Positions 1-64,000 of a DNA stretch of 64,000 bases are shown here, in pieces. The first letter of the stretch is position 1. Each line of letters opens with the position of its first letter. Both the position numbers and the translations under genes were made by a program. The notes beneath the pieces were generated by a model that saw nothing but the letters and a program-made list of their open reading frames with translations, ran no database searches and had not been told where the DNA came from. The stretch is from Ciborinia camelliae (Eukaryota > Ascomycota > Leotiomycetes > Helotiales > Sclerotiniaceae). The stretch lies in assembly GCA_025890175.1 (NCBI GenBank), contig JANPYM010000010.1, positions 277,498 to 341,497 of the forward strand. The letters run 5' to 3'.

Positions 1-1383
1 GAATGGGATATTGATATGCATGGGTTTTTGTTTGATACCAGCAATAAGGAGTTTTGGAAGGATGGATGGAAAAGAGTTGGGAATGGGTTGGGGGGCTTGG
101 GTTGGGGGGCTTGGGTTGGGGACTTTTTGATGGATAGGTAGTAGGTAGTAGGTAGTAGGTAGTAAATACTTAGATAGTAGTGGGTAGTTTAAGTTTAAGT
201 TTAAGTCTAAGATATGGTATTTGAGATATAAGATTTGAGATTTGAGATGATATTTTGAGATGTGAGATGTGAGATGGTATTTGGGATATAAAATGTGAGA
301 TGTGAGATATGAGATGTGAGATGGTATTTGGGATAGAATGTAATATTTGGTACACAAGGTCTGGTGATGTAGATAATTATATAGATGGTGATGTAGATGG
401 TGATGTAGATGGTGATGTAGATGGTGATGTAGATGGTGATGTAGATGGGATGTGAGATATGAGATGTGGTATTTGAGATGTGAGATGGTGATGTAGATAA
501 TAATGTAAATAATAATGTAGATGGTGATGTAGATGGTGATGTAGATGGTGATGTAGATGGTGATGTAGATGGTGATGTAGATGGTGATGTAGATAGATAC
601 TCAGATACTCTAATACTTTAATATACATCTCTCGATATATATCTTGTCTTTTAAAGATATATATCTAATCTTTTTATATATATATATCTAATCTTTTTAT
701 ATATATACCTCACCTCACCTCTCCCCTCCCTCACCTCCCTTCTCGCTCCTCTATCTATCTACCTATCTACCTTCCTTCTCGCTCCTTTATCTATTCATCT
801 ATTCATCTATTCATCCATCCCATCTCATACCCCTCACTTCCTCACTTCCTCACTTACTCACTTACTCACTTCCTCACTCACTTCCTCACTTCCTTACTCC
901 CCTTTCAATTCCCCCTTCTCCCATTTCTTCTATACCCCCCTCTATTTATATCCATTTCAAAATCCATTTCAAAAACCCCCCCATCCATAACCACATAGCT
1001 GGAGATAGATACATAGATACATAGATATATAGATAACCACATACATATACAAACATACATAACCACATACATAACCATATACAAACATACATACATACAT
1101 ACATACATAGCTGGAGATAGATACGTAGATACGTACATCATTTATTGATTTATTTATTTATTCAATCAATCAATCAATCCATCAATCCCTCTATCCATCA
1201 TCCATCATCCATCCATCATATAACCCACTCACTCACTAACTCACTCACTCCACACGCCACACTCCCCAACCAATCTAAGATTCCCCATCTAGCCTACCTA
1301 GGTACTAAATAAATATCTAATACGTACTACACAAAATCTCCCACCTCAATCTCCCATCCATCTCAATCTCACACCTTCACACT
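1..1383. repeat. Gene-free repeat-rich stretch with a 12-bp minisatellite
   Basis: No gene is visible here. From about 363 to 594 a 12-base unit (GATGTAGATGGT) is repeated in two blocks, interrupted near 448-484 by degenerate GAGATGTGAGAT-type units that also fill 200-340. Further right are runs of CTCACTTC (about 835-900), ACATAC (1030-1110) and CAATCAAT/CCATCATC (1160-1220). The long His- or Ser-rich open frames over this stretch come only from the repeat period being a multiple of three. The right part is the 3' flank of the oxysterol-binding protein gene. Confidence 0.8.
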
Positions 1384-4300
1384 TCACAACTCAAAAACCC
1401 CCTCACCCTTCCACCCCCACCCCCCACCCTCACCCCTAGCCACCCTCTCCCTCTCCTCCCAATACCCATCCCTCCCACCCCTCAACCCCCAAACCTCTTC
1501 GCCCTCCTCCTCCACGCCCCCCTCCTCCACACCCCCCTCAACCCTCACAAACCACTTCGGCTTCCACAATTCCCCCCGCTCCTCCATACTTCTCCTCCTT
1601 CTCCTCTGCGCCTCTTCCAGTTTCGCCTTGACCTCCTCCGCCTCATCCAATTTCCCCTCTTCCGCCGCCCGCTGATCCGGTCGCAACCGACTATCCGTCG
1701 GCGCCATCTTGCCCCTTTCCATCTCCGTGATTTCATTGAGTTGCGCCGCGAACGTCGTGAGTCCATAACAATTCGCCGCGTTGGGCACCAGGTCCCCGAC
1801 TTTCCATATCTCGCTCCCGGAGGAACGACCGGCCTCGACGAGTTTGAGAGAATGCGTCCACGTTCCCTGAAGAGTAACCCCCGTATTTTTCCCCTCCCCA
1901 TCATAAGCTTCGACACCGACATCTTCACTCCGACCCCCAAACATCCCCTTTTGCTTAAACTCCACCAGCGCCTTCGCACCTGTACTTTCATTTGTAATCG
2001 TCATGTTTCCCACGGGTTCCACGTATTTTTCCCCCATCACAACATTGCGCAAGAAGACAGTGGCGACATTCCACGTATATCGTTCTTCTATTCCATCCGG
2101 AAGACGAAGAACCATACGCACGCGACCATCTGTAATGAGTTCCGCACTTTTGCCCCAGAACTTTTGCGTGGGGGCTGGGGATTGTCCAAGTGACCATTTG
2201 GCGGAATCAGCTTGACAGGCCATACGAACAGGACGATGAGATACTTTCTCGACGAGAAGACGGAATCCTCCAGGGACTTCTTGATCGCTGCGGACGAGCT
2301 CGAAGGTTTCTCCTAACATGGGATTGAAGGGTTTACGGATTGCACGTTCTCGGGCCCGACTATTACTAAATTGTGAGACTGCGAATGCTGCAACATATAG
2401 CAATCTTTTGGTAGAATCTTTTTGATCGGCGGCTGTATTTAAAAGATTGCAGTATTCGAGTTGCTCTGCCACGCGTTGTAGTAAAGACAGTGGCTCGTTG
2501 GCTGAGACTGGCATACTGATGGTGCTGAGGTCTTTACCCACATTCTTTCGTAGGAATCCTATCAAACTTGGAGGCAAAACGGTTGCAGGTGGAACGGTCT
2601 TTCGTCGCTTGGGAGCTGCCTTGATCGGAAGAGGATCTAAAGTTCTGGGTTTTATTGGGAATAGTGCTGCGGCACCATTCACGTGTTCCAATTCTTCACT
2701 TCCTCCGCTAGAAGATGTAGAAGCACCACAATCGTCTTTCTCCTCTTCCGTCTCCGATGTTAAGGTTTCTTCCTCTGCACTTTTACGATTGATAATCATA
2801 ACCTGAGAATGATCCGCATCCCCACCCTCTGCATCATAGAACTCCCCTGTAGAAGCCGACTCAACACTATGTGTAGATCTAGCTGTAGATCTAGCAGACA
2901 TAGGTACAGTGTTCGCCGCACGACGACGTTTACTGCCTGCTATCAAAGTTTGAAAGTCCGAAAGTACTGCGTCTAGATCGTTGAGTAAAGATGTGCAATG
3001 ATCATGTATATTCTGTTCTTCCTGCGAGGTCCGTGTCTTTCGATCGTTGGTACCATTCGCGTTAACCTCGCTAGCAGTAGCGGCTGCAGGCACTGGAACT
3101 GCAAGTTGTGTGGCCACACTGCGTTGCATACTTGCTGGTGACCCTGGTGGAGGTGCGCTCGATTTTCGTTTCCAGAAAGGCCTCTTTTCATTCGTCTGAT
3201 TGGTATGATTGGTCTGAGGAGCAAAATAATCACCAGCTTCTTCGACCAAAGGACTTCCGGAAGGGGCTCCAAGAAGATGTGAGTGTCGCTTGTTTGGTGT
3301 GGCGGTATCTTTTGACAACCTACGAACAGCATCTCTCGTCCCTACTATCCTACTCACAAGGCCTTCAATCTGTGCCCATTCATTTTCCTCTTCCTTATTC
3401 GATGGGACCTGGAGGTAGCTGGTCCTGATTTTCAACCCCACATCGGGTGTTGGCACCGCCTCAATATCCACACCCCCAGCAGAGCCTCTAGCATTATTGC
3501 TAGCCTTCTCCAAAGCTTTGGTCCAATCCTCGAAATCCTTAGCATTATTTGCTTTCAGATGCCAGAGTTCAGCACCCGAATCAATGTTAATCTCTCTCCT
3601 CCTCTCATCTGCAGCAATCGCAGCTAAACTGAGTGGGATTGCTCCTCGTAGTGCTGATGAATTGCGACTATAATAGTAGGATAGTGTGCAAGTTGCGAAA
3701 TCCAGGGAGAAGAATCTGCGAGCGTAACCTTGTCCCTTCTTTCTCCTCCTCTTCTGCAAAACACCCACATGATAGCTCGAAAAGCCACCTTCACTATCAT
3801 TTCTGCTCATCATAGAACTTCGGCTCGCACCCCGACCCATTGCCGTACTCTGTAGACTTTCCACGGATTCCGAAGCTGCGGCGGAGATACTTGGACTTGG
3901 TTTCCTCCCGCTTTGTGCATATGTACCATCAAAACCCTGTAGCTTTTGTAGATGCGTTGAGTGTGGAGGGGCATTGGAGGGATATGTCAGAAGGACAAAA
4001 GTGGCAGTCTTCGATATTTGTTTCGAGAAGGTATTGTCGAATACCAATCCGTACATTCCCCCCTGACCCGCCGGCACCGCAAATGTACCCATGGATACCT
4101 TGTCCGCCTCGCATTTTCCACACCATTCAACTAATATAAAGCCCTTTGCCTTGAGCTGCTCTTGTGCCGTTGAGGAATCGCTCCTTGAATCGGTAGTAGC
4201 GGACATTCTCCTCACCGAACAGGAATCTGGTTGAAGGGAATGAACGGCATCGTCGAATGTGGCTTGTCGCGGGGTAGTGTCATTGCTTGAGGATGATCCT

Positions 4301-4546
4301 GTTCCTGGATGTTTGACAATTCCAAAGTTTCTGATACGGTCAATAACACATTCTGAAATTAGAGAAGAGAGCTATCCCACATGGACTTCTTGTGCGGTTG
4401 AACACTCCAAGAGATTGTATGTTTTTCCTCAACCTTGACCCATCGAACAATATACGACTGTATAAATGTGATTAGACAACGTTGATATCCACTGCATATA
4501 TCACACACACCTTGCTATGAATTTCTAGTTGCTCCATGCCAGCCAT
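1384..4546 (-). CDS. OSH3: Oxysterol-binding protein, Osh3 type (GOLD-PH-ORD)
   Basis: Three exons on the minus strand: 4546-4511, 4457-4381 and 4330-1384, giving about 1019 residues. Frame is kept across both introns, and the first ATG gives MAGMEQLEIHSK. Domains in order: a GOLD-like domain (about residues 4-156), a PH domain (about 221-320, with RRKKGQGYARRFFSLD and a closing W), an FFAT-like motif (EFYDAEG, near 529) expected to bind ER VAP/Scs2 proteins, and the OSBP-related lipid-transfer domain (about 645-1000, with KPFNPMLGETFE). Family members move sterols or phosphoinositides at membrane contact sites; yeast Osh3 acts at ER-plasma membrane contacts and regulates PI4P. The usual EQVSHHPP signature reads EKVSHRPV here, so sterol binding should not be assumed. 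The C-terminus is rich in E, G and R. Family assignment is firm; the Osh3 subtype rests on the GOLD domain. Confidence 0.93.
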
Positions 4547-6468
4547 TGTGCTCTGTTTTATTGCCTTTCGGCTGATTTCTCAATCGAAAATTGCGTGATG
4601 ATTGCAAATGGCCCAAGTTGAGTGAAAGTTCGTGGTGGAGGGAAGGAAATGAAATGAAGGAACGTGTTCGGAAAGCTCAAGTTCTCCAGGAAATCAATAA
4701 TTTAGATAAAGAATGTGCTCTCAAAGTGGAGAAAAGGGTATGGGATTATGAGATTATGAAAGTGAGGTTGGGATGGGATGCCCCCTTCATAGATGGCTAA
4801 AATGGATAGAATAGGTAGTTTAATCAATAATCAATAATCAAGAATCAAGAATCAAGAATCAATAATCCAAATGAGAGATTCTTCTTTGATAATTCCATAC
4901 ATAGATAATTCTACAATTCCACGTATTCGGTAGGGAGTGTAAGTGTGAGGGGGAGTGTGAGTGTTTGTGTTTGGTTGTCCCTTTGGTTCATACTCCGTAG
5001 GTATATATTACAGCAAAACCTCTCTATAAGGATCCTCTATATAAGGATAACCTCTTTATTAGGATTAAATTTTGGGTCCCGTTGAATTTTAGGTGTAGAA
5101 AATGCTTATATCCTTATATCCCCTCTATAAGGATTATCCTTCGTAGTTGAGGGTCCCAAAATTGAAATCTAGCCTATCATAATCCTCTATATAAGAATAT
5201 TTTTTTAAGTATAAAATATTTATGAAAATTATACTAAATTTATGCCCGATCGGAATTGGTCGGGATCCACATACCCAAAATTGATCTAAATTAGGCCAAA
5301 ATGCTACCCTACCGGGATTAGCCGGAACTCTATAAAAGGATACCTCTCTATATCCTTATATTTGGCGCTAAAAAAAACATCCTTATAGAGAGGTTTTGCT
5401 GTAGATTATTGATTGGATTGGATTGGATTAAGTAAGTACCTACCTACTACTAGGTACTAGGTACCGGTAGATCCGTAGAATTGTTTGCTGCGGCGGGTTG
5501 TTCGATCACTCAAGGTAGGTTTCTTACGTGCCAAGGGAAACCCTGAAACTGAAAATAGAAAGTCTTGGCTAGGCTAGGCGTTCACCGTTAACCACTGACA
5601 AGAGGTCAAGTGGTGAATGAATGAATGAATATAAATGAATAAATTTAAATGAATGGACTTTATGAAATGAATGGATCTTTTGGATTACCTAATTATGAAG
5701 AATGAGAAATTAGGTAAATATGATTTGATTGTTATTTATGTATTTATATAGGTATATTTATAGGTATAAATACTCTAGTTACAAAACTCTATACAAATAA
5801 TAACAAAATATCTATATCTAATATTAGCTATCTACTATCTATCTATCTATCTAAAATCCTTCATCCTTCTTTTATCATCATCTAGTCATCTCTATAAGAT
5901 CTTACATGATACATTATACTGTATATATCTTATCTATTAATAACAAAAATGTAATTTACCTCCGGACGAACGAACGGACGAACAGACGGACGGACGAAAC
6001 CTACCTACTACCTAGCCCATAGAAAAATAATTAATTTGTAAAAGATGAGCTAATTATATAATTAGCACAATTAAGAAAATAAGTAATACATACCTATCTA
6101 GTAAGTATCTAGGTAATAAAAAGTTAACGTTTAGCGAATACCTAGATGATATATGAACAAATTGTTCAGATCTATTGTAGGTAGATAGGTATGTATGTAG
6201 GTATGTATGTGTATGAATTAATGACCCCTCCATATGAAACTTCCAATTGGCATGAATAATTTATGGCCCTAATATCTAGGCTAAATAAATAGAGAGTGCT
6301 CCCGTCCATTTTTAACCCCCTCCCCCCCAACCCCTTTGAATGCTAGATAGAGTTCAACCCTGAAAGCTTTTTTGTTACATGTTGTAGAAGGATGCATCGT
6401 AAGTTGTCTATCAGATTTGATCCTCAGCCCCCTCAGCTCATCAGCCTCAAATCCCCCATCCTTCATAA
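4547..6468. other. Intergenic region between OSH3 and SPT6, with a MITE
   Basis: I see no gene. The first few hundred bases are the OSH3 promoter and 5' leader. A short open frame at 4591-4800 has no family match and lies where the promoter should be. A MITE occupies 5011-5401. The rest is AT-rich simple sequence: GAATCAATAATCAA runs near 4825-4870, GAATGAATGAAT near 5615-5650, CTATCTATCTAT near 5836, ACGGACGAAC near 5960-5995 and TAGGTATGTATG near 6185-6210. The right end is the 3' flank of SPT6, so OSH3 is upstream-facing and SPT6 ends toward it. Confidence 0.7.
5011..5401. mobile_element. MITE, pogo/Tc1-like, TA target duplication
   Basis: A 391-bp non-coding element. The left end starts CAGCAAAACCTCTCTATAAG and the right end (5379-5401) is its perfect reverse complement over 23 bases. 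TA flanks both ends (5009-5010 and 5402-5403), as expected for Tc1/mariner/pogo insertions. Internally the CTCTATATAAGGAT unit recurs several times in both orientations, so the transcript could fold extensively. There is no transposase frame, so it would depend on a transposase elsewhere. The superfamily call rests on the TA duplication and the CAG...CTG ends. Confidence 0.85.
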
Positions 6469-9400
6469 TCATCTTCGGTTCATTTCCGCCGTGTGGCGCA
6501 GTTTGAATCCATTACACAAAGCCTTCATATCAGGGTATGGGCTCTTTAATAATTCAAAGGCATTAGGAACGATCCGTACCGCCCATGAATTGACGCGCGC
6601 GAGTTGGCCAGCTTTGAAGCAAAGATGGAAATATCCAGGATGTCGGGTATCGAGACAAAATGCATAGACAGATCGCTTGGGGTTGGCCTCCGTGTAGGTT
6701 GTCAACCAACGTTCTGCGAATGAAGTTAGCAAATTTACGATTGCGTGGGTTATATATAGGACAAAATCTTACCTGTGTCGGCCCTACTGCCCTTTTGAAA
6801 TTTCTCATGCTGCATCATCTCTTCGACCTTCTTAGACATGGCCTTGACGTGATCTACGATCAATTCATCAAGATCACTATAGTTGTATTTGTTGCCAATT
6901 CTCAACTGGCGTCCAACCGAGAACTCGTTCTCCTTTTGTAACTCCAAGACATCAAGATGCTGGTACACACCATCGGCGACTTTCCACGTGACTGCTAAAT
7001 GATCATTTCCTTTAGACGAAGGACGAATGACAGCATCACCAGGGGCTTGTGATCCGAGGTATTCTTCAGCCTGAGTGGCATTGAAGGGCCTAAAGAGAGG
7101 GTGCTTAACAACTCTCTGAACGCGGCCTGTGGCCTTATCTTTTTCGCGCAGCTCCTCTCTATCCTTTTGCTCTTGAAGTGAGTCCCAGCTACCTGGATCG
7201 CGATCAATGCGTTTCCTGTATGGTCGCATCTGTGACTCGCGTAGTGATAATCTGGCAGCAAAATTTCGTCGATCAATATCGAGCAATTTAGCTTGAGCCG
7301 TTTGACCGCTAGAAAACAGACGGTGGAGAGAGGCATTGGGGTTATCTGAACCATCATCTTTCTCGACCCGACCTTCAATGCCAGAATCCAGCTTAGCAAT
7401 GATGAAATCTTCTTTTGCTACTCTGATGTTGACTGATACAATCATGCCTTCGCATAACGAGTCGTGAGTTTCTCCAGTCAACATCGTGAAAATTTCATCA
7501 TCCGACAACATACCAAAGTTGCGTCGCAGTTCTTCGTATGGTTGTAACAATTCAGCACGAATAGTTTCTAGAGTCGCACGTTTACGTTGATTGTAGTTTC
7601 TCTCCAATTGATCGGCATACTCTTCAAGAATCAAGTCGTTCACTTTCTCTTGTTCATCATCCTTGATAAGCTTGCGAACAATGGCGCCTGGTCCTCCCTC
7701 ATCCACTTCTGCCTTCACATCTTCTTCATCAAGCTCAAGAGCATCAGCGGCCATCTTCCTACCAAGTTCGTAGTCCTCTGGGTGCACACGAGTATTATCG
7801 AGATAGTCAGAAGCCGAATTTGCGCTTTCATACTCGATGTAAAGGAAACTGGCACAATTGTTCCATACTCGAGGACCTACGACTGGCAGTTTGTTGTTAT
7901 CTGGATCACCCACGAGTTCCTCGCGGGTATTAACCACGCCACCATTGGCATTGATAGATTTCAAGACAGCGGTAGCCTTTCGAGGACCAAGACCACAAAT
8001 GAAAGGCAAAAGGTTTGCTGTGTAGGCGTCGCTGACCGCTTCATTGATATTGACACCACAAAGATTGACCATATCCACCATTGCGGTTTCTAATTGTCTT
8101 CGAAGCTTATCTTCCGGCAACAACTGTTGGCATGGGTGGAAAGATAATGAAACAATATCCTTTCCAAGGGCTGCATACTCTTTCATCGGGTTCTGGAGGT
8201 ATTTGGCCAAACCGACACAATACCTGGCGAGTGGGGCAAATGCAGGGTGATCAACAGCGGCTCTTGGACTGTCTTTATATAGTCGAGCTACTTCGTCATT
8301 CACTACAATAATGTCCAGAGGTTCACTTCGATCTTCGCCGTTCTCGTCCTCAAACTCATTTCCTCGCAAGGAGTGCTCCTTTACCAAATCTTTAAGACTC
8401 GATACAAGCTTATGAGTCTCGACAGAGAAACCGCTGATTCCAAGAACGTCGGGTTTCTTGTTGCGTACCAAATCGACAAATGCCTCTCGAGCTCTTGTGT
8501 CTCTCGAGAGATTGTCGAACTTTCCATGGTCTAAAACCCTACCATCTTCCTCAACATAAGCCCAGCATACGGCATCGCGATTGGGGTCACCATTGCCGTT
8601 AGACAGGGCAAGCACTCGAGGAATGGTACCCAAAACCATGCCTCTTGGCTTGTATGGCGCCTGATCAAGCTTTCTCGAGTACTCGTCTCGACAAATTTTA
8701 AGGATAGAATCCTGACATTCTGTTCGCATGCTTTCTTTCACTCCTTTGGTGATAGTTCTTTCGAGCTTTGAGAATGCCGTGTCAAGGACCTTTTGTCTTT
8801 CCTCGTTCCACGCATCAGCGACCTCACTGTAGTTGTCCGATCTGAACTCTGCATAGAGTTGTCTTTTAAAATCTCGCTCATTTTGAAGAGAAACTCGAAC
8901 TTCTAGCAAACCTTCTTCCTCAGCTTTCAACATCTTTAAAAACATTTCGGGCTTGCTGGCGATGTCGCTAAAAGTTTGATTTTTGAGGTATTTTAGTTCG
9001 TAGAAGGGATGTTGCTCATCAATCTTTTTCAGACCTTTATCGGTTCTAGCACAGCTCACAAGTCCTGCCAAGTAATGATGTTTTCTGAAATGCTGGCGCA
9101 TCTTCGGACTCATATAAAGTTCCTCGGCAAACATGCTTCGTGCAGCGCTCAAAACTCCATCACCCGTGCTGAAATCCTCTGGGCTTGTCAGGGTGTCGGC
9201 AAGATCAATCGGGCTTAATGAAGGATCTTCAGTATATTTCTTGCGGCCTTCCATCAAAACATTTTGAGCAACCTCATCAGCCGTAATTCCATAAGCTCGC
9301 ACAAGTTGGTAAGCCCTGCTCTTACGAATGCGATCAAATCTTGATGCTTTGTTGCCGGCTCTTTTTTCTTTGACTTCTCCGTTGGAATCTTGTAAAGACT

Positions 9401-10858
9401 TGATTTCTGAGGAGTATTGGAAATAGAGGTAATCCTGAATATCTTGAAGCTCTTCCATGGTCTGGGCATCTGGTATCATTTGCTCGAAGGTTGGGTCACT
9501 GATACCCACGGCTAACTTCAGGTTATCGTAGGTCTTTTCAAGAACATTTCGCTTTTCGATCAATGCCCTAAACTTCAAGTCGAGTTCCAAAATGCGCCAA
9601 AGATCGTCTTGATTCAAGAGTTTGTCTGCGCTTACTTCGTAATCAGGTGCATCTGGGTTATTGGGATCTGATCTTGTTTTACTCTTCCTAGCGTGAATGA
9701 GATAATCCTTTCGATGTTGAAACACGTAAGGAACTTCGACCTCGTCCACAACAAAGAACTCCAAGACTTTGCTAATAGCCTTCGTGAATGGACTTTGCAT
9801 CTCTGAGCTGAACCCCTTTTTGGGCCAAATGAGACTTGTGATCCATCGAGCTTCCTCTTTGAACTGCTCATCGCTAATTTGTAGATGTTTGTAAGGTTTC
9901 CGATCGAGCTGGAATCGTTCCGGTTCATCGGAGTACCGAATGACGTTATCCTCATCTGTAAGTAGCTTTTCCGCGAGTTGCGAAGGTTCGAAGACATCCT
10001 TTAGCTCTAGATTCTGGTCGCCAGCTTCCGCTGCCTCGGCCTCATCTTCTAAAGCGAGAGCCCAATCGTAATCCTCGCCATTTCCGAAGATAGCTTCCAT
10101 ATCATCTAAAGCATCCTTATCGAGACCTGAAGTTTCCGCACCACCAACGTAACCCTTTTCTCTTGGGCGTGCCACCTCTCTTTCCTCGGCAAGTCTATCT
10201 CTTTCATCATCCTCAAGCTCGTCTTCTTCGATGAAGTCTGCGAATTCATCAATCCGATGGTCTGGACGTGCGAATGATCGATCATACTCGATGGGCGCAT
10301 CTTGTTCTTCATCGTCAGAGAAGATTTGGTCCAGGCCGCGCTCTCGGTCCTGTTCGCCATCGTCTCGGTGACCACGCTTAAGACGTTTAAACTTTGGCTA
10401 CGTAAATGTTAGTTTAGTAGATGAATATACCTGAAGGTAACAAACCTGTTGTGTTGTCTTCCTCTCCCATTCCGGATTTGCTTCTCCGATAAGATCCAAA
10501 TCCTCGTCATCCAAACCTTCTTCTTCACGTTGCTCTCTTCTGCGTTTCTTTTCTCTGCGGCGACGTCTACTTCTTGCATCATCATCGTCTTCTTCTTCTT
10601 CATCTACAATAAAACCTTCTCGAATCTAACCATGTGTCAGTGATAACGCGCAAATAGTGAGTTAGAAGTAAACCCAAATACCGCACGAGCTGCCTCCTCA
10701 TCATCGTCATCTTCTTCCTCACTCGAATCATCCTCTAGACCTCCATTTTGTCTCCGCGGTGCTGCGGAGCGAGCTTCGCCAGTTTCCTCATCAAATTCCT
10801 CATCATGTTCCTCTTCATCAACCTCGACGTCCCCGTCAATCAGATCGCGCATACTCAT
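6469..10858 (-). CDS. SPT6: Transcription elongation factor Spt6
   Basis: Four exons on the minus strand: 10858-10682, 10625-10446, 10397-6773 and 6713-6469, about 1408 residues, the usual Spt6 length. The first ~200 residues are very acidic with basic clusters. A YqgF/RNase H-like domain follows (about 708-860, start [20 protein letters not shown]), then a helix-hairpin-helix (about 915-950, [16 protein letters not shown]), an S1 RNA-binding domain (about 1095-1165) and tandem SH2 domains (from about 1214, with VIRPSSKG as the phosphate-binding stretch) completed by the last exon. Spt6 is a nuclear histone chaperone that travels with RNA polymerase II and reassembles nucleosomes; the SH2 pair binds the phosphorylated Rpb1 linker. 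The long exon reads on past the 6772 donor for a few codons before a stop; splicing to the last exon is needed to complete the second SH2. Confidence 0.95.
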
Positions 10859-12746
10859 GATTGCGGTGGTCTTTTCTAACTTTTTAAATGATCGCAGAGG
10901 GGAATTTTTAATGCGATGAAATCAGAGCTGCTCTGTTCAATGAGATTGTGGTGAATTGGTGTGGAAAAATTGTGATTGAAAGCTGAAAAGAAGTCGAAAG
11001 GTTGGCCTTTGACAACTTTTTGGTAGCCTTTTCAGTTCTCGCGACTGGGAGTTCGTTAGTCCGGTGAGGCTGGTGATTAGTCGCCCCAAATGTAAGGCTA
11101 TAAGCGCCACACTTATTCTTGATAAGGCATAGCTTCCGTCCGTTTAGACGTACGTACTCTCTAGCCACAATGCCTAGATCAGAACACCAGGAGTACTCAT
11201 CCTGGTACTCCAGCTCAATGTATATCTACAATATTACTTGTATCACACTGCTCGAGGTACAATGGATTGGTGCTGGGTTCGAGTGAAGGGAAACCCAACA
11301 CATTTTAGATGTTTAGATATATATATATATACGGATTTCGACTGTCCCTTTGAAGAGTTCTAATTGTTGACTAGGTACTAGGACCTAGGCATGCCTATGT
11401 ACGACGAGTAGGGTAGACAGACATGCACTCCCAATTCAGCCATAAGATCAATATCAATAATAGGGTAATATCAATATCAATATCAAATATCAAATATCAA
11501 ATATCCTTGTACACACATGTGTTTGGTTGCATGTCTGACAGTCTGACCCGAACCCGAGCTGCCCTTTATGTCTGTCGGTCTGTAGGAACAAAGGAACTAC
11601 TACCCGGGGGCTTCAGGTACAGACAATACAATATTCCAAATCATCAAACTAGATAATAATAAAACATTTTCTTTCTACAGTTCTCAAGCTTGAAAGGACT
11701 GTAAGATCTTACCTATACATTCCGTATCTACCTACCTACCCAGTCACAACTCCGTCCTCAGGCAATAGATCGTATGTAGGTACTCCGTACCCTACTGTTA
11801 CCACTGCTGGTAGTATCTATCTATACGATACTACTGTATCCATGGTTTCAAGGTTCCCATCAGTCAGATCAGTATGGAATAAACGATCAGTGGGGTTATA
11901 TATGAGCGAGCGCTTCATGCTTCAAGTTCCTGGTCTCCAACATTGGCTCCCACGCTCCTTCAGATTCTCATTCGTTCAATCACCTACCAGGTAGTAAACG
12001 CGCCTGCCAAATAATGCCCAATGCAAACTTCTCTGTTGGAAACTTAAATATGATGAGACAAGCACGAACGAATAGCTTCGACTACCTACACAAAGATAAT
12101 AATACGAGTAATAATATGGTATCATATGATATACCAGTACATATTAGAACTTGGAACGGCTCATTAGATAAAATATCCAATCCAACCCAACTTTCCTCCT
12201 GATAAAAAACGCATCCAATACAATCATCTCAAGTTCTAGTCCTCAACCATACCTCCCATATTATACCTACCATTAATAAGGGGTAAAGACATTTTCATTT
12301 TCATTTTCCATTTTTTTCTACACCACTTTACACTTGGGTACACTTTCATTGTTCTCAACCGCGCCTCCACGTTCTTATTAGAGTAGTAGTAGCTGCCATA
12401 GCGCCAAACTCAAACGAATGTCCCGCTTTCACTTTGTCCCTCCTCCACTGAATCCAAATCCTATAATAATCCTCGACGACAAGTGAACTATCTACTTTAA
12501 TTGACCTCCTGATTATTTTATCTACTTTGAATAATCGTCCATAATAGGGGTCGAAGAAATCTTCACCAAATACCTATTTACTCGCTCGTTATCATTGTAT
12601 TCAACTTCTTGCTCACACACTCGTCCAGAGAGCACCTTCCTCGAGCGCCAACTGGGAAAATCTACCCCATAACTTTGCGCGATCCTCAAAAATCATTTCA
12701 TCTCAACAACAGTCGATCTTGTTAGCTTCTAGTCAAGCTTTACAAA
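10859..12746. promoter_or_regulatory. Divergent intergenic region between SPT6 and STE7
   Basis: A 1.9-kb region serving both the SPT6 (-) and STE7 (+) promoters. No credible gene is seen. It includes a TATCAA array near 11450-11505, the short inverted unit TACTCCGTAC at 11781-11790 and CCTAGG palindromes near 11380. The last ~500 bases are pyrimidine-rich, as in long 5' leaders of fungal signalling genes. A 62-codon ATG frame at 12014-12202 could be an upstream reading frame of STE7 if transcription starts far upstream; that is only a possibility. Confidence 0.6.
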
Positions 12747-14481
12747 ATGTCGGACGGTATTGGTTCGGTGCGCACATTGAAGAGGAAGAATGTAAAAGGT
12801 CTGGCATTGAATGCACCCCCACCTCGGACTGTGGCACCATCCGAGAGCGATTCACAGATTCCTGGTGGCATTAGCAGTGAGAGCAGCAGGCAGACCGCAC
12901 AACTAGAAATTGGGATCGAGTACAAGTTAGACTTGAAGAGAGAAGATCTGGAAGTATTGAAAGACCTCGGTCATGGAAATGGAGGAACTGTCAGCAAAGT
13001 CAGACATATGGCTACAGGCACGGTAATGGCAAGAAAGGTATGCTGGCACAAATTCTCAAGGACTCAAACTTCAAACAGCTGCTTATGCAAACAAAGGTTA
13101 TTCATGTCGAAGCAAAGAAGGAAATGCGTCGTCGAATCGTTCGAGAACTACAAATTATGTACGACTGTAATTCGGAATATATCGTCAACTTCTACGGAGC
13201 ATTTTTGAGCGACAATAATGATGTTATTATGTGTATGGAGTACATGGATGTTGGGTACGATTACCTGGAATCTCCTCACGATCATAATGCTGGAGCTAAC
13301 TTCTCGTCAGATCTCTAGATAGAATCTCTACACATTTCGGTCCAGTTCGAGTCGATGTTCTAGGGAAGATCGCAGAAGCTACCCTCGGAGGCCTCACATA
13401 TCTTTACACCAAACATCATATCATGCATCGAGACATCAAACCATCAAATATCCTCGTGAATTCAAAGGGTCAGATTAAGCTATGTGATTTTGGCGTTTCA
13501 GGAGAATTGGTCAATTCGGTAGCAGATACCTTTGTTGGAACGTCGACATATATGGCTCCAGAACGAATTCAAGGACAAAAATACACTGTAAAGTCTGATG
13601 TATGGAGTTTTGGTCTCGCCATTATGGAACTTGCAATTGGAAAGTTTCCTTTTGATGCTAGTGAGCACTTATCCGACGGAGATGGAGCACCATCTGGTAT
13701 TCTTGATCTTCTTCAACAAATTGTGTATGAGCCTGCGCCAAGGTTACCAAAGAGCGAAGCCTTCCCTCAAATTCTTGAAGACATGATTCAGAAATGCATG
13801 TCTAAAACTCCAGAAGAAAGACCGACGCCTCAAGAGCTTTATGTAAGTCATATTCTTCCTACATCAGTCTTGAAGTTTCTCTACTAACATCTTTAATAGG
13901 AGCGTGAACCTTTCGTCCAAGCTGCCAAGAGAACTCCTGTGGATCTTCAAGAGTGGGCTGTTAGTATGCTAGAGAGAGACAACCGCAAGTCACATCTTGC
14001 ACCTCAATTATCGCCAGCTAGTAGAGACGTGCTACGCGGCGATGATTCGCCCAATGCTTCACAAACTCCTACATCAGGAGACATTCCCATAAAAAATGCT
14101 GATGTACGTTCGGCGATAACTTCCCCACCATACGGCGAAAACCATAACCCCAGGTCTCGTTCTCCTACCAAGAGCGGCAGTATTTCGGGTCGAGGAGGTG
14201 TAGCATTCCATCCCGGTCTACCTGGAAGAGGCAGCACCACCAACTCGATACCGAAACTTCCCCCACTGAATGCACCTGATCCACACGATGCTAATGGTTC
14301 TTCAAGCGTCACCGTATCAAATTTTAACACCGCGACTCTTCCAATGCGTCCAGCTCCAGCTGGACCTCTACCACCACCACCCAGAAAACAATCAGAAGAT
14401 AACAGCCATAAAGAAAGTCGACGCCAAGCAACCTTTGGCAATGGCTTATATGGCTCGGGCTATGCAGCTCAAGGTGCATAA
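12747..14481 (+). CDS. STE7: MAP kinase kinase, Ste7/Mst7 type
   Basis: Four exons: 12747-13037, 13097-13254, 13311-13842 and 13900-14481, giving 520 residues. The N-terminus has a basic-hydrophobic MAPK docking site (KRKNVKGLALNAPPPR, about residues 12-27). The kinase domain has a glycine loop (LGHGNGGTVSKV), the invariant lysine (ARKVIHVEAKKE region), HRDIKPSN, DFGVSG and APE. The activation segment SVADTFVGTSTYMAPE carries the Ser and Thr (S-x3-T) that an upstream MAPKKK phosphorylates. The fourth exon is a long Pro/Ser-rich tail, typical of filamentous-fungal Ste7. In this family the enzyme links Ste11-type MAPKKK to Fus3/Kss1-type MAPK in mating, hyphal fusion and, in plant pathogens, infection structures. 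The Mkk1 and Pbs2 classes are less likely because of the docking site and tail. The kinase class is certain, the Ste7 subtype likely. Confidence 0.92.
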
Positions 14482-15228
14482 ATTCTATTCCCATCATAAT
14501 GCATTGACATATTTACACAAACTTTTCATATCGTTGTGGAGCGAGAGCATCTTTTCGGCGTATTTATCAAACTCTCAATCAACAGGCATATCTGATCTGG
14601 TGACGAATCTGCTTGCTGACTTCGTCTCAAATCTTCATATTGTGTGTCTATGGATATGGAAAATCTTCTTTGTAGCAATTGGGGGATTGTTGAATGTAGT
14701 CTAGGTAGCATGGTTTGAATCCTGTGAATCTGGGTGATGTGGGAGATACAGATGGATGGATGGAAATACATTAAAGATAGTGGATCATCGGAATATATAG
14801 CTAGCTCTGTAGCGGACAGACTCGGGAATATGTTGTAGGACGTTTTATTATATCATTCTAAAGAATATATTGTTTGTCTTGGGACTTCTTGGCTGATGGT
14901 AGATGATATTCGAGAAAGATTACTTGTTAAAGAAACCAAGTGTCAGGTATCATTAGTCATCATGTATGTGGGGTTGCAGTATGGACCTCCTCTACCCCCA
15001 CCCCACTTCCCATAGATGATCAAGAAAGGAGACTTTTAATAACTTCCAATTATTTTGTTTTTCTGTGTACATGCAATGCATATCTGCCCATTCCATTCTC
15101 TATTACCAAAGTTTCTTCCCTCGTCTTTATCTTTAACTGTAACTCGAAAAAGTATAACCGCATCACGGAACCTTCCGAACGTTACCTCGATATCTTCATA
15201 TCGAAATTGTAGGAGGGCGTTCGGTATG
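14482..15228. other. Intergenic, STE7 3' flank and HAD gene promoter
   Basis: About 0.75 kb with no supported gene. The left part is the probable STE7 3' untranslated region. The right part should contain the promoter and 5' leader of the HAD hydrolase, and possibly an undetected first exon, because that gene lacks an in-frame start codon in the assembled sequence. Confidence 0.55.
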
Positions 15229-15282
15229 ACGGCACGTGCATCGTTGGAAGAGATAAAAGGCGGGAGAGGGGCAGGAATTGGA

Positions 15283-16724
15283 ATGGGGGGGAGAGGGGAA
15301 GAAGATTAGGAGATTTGCTCCGCTGGGGAAGGAGGGATTGGGGGGAGGAGAAGTGGATGGGGTGAGAAGGTTGCGAGGCATTGTTTTTGATATGGATGGG
15401 ACTTTGTGGTGAGCTGTTTCTTTTTGTTGGTCGTTTCTTGTTTGCTATATGGATTGAGGTCTTGGGGGGGGGGGAAATAGGGTAAAACCAAGGTTGAGGG
15501 GTNNNNNNNNNNGGGGGGGGGGGAAATAGGGTAAAACCAAGGTTGAGGGGTGAAGGGATCCTTCTCTGAGGGGGAGAGAAACGGCAATGAGGTTGATGCT
15601 CTTTTTGTTCGAAGTATCGAAGTCAACTAGGAAATGATTATTTGGGGTTGTTTATGTATGTTTTTGTTGCATTATTATATTGGGCATTCTGGATTCTGAA
15701 GTCTAAAACCTGACAAGTTGTTGGGCTTTGTGATATGAAAGAAGAAGTTGGAACTTTGGAACCCAAGTCCCTTGGTTACCAAAGCTTGAGTTATGTGATG
15801 TATTATTTGAAACGGGCTGCAAAAGTATTATTTTTACCAATGAGTAACCACTCATAATCTTTGCACCCTCTTGCAAGTATCTGCACCAAGAATAAGTATA
15901 TTTTCGATGGCCAACACTCCATCTCAAAATATTTATTTTGCTCTAACAAAGTTAATACATCGATAATAATCCTTTTAACGTACTGACTTCTTCAACAGTG
16001 AACCGCAGAACTACATGTATGTACAGTATGGACCACACTCCCTTGCACTCTAACCCCATATCGTCATTCCCATTCCTTCCTGACCCCCACCATAGGTTCG
16101 GCCAGATGCGCAACGCCCTCGGAATAGACAAAAGTATCGATATCCTCGAGCACATCTATTCCCTCCCCGTCTCCGAACAAGAAGCTGCTCATGAGAAAAT
16201 TCGAGCTATAGAACGCGAAGCCATGCTCACCCAAGTTCCACAACCCGGTATTTCTGTTCTCTTATCCCCCCATTTGCCGTCCTAATAACTCGAAACCAGG
16301 TCTGCAAACCCTCTTCACCTACCTCACCACCCTAACCCCCACCCTCCCCCTCGCAATCTTAACTCGCAATCACCCACCCCCCGTACACCACCTCCTCACA
16401 ACTCATCTCCCAAGTACCCCCTTTTCCCCTATCATAACACGCGAATTCCATCCTCCAAAGCCTCATCCCGCAGGAATTCTCCACATAGCACAGGAATGGA
16501 ATGTAGATCCCCGAGATACGATTATGGTGGGCGATTCGATTGATGATATGAAAGCTGGGTTTGCGGCGGGAGCGGCAACTGTGTTGGTGGGTAATAGTGT
16601 TAATAAGGAGTTATGGGAGCATGAGTTTACGGATTTGGTAGTGGAGAGGTTGGATGAGTTGGTGGAGATTTTGGAGAGGGGGTTTGTAGGGAGGGTTGAG
16701 AGGGAAGGGGGTAATCATCCATGA
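15283..16724 (+). CDS. HAD-superfamily hydrolase (phosphoglycolate-phosphatase-like); 5' end disrupted
   Basis: Exons from the clear part: (start uncertain)-15408, 15999-16016 (18 bases), 16096-16247 and 16300-16724. Spliced product reads RRFAPL...LRGIVFDMDGTLC-EPQNYM-FGQMRNALGI and ends about 200 residues later. Motif I is DMDGT (nucleophile is the first Asp), motif II is ILTRN, motif III is the Lys in PPKPHP and motif IV is GDSIDDM, all in the right order for a small-molecule phosphatase. The open frame reaches back only to a TAA at 15254 and has no ATG before motif I. The ATGs at 15229 and 15283 are in another frame, and one base fewer in the seven-G run at 15285-15291 would join them. A miscounted homopolymer or an unseen intron are both possible. 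Intron 1 contains an N gap. The substrate is unknown. Confidence 0.75.
15467..15550. other. Assembly gap (N run) with duplicated flanks
   Basis: Ten Ns at 15503-15512 lie inside intron 1 of the HAD gene. The stretch left of the gap (a G run of at least eleven followed by AAATAGGGTAAAACCAAGG and TTGAGGGGT) is repeated directly to the right of it. This is the pattern left when two contig ends that overlap at a poly-G tract are joined by an arbitrary spacer. Confidence 0.9.
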
Positions 16725-16972
16725 GGAGAGAATGGGAGAGAATGGGATTAGTATAAATATCGTTATTATTATAACGGTGGACTAGAGATGCTTTCAAGAT
16801 GAGTATAGAATATTATTATACATAACCCTCGCAATAAATCGAAAAAACCACTTCCAAGACGCAGAATATTAGTTTAGATATACCAATTCACCCCCTGCCA
16901 GCAAATAGCTCTCCCTCCTTCTCCTACACTCGTCACCTATCCATCTTCCCATCCCCTTTCCCTCAACCCCCC

Positions 16973-18824
16973 TTACTCATACGCACCACTCCCACGTTCA
17001 TTCGCCGCCAACGCTGTCAAATTTCTATTCCCAACCTTGAGGAGTGTCTTCTCGTGCGGAATCGCATCGATCATCTCATCCGGCAATCCCAAGGTATCCT
17101 TAATGACCTGTTTTGGCGTCAAGGCTATCCATTGCGCCACACTAATATCAGTAAAAACGGGCTGTTGCAAGACTTCCAAAAACACGACATCTTCCGTTCC
17201 CGTGTTCTCTATATAGTGCGTGTTACTCGCGGGGATGTATCCCACGTCTCCGGCGGTGTAATCGAAGGTTCCCGACGACGAAGGCGCCGCGTAGATGGTG
17301 ATACGTGCGGATCCGGCGAGAAAAAAATTCCACTCGTCGCTGGTGAGATGCCAGTGCATTTCGCGCATGGCGCCCGGTTCGATGGTTACGAGTGCCGCGG
17401 CAAAATTCGAGGCGATGGGGAAGGTGGTCGTGTCGATTATTTTTACCGAGCCGCCCGGGACGATATATGGTTCCTGTGGGGTCGGGGAGTTAGTCACTGT
17501 CTAGCAAGGAAAGCTTTGGAACGATAATGAGGATATTGAGGAATCAAAACTTCATCGGGAATGCACATGATGAAATGGAGAAAGGGAGTTTGAGATTGGG
17601 GAATAGAATCAGGTATTGAGAATAAAGGGGTTAGTGAACCGATCAAGCATACTTGTTGGGAGAAATGGTAGGTGTAGGAATCTTTTTGAGGGAGGGGACC
17701 GGCGGCGCTGGTTTGGTTTTGAATGGAGATATTGGCTGGGGCGGGGGTGCCGTCAAAGATGTAGAGTTCGTCCGAGGAGCGGAGATGGTCGAAGGAGGAA
17801 ATGGGGGTTTGGAAGTTTTTGGAGAGGACGGATTTAGGGTTACGGAGAAACATCTCGGAGACGAGAACTAGGGTTGTGGGTTAGTGGTAGGGTATTAAGG
17901 AACGCTTTCCCAGGAAAACGAGGAATCAAAGTTGTATGAAATGGAAGAACTTTTTGTGCTTACAAGTTTCATATTCGGAGAAATCTCCTTGGTCGAAGAT
18001 CAGTAGGAATTCACAGCCCTCGTCCAAAGCTTGGATAGAATGTGGGACGCCGGCTGGGAAGTACCAAACATCGCCTGCGCCGATATCGTCGATGAAACTT
18101 TCTCCCTTCTCATTAACCGCAGATAGTCGTACACTCCCTTTTAGCATTAATGACCATTCATTTGCGGTATGCCAATGTAATTCCCGATATGCTCCTGGTG
18201 CTAAACGCATGTCTACACCAGCCATTTCAGTTGCGATAGGTAATTGATGTTTGTTTTGTTGTCTTGCCCATCCGGATTTCTTGCCACTGCCTAATCTGTT
18301 ATGGGACAATCCCATTGGCCATTGTGCTTGTGGAATATCACCACTATCTGTTCCCGGCGGAGCGGAGAGATCTGGGTTCAATTTCTGATATTCATAGGTT
18401 TCTAAGGTAATGTTAGATTTTTATTGTTTCGGTGGTGTTTCTTTCTTGCGAACTTACGTGGCCCGGGATCGGTTTCGCCCGCAGATCCTCGAATAGGTTG
18501 TGGATTTTTGACGCTATTGAAGTCCAAATATAGACCTAGGTCTGCATCTGCATCCTGGCCAATGACCATAGGGTAGTTTGACACTATGGCAGAATCTCCA
18601 CCAGAGACAGCAGATGCCTTTGCAACTTCGCCCAGTAATGATTCATCTCCATAAAGAGAGCCGGTAGCGGCAGTAACTTTAGGCACTGGTACAGATACAC
18701 CACCCACAGCTACTGATTGTTCGCCATAGCTCATCTGAGGTATAGGTGCAGGAGCTGCAAGAACTGCTGGGAGAAGTCCAGCAGCTGCAAAAGAACTGAA
18801 CAGGCGAGTCACCGGATGCATCAT
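16973..18824 (-). CDS. Secreted bicupin oxalate decarboxylase
   Basis: Four exons on the minus strand: 18824-18458, 18401-17964, 17867-17653 and 17473-16973, giving 506 residues. The N-terminus is a signal peptide (a hydrophobic stretch ending AAAGLLPAVLAAPAP). Each half has a cupin metal site: cupin 1 has HWHTANEW with a later GDVWYFPAGVPHS (His pair near residue 191), and cupin 2 has HWHLTSDEW with GDVGYIPASNTHY (near 376). In oxalate decarboxylases these His/Glu sets bind two manganese ions and the enzyme splits oxalate into formate and CO2. The flexible lid that sets decarboxylase versus oxidase activity reads DFSEYET here, where bacterial enzymes have SENST, and keeps the Ser-Glu pair. 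Fungi that secrete oxalate use such enzymes to limit acid and oxalate outside the cell. It faces the HAD gene tail to tail with ~250 bases between. Oxalate oxidase activity cannot be excluded from sequence. Confidence 0.9.
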
Positions 18825-20908
18825 GAATGAATGTTTGATTGTCCTCTGATTAGAGGGTACATACAGAGATATCGTCTGTAGTTATATACTTTTATAACCC
18901 ATGATGAGATTAGCTTCACCATGCAAGGATGCAAGGGTGCTAGAAGCATCTAGCTTTCTGAGCCATGGCTAAATTGCTAGCAACATTGTCTGTAGCCAAA
19001 CATAAGTTGTTTGAGAGCGTTATGGCATTACGAAATCCCGATGGAGAGACCTGCAGATGTAAACAGTGTGCAACTCGATTAGACATGAAGATTGAGTAAT
19101 CAATCAATGACGTGGAGGCGTAGATATGTGTAACCACCTGTCTAGTTTATCAATCGCAAGAGGTCTGCCGAGTACCTTGGCAACTATCAAGAAAGCATGA
19201 CAGTACATGATTCTGATAAACCTTTCGGGTAAAATTGGAATGCAATGCAAATAGAAGAATAATTAGAAGTTTTACCGGGCAGCTATACCAGTGGGCACGA
19301 ATTCATGGAACGCTCGCTGCCCAGCTTCCAAAATCCATGATTATTCCAATTTTTTAATTGATTCCGTTTAAATTGCACAGTCTTATTGTCTGATTTGTTT
19401 TGAATGATTCGGTTAGGTTTGGGGGGGTGAAATTAGATATGCGAGCATACCTATCGTTATATTCAAATTTCACGCCGTTTTATGACTGCGTACACCCGTT
19501 TGTGCTACTGAGACTAAGAAAATCAAGCTTCAGTGCCGTGCCACCACAGGGGGATCAATTAAGACCATGATGCTTGAAGCATGAAGATAGAAAGAGACGA
19601 AGATCATCGCTTGGTCGTTTCCCGTTAACTTCGGGATGAAGGAGAAATGAAAGGATAGGACGATATGCGCATGCAGTGTGCCTCGCTGACCTTCGATATC
19701 TACTTAACAAGGTCATATATTCGTAATGGGTACACCAACCAGGAGCTGTGCAGGTACGAAAGCGTTAAAGAAAATGATCTGATTACACAGCCAGTGGCTG
19801 CTTAGAAAACGTGGAGACTAGTCACCTGCAAGACTTGGCAATCTGAGTCTGAGTTTTTGGTAAAAAAGCTTGTATTCGGCCATGGAAGAGTTCTTTGAAG
19901 AATTGGCAAACTACCACTGGCTACTTGGCTACTGCACATCCGATGTACATAGGTCATGCATCCCGAAGTTATCTCCATGTAGTAGAATTGATATTGCCGA
20001 CTATTCACGGTCTACCAATGATTGGGTATTACGCGTAATGAAGAGAGTACAGTAAACGGTACGGAGTAAGTAGAATTGATGTACTCTATCAGTTTGGGAT
20101 TACGCGTAATGAAGAGAGTACAGTATCGGTAAAGTATACATAATCTGTTGTGAGGCCTGAGTAGCAGAGAAAACCTAGTAGTTCGGAGAAAAATATACTC
20201 CCCAAAAAAGAGAAGAGTCATTTATTACTCGAGTATATAATCTTACATGTAATCTTACACACACAAATATATACTGTGCATCGTACGGAGTACATTCATC
20301 CTATCAAGCCTTGCCAAGCAAAAGATGAATGGAGAAACAGGACAGGGGGAAGAGGCATAATGCAGCAAGGTGAGATATAGTATACTGGTGATCCGGATGA
20401 TGTGATTGGTTGGTATGAAGGAGCCTGATATACGATAGACACAGACAGTCACACATTTTTTATATGATGTATGTATGTTTTGTTGGTACATCTTAATGCA
20501 TGAATTTTATTGTGATGCTATATTGAGATCCAGGTAGTAAGATTGAGAATGACGGTCTCCAGCTAATTTTGATAGATAGTTACATACCTAAATAACATAT
20601 GATATAATTGAGTATGGGGATATGTAATCAGTCAGCCATAGTTTTCCGACCTTTCAGTTTCATCACTATATCATTTCAAACTCATGCCACTTGGCAACCA
20701 AATTCTATTCACATTAACAAGCATCTAAACATCAAGACAAAATGCAACTACATATTCTTAATTTATAACAGGCAGTCAAGAACAACAGTCTACGTTCATC
20801 AGCTAATTTGATGGCATAGTTTTCCCTCAAACTCCATATGAATTTTTCACTTCAACCAAAAGATTTCTCCGTCATCCTACACCACCCTAAATTCACGAAC
20901 CATTGCAC
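18825..20908. other. Intergenic, oxalate decarboxylase promoter to COPA 3' flank
   Basis: About 2.1 kb without a supported gene. The first part is the promoter of the oxalate decarboxylase gene. The middle carries a duplicated block with a palindrome (separate entry) and TACGGAGTA-type units at 20060-20068 and 20284-20293. The last few hundred bases are the AT-rich 3' flank of the COPI alpha gene. Confidence 0.6.
19980..20125. repeat. Imperfect duplication with ATTACGCGTAAT palindrome
   Basis: Two copies of an identical 27-base string lie at 20028-20054 and 20099-20125, each beginning with the perfect palindrome ATTACGCGTAAT and followed by GAAGAGAGTACAGTA. A second shared string, AGTAGAATTGAT, precedes each copy (near 19981 and 20069). 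The whole is an imperfect tandem duplication of about 70-85 bases. The palindrome contains ACGCGT, the core of the yeast MluI cell-cycle box, though nothing here shows that it functions as one. Confidence 0.75.
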
Positions 20909-23900
20909 CTACGCAACCAGTTTCAACCCACTCCCGTTCTTACCAACCTCACAAACACCACATACTGTGCATACAGTACCCTTATATTTAGCTTGATATT
21001 TGCTACCATCAAATGCACAGACCTCAAATGAAGAGCCAGAGTAGATGGGTGTATGTGAGGCAGCACAGACATCGAATTCGGCAAATTGATCAAACTCGAT
21101 CTCGTGGGTATCATTGGGGTTGCGTTCACATTGTGCTTTAATCTTACGAGCCTGAATATCTTGTTAGTGCAAATAATTTAATTGTGGTAGGGGGTTGCTT
21201 ACATTCTCAAGAACCTTAGCACTTCCGCCGTTTGCCAACATTCTGTTAGCGAAACTTAACGCGGAGTTATAGTTCTTGCTGGTATAAGCCAACTTCATCG
21301 CACTTGTCAAAGCCAATTGTCTATGAACAACTTCCAACTTGGGAATAGTAAAGTAAGCCGACAATTCCAAACTGCGCTTGAGTTTCTCTGGTGATTTTGA
21401 GATTTCATCAGCAGTTCCAATCTTCCGCCTTGAAATCTCGATCGCCATTGCTATACTGTATTCCGATGCAGTCGTGATGAGTTTCTTTGCCTCTGACACC
21501 TCAGAGGCAGTTGAGACGGCGTTCACAAGTAGAGCATGAAGAATGCCCTTGAAGATCGTAGCACCATCTTCGAGCTTATTTTGTCGCATAGCATCGTATC
21601 CTTTCTGCAGGTCGACGGTTGCTAATGATTCAATGTCTCTAGGAATGATAGGAAGAACTTTGCGGGGATCCGTCTCATCCACTGTTCGTCGAACATAATT
21701 AACCAAAGGTGGAAGACTTGCGGATGCTGGGAGGTATGTTTTTGATGCTTGGTAAATTTCCAAGAATCGGGGTTTCAAAGGCTGGAAGTTAACAGCGCCA
21801 AGTTGACGATTGAGTAATTGCATAGCAGTTTCGAAAGAACCACCAGCGACGTGGTCGGCAGCGATAGGAGAGTTGCGAGCCCATAAATCAGCCTCACTAC
21901 TACCGGCACCAGCCTCTGCACTATCAACATTGACGAAGTCACTCTCAACCTCTGGAACAATATCATCACCCATGTCCCATCCTGCGGCATCTTCGTCATC
22001 ATCGGCTTCAATGAGAGCGCCAGTCTTAGTTTCATCATCTCCAGCTTCATCGAACCCGAATCCATTTCCAGTAGCAGAAGGTTCATCTTCCAAGGAAAGA
22101 CCTTCAACTTGACCAAGCAGAGCCTTTTCGAAGAAAGATTGCGAAGTTGCCTTTGTTGGCCAGTTTGCCTTGAAAGTGGAGACGACAGGTTTGGGAGGAG
22201 TAAGTGGAGATCCAAGAGAGGGTAATGTGATTTGTTCCTCGGTGAGGCCTGTAGCCTCGAGAATAGACTCGCATTCCTCCGTAAGGCCATGGGACTTTGC
22301 GGTCATGTAGGCGAGTGGATCTGACCTGGATTAGTATATTGCGTGAGAGTATTAGAATGTTTCATGTAAACTTACAAAGATCAATTTCCTTGAACATCTG
22401 TACCCTGTCTTGAACATCTCCGAGGTACAATGCGTTCTGGAAGCGGGCAGTAAAGTCACCACGATGTTCCGCAATCTTGGCCATTCTTGTTAACTTTGCC
22501 TCATCTCCAGTGGCTAGATATAAGAATGATAATTTGTCAAATTGTCGTAACTTTTGATATGTCATCTCGACAATCTGGTGATTACCATGGGCAAGGGCCT
22601 CGGCAGCTAATCTTGACCACAACTTTGGTCGATCTAATTGTTTGGCCATCTCCACGGCGACTTCCAAGTTACCACACTCGATCGCCAATTCGAATCGAGT
22701 TTGTGGGTCTTGTACGAATTGCAAAGCAATCTCGGGATAGCCCTTCTTTTGCAAATATGAGATGATACTTTGGCCAACAAGACTGGAGTTCTTGATGATT
22801 TGCAACATCTCCTCATAGTTTCGCTTAACAAGGGCAAGCTTGAAACGATACTCGGTAGGATCAATATTCAAAATCTTTGGTTTTGCATTTCGGTCCAAAC
22901 AGTACATAGTGCGTGCTTTGACCCTAACGAGGTAGACGGTCTGATCAAGAGTGCGAACAATGCCATTATCTCCGTTCAACAAGGTGTATTTGATGTGGTT
23001 CAAGGTCGAGTAAAGAAGGACGCCTGCATCATCCCAGGTCGCACTCTTGATGCGTATGGTTTCGTGAAGGGCGCTAACTTGTTCTAAAGATTTCGTAACA
23101 ATCGTTACATTATGTTTGCTCAAAAGAGCCGCGTATAAACCATCGTTAGACCACACGACATACTTAACACCCGAGACAGCAAGTTCGGTAATTGCCTTCT
23201 TTTGCTGAATGTCATATAGATGAACAGCGGTGGGTGTGATCAACAAAAGGTTACCAGTTCCGCCAAAGTAGATATCGGTGGTTCCATTTGGAGGCTTAAT
23301 AGTCTTGGTGATAGAGTTTGAAAGATCCTTGATATCAATCTGTTGAGTTGTAGCATTGAAGACAGCGAATCTATTTCGTGCTACAAAAACTGCAGAAGTA
23401 CCTTGGCCTCGCTTCGTATCGTTTGAGTCCATTGAACCAGCCCCATCTCGGGGGAGATTAATAAGTTCATATGAACCACCATCTGCAGGTGAAGTAACCA
23501 AGACAGCTCTTTCTGCTGGGTTGTAGGAAAGTGATCTAGGCGGAACCCAGGGGCTACCGAGTTTCTTCAGCGTCAATAGTGTTGGACTTTCGATGTTCTT
23601 TTGGAAATCATAAGATTTGACATGCTTATCCTTGGTGATATAGAAGATATTGTTCTGGTAAAAGGCAGAAGCTGGGCGTTCTCGCTCAAGCTTGAATACC
23701 ATGACACCATTATCGTGGCCAGCAGCGAAAAGGTTTATCTCAGGATGAGCTGCAATGACCCAAAACCTATCATTCTCCCGCTTGAATGACTGCACTGATG
23801 TACGCTTATTGAGATCCCAAACTCGGATGGTTTTGTCTTCGCCGACTGACAAGATCAGATCTTGATGAGGATGGAATAAGCATCCCGATGCATTTTGGAA

Positions 23901-24863
23901 ATGTCCCCGGCAGGTATCGACCTCCCACGCTTTCGTTTCGCTCATTCGCCATAGTTTAACGAGTCGATCATCACCAGCAGATACAATCAGGGGTAACGTT
24001 GGATGGAAAGCTACCCAATTGACACCTCTGTCGTGACCCTCGAGCACGAATTTGACTACTGCATCGGTATTTCCAAACATATCCGCTTGGGCCTGGTTCC
24101 CTCTCGACATTTGGTCTTCGAAAGTCATCGATGTTGGCGCCGAATGCTTCTTTCGCAAGCCTGAAATATCCCAAACTCGAACCGATTGATCAAGGGATGC
24201 AGATACTACCAAATCGTCTTTAGGATGGAATTGGGCGCACATTGTATAATGATTGTGACCGGTCATTGTGCAAACTGAAAAGACGATTAGCACTATATAC
24301 ATATACAATGTTGAGCATTTCCAGCTTACTTAGAGAGCGGTTTTGCCAGTTCCATATTCTAATAGTTTGATCATCCGAACTGGAAATGATCCAAGGAAGC
24401 TCATGATGAAAGAAGACTGTGCGAACATAATCTAAATGACCATTCAAGGTAAACAGACATCTGCGAGTCTGCAATGACCAGACTTTAATCTTGTAATCAT
24501 CTCCACCGGAGACAAAGAGGGGTTGTGTCTTGTGGAAATCGATTCCTCGAACTGGCCCATCATGCTCCTCGAATCTATCAATCAATGTTCCCATACGATA
24601 ATCCCATAGCTGAATGGTCGAAGAATGTAAAGAAACTAGAATCCATGGCCTATGATAATAGTTAGGTATAGTTGCTGCGCATTGTCTTTGTGGACGAACC
24701 GTTTAGGATGGAAAGCAATGCCTTTTGCTCTGGATGATTTTGACTCAAACTTATGTGCACATCAGTACTATATCCCCCATGACTGAAAACCTAAGTCAAT
24801 AGGTATGGAGTCGCGACATACCTTCGTCAGCATCGTAGGGGAGGAATTAGAATTGGATGCCAT
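20909..24863 (-). CDS. COP1: COPI coatomer alpha subunit
   Basis: Six exons on the minus strand: 24863-24822, 24749-24700, 24649-24330, 24274-22376, 22320-21203 and 21151-20909, giving 1223 residues, the normal length for alpha-COP. The N-terminal ~330 residues are WD40 repeats (for example [20 protein letters not shown] and [15 protein letters not shown]), which recognise KKxx-type retrieval signals. A second beta-propeller and an alpha-solenoid follow, then an acidic linker (about 770-860) and the C-terminal domain that binds epsilon-COP, ending in a Cys-rich stretch ([11 protein letters not shown]). Alpha-COP is part of the coat that carries cargo from Golgi to ER. The 22321 acceptor is chosen because it gives [16 protein letters not shown]; the alternative AG four bases away breaks the frame. 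COP1 is the yeast name (also RET1); COPA is the animal name. Confidence 0.95.
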
Positions 24864-25472
24864 GTTGACCGACGCTTTGGATAACGAACAGCCCTACACT
24901 TTGCGCATCAAGTAACTAGGCGAATTAATTAGTCTCCTCCTAATGTGACACTTTCGAATTTCTAGTGCACAGGATTCGGAGAAAGGCGTAAGAAGAGAAG
25001 GTATATCTGGTTGTTCGTTTGGAAATTAAGGTAAAGTACAGGAGGATAGGTATGGTATTGAGTTTGGAAGCGTGCCGGTGTTGAAATGCGACGTTGCGGT
25101 TTCCCACAATTCAGGCATCCATACATTACATGGCGAGGCTGCCACCCAAATGAACACCAAAGCTTCACCAGCCACAGAAGCTTGAAAGGGTCCTTGAGCC
25201 ACCATAGCTAATTTCTTGGTTGGAGCTCTCGATAGTGGAAATCTGTCCCTTGGGGATAATGCGATAAGACCTCAATTTTGGTCAGCCTCGTGTATAATTC
25301 TTGTACTTTGCGAGTATACTCTGCCTGCGAGTAAGGAAACAGTTTTAGTCATTTGATTTCTATTATTCGCTCTACACATGTCTCAAATTCAATCATACCT
25401 CATAAAGTTTATATTGTCTTGATCTGCCGCGGACAACAGCTTTAAGTTGTTCGTCGTCAATTAGTCTTCAAG
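24864..25472. promoter_or_regulatory. Shared divergent promoter of COPI alpha and UGGT
   Basis: A 609-base region between the start codons of two divergently transcribed secretory-pathway genes, so both 5' leaders and promoters must lie in it. No TATA box is obvious at a convincing position. The string GGAAGCGTGCC at 25066-25076 resembles the AGCGTG part of the yeast unfolded-protein element, and TGCGACGTTGCG (near 25087) holds an ACGT core; both are weak matches. The ~60-codon frames over this stretch are not supported as genes. Confidence 0.6.
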
Positions 25473-28400
25473 ATGGGAGGCTTCAAATTGCCATGGGGAC
25501 TCTCAGGAGCTCTACTGGCATCTACATATCTTCATTCCATATGCGTTACTGCTAGCCCATCCATCAATGTTGGCTTGCAAACATCCTTTCCCTCAGCCCC
25601 ATATCTCCTTGAACTACTGTATGTTCAAGTCCTCTGGGAGTATCTTTCAAGCAATGCTGATTCATATGTAGAGAAACAGCAGCAACTGAAAATGTTTCCT
25701 CATACTTCCCTCTTCTTGACCGAATTGCAAATGGTTATTTTGCAAAAGCTTCCACCGATAAAGATCTATATGACAAATTTATACAAGTTCTCCAAGAAGA
25801 TGGACATATGGATGTTGAGGCACTTTCATCATACCAGCTTGCATTATCTATGAGAGTGGCTGCACCCCGTATTGAAGCCCAATTTCAATATTACCATACA
25901 GCTGCAGAGGCCTCAATAAAAACAGAGAAAGATTCTTCCTGTCCAACGTGGGTGCTTTTTGACGGGCACCAATATTGTACACCAACATTAGATGTGCCTC
26001 GTGGGATAGTGACCGGCGATTCGTGAGTCTGAAATGGCCGGGTGAAAGACTCAAGGGACTAATCTTTAACTTATAGACAAACGCAAGAACTACCATTCGA
26101 CTATGTTCTCGGGAATCCCGCCGGACCCCATTCAATTTTATATGCTGATATAACATCCCCGACATTTGGTCAGTTCCACAAGACGTTGGTGAAAACTGCT
26201 CGTGAAGGCAAAACATCTTACCGCCTCCGTCACAGGCGAGCGATCGATTCCGGCTCGAATAAGCCTCTCATAATTCCGGGCTACGGTGTAGAACTCGCTC
26301 TTAAAAGAACCGATTATATTGTGATTGACGACCGCAAAGATGATGATGATGAAGCACCTAAACCCAAAACCGAGACTAAAGTTAAGTTTGAAGATGAGGA
26401 GGTAGCGGATCTCAAGCCCCTCTCCACATCAGAGCTCTCTTCTCTTGGCCTCAAAGCATCTAGTTTCATTATGCAGAGTGACAAACCGTTTGACTCCCTC
26501 ATCAAGCTTTCACAAGATTTCCCAAAACACTCTAGTGCTATAGCTTCCCATAACGTTTCTTCCGACTTTCTTGCGGAGCACAATTACAACCGTGGCAAAC
26601 TGGTCCCCGCTGGCGTCAATGTATGGTGGATGAATGGTGTGCAGATAAACGAGCGTCAGGTTAATGCTATAAGTATGCTCGATATCTTACGGAAGGAAAG
26701 AAAATTGATCAATGGTGTTCGCGATCATGGCTTGACAGGACCCGAAGCTGTCCAATTACTTTCCCATTCCATTATTTCCGAGGCAAAGAGTGATGGGGAC
26801 ATTCAAAGATTTGATTGGAGAGATAAAATCGAGGGCGGCAGTGTTATAATGTGGTTGAATGATATCGAGAAGGACAAACGCTACGCAGACTTCCCTGTAG
26901 TTCTTGGTGCTTTACTGCAAAGAACGTATCCTGGCCAGCTACCTTCAGTCCGAAAGGAAATCTTCAATTTAGTTGTACCAGTGGATTTTAGCATACCGGT
27001 AGATGTTGCCCTCGTTGCTGAAACCTTAGCAAGTTTCGTCAAACGGAAGTTGGTCCTCCATATTGGACTTGTTCCCATTACGAAATCCCCAGCTGCTACG
27101 GAGCAAGCGAAAGTCTTGTACCATCTTCTAGACGTTTATGGACTTTCTGGAGCTATTGCATATCTTGAGGCTTCCCTCATAAATAACGTTTTTAGCCCTA
27201 CCCAAAAGGTTTTTGAAGCCGCCATCGAAGGACGGGAGGTTCGAGCCGAGAAAGTAGCTATTTCTCTGGAAGATTTGCTGAAATCTGATCTTTACAATGA
27301 TCGAATCGACGCCTCTAGCCGCTGGACCACAAGACTCTCCGCAAATAGCGAAATTCCGCCAGTCTTTGTGGATGGAGTCGCGCTCCCTAGAGTCGAGAAT
27401 TGGTTGCAAGCAACGGTCCAGCGCCTCACTGCAGACTTGCAAGTTATTCAACAGGGAGTATTCAACGAAATATTTACCCAGGATTCGTACATTCCAGACT
27501 TCTTCCTCTCCGAAGCAACAGCACGAAGAAATGCCCTTATAGTCCCAGAAAGCGATAAAACTCTCAAAATAATCGATGTTACCACTCTTTCAAAGCAGCA
27601 TGGCGATGTGCTGTCCAGATTACCCAAGATTGGAGCAGACTCAGCATCCCGTAAGGAAGATTGGGCTCACATGATTTTGGTGGCAGATTTGTCCTCTGTT
27701 TCGGGTTTGGACCTTCTTTTAGCTGCGGCTAAGTTTCAGGAATCTGCTCCATGGCTTGAAATTGCCATCATACATAATCCTTCTAGTGAAAAGGAAACAT
27801 CTGATTTCAGTACTCTTTTGTTTTCACATGTCCAGAAGAGGTCAGACGAACCATTTGTAAACGCTCATGATTTAAATACTTTAGCGAGCCCCGAGGGACT
27901 CGAACTGGATCATACCACTAAAGACTCCGCAAAAACTTATTGGAAGACCGCCAGTTCATTGATCAAATCTGCGGCTTTATTACCAGGTGAAAATGGCATC
28001 TTGCTTAATGGGAGACTTGTTGGACCAATACCCGTTGGATCTGAATTTAACCAAGAAGACTTCGAGCAGTTGACCTCTTATGAACGCAGCAAACGTATAG
28101 TTCCAGCTTATGCTGCCATGAAAGCTCTCGGTTTGTCGGATAAGATTATCGATCCCTTAGCCGGTGCCAAGATTTCTTCGATGGTGGCGCTCTCATCTGT
28201 ATCGGACACACCTGATGGCATATTTGAGGTGGCACCAACTAACAGGATCAGTACATTTGACACTTGGAACTCTTCTTATACAGCCATTGAAGCCGGAGAT
28301 CCATCAACTGCAAGTATACACATGACTGTTGCTATTGATCCGGCAAGTGAACAGGGACAAAAGTGGGTTCCGATTGTAAAGGCCATTTCCGAGCTCGAAG

Positions 28401-30052
28401 GAGTCTATCTCAAGATGTTTTTGAATCCACAAGAACGTCTCCAGGAACTTCCAGTCAAGAGGTTTTATAGATATGTTCTAGAGTCAAAGCCTACTTTTGA
28501 TAACGAAGGTGCTTTAATTGCGCCTCGCGCCTCATTCACCGGCGTACCACAGGAAGCATTGTTAACTGTCAAGTTGGATATACCACCCGCGTGGCTTGTG
28601 GCACCCAAAGTTTCTGTTCATGATCCGGATAACATTAAGCTCAGTTCCATCAAGTCTGATGTAGACGCTTTGTATGAGCTTGAACATATTCTTATCGAAG
28701 GTCACTCCCGCGACATGCCATCTGGTAGTCCTCCTCGTGGAGCACAGCTTATTCTAGGAACGGCGAAAGATCCACATTTTGCCGATACCATCATTATGTC
28801 TAATCTCGGGTACTTCCAATTCAAAGCAAATCCAGGATTCTACAAGATTGGTCTACAGAGCGGGAGGAGCTCTGAAATCTTCGAGATAGACAGTATAGGC
28901 TCAAAAGGGTGGGCTCCTGTTCCCGGCGATGAGTCCACTGAGGTTGTTCTTATGAGCTTTCAAGGGGCTACTTTATATCCTCGTCTTTCCCGCAAGCCGG
29001 GTATGGAGGATGAAGATGTCCTCGAGGCCAAGGTCGGCTCACCGATGGATTACGTCTCTCGTGGACTCAATTTTGCGCAAGGTATCTGGGGTAGCAAGAC
29101 GAAAGCTGCTGCCGCAGTGGAGGAACAAGCCGATATCAACATATTCTCTGTTGCTAGTGGACACCTCTATGAGCGCATGTTAAACATCATGATGGTCAGT
29201 GTCATGAAAAATACCAAGCATACGGTCAAATTCTGGTTTATTGAGCAATTCTTATCTCCATCTTTCAAGGATTTCATTCCCCACCTTGCCGCTGAATATG
29301 GCTTCAAGTATGAGATGGTTACATATAAATGGCCCCACTGGCTCCGAGGACAAACTGAGAAGCAACGTGAGATCTGGGGTTACAAAATTCTCTTCTTGGA
29401 TGTCCTCTTCCCATTATCTCTTGACAAAGTTATTTTCGTGGATGCAGATCAAATCGTCCGTACAGACATGATCGAACTCGTAAATCATGACCTCCAAGGC
29501 GCACCATACGGCTTCACTCCTATGTGCGACAGCCGCACCGAAATGGAGGGTTTCCGTTTTTGGAAGCAAGGCTACTGGAAAAATTTCCTTCGTGGTCTGC
29601 CATATCACATTAGCGCCCTATACGTTGTAGATCTCCGCCGCTTCCGCCAAATCGCCGCTGGAGACCGTCTTCGCCAACAATATCAATCTCTCTCCGCCGA
29701 TCCAAATAGTTTATCAAACTTAGATCAGGATTTGCCAAACCACATGCAACAGGTTCTTCCTATTCATAGTCTTCCACAAGAATGGCTATGGTGCGAAACG
29801 TGGTGTAGCGACGAAAGTCTTAAGGAAGCGAGAACGATTGATTTGTGTAATAATCCCTTGACGAAAGAACCGAAGTTGGATAGGGCAAGGAGACAGGTGC
29901 CGGAGTGGACTGTGTATGATGATGAGATTGCGGCAGTGGATAGGAAGAGGAAGGGGGTGAATGGGAATGGTAATGGGAATGGGGAGGCTAAGAATTCTAA
30001 GAGTAGAACATTGGAGGAGGTGGATACAAAGACAAAGAAAGATGAGTTGTAA
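25473..30052 (+). CDS. UDP-glucose:glycoprotein glucosyltransferase (UGGT), ER lumen
   Basis: Three exons: 25473-25618, 25672-26022 and 26077-30052, giving 1490 residues, the usual UGGT length. There is a signal peptide in the first ~27 residues and the protein ends in KKDEL, a lumenal ER retrieval signal. The long N-terminal part holds the thioredoxin-like folding-sensor domains. The C-terminal catalytic domain (about 1184-1430) is glycosyltransferase family 24: it opens INIFSVASGHLYERM, has the metal-binding DxD in VIFVDADQIVRTD (near 1288), and ends with LPQEWLWCETWC. UGGT re-glucosylates N-glycans on misfolded glycoproteins, returning them to the calnexin cycle. A Gly/Asn-rich linker and basic tail precede KDEL. 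Retrieval of KDEL proteins uses COPI vesicles, which fits the divergent neighbour functionally. The catalytic motif looks intact, unlike the yeast relative Kre5, so UGGT rather than Kre5 is favoured. Confidence 0.94.
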
Positions 30053-30924
30053 ATGAGTTATGGTTAGTGTGTGGATATTCATATGAATGTAGAATATTAC
30101 TTGATTTGTTTTGATGTTTTGTTGGCTTGCTTGCTTACTTTGATGGATCTTTGCTCTTGCTTCTTTCTGGGTATTGTCAGAAGTCAAGTTGCCCAATTAT
30201 CCTTGGTTTGAGATACTACAATGTCTGTTCCTTTTTGACTTTTCTACTGTTTGTTTTTGACTGCTTGATCTGATCCATCTCAATAAAGAATATATTGGCT
30301 ATCACCTTGTTTCCTAAAACAACTTCAAAAAATTATTGATTGCAGTCTGCAGATTCCTAGGGCTAAGTTTGTATTTGGTCTTGCTCTCCCTATGTTATCT
30401 CTGACAGTACTTTCTGGAAGGTTATGTCTTTTTGTGTTGTATTACAGAAAAGATTGAGCAGAAAGCTTTGTTACAGGATTGCAGGTGTAGAATATAACTT
30501 ATCACTTTAGTGTTCTAGAGACTTCTGGCAATAACTATGAATCTCAGAAAACTTGAATTTAAGTATTCACCCAACCAATTATTCAGGAATTGAATGTCAA
30601 TCTGGATGCATCCTATTGCTGCAAAAGGTCTTATTGTGGTCAACTTATCTCGGCTATTTTAGCGTTGTATAGATGAGCAGCAATGCCACAGCAGCTAACT
30701 TAATATTTAAAGCTCTATAGACACCGGAAAGTCCCTACTTTAACAATCTCCAAATTGAATTTACTGTGATTAATACCACTATTACGTTTTCAGACTTTGG
30801 AAAGTAGATTCATTAGTTTATGGATTAGAAGACGATCACTAATTATACCAAATACATTACCTCAAACTACAAAAACAAACTCATATATTCAAGTTTCAAA
30901 ATAAAAGCATCTAAAAAATTCAGG
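30053..30924. other. Intergenic, UGGT 3' flank and promoter of FDWN gene A
   Basis: About 0.87 kb, AT-rich, with no supported gene and no notable repeat. It marks the change from conserved genes on the left to unassigned genes on the right. Confidence 0.6.
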
Positions 30925-32484
30925 ATGTCTGGACTATCATTTTTTGTAAGTGCCCCCTTTCACTCCAAGGCTGTTTCAAGCAGCTCTTTAGGTTCTTGTA
31001 GCTAATTCTAATTACACCAGCCGTTCAATCAGGATCATCCCGATTTTCCAGCGGAGTTACGCACCGCCAAGACGAGGCACAGAAAGAGAGATGCGGAAAG
31101 TGCTAGTGAAACTATCGTGCTACAAGACCCTAGAATGAATCACAGTTACATGTTCGAAAGGGGGTGCCGCAAAGCTTTCTCAGGAATCTTCCGCCACGGA
31201 AACAAGGAGTTCCGTCTCATCGAGAACATGAATCCCGATATCCTTTATGATTTCTTTTTCGATATTCGACACAGCAGCAATACTTCAGAGCATGCAGACA
31301 TTACACCCGCAGTCCGGGGTGTTCGCGAGACACCCAAATTCTTCTTTGTCAGCTGCGACTACCATGACCCAGAGCATGTTATCGTTCGCACATATCCCTA
31401 CTTGAGAATCTTTGATTGGAATGAACAAGTGCATATAGATAATCTTAATCTCTTTCGGGAAGCGGCCATTACAGAGGCTTGCGGTGCGATTACTTTTGGC
31501 AAAGACGGTCTGCCTCTCAGCACAGATGACATTAAATCAATTATTCATACAGAAACTTCCATGGCACAAAAGACAAGGAAACAGAAGGTGGCTGCTACCA
31601 CAGAAGCTTTGAATGAAGAAGAAGAGCGGAGTGTTGGAGAACCTTCGACTCATTTCGAGACTCAAAGCCAAGCTATGTCCGCTACCTCTATTCAGCCTGC
31701 AGCACAACCTTCCCAATTACAGCTCACTGCACCGCCATTTCAGCCTAGTAGCCTGGGATCTGAACCTTCTCCAGAATTGCTCGCACAAAGTCAACAACAT
31801 GAATACCCGCAGGGTTCTCACCCTTTTCCAAACCAAGGAGCGATCCCTCAACCTGTTGAACAGAGCTACAATCAACATGCAATTCCTCAGCATGCTCCAC
31901 ACCCGGGCTTGAACCAATTTCAGAGTCAAGGACCTGATATTCATGAACATAATCAGCCACTTGGCTCCATGACATTCCAGAACCAAGAACATGAAATGCC
32001 TCAACAACTTGGTCAACAGCCTCACTTTAGCCAATTCCAAAACCAAGGATACACGCCTCAACATGATAAATCACATGACTATACCGCATTACAAATCCGT
32101 GGGGATACAATGCCTCAACATAATGGCCAACAAGGTTCCAACCGGTTCCGTAACCAAGACATTGTAGCTCCTCGACCGCTTCATGCTCTTCGACATTTCC
32201 AGCAATATAGGGAGCAAAGATACCGCGAATATGCAATCCTTCAACATGAACAACAAGCATCCAATCAGTATCAGCAAGGCGCTAGTAATGATGCCGTTGG
32301 TGGAGAAATAGCCTTCCAAGGCCCTTCAAACACAGGTTCTAGTCAAGATCAGCAGGGTGAGAGCGCGGATACCGACGGTGAGGAAATGGTTCCTCAAACC
32401 ATCTTAAGCTCCATGAATGCACAAGACTTGGCAGATGCTTTCACCGATACTGACATGACTCTCACAAAGTTTTCGAATATGTAA
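30925..32484 (+). CDS. FDWN-module protein A with Gln-rich tail (uncharacterised)
   Basis: I do not recognise a named family. Two exons, 30925-30945 and 31021-32484, give 494 residues; ATG TCT GGA CTA TCA TTT TTT joins through a GTAAGT donor to an in-frame exon. Residues 20-35 are basic (KTRHRKR). Residues ~100-164 hold the shared module: DITPAVRGVRETPKFFFV, then RTYPYLRIFDWN and HIDNLNLFREAAITEACG. From about 215 to 445 the chain is rich in Gln, Pro, His and Asn with a degenerate ~30-residue repeat built around FxNQxxxxPQ. The C-terminus is acidic-hydrophobic (LADAFTDTDMTLTKF). The N-terminal half matches gene B downstream on the same strand (ITPAV, KF, IDxLNLFRxxAIT), so the two look like tandem paralogues. 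The low-complexity tail and basic cluster would suit a nuclear regulator, which is inference. Confidence 0.75.
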
Positions 32485-33838
32485 TTTTGAAGCTGAAGGT
32501 GGGATAGGCATTCGTGGAGTATTGTATACACTTTGGGATGAGGCTTTGCTTCTGGGATCAATGCGTTTTACCAATTAGTAATGGCAGTTTTGGGGAAAAT
32601 TGAATGGAGAGAACAGAAAGATGATTTTAATCTGACCTCCTACTTTCTGCGGACGCGGTTCAGTTTTCAAGTTTTGCTTTTGTGCATTTAGGGATGACTT
32701 TCTGGGTACCAGAGGCCGAAAGAACTGAACGGTGTTAACATCAGGATATCAGCTATGAGATTCCTCGTATCGTATTGGGGAGAAATAATATATTACAATG
32801 CATAGTCAATTATCTAACCTAGTTCCCTGGTTTGAAGTATGCTGCAAGAGATGGTGGCTTGAACGTGTTGTTTTGTGCAAAAGTTTCATAATTCAAAAGA
32901 TTTCTCCAGTTTATAATAATGATAACAAGCTCAAGAAGCTTCTTAGGCATTTTCAGAATCTCATTTTATCTCATAGAGAGGACTAGGTGAATTGAATGCC
33001 AGACTGTCCAACCATACTTGGCTCGAAGCGAAGTCCCGTGATGCTTCTTTGAGACAATCGCGAGATCGTTCATCCTTTCCCCTTTCTCTTTTCTTTTGCA
33101 ACCATACTTCTCATACCTCTTTTTGAACCATCATATTTCAGGTTGCAAAACAAAACCAACTTTCTTCTCCTTTCAAAGGTGTGCTGAGAAATTGCGACTT
33201 GCAATTAATGCAATTTGGAGGTAGCTGTTCATCATCTGCCTCACCCTTGACCTTTGATCCTCCGATATATTTCAACCTCTGATGAGATATTTCTCAAGAA
33301 TAGAGGACAGTAAAAACTCAGAGGATTGGTAGATATATATATTTTTTTAAATCTTCTTCTGTATCTGTTGTTGCTTGCTTGGTTGGCTTGCTGATGTTGT
33401 TAAGAAAACAGCAGTTTATCCTGACAGGAAACCGATTGTTATTAAGCCAGAGAACGACGAAAGAATCAAAACCAACCCACCAAACCGGAATTTTAACACT
33501 TGTCGTAGCCTTCGGTCATTCAAAGTATAACAAACAATCAACTTAGATCTCACAAATATTCCATCATCGATCATCGATACCGAGAAACACACCCCCGCCA
33601 CTGAGGTACAAGTGCTTATTCAACACCAACCAACTCAGTTTACACGTATTCATCACAGACAACATCACGCAAACCTTCCTACTGATAGATCTACCAGTAG
33701 ACTAAAGGAGTAAGTACAATCAACAAATCCAAAACCAAACTTCATGTGCTAACTTGCCGTCGAAGAATTCTAAAGTCTTTGTTAGTCTTAGTCTTCGATA
33801 GAAATTTTCCACGGCGTATGAATTTATACAACGTCAAT
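32485..33838. other. Intergenic between FDWN genes A and B
   Basis: About 1.35 kb. No convincing gene. The right part (33550-33840) is A/C-rich like a long fungal 5' leader and belongs to gene B. A 66-codon frame runs from 33746 through the first exon of gene B, so an upstream start for gene B is possible; the in-frame ATG at 33818 would add seven residues. Confidence 0.55.
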
Positions 33839-34846
33839 ATGGATATTGATAATTCACCGATGGTACGTAACTCATTGTACTTGATTCTACTCGAATCACC
33901 TAGCATAGATTGCACGCTCTTGGGTTATAAGTTACATACTGACTAGGATGTATAGGCCTACTTTGCCGCCCGCCCCTTCGCATCCCTCAATGCAATCCCT
34001 CATCCTAGCACTTTGACAATTGCACAGAGAGAAGATATCACTCCGGCCGTCGTAGGTCGCCCAGAGCCGCACAAGTTCATTCACCTTCACTTTAAATATA
34101 CTGGAAACAGAAAATCTAAGCAAATTATCATGCACCAGTATCATGATTACAGTCGTCACAATTGGTATAATCAGGATGATATCGATAAACTCAACTTGTT
34201 TCGCATTACTGCCATTACATTGCACTTCGGTGTCGATATCTATGGGGGAGAAGAAAGGCACTGTAGATATCTTACTAAAAAGGAGAGAGCAGCGTGGTTC
34301 CCGAAATTGTCGGAGTTCGCTGTCGATAGCGAAATCGAAGACAAGGAAGAAAATCGAGTCATCGGGAATGGAGTTGAAGAAGACGGTAATAATGACGATG
34401 ATGATGGCGATGCCGATGCCGATGACGATGCAGATGACGACGACAACGATGACAACGATGACAACGATGATGAGGATGATGACGACGACGACGACGACGA
34501 TGATGATGATGATGATGATTCCAATGATGAAGATGGCATTCAGCAAGGTGACAATCGGCAAGGCGAGCCTGAGGAAAATGCTAATGAAAACTATCGAGGA
34601 GAATTTACTGAACATTGGCTAAACAATTCTGACACCGAACTCCTGACGGAATCGTTCCAGATGCTTGATACTTCGGCATCGGATCTCGATAATTCCTTTG
34701 ATCCTGGAATCAGCACCGAGTTGTTGAATTTCATGCGTAATGAGGGTTGGGTTATATCCGATGATATGGCTCTGGCAGTCCATTACGAAAATCTTCCCAA
34801 TGAGCCTCAAGAGTCCATTTTGGCCCAGCGAGCCAAGTCTCTGTAG
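33839..34846 (+). CDS. FDWN-module protein B with long Asp tract (uncharacterised)
   Basis: Not a family I recognise. Exons 33839-33862 and 33956-34846 give 304 residues. The acceptor at 33954-33955 is chosen over the AG seven bases earlier because the earlier one runs straight into TAG. Residues ~34-100 carry the shared module in a diverged form: DITPAVVGRPEPHKF, then YHDYSRHNW in place of FDWN, then DIDKLNLFRITAITLHFG, matching gene A closely (DxLNLFRxxAIT). Residues ~150-205 are an almost unbroken Asp run encoded by mixed GAT/GAC codons (34390-34520). The C-terminal ~90 residues have acidic-hydrophobic patches (HWLNNSDTELLTESFQML). An acidic region next to a compact module could be a histone-binding or activation segment; this is only a guess. 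The antisense Ile/Val and Ser frames over the tract are shadows. Confidence 0.72.
34390..34520 (+). repeat. GAT/GAC trinucleotide tract coding poly-Asp
   Basis: Within gene B a run of about 130 bases is made almost only of GAT, GAC, AAC and GCC codons, giving Asp with a few Asn and Ala. GAT and GAC are mixed, so the tract is not a freshly slipped pure triplet and the amino acid may be what is conserved. Confidence 0.85.
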
Positions 34847-36963
34847 CAATTGCAGTTGGGTACAACTATCTTCATGCTTGGATGTCGATCCGGAGCTTCC
34901 CCTTGAATTTAAGCCGACATCAGCTTCACGAAAAATACATGAGCTTGCCCTTCTGAGATTGTGTCAGCTGGGACTCCCTCCAAGACTTGACTCTTGAGTA
35001 AAGTTTGGGAAATATCTTCGATTTCTCTGGTGATTCAAGATTCAAGAATCGCAACCTGCATCTCCCGAATGCTAAATCAGTGACCCGTATTCGAAGATGA
35101 TCTTTACACAAATGGGACTTAGGGCTTCTACATAATGAATTGACGCTGAATTTGTTCAGTAAGTTTTTCTTCTCCACGGATTTATTCTCGATGATAGTAT
35201 GACTAAAAGATTTCAGTTTGCTCAATCATGCTTCTGGCGAAATTGGTCCAAACACTTCCTTGCCTTGGCATGGCATGTGGATGAGGATGGGACCGATGGG
35301 TTCATTACAGTTGGCCTCAAGCTATTGTTTTCTTTTTCTTTTCTTTCTTTTTTTCCCCATCGATGATATCCTTTTGAATGGATCCACTATCGAGAAATAC
35401 TTCAATCACAAATATGGTTTCGTTTCGTTCATGGTCTTTCCATGGTCCTTCCATTCAAGATTTTGCGGAACGAAAGGAGAGGAAAGGGAAGATGAAAGCT
35501 GCTTCATGTTCCTTATCCCAAAGACGGTTGAAAAGATAGTTGATCATGTATGATTGGCTAGCTTGCATTGGTGGTTCCAACTCCCAAGCCCTCAAGGTTC
35601 CATCTTCTAGTTTGCCAGCTTGCAGATCAGATCAGATTAGATTATGAAGCTCATTAAAGAAAAAAGCCCCTTAAAAAATTGGACGCGTCACTTATGCTGG
35701 AGACACTAAGACACCAAGCTACCCTTCACTTGGCTAGCTACCGGGATAGTCGGGTAGTACGGTTCCTAGTCGGCAAAAGCGATTGCATAATGTCATACAA
35801 TTTGGGAATAACTTCATTATAATTTTGAAGCAATTTGATGCAATGGTTAAAAAGTTCTTTTAAATAATACCGTAGTTAATTCGAAGTTGAAAGTTGAAAT
35901 ACCTTTGCTTTATCTTACCTGAACTAGGCAGGTCATGATGAAAACAAAACACGAGTAAATCAAAACCAAAATAAAAACCAAAATCATGCGAATATATTCG
36001 TACTGTATTTTCCTTACCTTATTTCACCAGAGGAATTATCGGTGGGTATTTTGAAATTATGCAACCAATCGCTTTTTTTGCCGGCTAGAAACCGAAGGAA
36101 GGTTTTGTCAAAAGCCAAATCTATGTCTACTCGTTATCAGATCTTTTCACTAGAGGAATTATAGGTGGGTATTTTGAAATTACAAGTATGCGATCACTTT
36201 TGCCGCCTAGAATCCGTCAACTGGTCAACTGGTACCGGTAGTCTGGGAGGTTCCGCAAGTTGAGCCGCGTCGGTCGTCTACTCCTTATCAGATCCTGTTT
36301 ATCAGATCCTTTCTAAGTTTTCATCTAGTAATATTCTCCACTTCTTCCCATTTCAGTGGACCCTCATGACTAGCTTTACGGTTTCCTCCGTAGACTCTGC
36401 ACAAATTTAAACGCGTTGAGCATAACTTTGAGCATGTTAGAGGTCATTAGGTTGGATATAGATTAAAGATCTTCCCGTTCGGTTCGCTCGGGTGATCTTC
36501 GCAAATCATTTTCGTTCGCTTGTTGCGAGAAATGTCAATTGGTACGTAACAACATGAATAACTTGCATAATTATCAATTTATCATACATGCCTAATTATA
36601 CATAGTAATATTTAACTTTGCCCATCAAGGTTAAGACTTTCGACTTTTCGGCCAAGTGAGGCTTAGAAGTTGAAATTGACATGATCGGCACTAAAATTTA
36701 AGCATCCCTGCTTACCGCTTCCAGATTCCATAATAGTACACGGTACTTTTATACTTTTTCTTTTTAAGTTACGTCAAAAGTGACATTTGCCGTTGCGGCT
36801 CTCAGATTTAATTCTTTCATTAACAGACGAAAAAAAAGCTATACTAAAATATATACAGTGTGAGGTACTTGCTCTCTGTTATGATACAAGACTAGAATGT
36901 TTTCAAGGGCACGACAACGATTATCTTTCGGTATGTTGTCGCTCCAGTAAACTCGAAAACTCT
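34847..36963. other. Intergenic with a direct repeat
   Basis: About 2.1 kb between gene B and the 3' end of the yellow/MRJP-like gene. No supported gene. Two imperfect copies of a ~70-base block lie at 36022-36095 and 36144-36215 (separate entry). Frames at 35218-35553 have no family match and poor composition. Confidence 0.55.
36022..36215. repeat. Imperfect direct repeat, two ~70-base copies
   Basis: Copy 1 (36022-36095) and copy 2 (36144-36215) share AGAGGAATTAT, GGTGGGTATTTTGAAATTA, and then a diverged CGATC/CGCTTTTTTGCCG..CTAGAA stretch. TTATCAGATC units lie next to the second copy and again at 36284-36306. This looks like a small local duplication of unknown origin. Confidence 0.7.
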
Positions 36964-38377
36964 CTAAGCAGCTGGTCCTCTACCGATCCAGATGCGGTAA
37001 CTTCTGAACGGTCCTCGGCGCTTGTCAATGTTGTTGTATTGTCTGCCTGGTGCAAGTCCTTGTTGGTTGGTGGTGAAGTACAACCATCCATCCAAGATGG
37101 CCATGGTATCGGCAGCCTGGATTTGCCCGCCGCGGGCGAGTGTCTTGAGATTGTAGTTTGCAGCGGCGACTGGGCCGGAACCACCAGCTGGGACTCCATT
37201 GACCACATCGGTGACTTCAGATTGCTCAGTATCGGCGTATAAGATTGCGTTTTGCTATTTTTTAATGCGTTAGCGAGCGATTAGGCAGAAACGGTCGAGT
37301 CAAGGGGTACTTACAGAAGAAGCGCAGATGTATACTCGTCCTCGGTCATCGGCGGTGAATCCAGCTTGCTCGGATGGGAAGTTTCCTGGGTTCTGAATCA
37401 CGGCTTCGATCTCGGCGTCGCTCAAGTTGGAGGTAAATGCCTCCTGGGACGCGTAGTACCAGTGGTTGGAAGCCTTGACTCCCCAGTAGACATTACCTCC
37501 GGTCAAGGCAATACCGTTGGTTCCAGAGTTAAGGAACGAAGAATTGGTACCCTTCCAGCTTCTGATGACTTGTCCATCGTACATGGAGATGAAGTGAGGA
37601 TCGGGGGTGGAGAAGGTGCTGTTGAAGATATGTCTCTTGGTCTCTCCAGTCTTGAGGTTAAGTGTCGAGATGGAACCGTATGCCGAGTCTTCGGTGATGA
37701 AAGCATATCCGAGAGTGTTGTTGATGCGAATGTCGTTCAATTGGATCTTGACGTTGTATAGCTCTGGGGGATAGATGTAGTTGCGAATGAGCTCTCCGGT
37801 AGTGTAATTGAATGACATAACTTTAGCTCCGTAAGTTGTTGGCTTGGCACTAAAGTAAAGAATCAGCTAATATTCTTGCAATGATGAGAAAGCCACCAAG
37901 ATCAAGTTCCTGATTGGCAGACGAGGTGGCAGACAAAGAAGCAGAAAAAGAAATATTAACTTACGCTCCATAAGGAACACCGCTATCAATAACCCAAAAG
38001 ACGCCTTCGGCGTCCAAAACCACGTTCTGAACATTAACAAAGCATTCGGAAGCGTTCTGGCCCGTCGCACAGGTTTGCCATGCTTCCGAAGGCCATGGGA
38101 CCTCAGTAGTGAAGCCGGTGGCCTTTGTAAGAGTCCAGGTCTGTGGCTCCATGTTTCGGGCATATGTGAAGAAAAGGTTGGACTCCAGGTCGACGGCCAA
38201 TCCCGTTGGAGCGCGCACATACTCGTGAACGGCGTGCAACTCTGCTCCGATGACATCTAAATCAGCAGAGCATAGTCCGATGGTGGTGAGGTTGTTGCGC
38301 TGTTGTGATAATGGGACCGGGCAGGTTGTCGTTGCAGCGGCTGCCGTGGCGGCCAAGGCGGCTAAAAGGAGTAACAT
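36964..38377 (-). CDS. Secreted yellow/major-royal-jelly-like protein
   Basis: Three exons on the minus strand: 38377-37965, 37849-37315 and 37254-36964, giving 412 residues. The start is the ATG at 38377, which opens a signal peptide (MLLLLAALAATAAA) followed by TTTCPVPL. The mature chain carries family landmarks in order: APTGLAVDLESNLFFTYARN, VFWVIDSGVPYG, NDIRINNTLGYAFITEDS, GNVYWGVKASNHWYYASQEAF and AGFTADDRGRVYICASS. These match the yellow/MRJP beta-propeller family (Pfam MRJP), which in insects includes yellow and royal jelly proteins and in bacteria and fungi has no firmly settled function. Several N-glycosylation sequons (NNT, NST, NSS) support secretion. An enzyme or extracellular ligand-binding role is possible but cannot be read from sequence. 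Confidence 0.85.
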
Positions 38378-39807
38378 CTTCAAGATTGTAGAATAGTTCC
38401 GCGTGACAACAACTGCCAAAGAGACTTGATTAAGAATGAGCGTGTGTAGTCCAACATATTTTCAGGAGAATGTTGCCCTTATTTGAATGCGTATCTGAAT
38501 CTTGTAAGCTCATGATAATGGGATGATCATGATGATGGCCATGATGATGGCAATACTGCGGCACTCAAAATCTTCGGTGGAGGGAATTTAAAGTTCATGA
38601 TGAGGAGGACCCTCCCGCGCCACTGAAAAGCTTCGTTAAATGCGGAACTTGACTTGGCACTCACTTGGCACTCACTTGTCAATCACTTGTCAAGCACCTG
38701 TCTTAGGCTGCCTATCACCTGTCAAATGCTATTATGGAATCTGCCGTTATGTAAAGGCTCCGACGGAGAATACTTTGAAATTAGAATCTGTGGGTTTCAA
38801 TATATCAAAAGCTCAACACCTCGACTTGGCAACCGCATGACATTGGAGAATTTTCTCAAATTGATTAAGGAGTAGGACCGGAAACCTTGGGATCATACCT
38901 GTAACTTTCTGACGAATCCGAAGAGGGATTTGTTGGTTCTGCGAACTCGTAAATTTGCTGCTATATTCTGCATGTAAAAGATCACTAATCGTTTTCTTGG
39001 ATATTCCGATCTTCAGTACAATGGCTCCGGTTTGCGGCCGTTTTCTTCAAGCTATATTGCTATAGAGGAAAGTATAGTTTGCGTTCAAGTGAAGGCAAGG
39101 GCTCAGAGCGCAGATCCAATTGCCATCCCCTTCGTTCGTCAATAATGTTGCAAACCACCTTGTGTGTTACTTGAATCTAGCCCCCCCCGTCGCAACGTGT
39201 CAGCCTGTTTTGGTGTTAAGGGTGTTGATCAAATAGCTCAAGTGCGGGAATTGCTTTCTTGTCATTAGGTTTATTCTTGTGATTTGTTGCTAGTTGCTAG
39301 CTATGCTTTTGAGGAGGTAAATGATGAGAAAGTGGACAAAGAATGCAACGGAGAATATACGAATGCTCCACCGCTGAACATCACGATTCACGATTCACCA
39401 CCAAGTTCCAAGTTCCAAGTTTCAACAAACCTCGCAAGAACTTTAACGTTTCCTTTGGAAAAGTTTCTGTATATCGTTCTCACATGCTAGGGTTCCCAAC
39501 TTCCCAAATCAATATTCCACTTTCTCACCGTCTCCTGCCAAGATATTTTCCCTTCAAATGTTATCTCTTCTTCTAAGTTCTAAGTTCTCTCTCCAGAGTC
39601 TAGAGTCCAGACTCCCTGTACTTGGATCATCTGTACCTGCTTTCAAGGCAAGCTAGCCATGCTTCCTGTACATAATAGCCATTCCACAAGGTGCTTTTTG
39701 TGGTCGGATTCGCTGGAGACGTGGTGGATCTTTTCGATTTGTTGACCCTTGAATCTCGATGAGGGTTAGAGAACATTTCCACCATGCATGATGTGTGCCA
39801 TTGTGCA

Positions 39808-39872
39808 CTACTGCACTACTGCAGCCTGCAGCCTGCAGCCTGCAACCTGCAACCTTCAACCTGCAACCTGCA
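39808..39872. repeat. PstI-site-rich tandem repeat (CTGCAGC / CTGCAACC)
   Basis: Seven to eight copies of a 7-10-base unit (GCAGCCT / GCAACCT variants) in tandem, with repeated CTGCAG palindromes. Non-coding, in an intergenic region. Confidence 0.7.
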
Positions 39873-40668
39873 GCTCGTGGAAACCAGTCGGCATCCTCCG
39901 TTTCAATGAAGTTTATCTGGGGTCTGGGGTCGAAATCGATAAACTCACTGTTTAGCATGACATTACCAAGGCTTCTGGTTTTGGAAAGGTTTATGAGATC
40001 ATTTTTACGGACACTCCTGGGGTGACTCAGGTGAGGAATTCGCGGGTGAAGGCGGAAGGGAAGGTGTGGGGAATATGAAGAATGAAAGGGACTAGACAGA
40101 AATCTTGGAGAGGTGCAGCACGCACTTTGATACTTGTACATATGGTCAAATTACATTGCTTATGTTGATTTTCATTCAAGTTTGAGCTTTAGTAATTTGA
40201 GAGTGGATCAGCAGCTCAAGTTTGTTGCAAGTGATAATGCAGAATTGATTGTCTATGTTGACAATGAATACCACATTTAGAGCTAACATTGGATTAGAGC
40301 AAATTAAAAGATTCACCTAAGAGATAATTCTTTTTGATAACAGGACTTCTTTGTGAGATCAATAGTTTCTTCTCCTTTTTAAGCTTTATGATTTTCATTT
40401 TCATCATGGTTCACTTGTAGTTTTTGTACAACATTTTGGCTTCTTGAGGATATTAGTTCCTACTTATGGCTTTGTGTTAGGACTTGAAAGCTGCCGGATC
40501 AAAATACAATATTCTTTCATGTGGGTTGTTCATTAACTTTTGCCTCTGTTCTCAAACGTAATAGTTTTAATTGTAATCCATGACAATATCTGTAGACAAT
40601 TAGATATCATGCACATCATACATTAATGTCATGCACTTCAATATGGCTCTGTGGCTAACCTAATTTTG

Positions 40669-40705
40669 ATGCAATGCAATGCAATGCAATGCAATGCAAT
40701 GCAAT
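40669..40705. repeat. Pentamer array (ATGCA)n
   Basis: Seven perfect copies of ATGCA in a row in intergenic DNA. A pentamer in non-coding sequence, unlike the 3n-period arrays seen in coding regions. Confidence 0.9.
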
Positions 40706-41694
40706 ACGTACCTACATGGAAGATTAATAATAATATGAAGATGGATACATCAATGACCTGATCCCCATTTGCTATTTCCACAGATTTGAGCCTGGTCTTT
40801 TATGACAACGCTACAACAGTCTAGCTTGCATCATCAAGTATTGGATACAATTACTCTCATCTGAAGTTATTACATTCACAACCAAGAAAGAATTCAAAAT
40901 AACCTCATCGGACCACCTCCTCTGACCTTACAATAAACAATCTATCACCAACAACCAGAAATAATTATCTAATTTCTATCCTGACTCATCTTATCAGTAT
41001 GGATTCTATTTTCGAGCAAATTTTGGTTGGATTAGTTTCCTACAGCAATTGGAAAAATGGACTCTCGATTATACAATCAATGACTATGCCGAGACTACGA
41101 CCAACTACCCCGACTACAACAGTTGTCAGGTCGATACAGCAGTTCTGTTTGTCATATAAACATTCAAAGGAATGGTTTATATTCTCAATTGTACATTCAA
41201 CAACTTTAACTCTATTTACTTGAAAACACAACAATTTCTCTGTTCAGAGTTCTAAGAACACAAGCATCCCACAACACCATACCTTCACTTATTATACTAC
41301 TTTTCCCACATAGGGACACTCAAAACATTTTGTCTATCGAGACAATTGAGAACAGGAAGATTTTTACTTCAGGACTATCAATCTGTAAGTATTAATCTTT
41401 TTCTTCTCCATTCCTAAAATGACTTTTGGCTTCAAAGAGCTAGAGTGAGGAGTGGTCTCACAGATTCAAAACATTTATGATTCCTCAAGTCACTACCTAC
41501 TAATTTATCATCTCAATCTCATCTCAATCTATCGAATAAATCACCTAATACATTACTCACTACTACACATCCACATCAACATCCCACCATTCCCAAGATC
41601 GCTATCACATACATCCCAGTCTTATCCATCCAGCAACTAACAAAACCCACCAGAAATAGAAACCCCCACCAAACCATCCACCAACCCATCCACC

Positions 41695-42763
41695 ATGACC
41701 CCCGGAAAAGAAACCCGACCCAAATTCCCCCCCACCAACAGCCCGCTCCCACCCTTCGGCCAACCCGGCAACCAAGGAAAATCGGCCCTCCTCCGCGAGA
41801 ACTTCCTCTGCAATATCGCCGACGCCATCGTGCCGACCGGCATCTTCAAGAACCACGTCGCACATCGTAGGGATACGGCTTACAAGGCGGGTGACTTTAA
41901 GAAGGCGGATGTCGAGACCTTGGTCGAGGATGATGATTGGGTTAATCTTATGGATAGGAATTCAAATAAACATGTGTTGGGTAAAAATATGGCGGAGGGG
42001 AAGGGGTTGGTTGCTGGGTTGTCTGGTGGGGATTGTTTGAGAGATGAAGATGGAGATGCAGATGGAGATGGAGATGCAGATGAAGATGGAGATGGAGATG
42101 GAGATGGAGATGAAGATGGAGATTCGGATTCCCTCATCTCTATCTCCCGACCCACAAGCCCGACTTTTAACACCACCACCCCCACCAAACCCAAACCCAA
42201 ACCCAAACCCAAACCCAAACCCAAACTCGCAGCCACCTCTCAATCATCCAACACATCCCACATCACCAGCGACACCGACATAGCCCCACCCAAGATCAAG
42301 ACCGACCACCACGATCCCTCGAAATTTCGCGATCCGTCCAAGATGAAGATTCAGGAAAAACTCATCGACTTTAATACTGATGATAGCGATGGCGATGGTG
42401 GCGTTGATTGGAATAAGAATCATGCGGAGCATGTGGAGAGACTTGATGGGGACAGGGGAGGCTGGGAAATGGGGACTGGGATGGCGGAGTCGAATTTGAA
42501 GATGGAGATGGAGAGGGAGATGCAGGGGATGGAGAGGTATGTATTTTTTTGCTTGGGTGATGAGGGAGGGGGATGGTGATGAGGTTGAAGTTGAGGTTCA
42601 TTGCATGACTGGGTTACTGGGAGATGGGATTAACTCAGTTAACTGATTAACTAACTAACAATAACCACCCCCTTACAGTATTCAAATTAACGACCGAGGT
42701 AGACGTTCTCCCATCGATACTTTTACCGGTACATGGTCACTAGACGATGAGGACGAGCTTTGA
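41695..42763 (+). CDS. Uncharacterised acidic protein with Asp-Gly and Lys-Pro repeats
   Basis: Not recognised. Exons 41695-42536 and 42679-42763 give 308 residues; the start has a good context (CACCATGACC). The N-terminal ~85 residues are ordered-looking and free of repeats, with GKSALLRENFLCNIADAIVP and HRRDTAYKAGDFKKADVETL, and may be a small conserved domain. Then come a DGDGDADEDGDG tract coded by GATGGA repeats (about residues 115-142) and a KPKPKPKPKPK tract coded by AAACCC repeats (42186-42226). The second exon adds IQINDRGRRSPIDTFTGTW and an acidic end (SLDDEDEL). The spliced ending reads in frame, which supports the intron. The final residues resemble a DEL tail but without a signal peptide this should not be read as ER retention. 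Function unknown. Confidence 0.65.
42186..42226 (+). repeat. AAACCC hexamer tract coding Lys-Pro
   Basis: Seven consecutive AAACCC units inside the 41695 gene, giving alternating Lys-Pro. Together with the GATGGA repeats just upstream it makes the middle of the protein highly expandable. Confidence 0.85.
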
Positions 42764-45700
42764 CGCCCATTTTACTTGAGTTCCGGGAATCAAATCTATA
42801 CACACATACATACGAAGACCACCCTAATAAGTTGGCAAGACGATACGACACGACACGATACGATACGATACGAAATAAACGAATAGGTATTGGCGAGGGG
42901 AAAGTGAGGGGGCAAAGGGGGGGCGTTAACAAATTGTCTATTCTGGTGTCTATTCTGGGGATCTGGGTATTTACTGACTAATGAACTGATGAACTGATGA
43001 TGTGATTGGGGAATTAATTGTATATTGTATATTGTATATTATACTAGGTATCTTATTTCGGATTGGGTGAGTTGGGTGTAATGATGGATGCATGGATAGA
43101 TGGATGCAAGGTTGAGACTGGGATTAATATTAGGCTGCGCAGATATCTCATCAGCATGAGTTCATATCCAGGTTGATATGAAGATTCATGACATGGCATC
43201 ATGGTTTGACATCATGGTGTTTTGCCAATTGGCTATAGAATGAGAATTTTAAAAGAATTTAAAAACGAAAATCAAGCACGAATTTGAAAATTTCTCGTAC
43301 AGGTACAAAGTTGGATGTTCAATGTTGGAGTTGGAGTTGGAGTTGGTAAGGGTGGGTGGCTGATTTTTGATGTGCGGTGCTGTACAAATTCGCTATTTAT
43401 CATATTCTTCCTTTCTCCTATTATTGTATTTTAGTCTCGTTTGCTTACCTAGTATGTATATAGGTAGGTAGGTAGGTACCTAGGAGGTTAAACTTAGATG
43501 TTATGTATTTTATGTCTTGGACTAGCTATTATTGAGCCTCTTCTTTATATTTATTTAGATTCGCTTAATTCTCAACTCTGGTTCTCACCCACTCACTCCT
43601 ACCACAGTCCCGCTTTGGACGATGGAAGATGGAAAATTGAGGGAGGTAGGAGAGGAGGAGAGGAGAATGGGTAGATGCGAATATGAAGAGGTGCGAGGTT
43701 GCGAAGGGAATAACTCTGCATCTACGATCCCCTCGCATATGCATATGCATTCACAGGAGCAATCCCCCTTTTCTTAACCTGATATTCACAGAGTCGAGTT
43801 CCATCGGTTTATAATTTATACCTGAACTTTAAGTAATCTCTCCCCTTTCCCCCCTTTTTATGCTTACTAAGTTGCTGGTCGGGTTAGTGAGGTTCGTATG
43901 TATAGGTAAGTAGGTACCTAGGTAACAGTTATACGAAAATGAGAATCGCTTATTATAAACCCAATTGTGAATATTACTGAATTAGATGACAGTGTTCTTT
44001 CTTCTCCTTGTATCTGGAGTGGATAGAATATATCTGATTCATAGCCACTTCTTCAGAGAGCCCCGGAGAGCATAGGCTTGGGAATAGTGGTATGTTCTAT
44101 CGGAGTTGTGGGCTTATGTAATTTTCGAGGTATGGAATTAAGAACAGAATGGGTATTCAGTTCTTGGGTTAAATAGCTACATGGAATTGTGAAGACTTGA
44201 TATAGATACATATATAGAGAGGTATATGATCCTTGGTGATATTTATTGGAATAGAAAGGTATGAAAAGGGAAAGGAAGGGAAGGGTTTCATGTGCGTTCT
44301 TGATAGTTGACTGATGTATTGATAAAATAGGCAAGGAAAGGAGAACAAAGTGAAGAAGTTCAAGTTCAAGTAGAGTCCTTGACAATGAGGTCATTATAAA
44401 TAGCATACTGTAACTACATCTAGCCTTTCTCTATTAAATGACTTGCAACATTTTCATCAGTCCTTACCTATTGCACCTATACCATACCACCACTATCCTC
44501 CAATAAATGAACCTTCAAAGATATCAAAATCATACCTAGGTACCAAGTATCAAATCAAGGCCGATGATTACAAGATGCGGGGATCAACAAGAATATTCAA
44601 TACGCTTCCTAAATTCACCCAAATCCCAAATAACTGTATCATCCAAACCAATCATCATTCAATCTTCACTTTCCCCCCTCAAAGCTTTTTTAATCCTTTC
44701 CTAATCTACTTAGGTAATATTCACTCATCACATCAACAATCTCCAGCTACTGTACAAAAGAGGCGGGGTAAAAACTGATGCCTTATTCTAGTAGGTAAAC
44801 CCAAGAGGGAAGAGGGGACATTTTGTCCTAAATCAACATTGATAAAAAAGTTTCCAAAATTGCTTCCCTTTCCCGATCTATTGTTTTTTTTTTCATCACA
44901 ACCCTTTTCACAAACATCACTTCATCGCAACCTCAAAATCTCAATCTCAATCTCAAATTTTGCGCATCCCTTTCTTGAATATTTCCCCTCTCTTCACAAT
45001 AACTTTGGTGATCCTTTCTTGATATTGGATTTTCAACTTCTTTGATCTGCGGTCCGTTGTCGACGACGCGTTTTTTTGATGGCTCGTAGGGAATCTCCTT
45101 GATGCTTCGAAGATAATATTTACCTTTGGTATGTAGATCGATTTCTTTCTAGCATATACGAATAGATTATTTGCCCTTTCTTCTCTCTTTACCCCATCTC
45201 CATTTGGTAAACTTGTAAGTTGAGGAGACTCTTATAAGAGATTTTTCCTCTTCGAACAAGACGCTTTTTTATATACCTATCATTTCTTCTACTCTCACAT
45301 TTGTGCAGATGGAGGGTGATTCTTCATCATATCCTTACCAAAGTTCTTCCTCACTCTTGCCTGTAGCTCTTGCAGGTACAGCCTTGTTATTTAGTGCGCC
45401 TCTTGCTCAGATCCTCTTCTCGACTTGAATAACTATCGTGCGCTTGTTCAGACGAGCCTCTATACACTCACCTCACCTTTGCACGTTTTTTTCTTCATCA
45501 GTCTTGTTGATTCGGCGCGTTAGGAGTCATATCTTCACATATCTTCACATACCTTCCTCTATTCATATTTTTCCACTCACTTCTCTACCAACACCTGCCT
45601 CGTTGATACATATTGTTCGGATCACATCAAATATTTTCGCACATACTTCTAGCGTAAGAGATCGGGTGGATATCAACAATAGATCTCTTGGTCTTGATTT

Positions 45701-45845
45701 TATCCGATAGAATTCCGACAATTCAAACATTCACCCGAATTACCTTGTTGGACATTTCAAATATTCATACTGACTCAAGTGAACATTTAGCGAAATATCC
45801 AAAACCGACTACGGACGAGTACACATCAAGGAGAATAGACAAGAA
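42764..45845. other. Intergenic with simple repeats and long 5' leader of FDWN gene C
   Basis: About 3.1 kb without a supported gene. ACGATACGACACGATACG repeats lie at 42838-42872, TAGGTAGGTAGGTACCTAGG-type strings near 43460-43487 and 43905-43924. From about 44840 to 45845 the plus strand is strongly T/C-rich with few ATGs, like a long transcribed leader of gene C. Frames here (for example 44443-44778) lack family matches. Confidence 0.55.
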
Positions 45846-48209
45846 ATGGAGCAGGCCGGAGAAATGAATATGTCTGTCCGTACGAAATCACCTCTTTTCC
45901 CAGGTTTGGCCTCTGTCAGTGCTGCTGCTGCTTCGAAGGAAGTGGGGCAAGCCTCTGCGATTGATACGATGGAAGCAGAAACTTTGGATAAAGAGAAGAC
46001 ATGTGCAGCTGTTACTGAACAAGCAAAGCGCATATCTGGTTCCGTCATCAAAACTGGTAGTGGCGGTGGATCCGACAATATCATGACAGCTGGCACAAGC
46101 TTCCATACAACTGCTCCCCCGAATAAACCTAGAGACGAGTCCGAGATGTCGCCTGATTCAAGAGTCGGTTCCCCCCACAGATATGTGCCACAGATTACAC
46201 GAGAGAAGCCAAGTCCCAATTGCATTTATCTTCGCCACCATCTTATCGGTCGATTCTGCTTCTACTGCCGTGGTATGGAAATGCCATGGGGAGATTTTCA
46301 TCCAACTGCTTTCGACACTAACGGCAAAAAGATCCGTATCGCTCCACACGGTGCACTACTAGAGGGTGTCAAGAACTTGACTGAACCCTATGAGATCACT
46401 CAGCTTGCTTTGCTTATCGAATTTCGCACCCAACTACAAAGTCCTACCACCATCCATGGTCTTGTAGAAGCCCTTAGCTACTTTCCAGATTTGCATGATG
46501 TCGCTCGTCGAATTGCAGATCTGACCCAAGAACTTGCAACATTGGCAGATGAGAGTGAACGCGCACGAGTCCCACATTGGTCCAATATTCTTCATGATTT
46601 ATTGATAGAACCAACGTTAACTCGCGAACAATACTTTGCAAGAGCAACTCGGGAGTGGAACTTGCAACCTGTCAATGGAGGTATGGCCCGAGTCAAAGCT
46701 CCAAACCCAATCATTCCCTCTTTTCCATTGTCAACACGAGGACATACTGGAGCCCTGGTAACTCTCACCAGAGAAGATGCAATCGAGGATGCTGCCAAGA
46801 CACATAGCAAGGTTGAGGTTGATGAGCTCATTAAGTACCTCGATAGGAACGAGAGCAGGGGTCCAGGATATGTTCAATTTACTCTTGACTTTGTAAATTG
46901 GTTGAGGGAAGGAGCACATGGTACTGGCCGTGGTGCACCACAATGGGGTCCTCATTATGTGCAACAATATCACTCTGTTACGGCTGCATCTGCAGATTCC
47001 CTATCCCACCAAATTACGAGAAGTCGGAAAATTAAACTCCTTCTCCCTCGACGCAGTGGCCAATTGAAATTCTTCGATACTCGCAAGTCGGCATCCAACA
47101 CCACACCAAACTGCAGCGATGAGAACTCTGACACTGAGGTCCACGATAGCAATGATGAGGAGAATTTTAGAGAACCTAGCTTCCGTAAGCTCCCAGAAGT
47201 TAAGAAGAACACTCCAGGTCGTTCCGGTGTTGACTGGCAGTTTGTTGAAGGATCCGATCTCGAGAATGCTGAGCTCGGCAAACCCGATCCAAGCAAGTTC
47301 TACTTGACCCGAGTGAATATGAATAATCCCACGGAGATTGATGTTCGTCAATACACGCACATTGCCATGTTTGACTGGAACAACCCTCAAGATATCTCGA
47401 AACTCAACAAGGCTCGAGCTCAAAATCGTAAACGTGTCAATGGTAATATTGCCGAAACACGAATTCCCTGGACACAGATGGAGAAGGCTTGTCTTTTTGA
47501 GGAGGTACAAGAAGCTATCAATGCAGGTCAAAATAGACAAACTATTGATTGGGATGATATTGCAGCTCGTCTCAAGACTAGGTTTGAAGGAGTTCTTCAG
47601 GAGAAAGGCGCAAAGCTGGCACCGGGCGTTGAGAGAGAGCCAAAGGATGGTAAAGACAAGAGTAAGTGAAATTTCCCCTGGTGTTGTTTCTGTAATGAGC
47701 AGGTTCGCTCCTTCCACCTACGGAAGCCCGAGCCGCGATTGAGAATTCACTTTTTCTTTAACATATGATCACTGACATATTGATTCTCAACAGCTCTCAG
47801 GACCAGTCGCAGCGACCGCATAGGCTACAACCGCACTGGTTCCGCCACCGAAACCCAAGCCTTGAAATATCCCGATATTCTACAAATGATCAATAATGCC
47901 ACTGGAATTGGCGGTAAGGGAGGTCGTGGTCTGCTCAGAGGTCCTCGTCGCAACCTCTCAAAGATGAACAATGGCGCACAGGATGAAGGAAATAATCAAC
48001 CAACTAAGAAGATCAAGACTATTCCTCGCTCCTTTTCAACCAGCCCAACCCCTGATCAGTCCAAGGAGAATTACAAAGACGACAACGATGACGAAAATGA
48101 TGGATCTCATATGTCTAACGTTGGACACCCTGCTGTGCGAGCTGCCTTTGATATGAAATTCACCAAGAGTAATGCAAACTACTTCGATACCAATCCAGGT
48201 AATAATTAA
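45846..48209 (+). CDS. FDWN-module protein C with CxxC module and Myb-like segment (uncharacterised)
   Basis: Exons 45846-47661 and 47794-48209 give 743 residues; the splice joins KDGKDK to TLRTSRSDRIG in frame. Order of parts: a ~120-residue Ser/Ala-rich leader; a short CxxC module (RFCFYCRGMEMPW, about residues 134-147); a ~130-residue helical region with the landmark HWSNILHDLLIEPTLT; a linker with acidic patches; WQFVEGSDLENAELGKPDPSKF; the FDWN module (YTHIAMFDWN then DISKLNKAR, near 500-520); a Myb/SANT-like segment (IPWTQMEKACLFEEV...IDWDDIAARL, about 540-580); and a basic tail with a likely nuclear signal (KKIKTIPR). Gene D matches it over this whole order except the leader. The architecture suggests a nuclear DNA- or chromatin-associated protein; no experiment or known family supports this yet. 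Confidence 0.8.
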
Positions 48210-49010
48210 ACGGTTTTCGGATCGGGCTGGTGGACTTTGTACTACGTCTAGATATTCGGTCTTCTGGTTCCAGGTTACTTCTGATTTTTCTACTTTGCAC
48301 ATCGGGTCTAGCATAAGCTTTCAGCTGATGTATCTACCAATCTTGTTTCTCAACGCGCATTGTCTTCCTACCACTTGATAAAAAGGATTGCATACATACG
48401 AAACCTCCACACCAGCTCCAGAATTCCCACTATACACGACTACTCATCTCATTCCCGTCAGCACATGTTCATTTCAGCACAAATTTCCCCTTTCACCATG
48501 CACCCCAACCGCAACCGCAAACGCAACTCGATACTCGATAGTTAGTTTCCCCCTTTACACCCAGGTCATTCATTCACTTCATTCTCATGAAAAATAATGA
48601 TACCATACGCACGATTTCGGAATTCGGTATTCGCATTGATACATCCACCACATATTTTCCCTTTTTCCTTTTTCCTTTTTCTCTTCTTTGTTTTTTGTTA
48701 TCATGACACGGCGATGCGGTTTGGTAATTTTATATCGTACATGAGGGTATGATGGATATGAATGAAGGACTTCACCTGGGGTATTTTTGCTGCTTGCTTG
48801 CTTGCTTGTTGACTGTATACATGCTTGCTTGCATACATACATAACTTCTCTTACTGTATCGTTTCATTCATTCATTCATCCGAATAAATCTGATGCAATA
48901 GAATAGAATAGGATAGGATAGGATGGGATAGGATAGGATAATATCTGTCTGTAGGTAGATACCTACCTATATATGTATAAAGCTGAGCAATAATGGAATT
49001 TGATGGTCAT

Positions 49011-49106
49011 GATTATGATTATGATTATGATTATGATTATGATTATGATTATGATTATGATTATGATTATGATTATGATTATGATTATGATTATGATTAT
49101 GATTAT
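49011..49106. repeat. Hexamer array (GATTAT)16
   Basis: Sixteen perfect tandem copies of GATTAT, a very homogeneous array suggesting recent expansion. The His-Asn frame on the minus strand is a by-product of the six-base period. Confidence 0.95.
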
Positions 49107-49275
49107 GATAATATAAATTTACCGTAATGGAGGTATTTATATTTGCTCGCATCACATGACTCCATAAAAAGATCAACGAATCACGGCGATCCTAGCGCTT
49201 TGATCACTTAAAAGTCTATGCGGGGGAAGAAATCCGGAAGTCTGGAGTCTAGGTAGATAACTTCTTAAAGGGATG

Positions 49276-49686
49276 TGGTCCACCCCGTTCGTCAATTCGG
49301 CCTATTAACTAATGGGACCACCCTATTGGTTAATGGGAACCCCTTACCCGAACGGGGCGCCCGATTAGTTAATCGGCTTTATCATCTAAAAATCGATTTT
49401 TTGAAAATATAAAATTAATGTTTATTAATAAATTAAATATTTATTAATAATAGAATATTCAATTAACAAATCAAAATCGATTAATATTAATTGATTTTTA
49501 TATTAAAAAAGTTTTAAAATATTTTTTTATTAAACTTTTCTATTTTCAAAAGATCGATTTTTAGACGATAAAGCTCGTGAACCACCCCATTGGTTAATCG
49601 AGCGCCTCGTTCAGGTAAGAGGTTCCCATTAACCAATGGGGTGGTCCCATTAGTTAATGGGCCGAATTGACGAACGGGGTGGACCA
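49276..49686. mobile_element. Foldback element / MITE with very long inverted arms
   Basis: A 411-bp element whose ends are inverted copies starting TGGTCCACCCCGTTCGTCAA. The match extends over roughly the first 70-90 bases with few mismatches and resumes further in (the TTTATC..CTAAAAATCGAT stretch), leaving a ~190-base, very AT-rich centre. Each arm contains repeated CCCATTAGTTAATGGG and CCCATTGGTTAATGGG strings, themselves near-palindromes. GATG lies directly outside both ends (49272-49275 and 49687-49690), a likely 4-base target duplication. There is no coding capacity. The superfamily is unclear. Confidence 0.85.
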
Positions 49687-50557
49687 GATGGCTCGCTTGG
49701 GATATTGATTCTAAAATCTCACTTACACCTGTTTAGCTGCAATCTCAGATTCAATAATCGTGGTTTATATTCGTTGATGACTACGTGAATCTGGATTCTA
49801 GATTCTAGACTCTAACACTCGAGTTATCCACTTCTCCTCATTTTATCTCCCTGGATCTATTGAATCTAAAACCGAATTTGGAAATATTAAATAATGAGGT
49901 TCTGGAGATATTCTTAAAGGAGATGATATTTCTAATGAGCTTCTGCCCGAATCCGAGAGGCTAGGTACCTAGGAATTCATAAAGAGTTTGAATGCGGGAT
50001 GCGTAAACTAGCTGGCTATCTAAGCAGGGATAGCTTCATCTATTAGGTCCACCACTATATCATTTCATCTATAAGTCCTAGTCTCTTCTCTTCTGAGAGG
50101 CAGTGATGAAAGGGGATACAAATGAAGAATCGAAATGATGCGGGATAGTGCTATATCAGAAATATATTTTTGGTATAAATCATTAGGTTCGAAATACGAA
50201 ATACGGTTAGGCGATGTATCTATCATACTACATAATAGCTAGGTATGTGATATTCGGTGTACTATTTACCTCGTCTCTTGGAAACGTAATTTAGTACGGC
50301 TCGTCCCGCAAACAGTTTCCTCTTCATCGGCAACGTGCTCAAATACTCCTAGTATATTATAGATTACACCATCAATCCTTATGTAGATATTATTATTCTG
50401 CTCGCAAAAGAGTAGAGCCAAACTAAGTTCTCCACACCGATGGCTTATCCAAAAAGTAGCATATCTCGCTACCTATGAACATCTCCATCAATTTTTCTTC
50501 AATCAGTCACTCTTTTCTACATCCACCTTTATTCCCGAGATTTCTTATTTCTTCACC

Positions 50558-51129
50558 GTGAGAATTTTCCTCATTTTTTCTGCATTGACGGAGCTAAGCC
50601 AGGTTATTGCTGTCGTCCCGAGACTGGCTATCAGTCTGTCAGAAGTGTGTCACATCGACCTATGCCAACATCATCACCACCGCCTATCCAGCCACCACTC
50701 CATCAATAACCTGCGATCTAGAAACTGCATTTCCAACAGGCGTCAGCTGTTCCAACAGGCGCCATCGTTTCCTTAAGCGAAGGGAATTCTTATTCTCAGC
50801 ACCCTCCGCATCACGAACCGGCGGCACGATCATCGAACCCCTCTCCATCTATACCTCCATCTATACCTCCATCTATGCCTCCATCTATACCTCCATCTAT
50901 ACCTCCATCTATACCTCCATCTATACCTCCATCTATACCTCCATCTATACCTCCATCTATACCTCCATCTATACCTCCATCTATACCTCCATCTATACCT
51001 CCATCTATACCTCCATCTATACCTCCATCCACAAAATCCTCAATAATCCCCTCGGCTTCGCAGCGAGTTCACATCACAGCATCGTCATTCCACAATCGGG
51101 GTTCTGGCCAAGCACCCAGTGCGTCATAG
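50558..51129 (+). pseudogene. Possible decayed or mis-assembled secreted-protein gene with a 12-base repeat
   Basis: One plus-strand frame reads CVTSTYANIITTAYPATTP, then ITCDLETAFPTGVSC, a Cys/Thr/Ser-rich style common in fungal secreted proteins. It lacks a clear ATG. Past 50770 a second frame becomes the more protein-like one, with PPSIPPSIP repeats coded by the 12-base array. A GTGAGAATTTTCCTC start at 50558 could mark a signal-peptide exon in yet another frame. No splice model I tried is convincing, so a relict gene or an unrecognised multi-exon gene are both possible. Confidence 0.3.
50841..51030. repeat. 12-base tandem array (ATACCTCCATCT)
   Basis: About sixteen copies of a 12-base unit with a single early variant (ATGCCTCCATCT). 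All three plus-strand frames and one minus-strand frame stay open through it because the period is a multiple of three, so the long open frames are not evidence for coding. Confidence 0.93.
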
Positions 51130-52088
51130 ACGGAATGGTGCGGTGATACCTGTCCCGGTGGCTGCAAATGTGCGCTTTTCAATAATTTATGTCGATTGGG
51201 ACCCTGCGTTGCTATGATGATGATGATGACTTCTAGTGTTGGTGATGATGATGATGATTGGTAAATACCTAGTGGGTAATAATTGGGGAGTTTTGATCTT
51301 GAGTTGAGTTGAGTTTAATTGGGAGGAAGGGAGGAAGGGAGGGATGGATGGATGAATGGATGGTTAGTGGCGGTGGTTGTATAGATAGGTATTAAATCAC
51401 ATTTTAAATCGAAAATAGCCTTTGAGGCTAACTTATGGATATTTAATTATGTATATATATAATTTATACGGCATAATACAGTAAGGAACTCTGGGCGATG
51501 ATACAAGTGTCTAATAGGTAGGTAATCACTCAAACCTCGCATCATGTGCGCGTAGGCAGGTAAACGAATACAAGTCAACAATAAAATAACAAAGGTAATT
51601 CAATCTTGAATCGCTCTGAAAAACTAGATAATCACCCCTTACAACCATCTACCTATTTCCCGGTATCACATCATATCGTGTCTTTGTACATGAGCTATTT
51701 CCACCTTGCCATCACTAAACTTAAACCAATCTCGCGAGCATCATACATACATAGGTACTGAATCCAACCATCCCTTTCTTATTCAGCAAAAACATTATCC
51801 TCCAGCTGCAATAACAAAATTTTCTTGAATAAAAGAAATCAAAACCTCCGTCTGGGTCGTCACATCATGCTTAGTTTATTTGTGTATAACTGGTGGTGAA
51901 GTGAATGGAATCTACCATTAGAGAGACCTTTCGAGCTCTAGTATGATATGATAGATGATTTGGAGTGAACGATTGAGGAAAAATGCGAATATGGGAATAT
52001 GAAAATGGAAGGTGGATGAATGAGGGGTTCTTGTATTATGTTGAATGGATGTGATGGATTTCTTGACCACAATCCGACATTCTGCCCT

Positions 52089-53764
52089 TCATGAGAGGTT
52101 CATCGCCTGTGGATTTATCAGCGGCAGGTACGATTGTCTACGATTCATTTGCGGTTCATCGTGCGAAAATTCGTCGACACCATCGATCTGCATCCTATCA
52201 TTTGATATGGGAGAAGGATCACCCGAAGATGCCCATCTATCTTCCAACATTTGACCAACTTGTGGAGCCGATGCAGATGGAGCTAGAAGCCTAGGAACGG
52301 AAGGAACATATTGATGTTGACTAACAATTTTAATCATCTCGTCCAACGATTTGCGCCTGCTGGATTGTTCGGCGCTATTCCGAAGTAACGCGTCGATATC
52401 TCCAAACTTCGTCGCTTGGTTCATGCAACCGCTCGCATTGCGCTCGGAACCCGTCCGGTCTTTTTGCATCGTGAGGTGCCTCTTCATGTGGAAATCTTCG
52501 CGCTTGGTCTTGGAATTCCATTTGCTTGGTCGGGCTAAGAGGGTGCCTTTTCTTTGTGTGACCCCTTCTAAATCGACGTTGATGTTGTTGGCAATTTGCT
52601 CCCATGGCATGTTAAATTTAGTGTACTGTGATGGGAGAGTCAGCAGATGATCACTGATGTCAATGTTTGAGAAGATGGAGCTGGAGGATGAAAACTCACG
52701 CCGTATTTTAGACCTTGGATTACTTGGTGGCGGAGGAGATCTTTTTCTTTTTGCGACCAAGGTAATCTAGGTGGTGCTTTGGGACCGTTGGTTCGGAGAA
52801 TGATTTGGTTCCGGCCCCGGTTCAAAGCCTGGACTGCCTCTTTATCATTCCAGTCAAAACCAGCGATATGGGGATATTCTCTGACGTTAATCTTGCTTGG
52901 ATCTTTTCGATACTGACGGACCATGAAGAACTTGGAAGTATCTGGCGTGGCCCAATAAGCAGGATCTAAATCTTGTCCGTGGGAAAATTGCCAAGGCGAT
53001 ATCTGTCGCTGTTTTTTGGGATCCACAGCTTCATCCTCGTCGTCTTCATCTGCTTCATCCCGGCTGCGGAATAAGAGCTTCTTGCCCTCAGGTATTTTAT
53101 CAGTATCATCATAACCGAGGTCCTCATCATCTTGCTCTTCCTCGTCATCTACATCTGGTAAAACGATTGGCTTGCTGCTTGCAGGATTCACCTTGGAAGT
53201 TGTGGGAATTGCCTCGGAACCACGAATACGTTCTTTGTAGACGGCCACTGTTAACTCGGGATCCTTTAAAGCCTCATGTAGCACATTCCACCACTTCAAC
53301 TCCGCAAACTCGCGCTTTTGAGCAGCCATGTAAGCGATATCTGTGAGGGCATAGGCTGCAGATCTTATACGTCTTCTCTCAATACCGCGGTTCATCGTGA
53401 TAGCATTATGCCACTGGTTGGTCATGATTGCCCATGTGGCCATCGAAACCAAAGCTATCTCTCGAGGACTATCAACTTTTACTCCTTGAAGAATCGTGCC
53501 TTTTTGTCCCACAGATACAGGCAAACCTTGATATCGTGCGATTGGTAGAAATCCGCTCCAGGGCATCTTCATCCTCGTGCATATTTCGCAGTATTGTCCA
53601 GTTTTATGGTTTGTAATATCTTCAGGTCGGCATGGTGGGCCAGGCTCAGGATATGGTTTGGTGAGCTGTCTGGGTTGATTTCCTGCCTGGAGTTTAGGTT
53701 AGTATTTGCTAGTAAGGAACATCGTGAACTTGTTGGCGAAAATGCTACTGCATATCTTTTTCAT
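52089..53764 (-). CDS. FDWN-module protein D, full-length paralogue of C (uncharacterised)
   Basis: Minus strand. Secure exons are (5' part)-52701 region ending at 52700 and 52625-52089. The 5' end is tentative: 53764-53749 spliced to 53682 gives MKKICRNQPRQL and 511 residues in all; a longer leader is possible because gene C has one. Parts follow the order of gene C: CRPEDITNHKTGQYCEICT, KMPWSGF, KWWNVLHEALKDPELT, an acidic linker, WQFSHGQDLDPAYWATPDTSKFF, YPHIAGFDWN (near residue 281) and LPWSQKEKDLLRHQV, with the Myb-like segment completed across the last intron (YTKFNMPWEQIANNI). The last exon continues with basic and Ser-rich sequence that has no counterpart I can see in C. C and D converge on the 48.2-52.1 kb gap. 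Likely nuclear, function unknown. Confidence 0.78.
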
Positions 53765-56700
53765 CTCAACTGAGATGGATGTCTGAGTTCAAGTAAAACT
53801 TTAGAGGAGAATGGTTAGGATGGAAGAGGTGAATAGAGTCAGAATGAGGTGGAGCAGTGATGCTTTGGTGAGACTCATTCCTAAATAGCACCATAATAGT
53901 CATCTAATGACCAGGAAAAATTGAGATATCGGTTTTAGTACTCCTAATAGATGAGCCGACTAGGCTATCAATGTGTCAGGTAGATGGGATATTGTGGATA
54001 TAGATCAAAACTGAAGAGCCCTCACGTCTTCCATTTTGCCAACGTGAGTGAGTTTGTTATGTTAGAGATCCGCAGTTGTAAGAGTAGCATGGTATGTATT
54101 TTTGATGGATCATAAGGTGTATGTGATATGCATCCAGAGCGGCGAGGATGGTAGGGTATAGGTGTGTAGAGGATAGTGAGGTATTGATAAAGAAGATCCA
54201 ACAAACATCGGGTAGATGGGTAAACAATGCATGAAGCGGAAGAGGAAAGTTTTGAAAAAGATAGAAAGTGATGGGGTGGGTTGATAGGTACAAAATATGT
54301 GAAGAAAGAACATGCATAGAAGCAACCCATCATGATGAAGTCACTATACATGATTATATGTATGGGAGAGCGTTGCAAGAGTATTGTCCTGGAGAGTCTA
54401 AGACCAATATATATGAACGATTCTGAACATACCATTGTGACAATTTCTTACTATCCAAAGATGATATGAGTGTTGCTGCTCCAACCAGAGTATTGGCAAT
54501 TCGAGGAATAGGAAAGGGTTTTCTTTTTGCAAAATTGAGAAAGGAAGCAAGGAATAACGAGCACTATATGCCGTTTATGCTATCCTATATCTAAAAGAAA
54601 ACACAGTTAGTATGTGCAAACTATCTGGTATAAAAGAAGAGAAAAATAAACAACCTTCTGTATTGACCTTTGTGGCGTTGGTGGATTCCTTCAACACTGG
54701 TAAATGTGAATGCTAGGTGTCGAAGATAAACCAGCTAGAGGAATAGGAACCCAAAAGATATATATCTTTGCAGTGCTTGATGTAAAAATGGTAGGATTCC
54801 CAGTGTGAGTGTGAGGTAGATTCGATTGATGAGAAGCTTAAAAGAAAGCAAGATTAGTCGCAAAAAGTCTTGAAGACTATCCTTACTGACTTTTGATTTG
54901 ATGGTATTAATGCCCATACAAAAAAAGCAATCAAAAATGTGAGCACAAGCAATTATTAATTATGAATTGACTGAAAAGCAGGCGCTTAATGTAAAGAGTG
55001 TTGTTGTATTTTGAGAAGGAAGAAGGAAGGAAGTTTGTGGCCATCAGAATTTCTATTTGTAAATTCCATAGGTAATCAAAATACAAAATAAGTCAAGGGA
55101 GTGGGGTAGAAGTATCAGAAGCTGAAGGTTCTCCAAAAGTGAAGATCAGATAAGATAATCTCAATCCCACTTGGAATTTGAATTTAGAATAGTGAAATTT
55201 CCAACTTTATTTAATAAGTATGCACCGAGGTTCTAGCGTTATTTGATCTGTTTCTTTGGATGAATTTGAGGGGTATATGGCATCCTATTGGATAGATCTA
55301 TAGAATGTTTTTATCAGATCAGAGGGAATAGGATGGGACAAGGAGGAAGCCTTGTTGGCAAGGCCGACTGAGATGATGGAGATATTGCAGGTGATGCTGT
55401 GATGCTGTGATGTTGCTGATGAGGCTTTGACTGAATGTTATGTTCATTTTGAATGCTTTGTATATATAAGAATATATATGAACATATTATATGAGTATCA
55501 GCATTGAGGTAACTGTATGCAAGATACTGGCTCTTTATATATACAGTTAGTTCATGACTTTGTCTCTTTTTATTGCTTTTCTGCACTCATTTTGTATTCT
55601 ACTACTTCATAAACTCTTGCAAACCTTCCTTTCATCAAGAAACTTGAATGTATTGTCCCAGCTCTCATTATCAATAAGATTGATATCACAAAGCGGGTTT
55701 TTTTAGATAGGCGACTATCAAGCATCTAGATGGCACCAAGAACCGTCCCCTTCAGTGCCAAATAACCTGCCATCTATCTCAATTTCTAGTATTCGTTTAT
55801 AAAATCTATCTGGCAGAGCTCTCTTTATTTCATCTGGCAATGTGCAGATAAGCAGCTTTGTAAAGTACTCTTTGGTGAGTGATTACTCCTCATAAAAATT
55901 CTTGGTCACTATTTTGAGACTATGTTGAAGATCTAGGTGGTGTCTAGTACTTTCTTTTTGTAGATTACCTGGGTCTGGACATATTCTTATGTATTTTCTT
56001 TGTAGATTAGATAAGTTGTACCAAATAATATACTCAGAGGCTCTTAGGTATACAGATGATTTCTTGGCCACTCGGACCCCTTTACTGAATACCTCCTACT
56101 CGATACAACTATATCACATGCCTTTATACCCCTATACCCCTATATCTACCCGAATATTCGCAATACCAAATGAATACAGAAATGGATACTCTAATCGCAT
56201 CTAGACATACAATTGGACTCTAACAATAAGCATTTAAGCGGACCGATGAACAAAGGGAAAGGGGAAAAGAGAAAGGAAGAAACCATACGACAGCGCAGGA
56301 ATGATAGAATCCGGAATATGAGAATCTTCCCCTCTGGTAAAGATTTCATAGGTAAAATCAAGGAGTTGTGAATCTCTAGAGTCATAGTATCAATGAGAAG
56401 AATATATATCCCCAGTTTGATACTTGGATGCTTGGATATAGATGTTCGGTTGCTATATGAAATAATAACTAGTACCATGACCTTGGGATATTCGACAATA
56501 AACGGAGGAAAATTGGAAGAAGTGTTGCAAGATTGGTACCTACCTACTATTTACCTACCTACCTACCTAGGAATCCAAACAAAAATATAGAAATCCAACA
56601 CTGCCAGTGATGAAAGCTTCACTTCCTTGCTCGCTGGATAGGGAATACAATGATTCTCATCCTGCACCAACTCGGGAAATTAAGGGGATAGGGGATAGGG

Positions 56701-58826
56701 AATAGGGTATGGCGGTTGAATATGGCTGAAGTTACCTAGGTACATGAAGAGAAAGATGGATGGCTCTCTTAGAGCATAGAGTTTTCATACCTAGACCTAG
56801 GTAGGTAGTCAATACAATACACATATTATACATATATATTGCACCCCCTGGAATAGAGAGGAAATGGCAGGTGGTAGGATGTAGCGTAGCATTGACTAGT
56901 AATACATACTAGGGCATCGGAAATAAAAGGGAAAGGGGAAAGGGGTTTATAGCAGGACATGAGAGACAGGGGGGATTGCAGGAATCGTACTCACACTTCT
57001 TTAACTCACTTGTCCGAATTTCTGCATAGATCATTGGATACCACAAGTGCATATGAATTTTATTGATCAGAAAAAAGGGGGGGAAGGGGATGAGGAAGAC
57101 AGATGGACTAAAACCGAAAATATAAAATAGGTATTATATGAAGAATGATAGAAAGGAAGTATAACACACGAAGTCACAAAATTAAATAGAAACTAGAATA
57201 GAGATATATTTACCAAGAGTCTGAAAGAAACAGGAGTTAAGTGCAAGTCAATGAGATTGGAAGAACTTCTGAAAAAGACAGATCATCGGCATAGGTCATC
57301 GGGATAACTGAAATTATTAGGAAAGGTGTGCATTAACTGTCGGGGAAGGGAAGCTACACAATGGTAAGATATCGTCCTCTTTTCGGGAATCAAGTTCTCA
57401 TTTCACATTGGCTTGCAAATGACAGTAGGTAGGTAGATTAAAGGGTTTATAAGCGGCGATAGGATGAAGTGTGCATTGTACGAGCTAGCAGAATTTTGTG
57501 GCCTGGAATTAAAAATTATGATACACGTTCCATTCATGTTGTGAGGATCGTCTGCGTGTCTTGTTGCTTTTATAACGTTGAATGAAAATCATAACGACAT
57601 CTGCAGATTTCATGAAAGAATCTTGAGCCGAGCATAGTGCAGATATCTTTTGATGGGTGGAAAACTAGGATGGGTAAGCTTCATTCTCATTGAGGTACAT
57701 ATTTATACTCTGGGAAACATCATGATGATCCGGATGTTACGAATGTTATAACTTGAATGCAATATCAAAGAGCTGTGCTCGATATGCGGAGGCGAAGGTA
57801 ATAGCGCTGTTATTTGCATTAAATAGAAGTGTTTAATAGTGAGATTAATAGGAAAAAACGAGAGGATATGCATATTATGTGTAGGTTAACGGGATATAGA
57901 TTAGTTATGTAAATTATAGAACTTCCGGACATGTATAGGTACCCATGAGTGTGCGTGACGGGCGTCATCTCATTCATTGTGTCAGAAGAGAATAGATACA
58001 TCCTCAAGCTTCCCGTAGATATGGGGAAAAGAGAAAATGTATATCCATAGGTAACAATCATTAAGCTATAAAAGTTTAGAAGATTATAATGTCAAATTCA
58101 TCTAAATGCTCAGCATGTTGAAGTGTGTTAAGTTGTACTTCAGGAGGGGTAATTTCACTCTGCACTGAGGCTATAGACCCTGAGTATATGTGAATCAAGT
58201 TCTGCTAACATCATATCGTTTGAAGATCTAGGTCCACGGAAATGGCAACATTTGATCGGCATTACCAAATATCCCGAGAAGCTATTGTATGAAATAACGT
58301 ATTAACTTTTGTCTGCTGGAATCATTTTGATTATCAGACATTGAGCGAGATGTTCCATAGCCTTAAGTGACCCATAATCTGCTAAATTGCATTCATAAAG
58401 CAAACAACACATCAGGCATCATAGACTGAAGATGTTCAAATTCCGCTTTAGGTACTTTGACGATTCTAAAACTTGTGTTCGGGATCTGTTACTGGTATAG
58501 TGCGGTATGCTCCTTCACAAGAGAAAGGCCGACCTCGAGGTTTCCTAGTCCATTGTATTGATGTAGTGACTTCCTATCTCATAACACTCTCATAACACTT
58601 CCAATAAATACATGTTGTACCCCAGTTGCTATGTATGTTTCGCTCACAAGTATATGCATGTATATGTAAATTCGAAGAACATGACGGCTCCCTAGCGCTG
58701 CCCGTTTAAGTGCCTCCTCTTTAGGGGTCTTGTTCCAATGGTTTGCCTTACACCTCTCGCGAAAAAGTTCAACAGGTAGTAACCTTCTCCGACTAACGGC
58801 CTTCAATTGTATATTTATTTGATAAT

Positions 58827-59054
58827 ATGTTTCGAGTATTAGGTTTGGATGGGAATCGTAATTTTAACTTCTCGGACGGGATAACTAGAATATGTCACGG
58901 TGATTTCCGAGTCAGCTTAACGATTCTTCAGGAATTTGGAGACCCTACTTTCATCACCGAAAGCTATACCATGAAGCCAACTAGGTGTCTCTTAGCCATT
59001 CTTTATTCTGGTAATGAAATCGCGTATTCATATGGTATCGAAGGAAGTAGGTAA
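58827..59054 (+). other. Possible exon or gene fragment, unknown
   Basis: A 75-codon frame from an ATG, with balanced composition (MFRVLGLDGNRNFNFSDG... FGDPTFITESYTMKPTRC). It ends at a stop formed inside a good donor (AG|GTAAGC at 59050-59055), which hints that translation may really continue past an intron. The nearest acceptor would leave an intron of only ~36 bases and then stop after a few codons. Not recognised; it may be a relict. Confidence 0.22.
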
Positions 59055-59099
59055 GCGCTCGGTGTCTGAAGATTTCCTTTTAACAGTATTCGAGAATGA

Positions 59100-60800
59100 G
59101 TAGACCGTGACAGCGATGGAACAAAGTTTATTGTGTGTAGTAATCGAGGAATTCGAGAGAATGAGAATGAGGAGGGGAATAGGAGGATGTCGAATTAATG
59201 CTTTGAATCGAGGAAGGAGAATAGATGGCCTAGATTGTATGAGTTAGCAGGAGTGAAACATGAAACAGGAGCAAGTACAGGGAGGTTATGAGTAGAAGGT
59301 AGAGATAGTTCAATGAGATGATGCAGACCAAAGTGATATCAGTTCAGGAAGGAGAACTGCTGGTAGTGGAAGTGTAGGTAGTTGAAGTGTAGGTAGATAC
59401 GAGCAAAAGAAAGAATCCAACTTAATAGTGCAGTTTAAGAACCAGCGGGCCAAGTCAATAGAGTATAGAGGCAACTAACAGGTGAGAAGAAGCAGGAGGA
59501 CGGGATTATTTGGAAGCAGAGGAAGAATCAGAAGAATGGGAGATGTAGGAGAACTAGAAGTGGCAAAAGCAAAACGAGTGCGGTGAGAAGTATGATTGCT
59601 ATCCTTTCCGGAACAAACTAATTGGATAAAGTACTTTGGTTTGAGTAGTAAGATGGGTATGGGGAGCACGGTGAGTGATAAATTAATGGTTACGATGAGG
59701 ATGATTCACAATTAGTTCCAAGAAGATAGTGAACTGGAATAAATTACAAGTTTAATTTGAGGCGCTGAAAGACGTCTTCTACACGAGGAAATATTAGGTT
59801 AGATGCATGCTGCGTGACTAATATTCAAATTTAAGGCTTGAGGAGCCTCGTATGAGGAGATCAGATCTATAGCCTTCCTAGGTAGCCTTGTAAGAAGAGG
59901 GCGAGAGTTGTTAGTAGGGGAAGAGAGATCAAAACTTGCGGAATTGGATGGGTAGATAGCTGATAAATTCGAATTGACACATAACCTCAAGATACGAGTA
60001 AGAACAAAGGTTTCTAATAGTATTACTCGGTAGATATACGTAAAAGGGTATTGTTGGCTTGCCCTATTGTAGCATCAGAACTACCAGAGCCTCGTCGGGA
60101 AATACCAGGCCATCCAGCTATAGCCAGTGGCTGTACCTGGCAGGTTTATATCTAAGGTGGAGGCCAAAATAAGAGGCATAAGAGGTAGGATAGATCAAAA
60201 TACACGGTCAAGGCATAAGGGAGTAGTGAAGCTGCTGGAGTATATTCCTCCGAGCTATGTATGTTTTTGGCGGCTGGTAGCTTGCGCAGCCACAGTTTCA
60301 CCGGACTCGATCGAGAGTTCAATAAATGTAGATCTTAATAGATTCGCCAAGTAGCCCATTCTAGTAGGACTAGAAGACGAAGAACTGGAGGGCGGAGGAC
60401 CAGAAGGTTGAGGATCAAAGGGCAGAGGAGTGAGAAGGGAGGTGCAAAAAAGGATAATCGTGAGTATTGGAGTATTTGAAAAAGAGTTAAACAAATCTAG
60501 AGTCTAGTAGTTGCACGATAGTAACCTTGTGAGGAGGAACAGAAGGCAAAGTAGTAGGAGCTAAGGGAGCAATAGGGAAGGAGGAGGTGGCAGGTGGTAG
60601 AATGGCAGAAGGCAGAAGGCAGAAGGCAAGGGAGCAGCTGGCATATGGGCAAGAAGGGAGGAGCAAAAGGAGAGGAATAGGTAGCAGAGAAGTAGACAGC
60701 AAAGGGGCAGGTGGCAGATGGTATATGGGTGAGAAATTGGATACAGAAGGCAGAGTAACAGAAGGAAGAGAAGCCAGATAAGCAGTGTTTGCATTAGTAT
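59100..60800 (+). repeat. Purine-rich low-complexity region
   Basis: The plus strand is dominated by A and G across roughly 1.7 kb, with irregular repeats such as GCAGAAGGCAGAAGGC (60605-60630) and AGGAGGAGGTGGCAGGTGG (60580). Leu/Pro/Ser-rich minus-strand frames over it reflect this composition. Confidence 0.6.
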
Positions 60801-62201
60801 TTTCAATATTCCATAGACGAGGCCGTTTAATAATAATACATACTCTTTTTCCCTAGAATATTTACATGTATAATACTAACTTCTATATCACTAAAGGTAT
60901 TGCATATTTCAATAGGTAATATTGGGTAATCTTAGAAAGATACGCAGATATAGAATACAGTTCGAATGAAGTTTGAATGGAGCTGGAATGCTTTAATTCA
61001 GATCTCTTTTGAAGTTAGAGATACAGGAATAGTAGCATATCGGGGCAAAGGAAAGGGCTATATTTAACTTACGAATATATAAAACGCATGAGTAAGCTTT
61101 TCTTTTCTTTTTCTTTCCATTCTAATGGGAAATTTATGAAGATATACTCGGGAATTTCAAGAATTACAGTTTAGATCCAAGCATTTTCGTATATCATTAG
61201 TATTTCTTACAAATATCATTTCACTTAACATCTATAATAGTAGCATCGTCTCTCTTATGCACACACAAATTATAGTACAGTACTAAGTCCGCAATACGCG
61301 TCACCGCTACGCTATCGTATACTAACGCGAAGAACGGTAGATGAGCAAGAAGGGAGCAGCAGAATGTAGCAATAGGGTAAATGCAAGAGAGAAAGGTGCA
61401 AAAGGTAGCAGGAAGCTGAGGAGCCGAAAGGAAGAAGTAAGAGGTAAGGCTAGGTAATAGGGGGGGAATAAATAAATAAGGACAATGTATGGGACAAAGT
61501 AAACCCCCAGCTTCAAGAGATAGAAGAAGGCCAAGTTGTTAGATGATTCTATTCTAAACTATGCAAATATCCAAGGACTGAAGAAGTTGAAGTTGTAAGA
61601 TGCTATTCTAAACTACGTTCATATCCAAATACTATTAGTCTGCCAAATAACACTATTGGACCAGATTGGAGGCTTCAATAGATGTAGAACGCTCCACAAC
61701 CCAAGAAGCCTTGAAGTATCATAAAAATATGGAACAGCGTGCGAGGAGAATATTACAGTCTGATCAATACATTTCAGGCAGAATAGGGAAAAGAAGCTTC
61801 TAGATGATACTATCATGGGTTATCTACGCATCTCAAGGCTGGCAGCCTTCTTCACTACAGGTTCCGTATGGCTGTATAGCCTTACAAAGCTGATTTGTAT
61901 GACTGGTTAATTTAATTAAACGCGCCACCAAACTCAAAGCTGCACTAGAAATCTCTGCCGTATCCATGACGCAGTATTTATAATGTTCCTAACATCTATT
62001 TAAAGAGTATAGACTGTTCTACATCGAGAATTTCCTTGCAACAACTTTCTAGACATATATTTCGACTCTTTTTGACACTGAATATTGTATTAAACCCCAT
62101 TTATTCATCATTTTTCATCACTGCAGCTCAAGACTTTCACCAAAGTCTATTCTCCCTCTCCGACAACCCTTGTCACTACAAATACTATAATTGTTGGCGT
62201 G

Positions 62202-64000
62202 ATGGAAGGCGAAACACATAACAAGAATGCGATACCTCCTCGGCTCGGTCTAAACCCTGATGATCCTCTACCCTCGGTGGAAAGAACCGATACAGGATCA
62301 CCAGAAAGTGCGGCAGCTATAGCTCTTCTTACCATAGAACGAAGCCAGCAACAAGGTGGGATGGTTAGAAACCAGCATCGTCGAACAGCAAGCATCTCCC
62401 AAATTCCACAACAACATTTCAGAGAACCAAGAGGCTCCGATTCCACCTATGCTGCGAATCTCAGTCAGTTCTTAGGTCCCCTTAATCCCCGCGGGCGACA
62501 AAAACTGGACATTAACCCAGTGCCTGCTACGATATCTAGCTCGGGCCTGCAAACAACTGGTTCTCATAACTGGCAGTCTTCTTCTCAGGTTCCCAGTAAG
62601 CGTTCATCGTCTCGATCTATTAATACACGCGATTCAGGTCACTTGGCAAGTCAAGTACATCCAAGCTCAAGGCAGAGCCTATACAATCACCAGGTACCTG
62701 ACCAAACTACGACATCTAGAGGCGGTCCGGAAGCCCACAGGAGCCTTCGACATCCTCAAGATACACAGCAGCAGCCATCATCTCCAGCAGTGCCTGCTTT
62801 TCGCTCCGGTTATGCCCAAGTTCCAACTCAAAACTCCCAGTATTCAGGCCCCGTCTCTTATAACCCGCTCACACTCGCTCTAGATCCTGACAATACTGGT
62901 ACTTTAAATTATCCTCCTACTCAGGCGCCACGGAAACTACATCGGCGTGGCCAAAGCCATTCGAGTTTTTCCCTTCCAGGACTTGACTCATACATCCAGC
63001 AGAGTAGCATCCCACAGAGCCATCAAGCTCCCATTCAAGATAATAGCGACGGTGAAGAGGAAGGAGATACACTTACAACTACTGGGCCAAGCAGTACCAC
63101 TGGTGGTTTACTTGGTGTTTTAGTTCCGGTATGTATTACTCCTTACTTTTAGTACAACCACATGCTAACTAACGTATTAATGCAGCCTGGGAGAAAGAGA
63201 GGACGGCCTCTAGGGTCGAAGACGAAGAACACTAATAAAAGGAAAATACAGCCCCTAAGTGCAAGAGCAATTCTTCCTGGACCTTCAGCAACATCCGCTC
63301 TCCCATCATATGCTGTAAGTATCTATTCATCTATGATTTTGCCATACAATATCTAACCTTTTTCCTAACAGGTTCCGGTTCCTTTAAGCCAACAGTTGAC
63401 ACCAGCACGTCCAAGCCGTGAAACAAACTTCAGTCTCGCCAAAAATGCCTCTTTAATGCTCAACCCTTTCAGCAAGATCGTTCCAGGCTCGATTAAGCTG
63501 GTAGCCGATAATGATCAAGTGTGGGAATACAAGTACTCTGGCACTAGGCGAAACTGGAAAAAGGGACCAAGCGGAAAGGTCACTGTTGCGAAGCTCAATC
63601 ACTGGGCAAATACTATCTTGCGTCGAAGACTGCCTGACAACTTCCCTTTCGTTACAAGAAAGATATCAAACCCGGATCCCCCTCAACCAAAGTTCGAAAA
63701 ATGGACAGAATGGGAGAGATCATTCCTAGAGGCTCATATTTTGAATTATATTAGAGAAAATAGGAGGTATCTCGATGAAAAGGATTGGGAGAACGTTGCG
63801 GATGCGCAGAATCAAGAGTTTGTCCCCCACAGAAGGCTCCCTGGCTTGCCTTTGGCCCAGTTGACCTCACGTACACTCACGATCGACAATGTTCCTGTGG
63901 TTAGAGGTGGTGGCTTCACGAAGACCGACGGTTACTTCCCAGAACGTACGAGCTCCGAGATTCAGAATATCTTGTATAATTGGCCTGATATCCAGGAGAA
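62202..64000 (+). CDS. AT-hook protein with Myb-like segment, protein E (3' end cut by window)
   Basis: Exons 62202-63128, 63186-63314 and 63372 onward, open at the right edge; at least 561 residues. The first ~300 residues are Ser/Gln/Pro-rich and probably disordered. Exon 2 encodes an AT-hook (PGRKRGRPLGSKTKN), a minor-groove DNA-binding motif, followed by basic KRKIQPLS. Exon 3 carries a compact region (KLVADNDQVWEYKY, RRNWKKGPSGK) and then a Myb/SANT-like segment: WTEWERSFLEAHILNYI followed by KDWENVADAQNQEF. The latter fits the same W-x2/3-E-K/R-x2-L ... DW-x2-[IV]-A pattern as proteins C and D. The FDWN module itself is not seen in the visible part. It is very likely nuclear and DNA-binding; targets are unknown. 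Each exon joint keeps frame, and all three introns start GTATGT or GTAAGT. Confidence 0.8.

Follow-up and report, generated by a model that had tools for sequence, protein, structure and literature searches.

Fungal Myb/SANT-like proteins (Myb_DNA-bind_4 and its kin) share several features with the products of a gene cluster in Ciborinia camelliae: a W(T/S)xxE opening, a second helix with [DP]Wxx[IV], and a third helix that follows RT or RS. The cluster members differ from these proteins by a long insertion ahead of the third helix, by an unnamed N-terminal module, and by their occurrence as paralogues at one place. What is new is this module, which has no name in Pfam or NCBIfam, while the C-terminal half of the proteins appears to resemble the known Myb/SANT-like kind. 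The order of parts seen in cluster proteins C and D (a CHCC motif, a helical domain, the module, and a Myb-like region) also occurs in PAC_07534 of Phialocephala subalpina and in homologues from Acephala macrosclerotiorum and a Mollisiaceae isolate (P0023, P0042, and P0043), which are 25-28% identical to D. The core of their module reads FDWN in P0023 and P0043 and FDFN in P0042. Phialocephala and Acephala belong to the Mollisiaceae, and the presence of this arrangement in both genera and in the isolate suggests an origin before the parting of Sclerotiniaceae and Mollisiaceae.

The DNA analyzed here (the window) is a stretch of 64,000 nucleotides from C. camelliae, which PMC10512376 describes as the camellia flower blight fungus, a member of the family Sclerotiniaceae. 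The genome comprises 46.2 Mb in 27 contigs, and the window spans positions 277,498-341,497 of contig JANPYM010000010.1 (C2, 2,418,242 bases). Positions without the prefix C2 are on the window scale. Approximately nine distantly related genes lie in a row at one place in this genome, and most of them carry the unnamed module or the adjoining Myb-like region. On the evidence of their sequences, A, B, C, and D are members of one paralogous gene family in a single 55-57-kb stretch. An initial annotation had counted four copies of the module; we find up to nine paralogues in a set that extends past the window end. Its proposal of local expansion on both strands is borne out. Searches of the genome with the module, the module plus Myb-like part, the N-terminal part, and the Myb-like part produced 31 rows, counting self-matches and weak ones, and every row fell within C2:308,782-363,957, although these searches score the best candidates only, such that diverged copies elsewhere could be overlooked. 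When FDWN-x7-LN was sought as codons in the whole genome, there were 4 matches (A, C, D, and F) versus 1 for the reversed control.

The left border of the cluster is a UDP-glucose:glycoprotein glucosyltransferase gene (26063-30052, + strand), to the left of which are genes for a COPI coat subunit, a cupin, a kinase, SPT6, and an oxysterol-binding protein. To the right of gene I, as far as 130 kb on the window scale, HMM scans give nothing above the shuffle range, and no Pfam family matches the frame at 90,863-91,543. A major-royal-jelly/yellow-like gene (37303-38461, - strand; one exon with an MRJP score of 20 bits against a cut-off of 19.8) sits within the cluster between B and C. Farther along the contig, GC content falls to about 6% over 5 kb, with no N, at C2 about 402,500-407,800 (window scale about 125,000-130,300); elsewhere in the 130 kb, GC measured in 5-kb steps is 35-46%.

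The core motifs of A, B, C, and D are located in long open frames at 31411 (+), 34151 (+), 47370 (+), and 52858 (-), respectively. Each is preceded by a lead-in (TPKFF, PHKFI, PSKFY, and TSKFF) of the proposed form [PT]xKF[FIY], and the module begins slightly upstream of the earlier estimate, at D[IL]xxAxxG. An FDWN core had been proposed for all four proteins. It is present in A, C, and D, where the spacing from FDWN to LN is exactly 7 residues; B reads SRHNW at this place. B is closest to A (36% over 75), with the FDWN letters lost (RHNW) and the surroundings kept.

Homology of the four modules is statistically supported both by profile comparison and by HMM scans, in agreement with the original claim that these proteins share a module. 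When 18 A orthologues were compared with 22 D orthologues using hhalign, the profiles matched over 75 columns (E 1.4e-8, probability 95.5%). The A-orthologue profile likewise matched B (E 2.8e-9, probability 96.1%) and C (E 6.9e-7, probability 91.9%). HMM scans covered 1534 segments from the six frames of 130 kb, with 7670 shuffled segments as the control. The D model, built from 21 of the 22 D orthologues, matched C (2.3e-17), A (7e-10), and G (2.5e-4), against a best shuffled value of 0.18; B (0.38), I (0.84), and F (3.5) fell inside the shuffle range, and E was absent from the matches. The A model, built from the 18 A orthologues, matched B (3.9e-11), D (1e-10), and C (3.4e-8); F reached 0.0098 versus a best shuffle of 0.010, G reached 0.44, and E and I were absent. 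These scans and shuffles back A, B, C, and D (B with the A model only) and weakly G, and by themselves do not back E, F, or I. Weak matches at 61547-61678 and 72907-73029 are within the shuffle range. The pattern FDWN-x(3-9)-LNxxR has 4 matches (A, C, D, and F) in the six frames of the 130 kb versus 0 in 200 residue shuffles.

A tree of 29 rows, computed from 75 of 190 columns, comprised 10 of the 22 D orthologues and 11 of the 18 A orthologues together with B, C, F, G, I, and 3 homologues from Phialocephala and its relatives; P0015 was left out by the motif filter. The A orthologues and B are on one side, and all others are on the opposite side (93/98). Good support is limited to 1 of the 26 inner branches, and long branches lead to B, F, and I.

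Genes A and B carry the module, and no Myb-like domain is seen in either. Gene A (30925-32484, + strand) has an exon at 30925-30945 (MSGLSFF), an intron, and an exon at about 31021-32484, and its frame is 100% identical to NHQ30_007861 (P0024). The module of A (DITPAV...FDWN...LNLFREAAITEACG) is at 31297-31482 (+) and is followed by a Gln-rich tail (17% Q after residue 200). The open frame of gene B is at 33956-34846 (+), with its start exon not found. The diverged module of B is at 34034-34231 (+), and the tail is acidic, with 56% D/E over 87 residues.

Gene C (45783-48206, + strand) consists of a frame at 45783-47666, an intron, and a second frame at 47784-48206 that was placed by eye from its likeness to D. 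The N-terminal domain of C (46209-46682, +) has a putative zinc-binding CHCC motif and is common to D (31% identity, E 3.9e-8); the FDWN module is at 47256-47435 (+), and the Myb/SANT-like region at 47460-48206 (+) spans the intron. Gene D (52092-53698, - strand) comprises the frames 53698-52643 and 52766-52092, with an upstream start exon not placed, and is 99% identical to NHQ30_007866 (P0001). Its homologous N-terminal domain with the CHCC motif is at 53228-53617 (-), its module is at 52793-52972 (-), and its Myb/SANT-like region, which also spans an intron, lies with the tail at 52092-52790 (-). C and D align across the N-terminus, the module, and the region after the module, and both have the order C-x(5-7)-H-x5-C-x2-C, MxMPW, helical domain, module, and then an intron-interrupted W(T/S)xxE - [DP]Wxx[IV] - Q..G region. 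Among the proteins P0001-P0023, 15 of 23 have the CHCC motif within the first 90 residues, and at least two of those without a match (P0009 and P0020) begin downstream of or inside the motif. Thus, the different tails described initially hold for A and B and not for C and D, and domain shuffling stands only insofar as some members have the Myb-like part and others lack it, and as the tails differ.

Five further members were recognized. Gene F (C2:344,838-345,869) is supported by a profile match (E 2.7e-5, probability 74%) and by phmmer (3.6e-4 and 0.0012). G (C2:355,031-356,572, - strand) and I (C2:363,445-365,070) have both the module and the C-terminal region, which are partly present in E. 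The Myb-like part of H (C2:349,775-351,210, - strand) was matched with I as the query (1.2e-5) and by profile (E 3.8e-7). Gene E (62094-64000, + strand) runs to about 64187, past the window end, with 62094-63149 taken by eye as the first exon. What remains of its module has diverged (RRNW, AKLNHW) and precedes a Myb/SANT-like region at 63699-63998, and its profile match has E 5.2e-5 and probability 67%. A phmmer search of the genome with E matches only E itself, and this is the member that rests on the least. Three other frames were rejected on profile probability: the frame upstream of H as a module carrier (0.1%), the J frame at C2:352,934-353,758 (0.4%), and the frame at 41641-42576 (0.3%). 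The region after the module is common to C, D, G, and I, with H and E added by profile. The module followed by this Myb/SANT-like region is the commonest arrangement, and it was missing from the initial annotation.

The 23 D-type proteins, that of C. camelliae among them, represent 17 named species (in Ciborinia, Sclerotinia, Stromatinia, Monilinia, and Botrytis/Botryotinia) and Phialocephala, with 5 further proteins, and the 18 A-type proteins represent 17 named species, with one further protein. The D-homologue search reached proteins of up to about 616 residues, so that C orthologues, of about 750 residues, were outside its range. A five-row alignment search returned only P0023, P0042, and P0043; it scored the 7992 candidates sharing most words and missed its own row P0001, and is uninformative on family breadth. 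Both A and D are found in 11 named species. In 8 of these, C. camelliae included, the two are on the same contig (sharing being deduced from contigs of equal size), and in the 7 species with numbered tags the A-D tag distance is 5-8, with B. convoluta tags counted in steps of ten. In the other 3 species the contigs differ, and in 2 of the 3 one contig or both are under 40 kb long. Because the A/D split is common to 11 named species, it is older than these genera; judged from such comparisons of sequence, the duplication is old and is not a recent burst.

Searches of named families are consistent with the original view that the module lacks one, as it has no significant Pfam match to a characterized family, and the best NCBIfam score on four frames was 13 bits against a cut-off of 160. 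None of the scanned members reaches a Pfam Myb/SANT gathering score; the best is the sub-threshold match of H to Myb_DNA-bind_4 (15.8 of 27 bits). Other Pfam hits with E under 0.1 were rejected because they fell below the cut-off or made no sense in a fungal protein: HrpB1_HrpK (best 0.0022, in 2 of 26 members), SurA_N (2 of 26, 0.04), Herpes_env (1 of 26, 0.0082), HflK_N (1 of 26, 0.067), and five Pfam families with one member each of 18 (best Gp10_C, 0.0082). Calici_coat_C on residues 22-107 of G, over the module, was also sub-threshold (15.1 of 25 bits). A search of plasmid records with D gave no match, as expected for a fungus, and searches of open-licence papers gave no description of the module or the cluster.

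The AlphaFold2 model of D, made from 26 rows, has a mean pLDDT of 59.4, with residues 61-160, in the N-terminal domain, at 80-93. Within the module (pLDDT 70-79), strands are predicted at residues 257-262 and 269-273 and a helix at 285-303; further helices follow at 315-330, 340-362, 396-405, and 407-417. The model of A (mean pLDDT 37.7) is too poor for use. A fold search with the D model among solved structures and viral models found no match at E up to 0.001. In a second structural comparison, SNAPc chains and Sap1 held the top ranks as a weak match, with no row over the module or the N-terminal domain, parts that were barely tested there. From this weak structural match, we infer a putative Myb fold for the C-terminal region.

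We consider it reasonably likely that the cluster encodes nuclear DNA- or chromatin-binding proteins in which the Myb-like domain is extended by the FDWN module. The ancestral unit would have been the module joined to a Myb/SANT-like three-helix domain. The module, with its predicted beta-hairpin and a long helix starting near FDWN, may form an N-terminal extension of that domain, which might in turn bind nuclear DNA or chromatin. In A and B, which retain the module, the Myb-like part is missing and the tail is Gln-rich or acidic; these two proteins could serve the full-length members as partners or compete with them. The initial proposal of an undescribed system is too strong, and the evidence is in line with a family of proteins that putatively bind DNA in the nucleus; overall, this is probably an undescribed family of putative nuclear regulators and not a new kind of molecular machine. 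A bolder version seems to us unlikely, if worth stating: that the module is an undescribed fold forming, with the Myb-like domain, a lineage-specific DNA-reading unit of Helotiales, and that the array is a self-contained regulatory locus whose module-only A and B titrate or bridge the DNA-binding members.

A possible but rather doubtful alternative is that the module is a protein-protein interaction (dimerization) domain through which the cluster proteins interact mutually, with DNA binding secondary or lost, in which case the Myb-less A and B represent the normal form and not a reduced one. That A and B retain the module without a visible Myb-like region is in keeping with this idea. So too is the conservation of the A family, whose Gln-rich tail is poorly conserved and whose 18-row alignment has all 37 of its 37 invariant columns at residues 77-173, over and around the module, although the start of this span is biased because residues 1-76 are missing from at least 2 of the 18 rows. 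However, the Myb-like opening lies at a fixed distance from the module, with a gap-free 33 residues from [FV]DW to the Myb-like W in C, D, G, I, and P0023, and this spacing in the four cluster proteins suggests one working unit.

It is improbable that the cluster is a locus for recognition or genome defence (self/non-self or anti-transposon) that diversifies fast and is kept since variation among its members matters. The array of paralogues at a single place would suit such a locus, as would the faster divergence of A (35-45% identity to the Ciborinia protein, n=17) than of D (57-76%, n=21), a comparison of A and D only in which the low-complexity tail of A adds to the gap because the alignments are full-length. 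Nevertheless, the Pfam lists of the scanned members include no domain known to us from fungal incompatibility or defence, and the keeping of both A and D in 11 named species shows no strong turnover.

Relics of a domesticated mobile element are a very improbable source of the cluster. Diverged copies are arrayed on both strands, and an inverted repeat lies between C and D (49273-49689; 104-nt arms, 89% complementary, 209 nt apart), but no transposase family is among the Pfam matches of the scanned members, the A and D frames are kept across genera, and TpA/ApT of 0.66-0.97 per 5 kb across the cluster indicates no strongly mutated block. Moreover, apart from the inverted-repeat pair and a 12-bp minisatellite, positions 30500-64000 have no repeat of at least 60 nt. 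The minisatellite (CTCCATCTATAC) is also between C and D, at about 50843-51041. Least credible of all is that the module is a diverged YTH (m6A-reader) domain: UniRef calls the A orthologue P0029 (Botrytis deweyae EAE98_000202) 'YTH domain-containing', and a KFF-type strand followed by an aromatic residue is common to both, yet the Pfam YTH model matches neither P0029 nor P0024 at E up to 10, the A7 profile has no YTH match among solved structures, the D Myb-like opening a dozen residues past the module helix leaves no room for a YTH fold, and the motif order is reversed, with FDWN before the strand in the trout YTH proteins presented in PMC10253868 and after it here. The UniRef name is probably a wrong automatic one.

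One family, with ordered parts and a testable function, now takes in several genes of Sclerotinia, Botrytis, and Monilinia that carry the label 'hypothetical protein', and the idea is open to testing in the laboratory-tractable Botrytis cinerea, which has a D orthologue (P0013). In most species where both are seen, A and D have remained near each other in the genome. If the Myb-like reading is true, the cluster would add a putative nuclear-factor family that Pfam models have missed.
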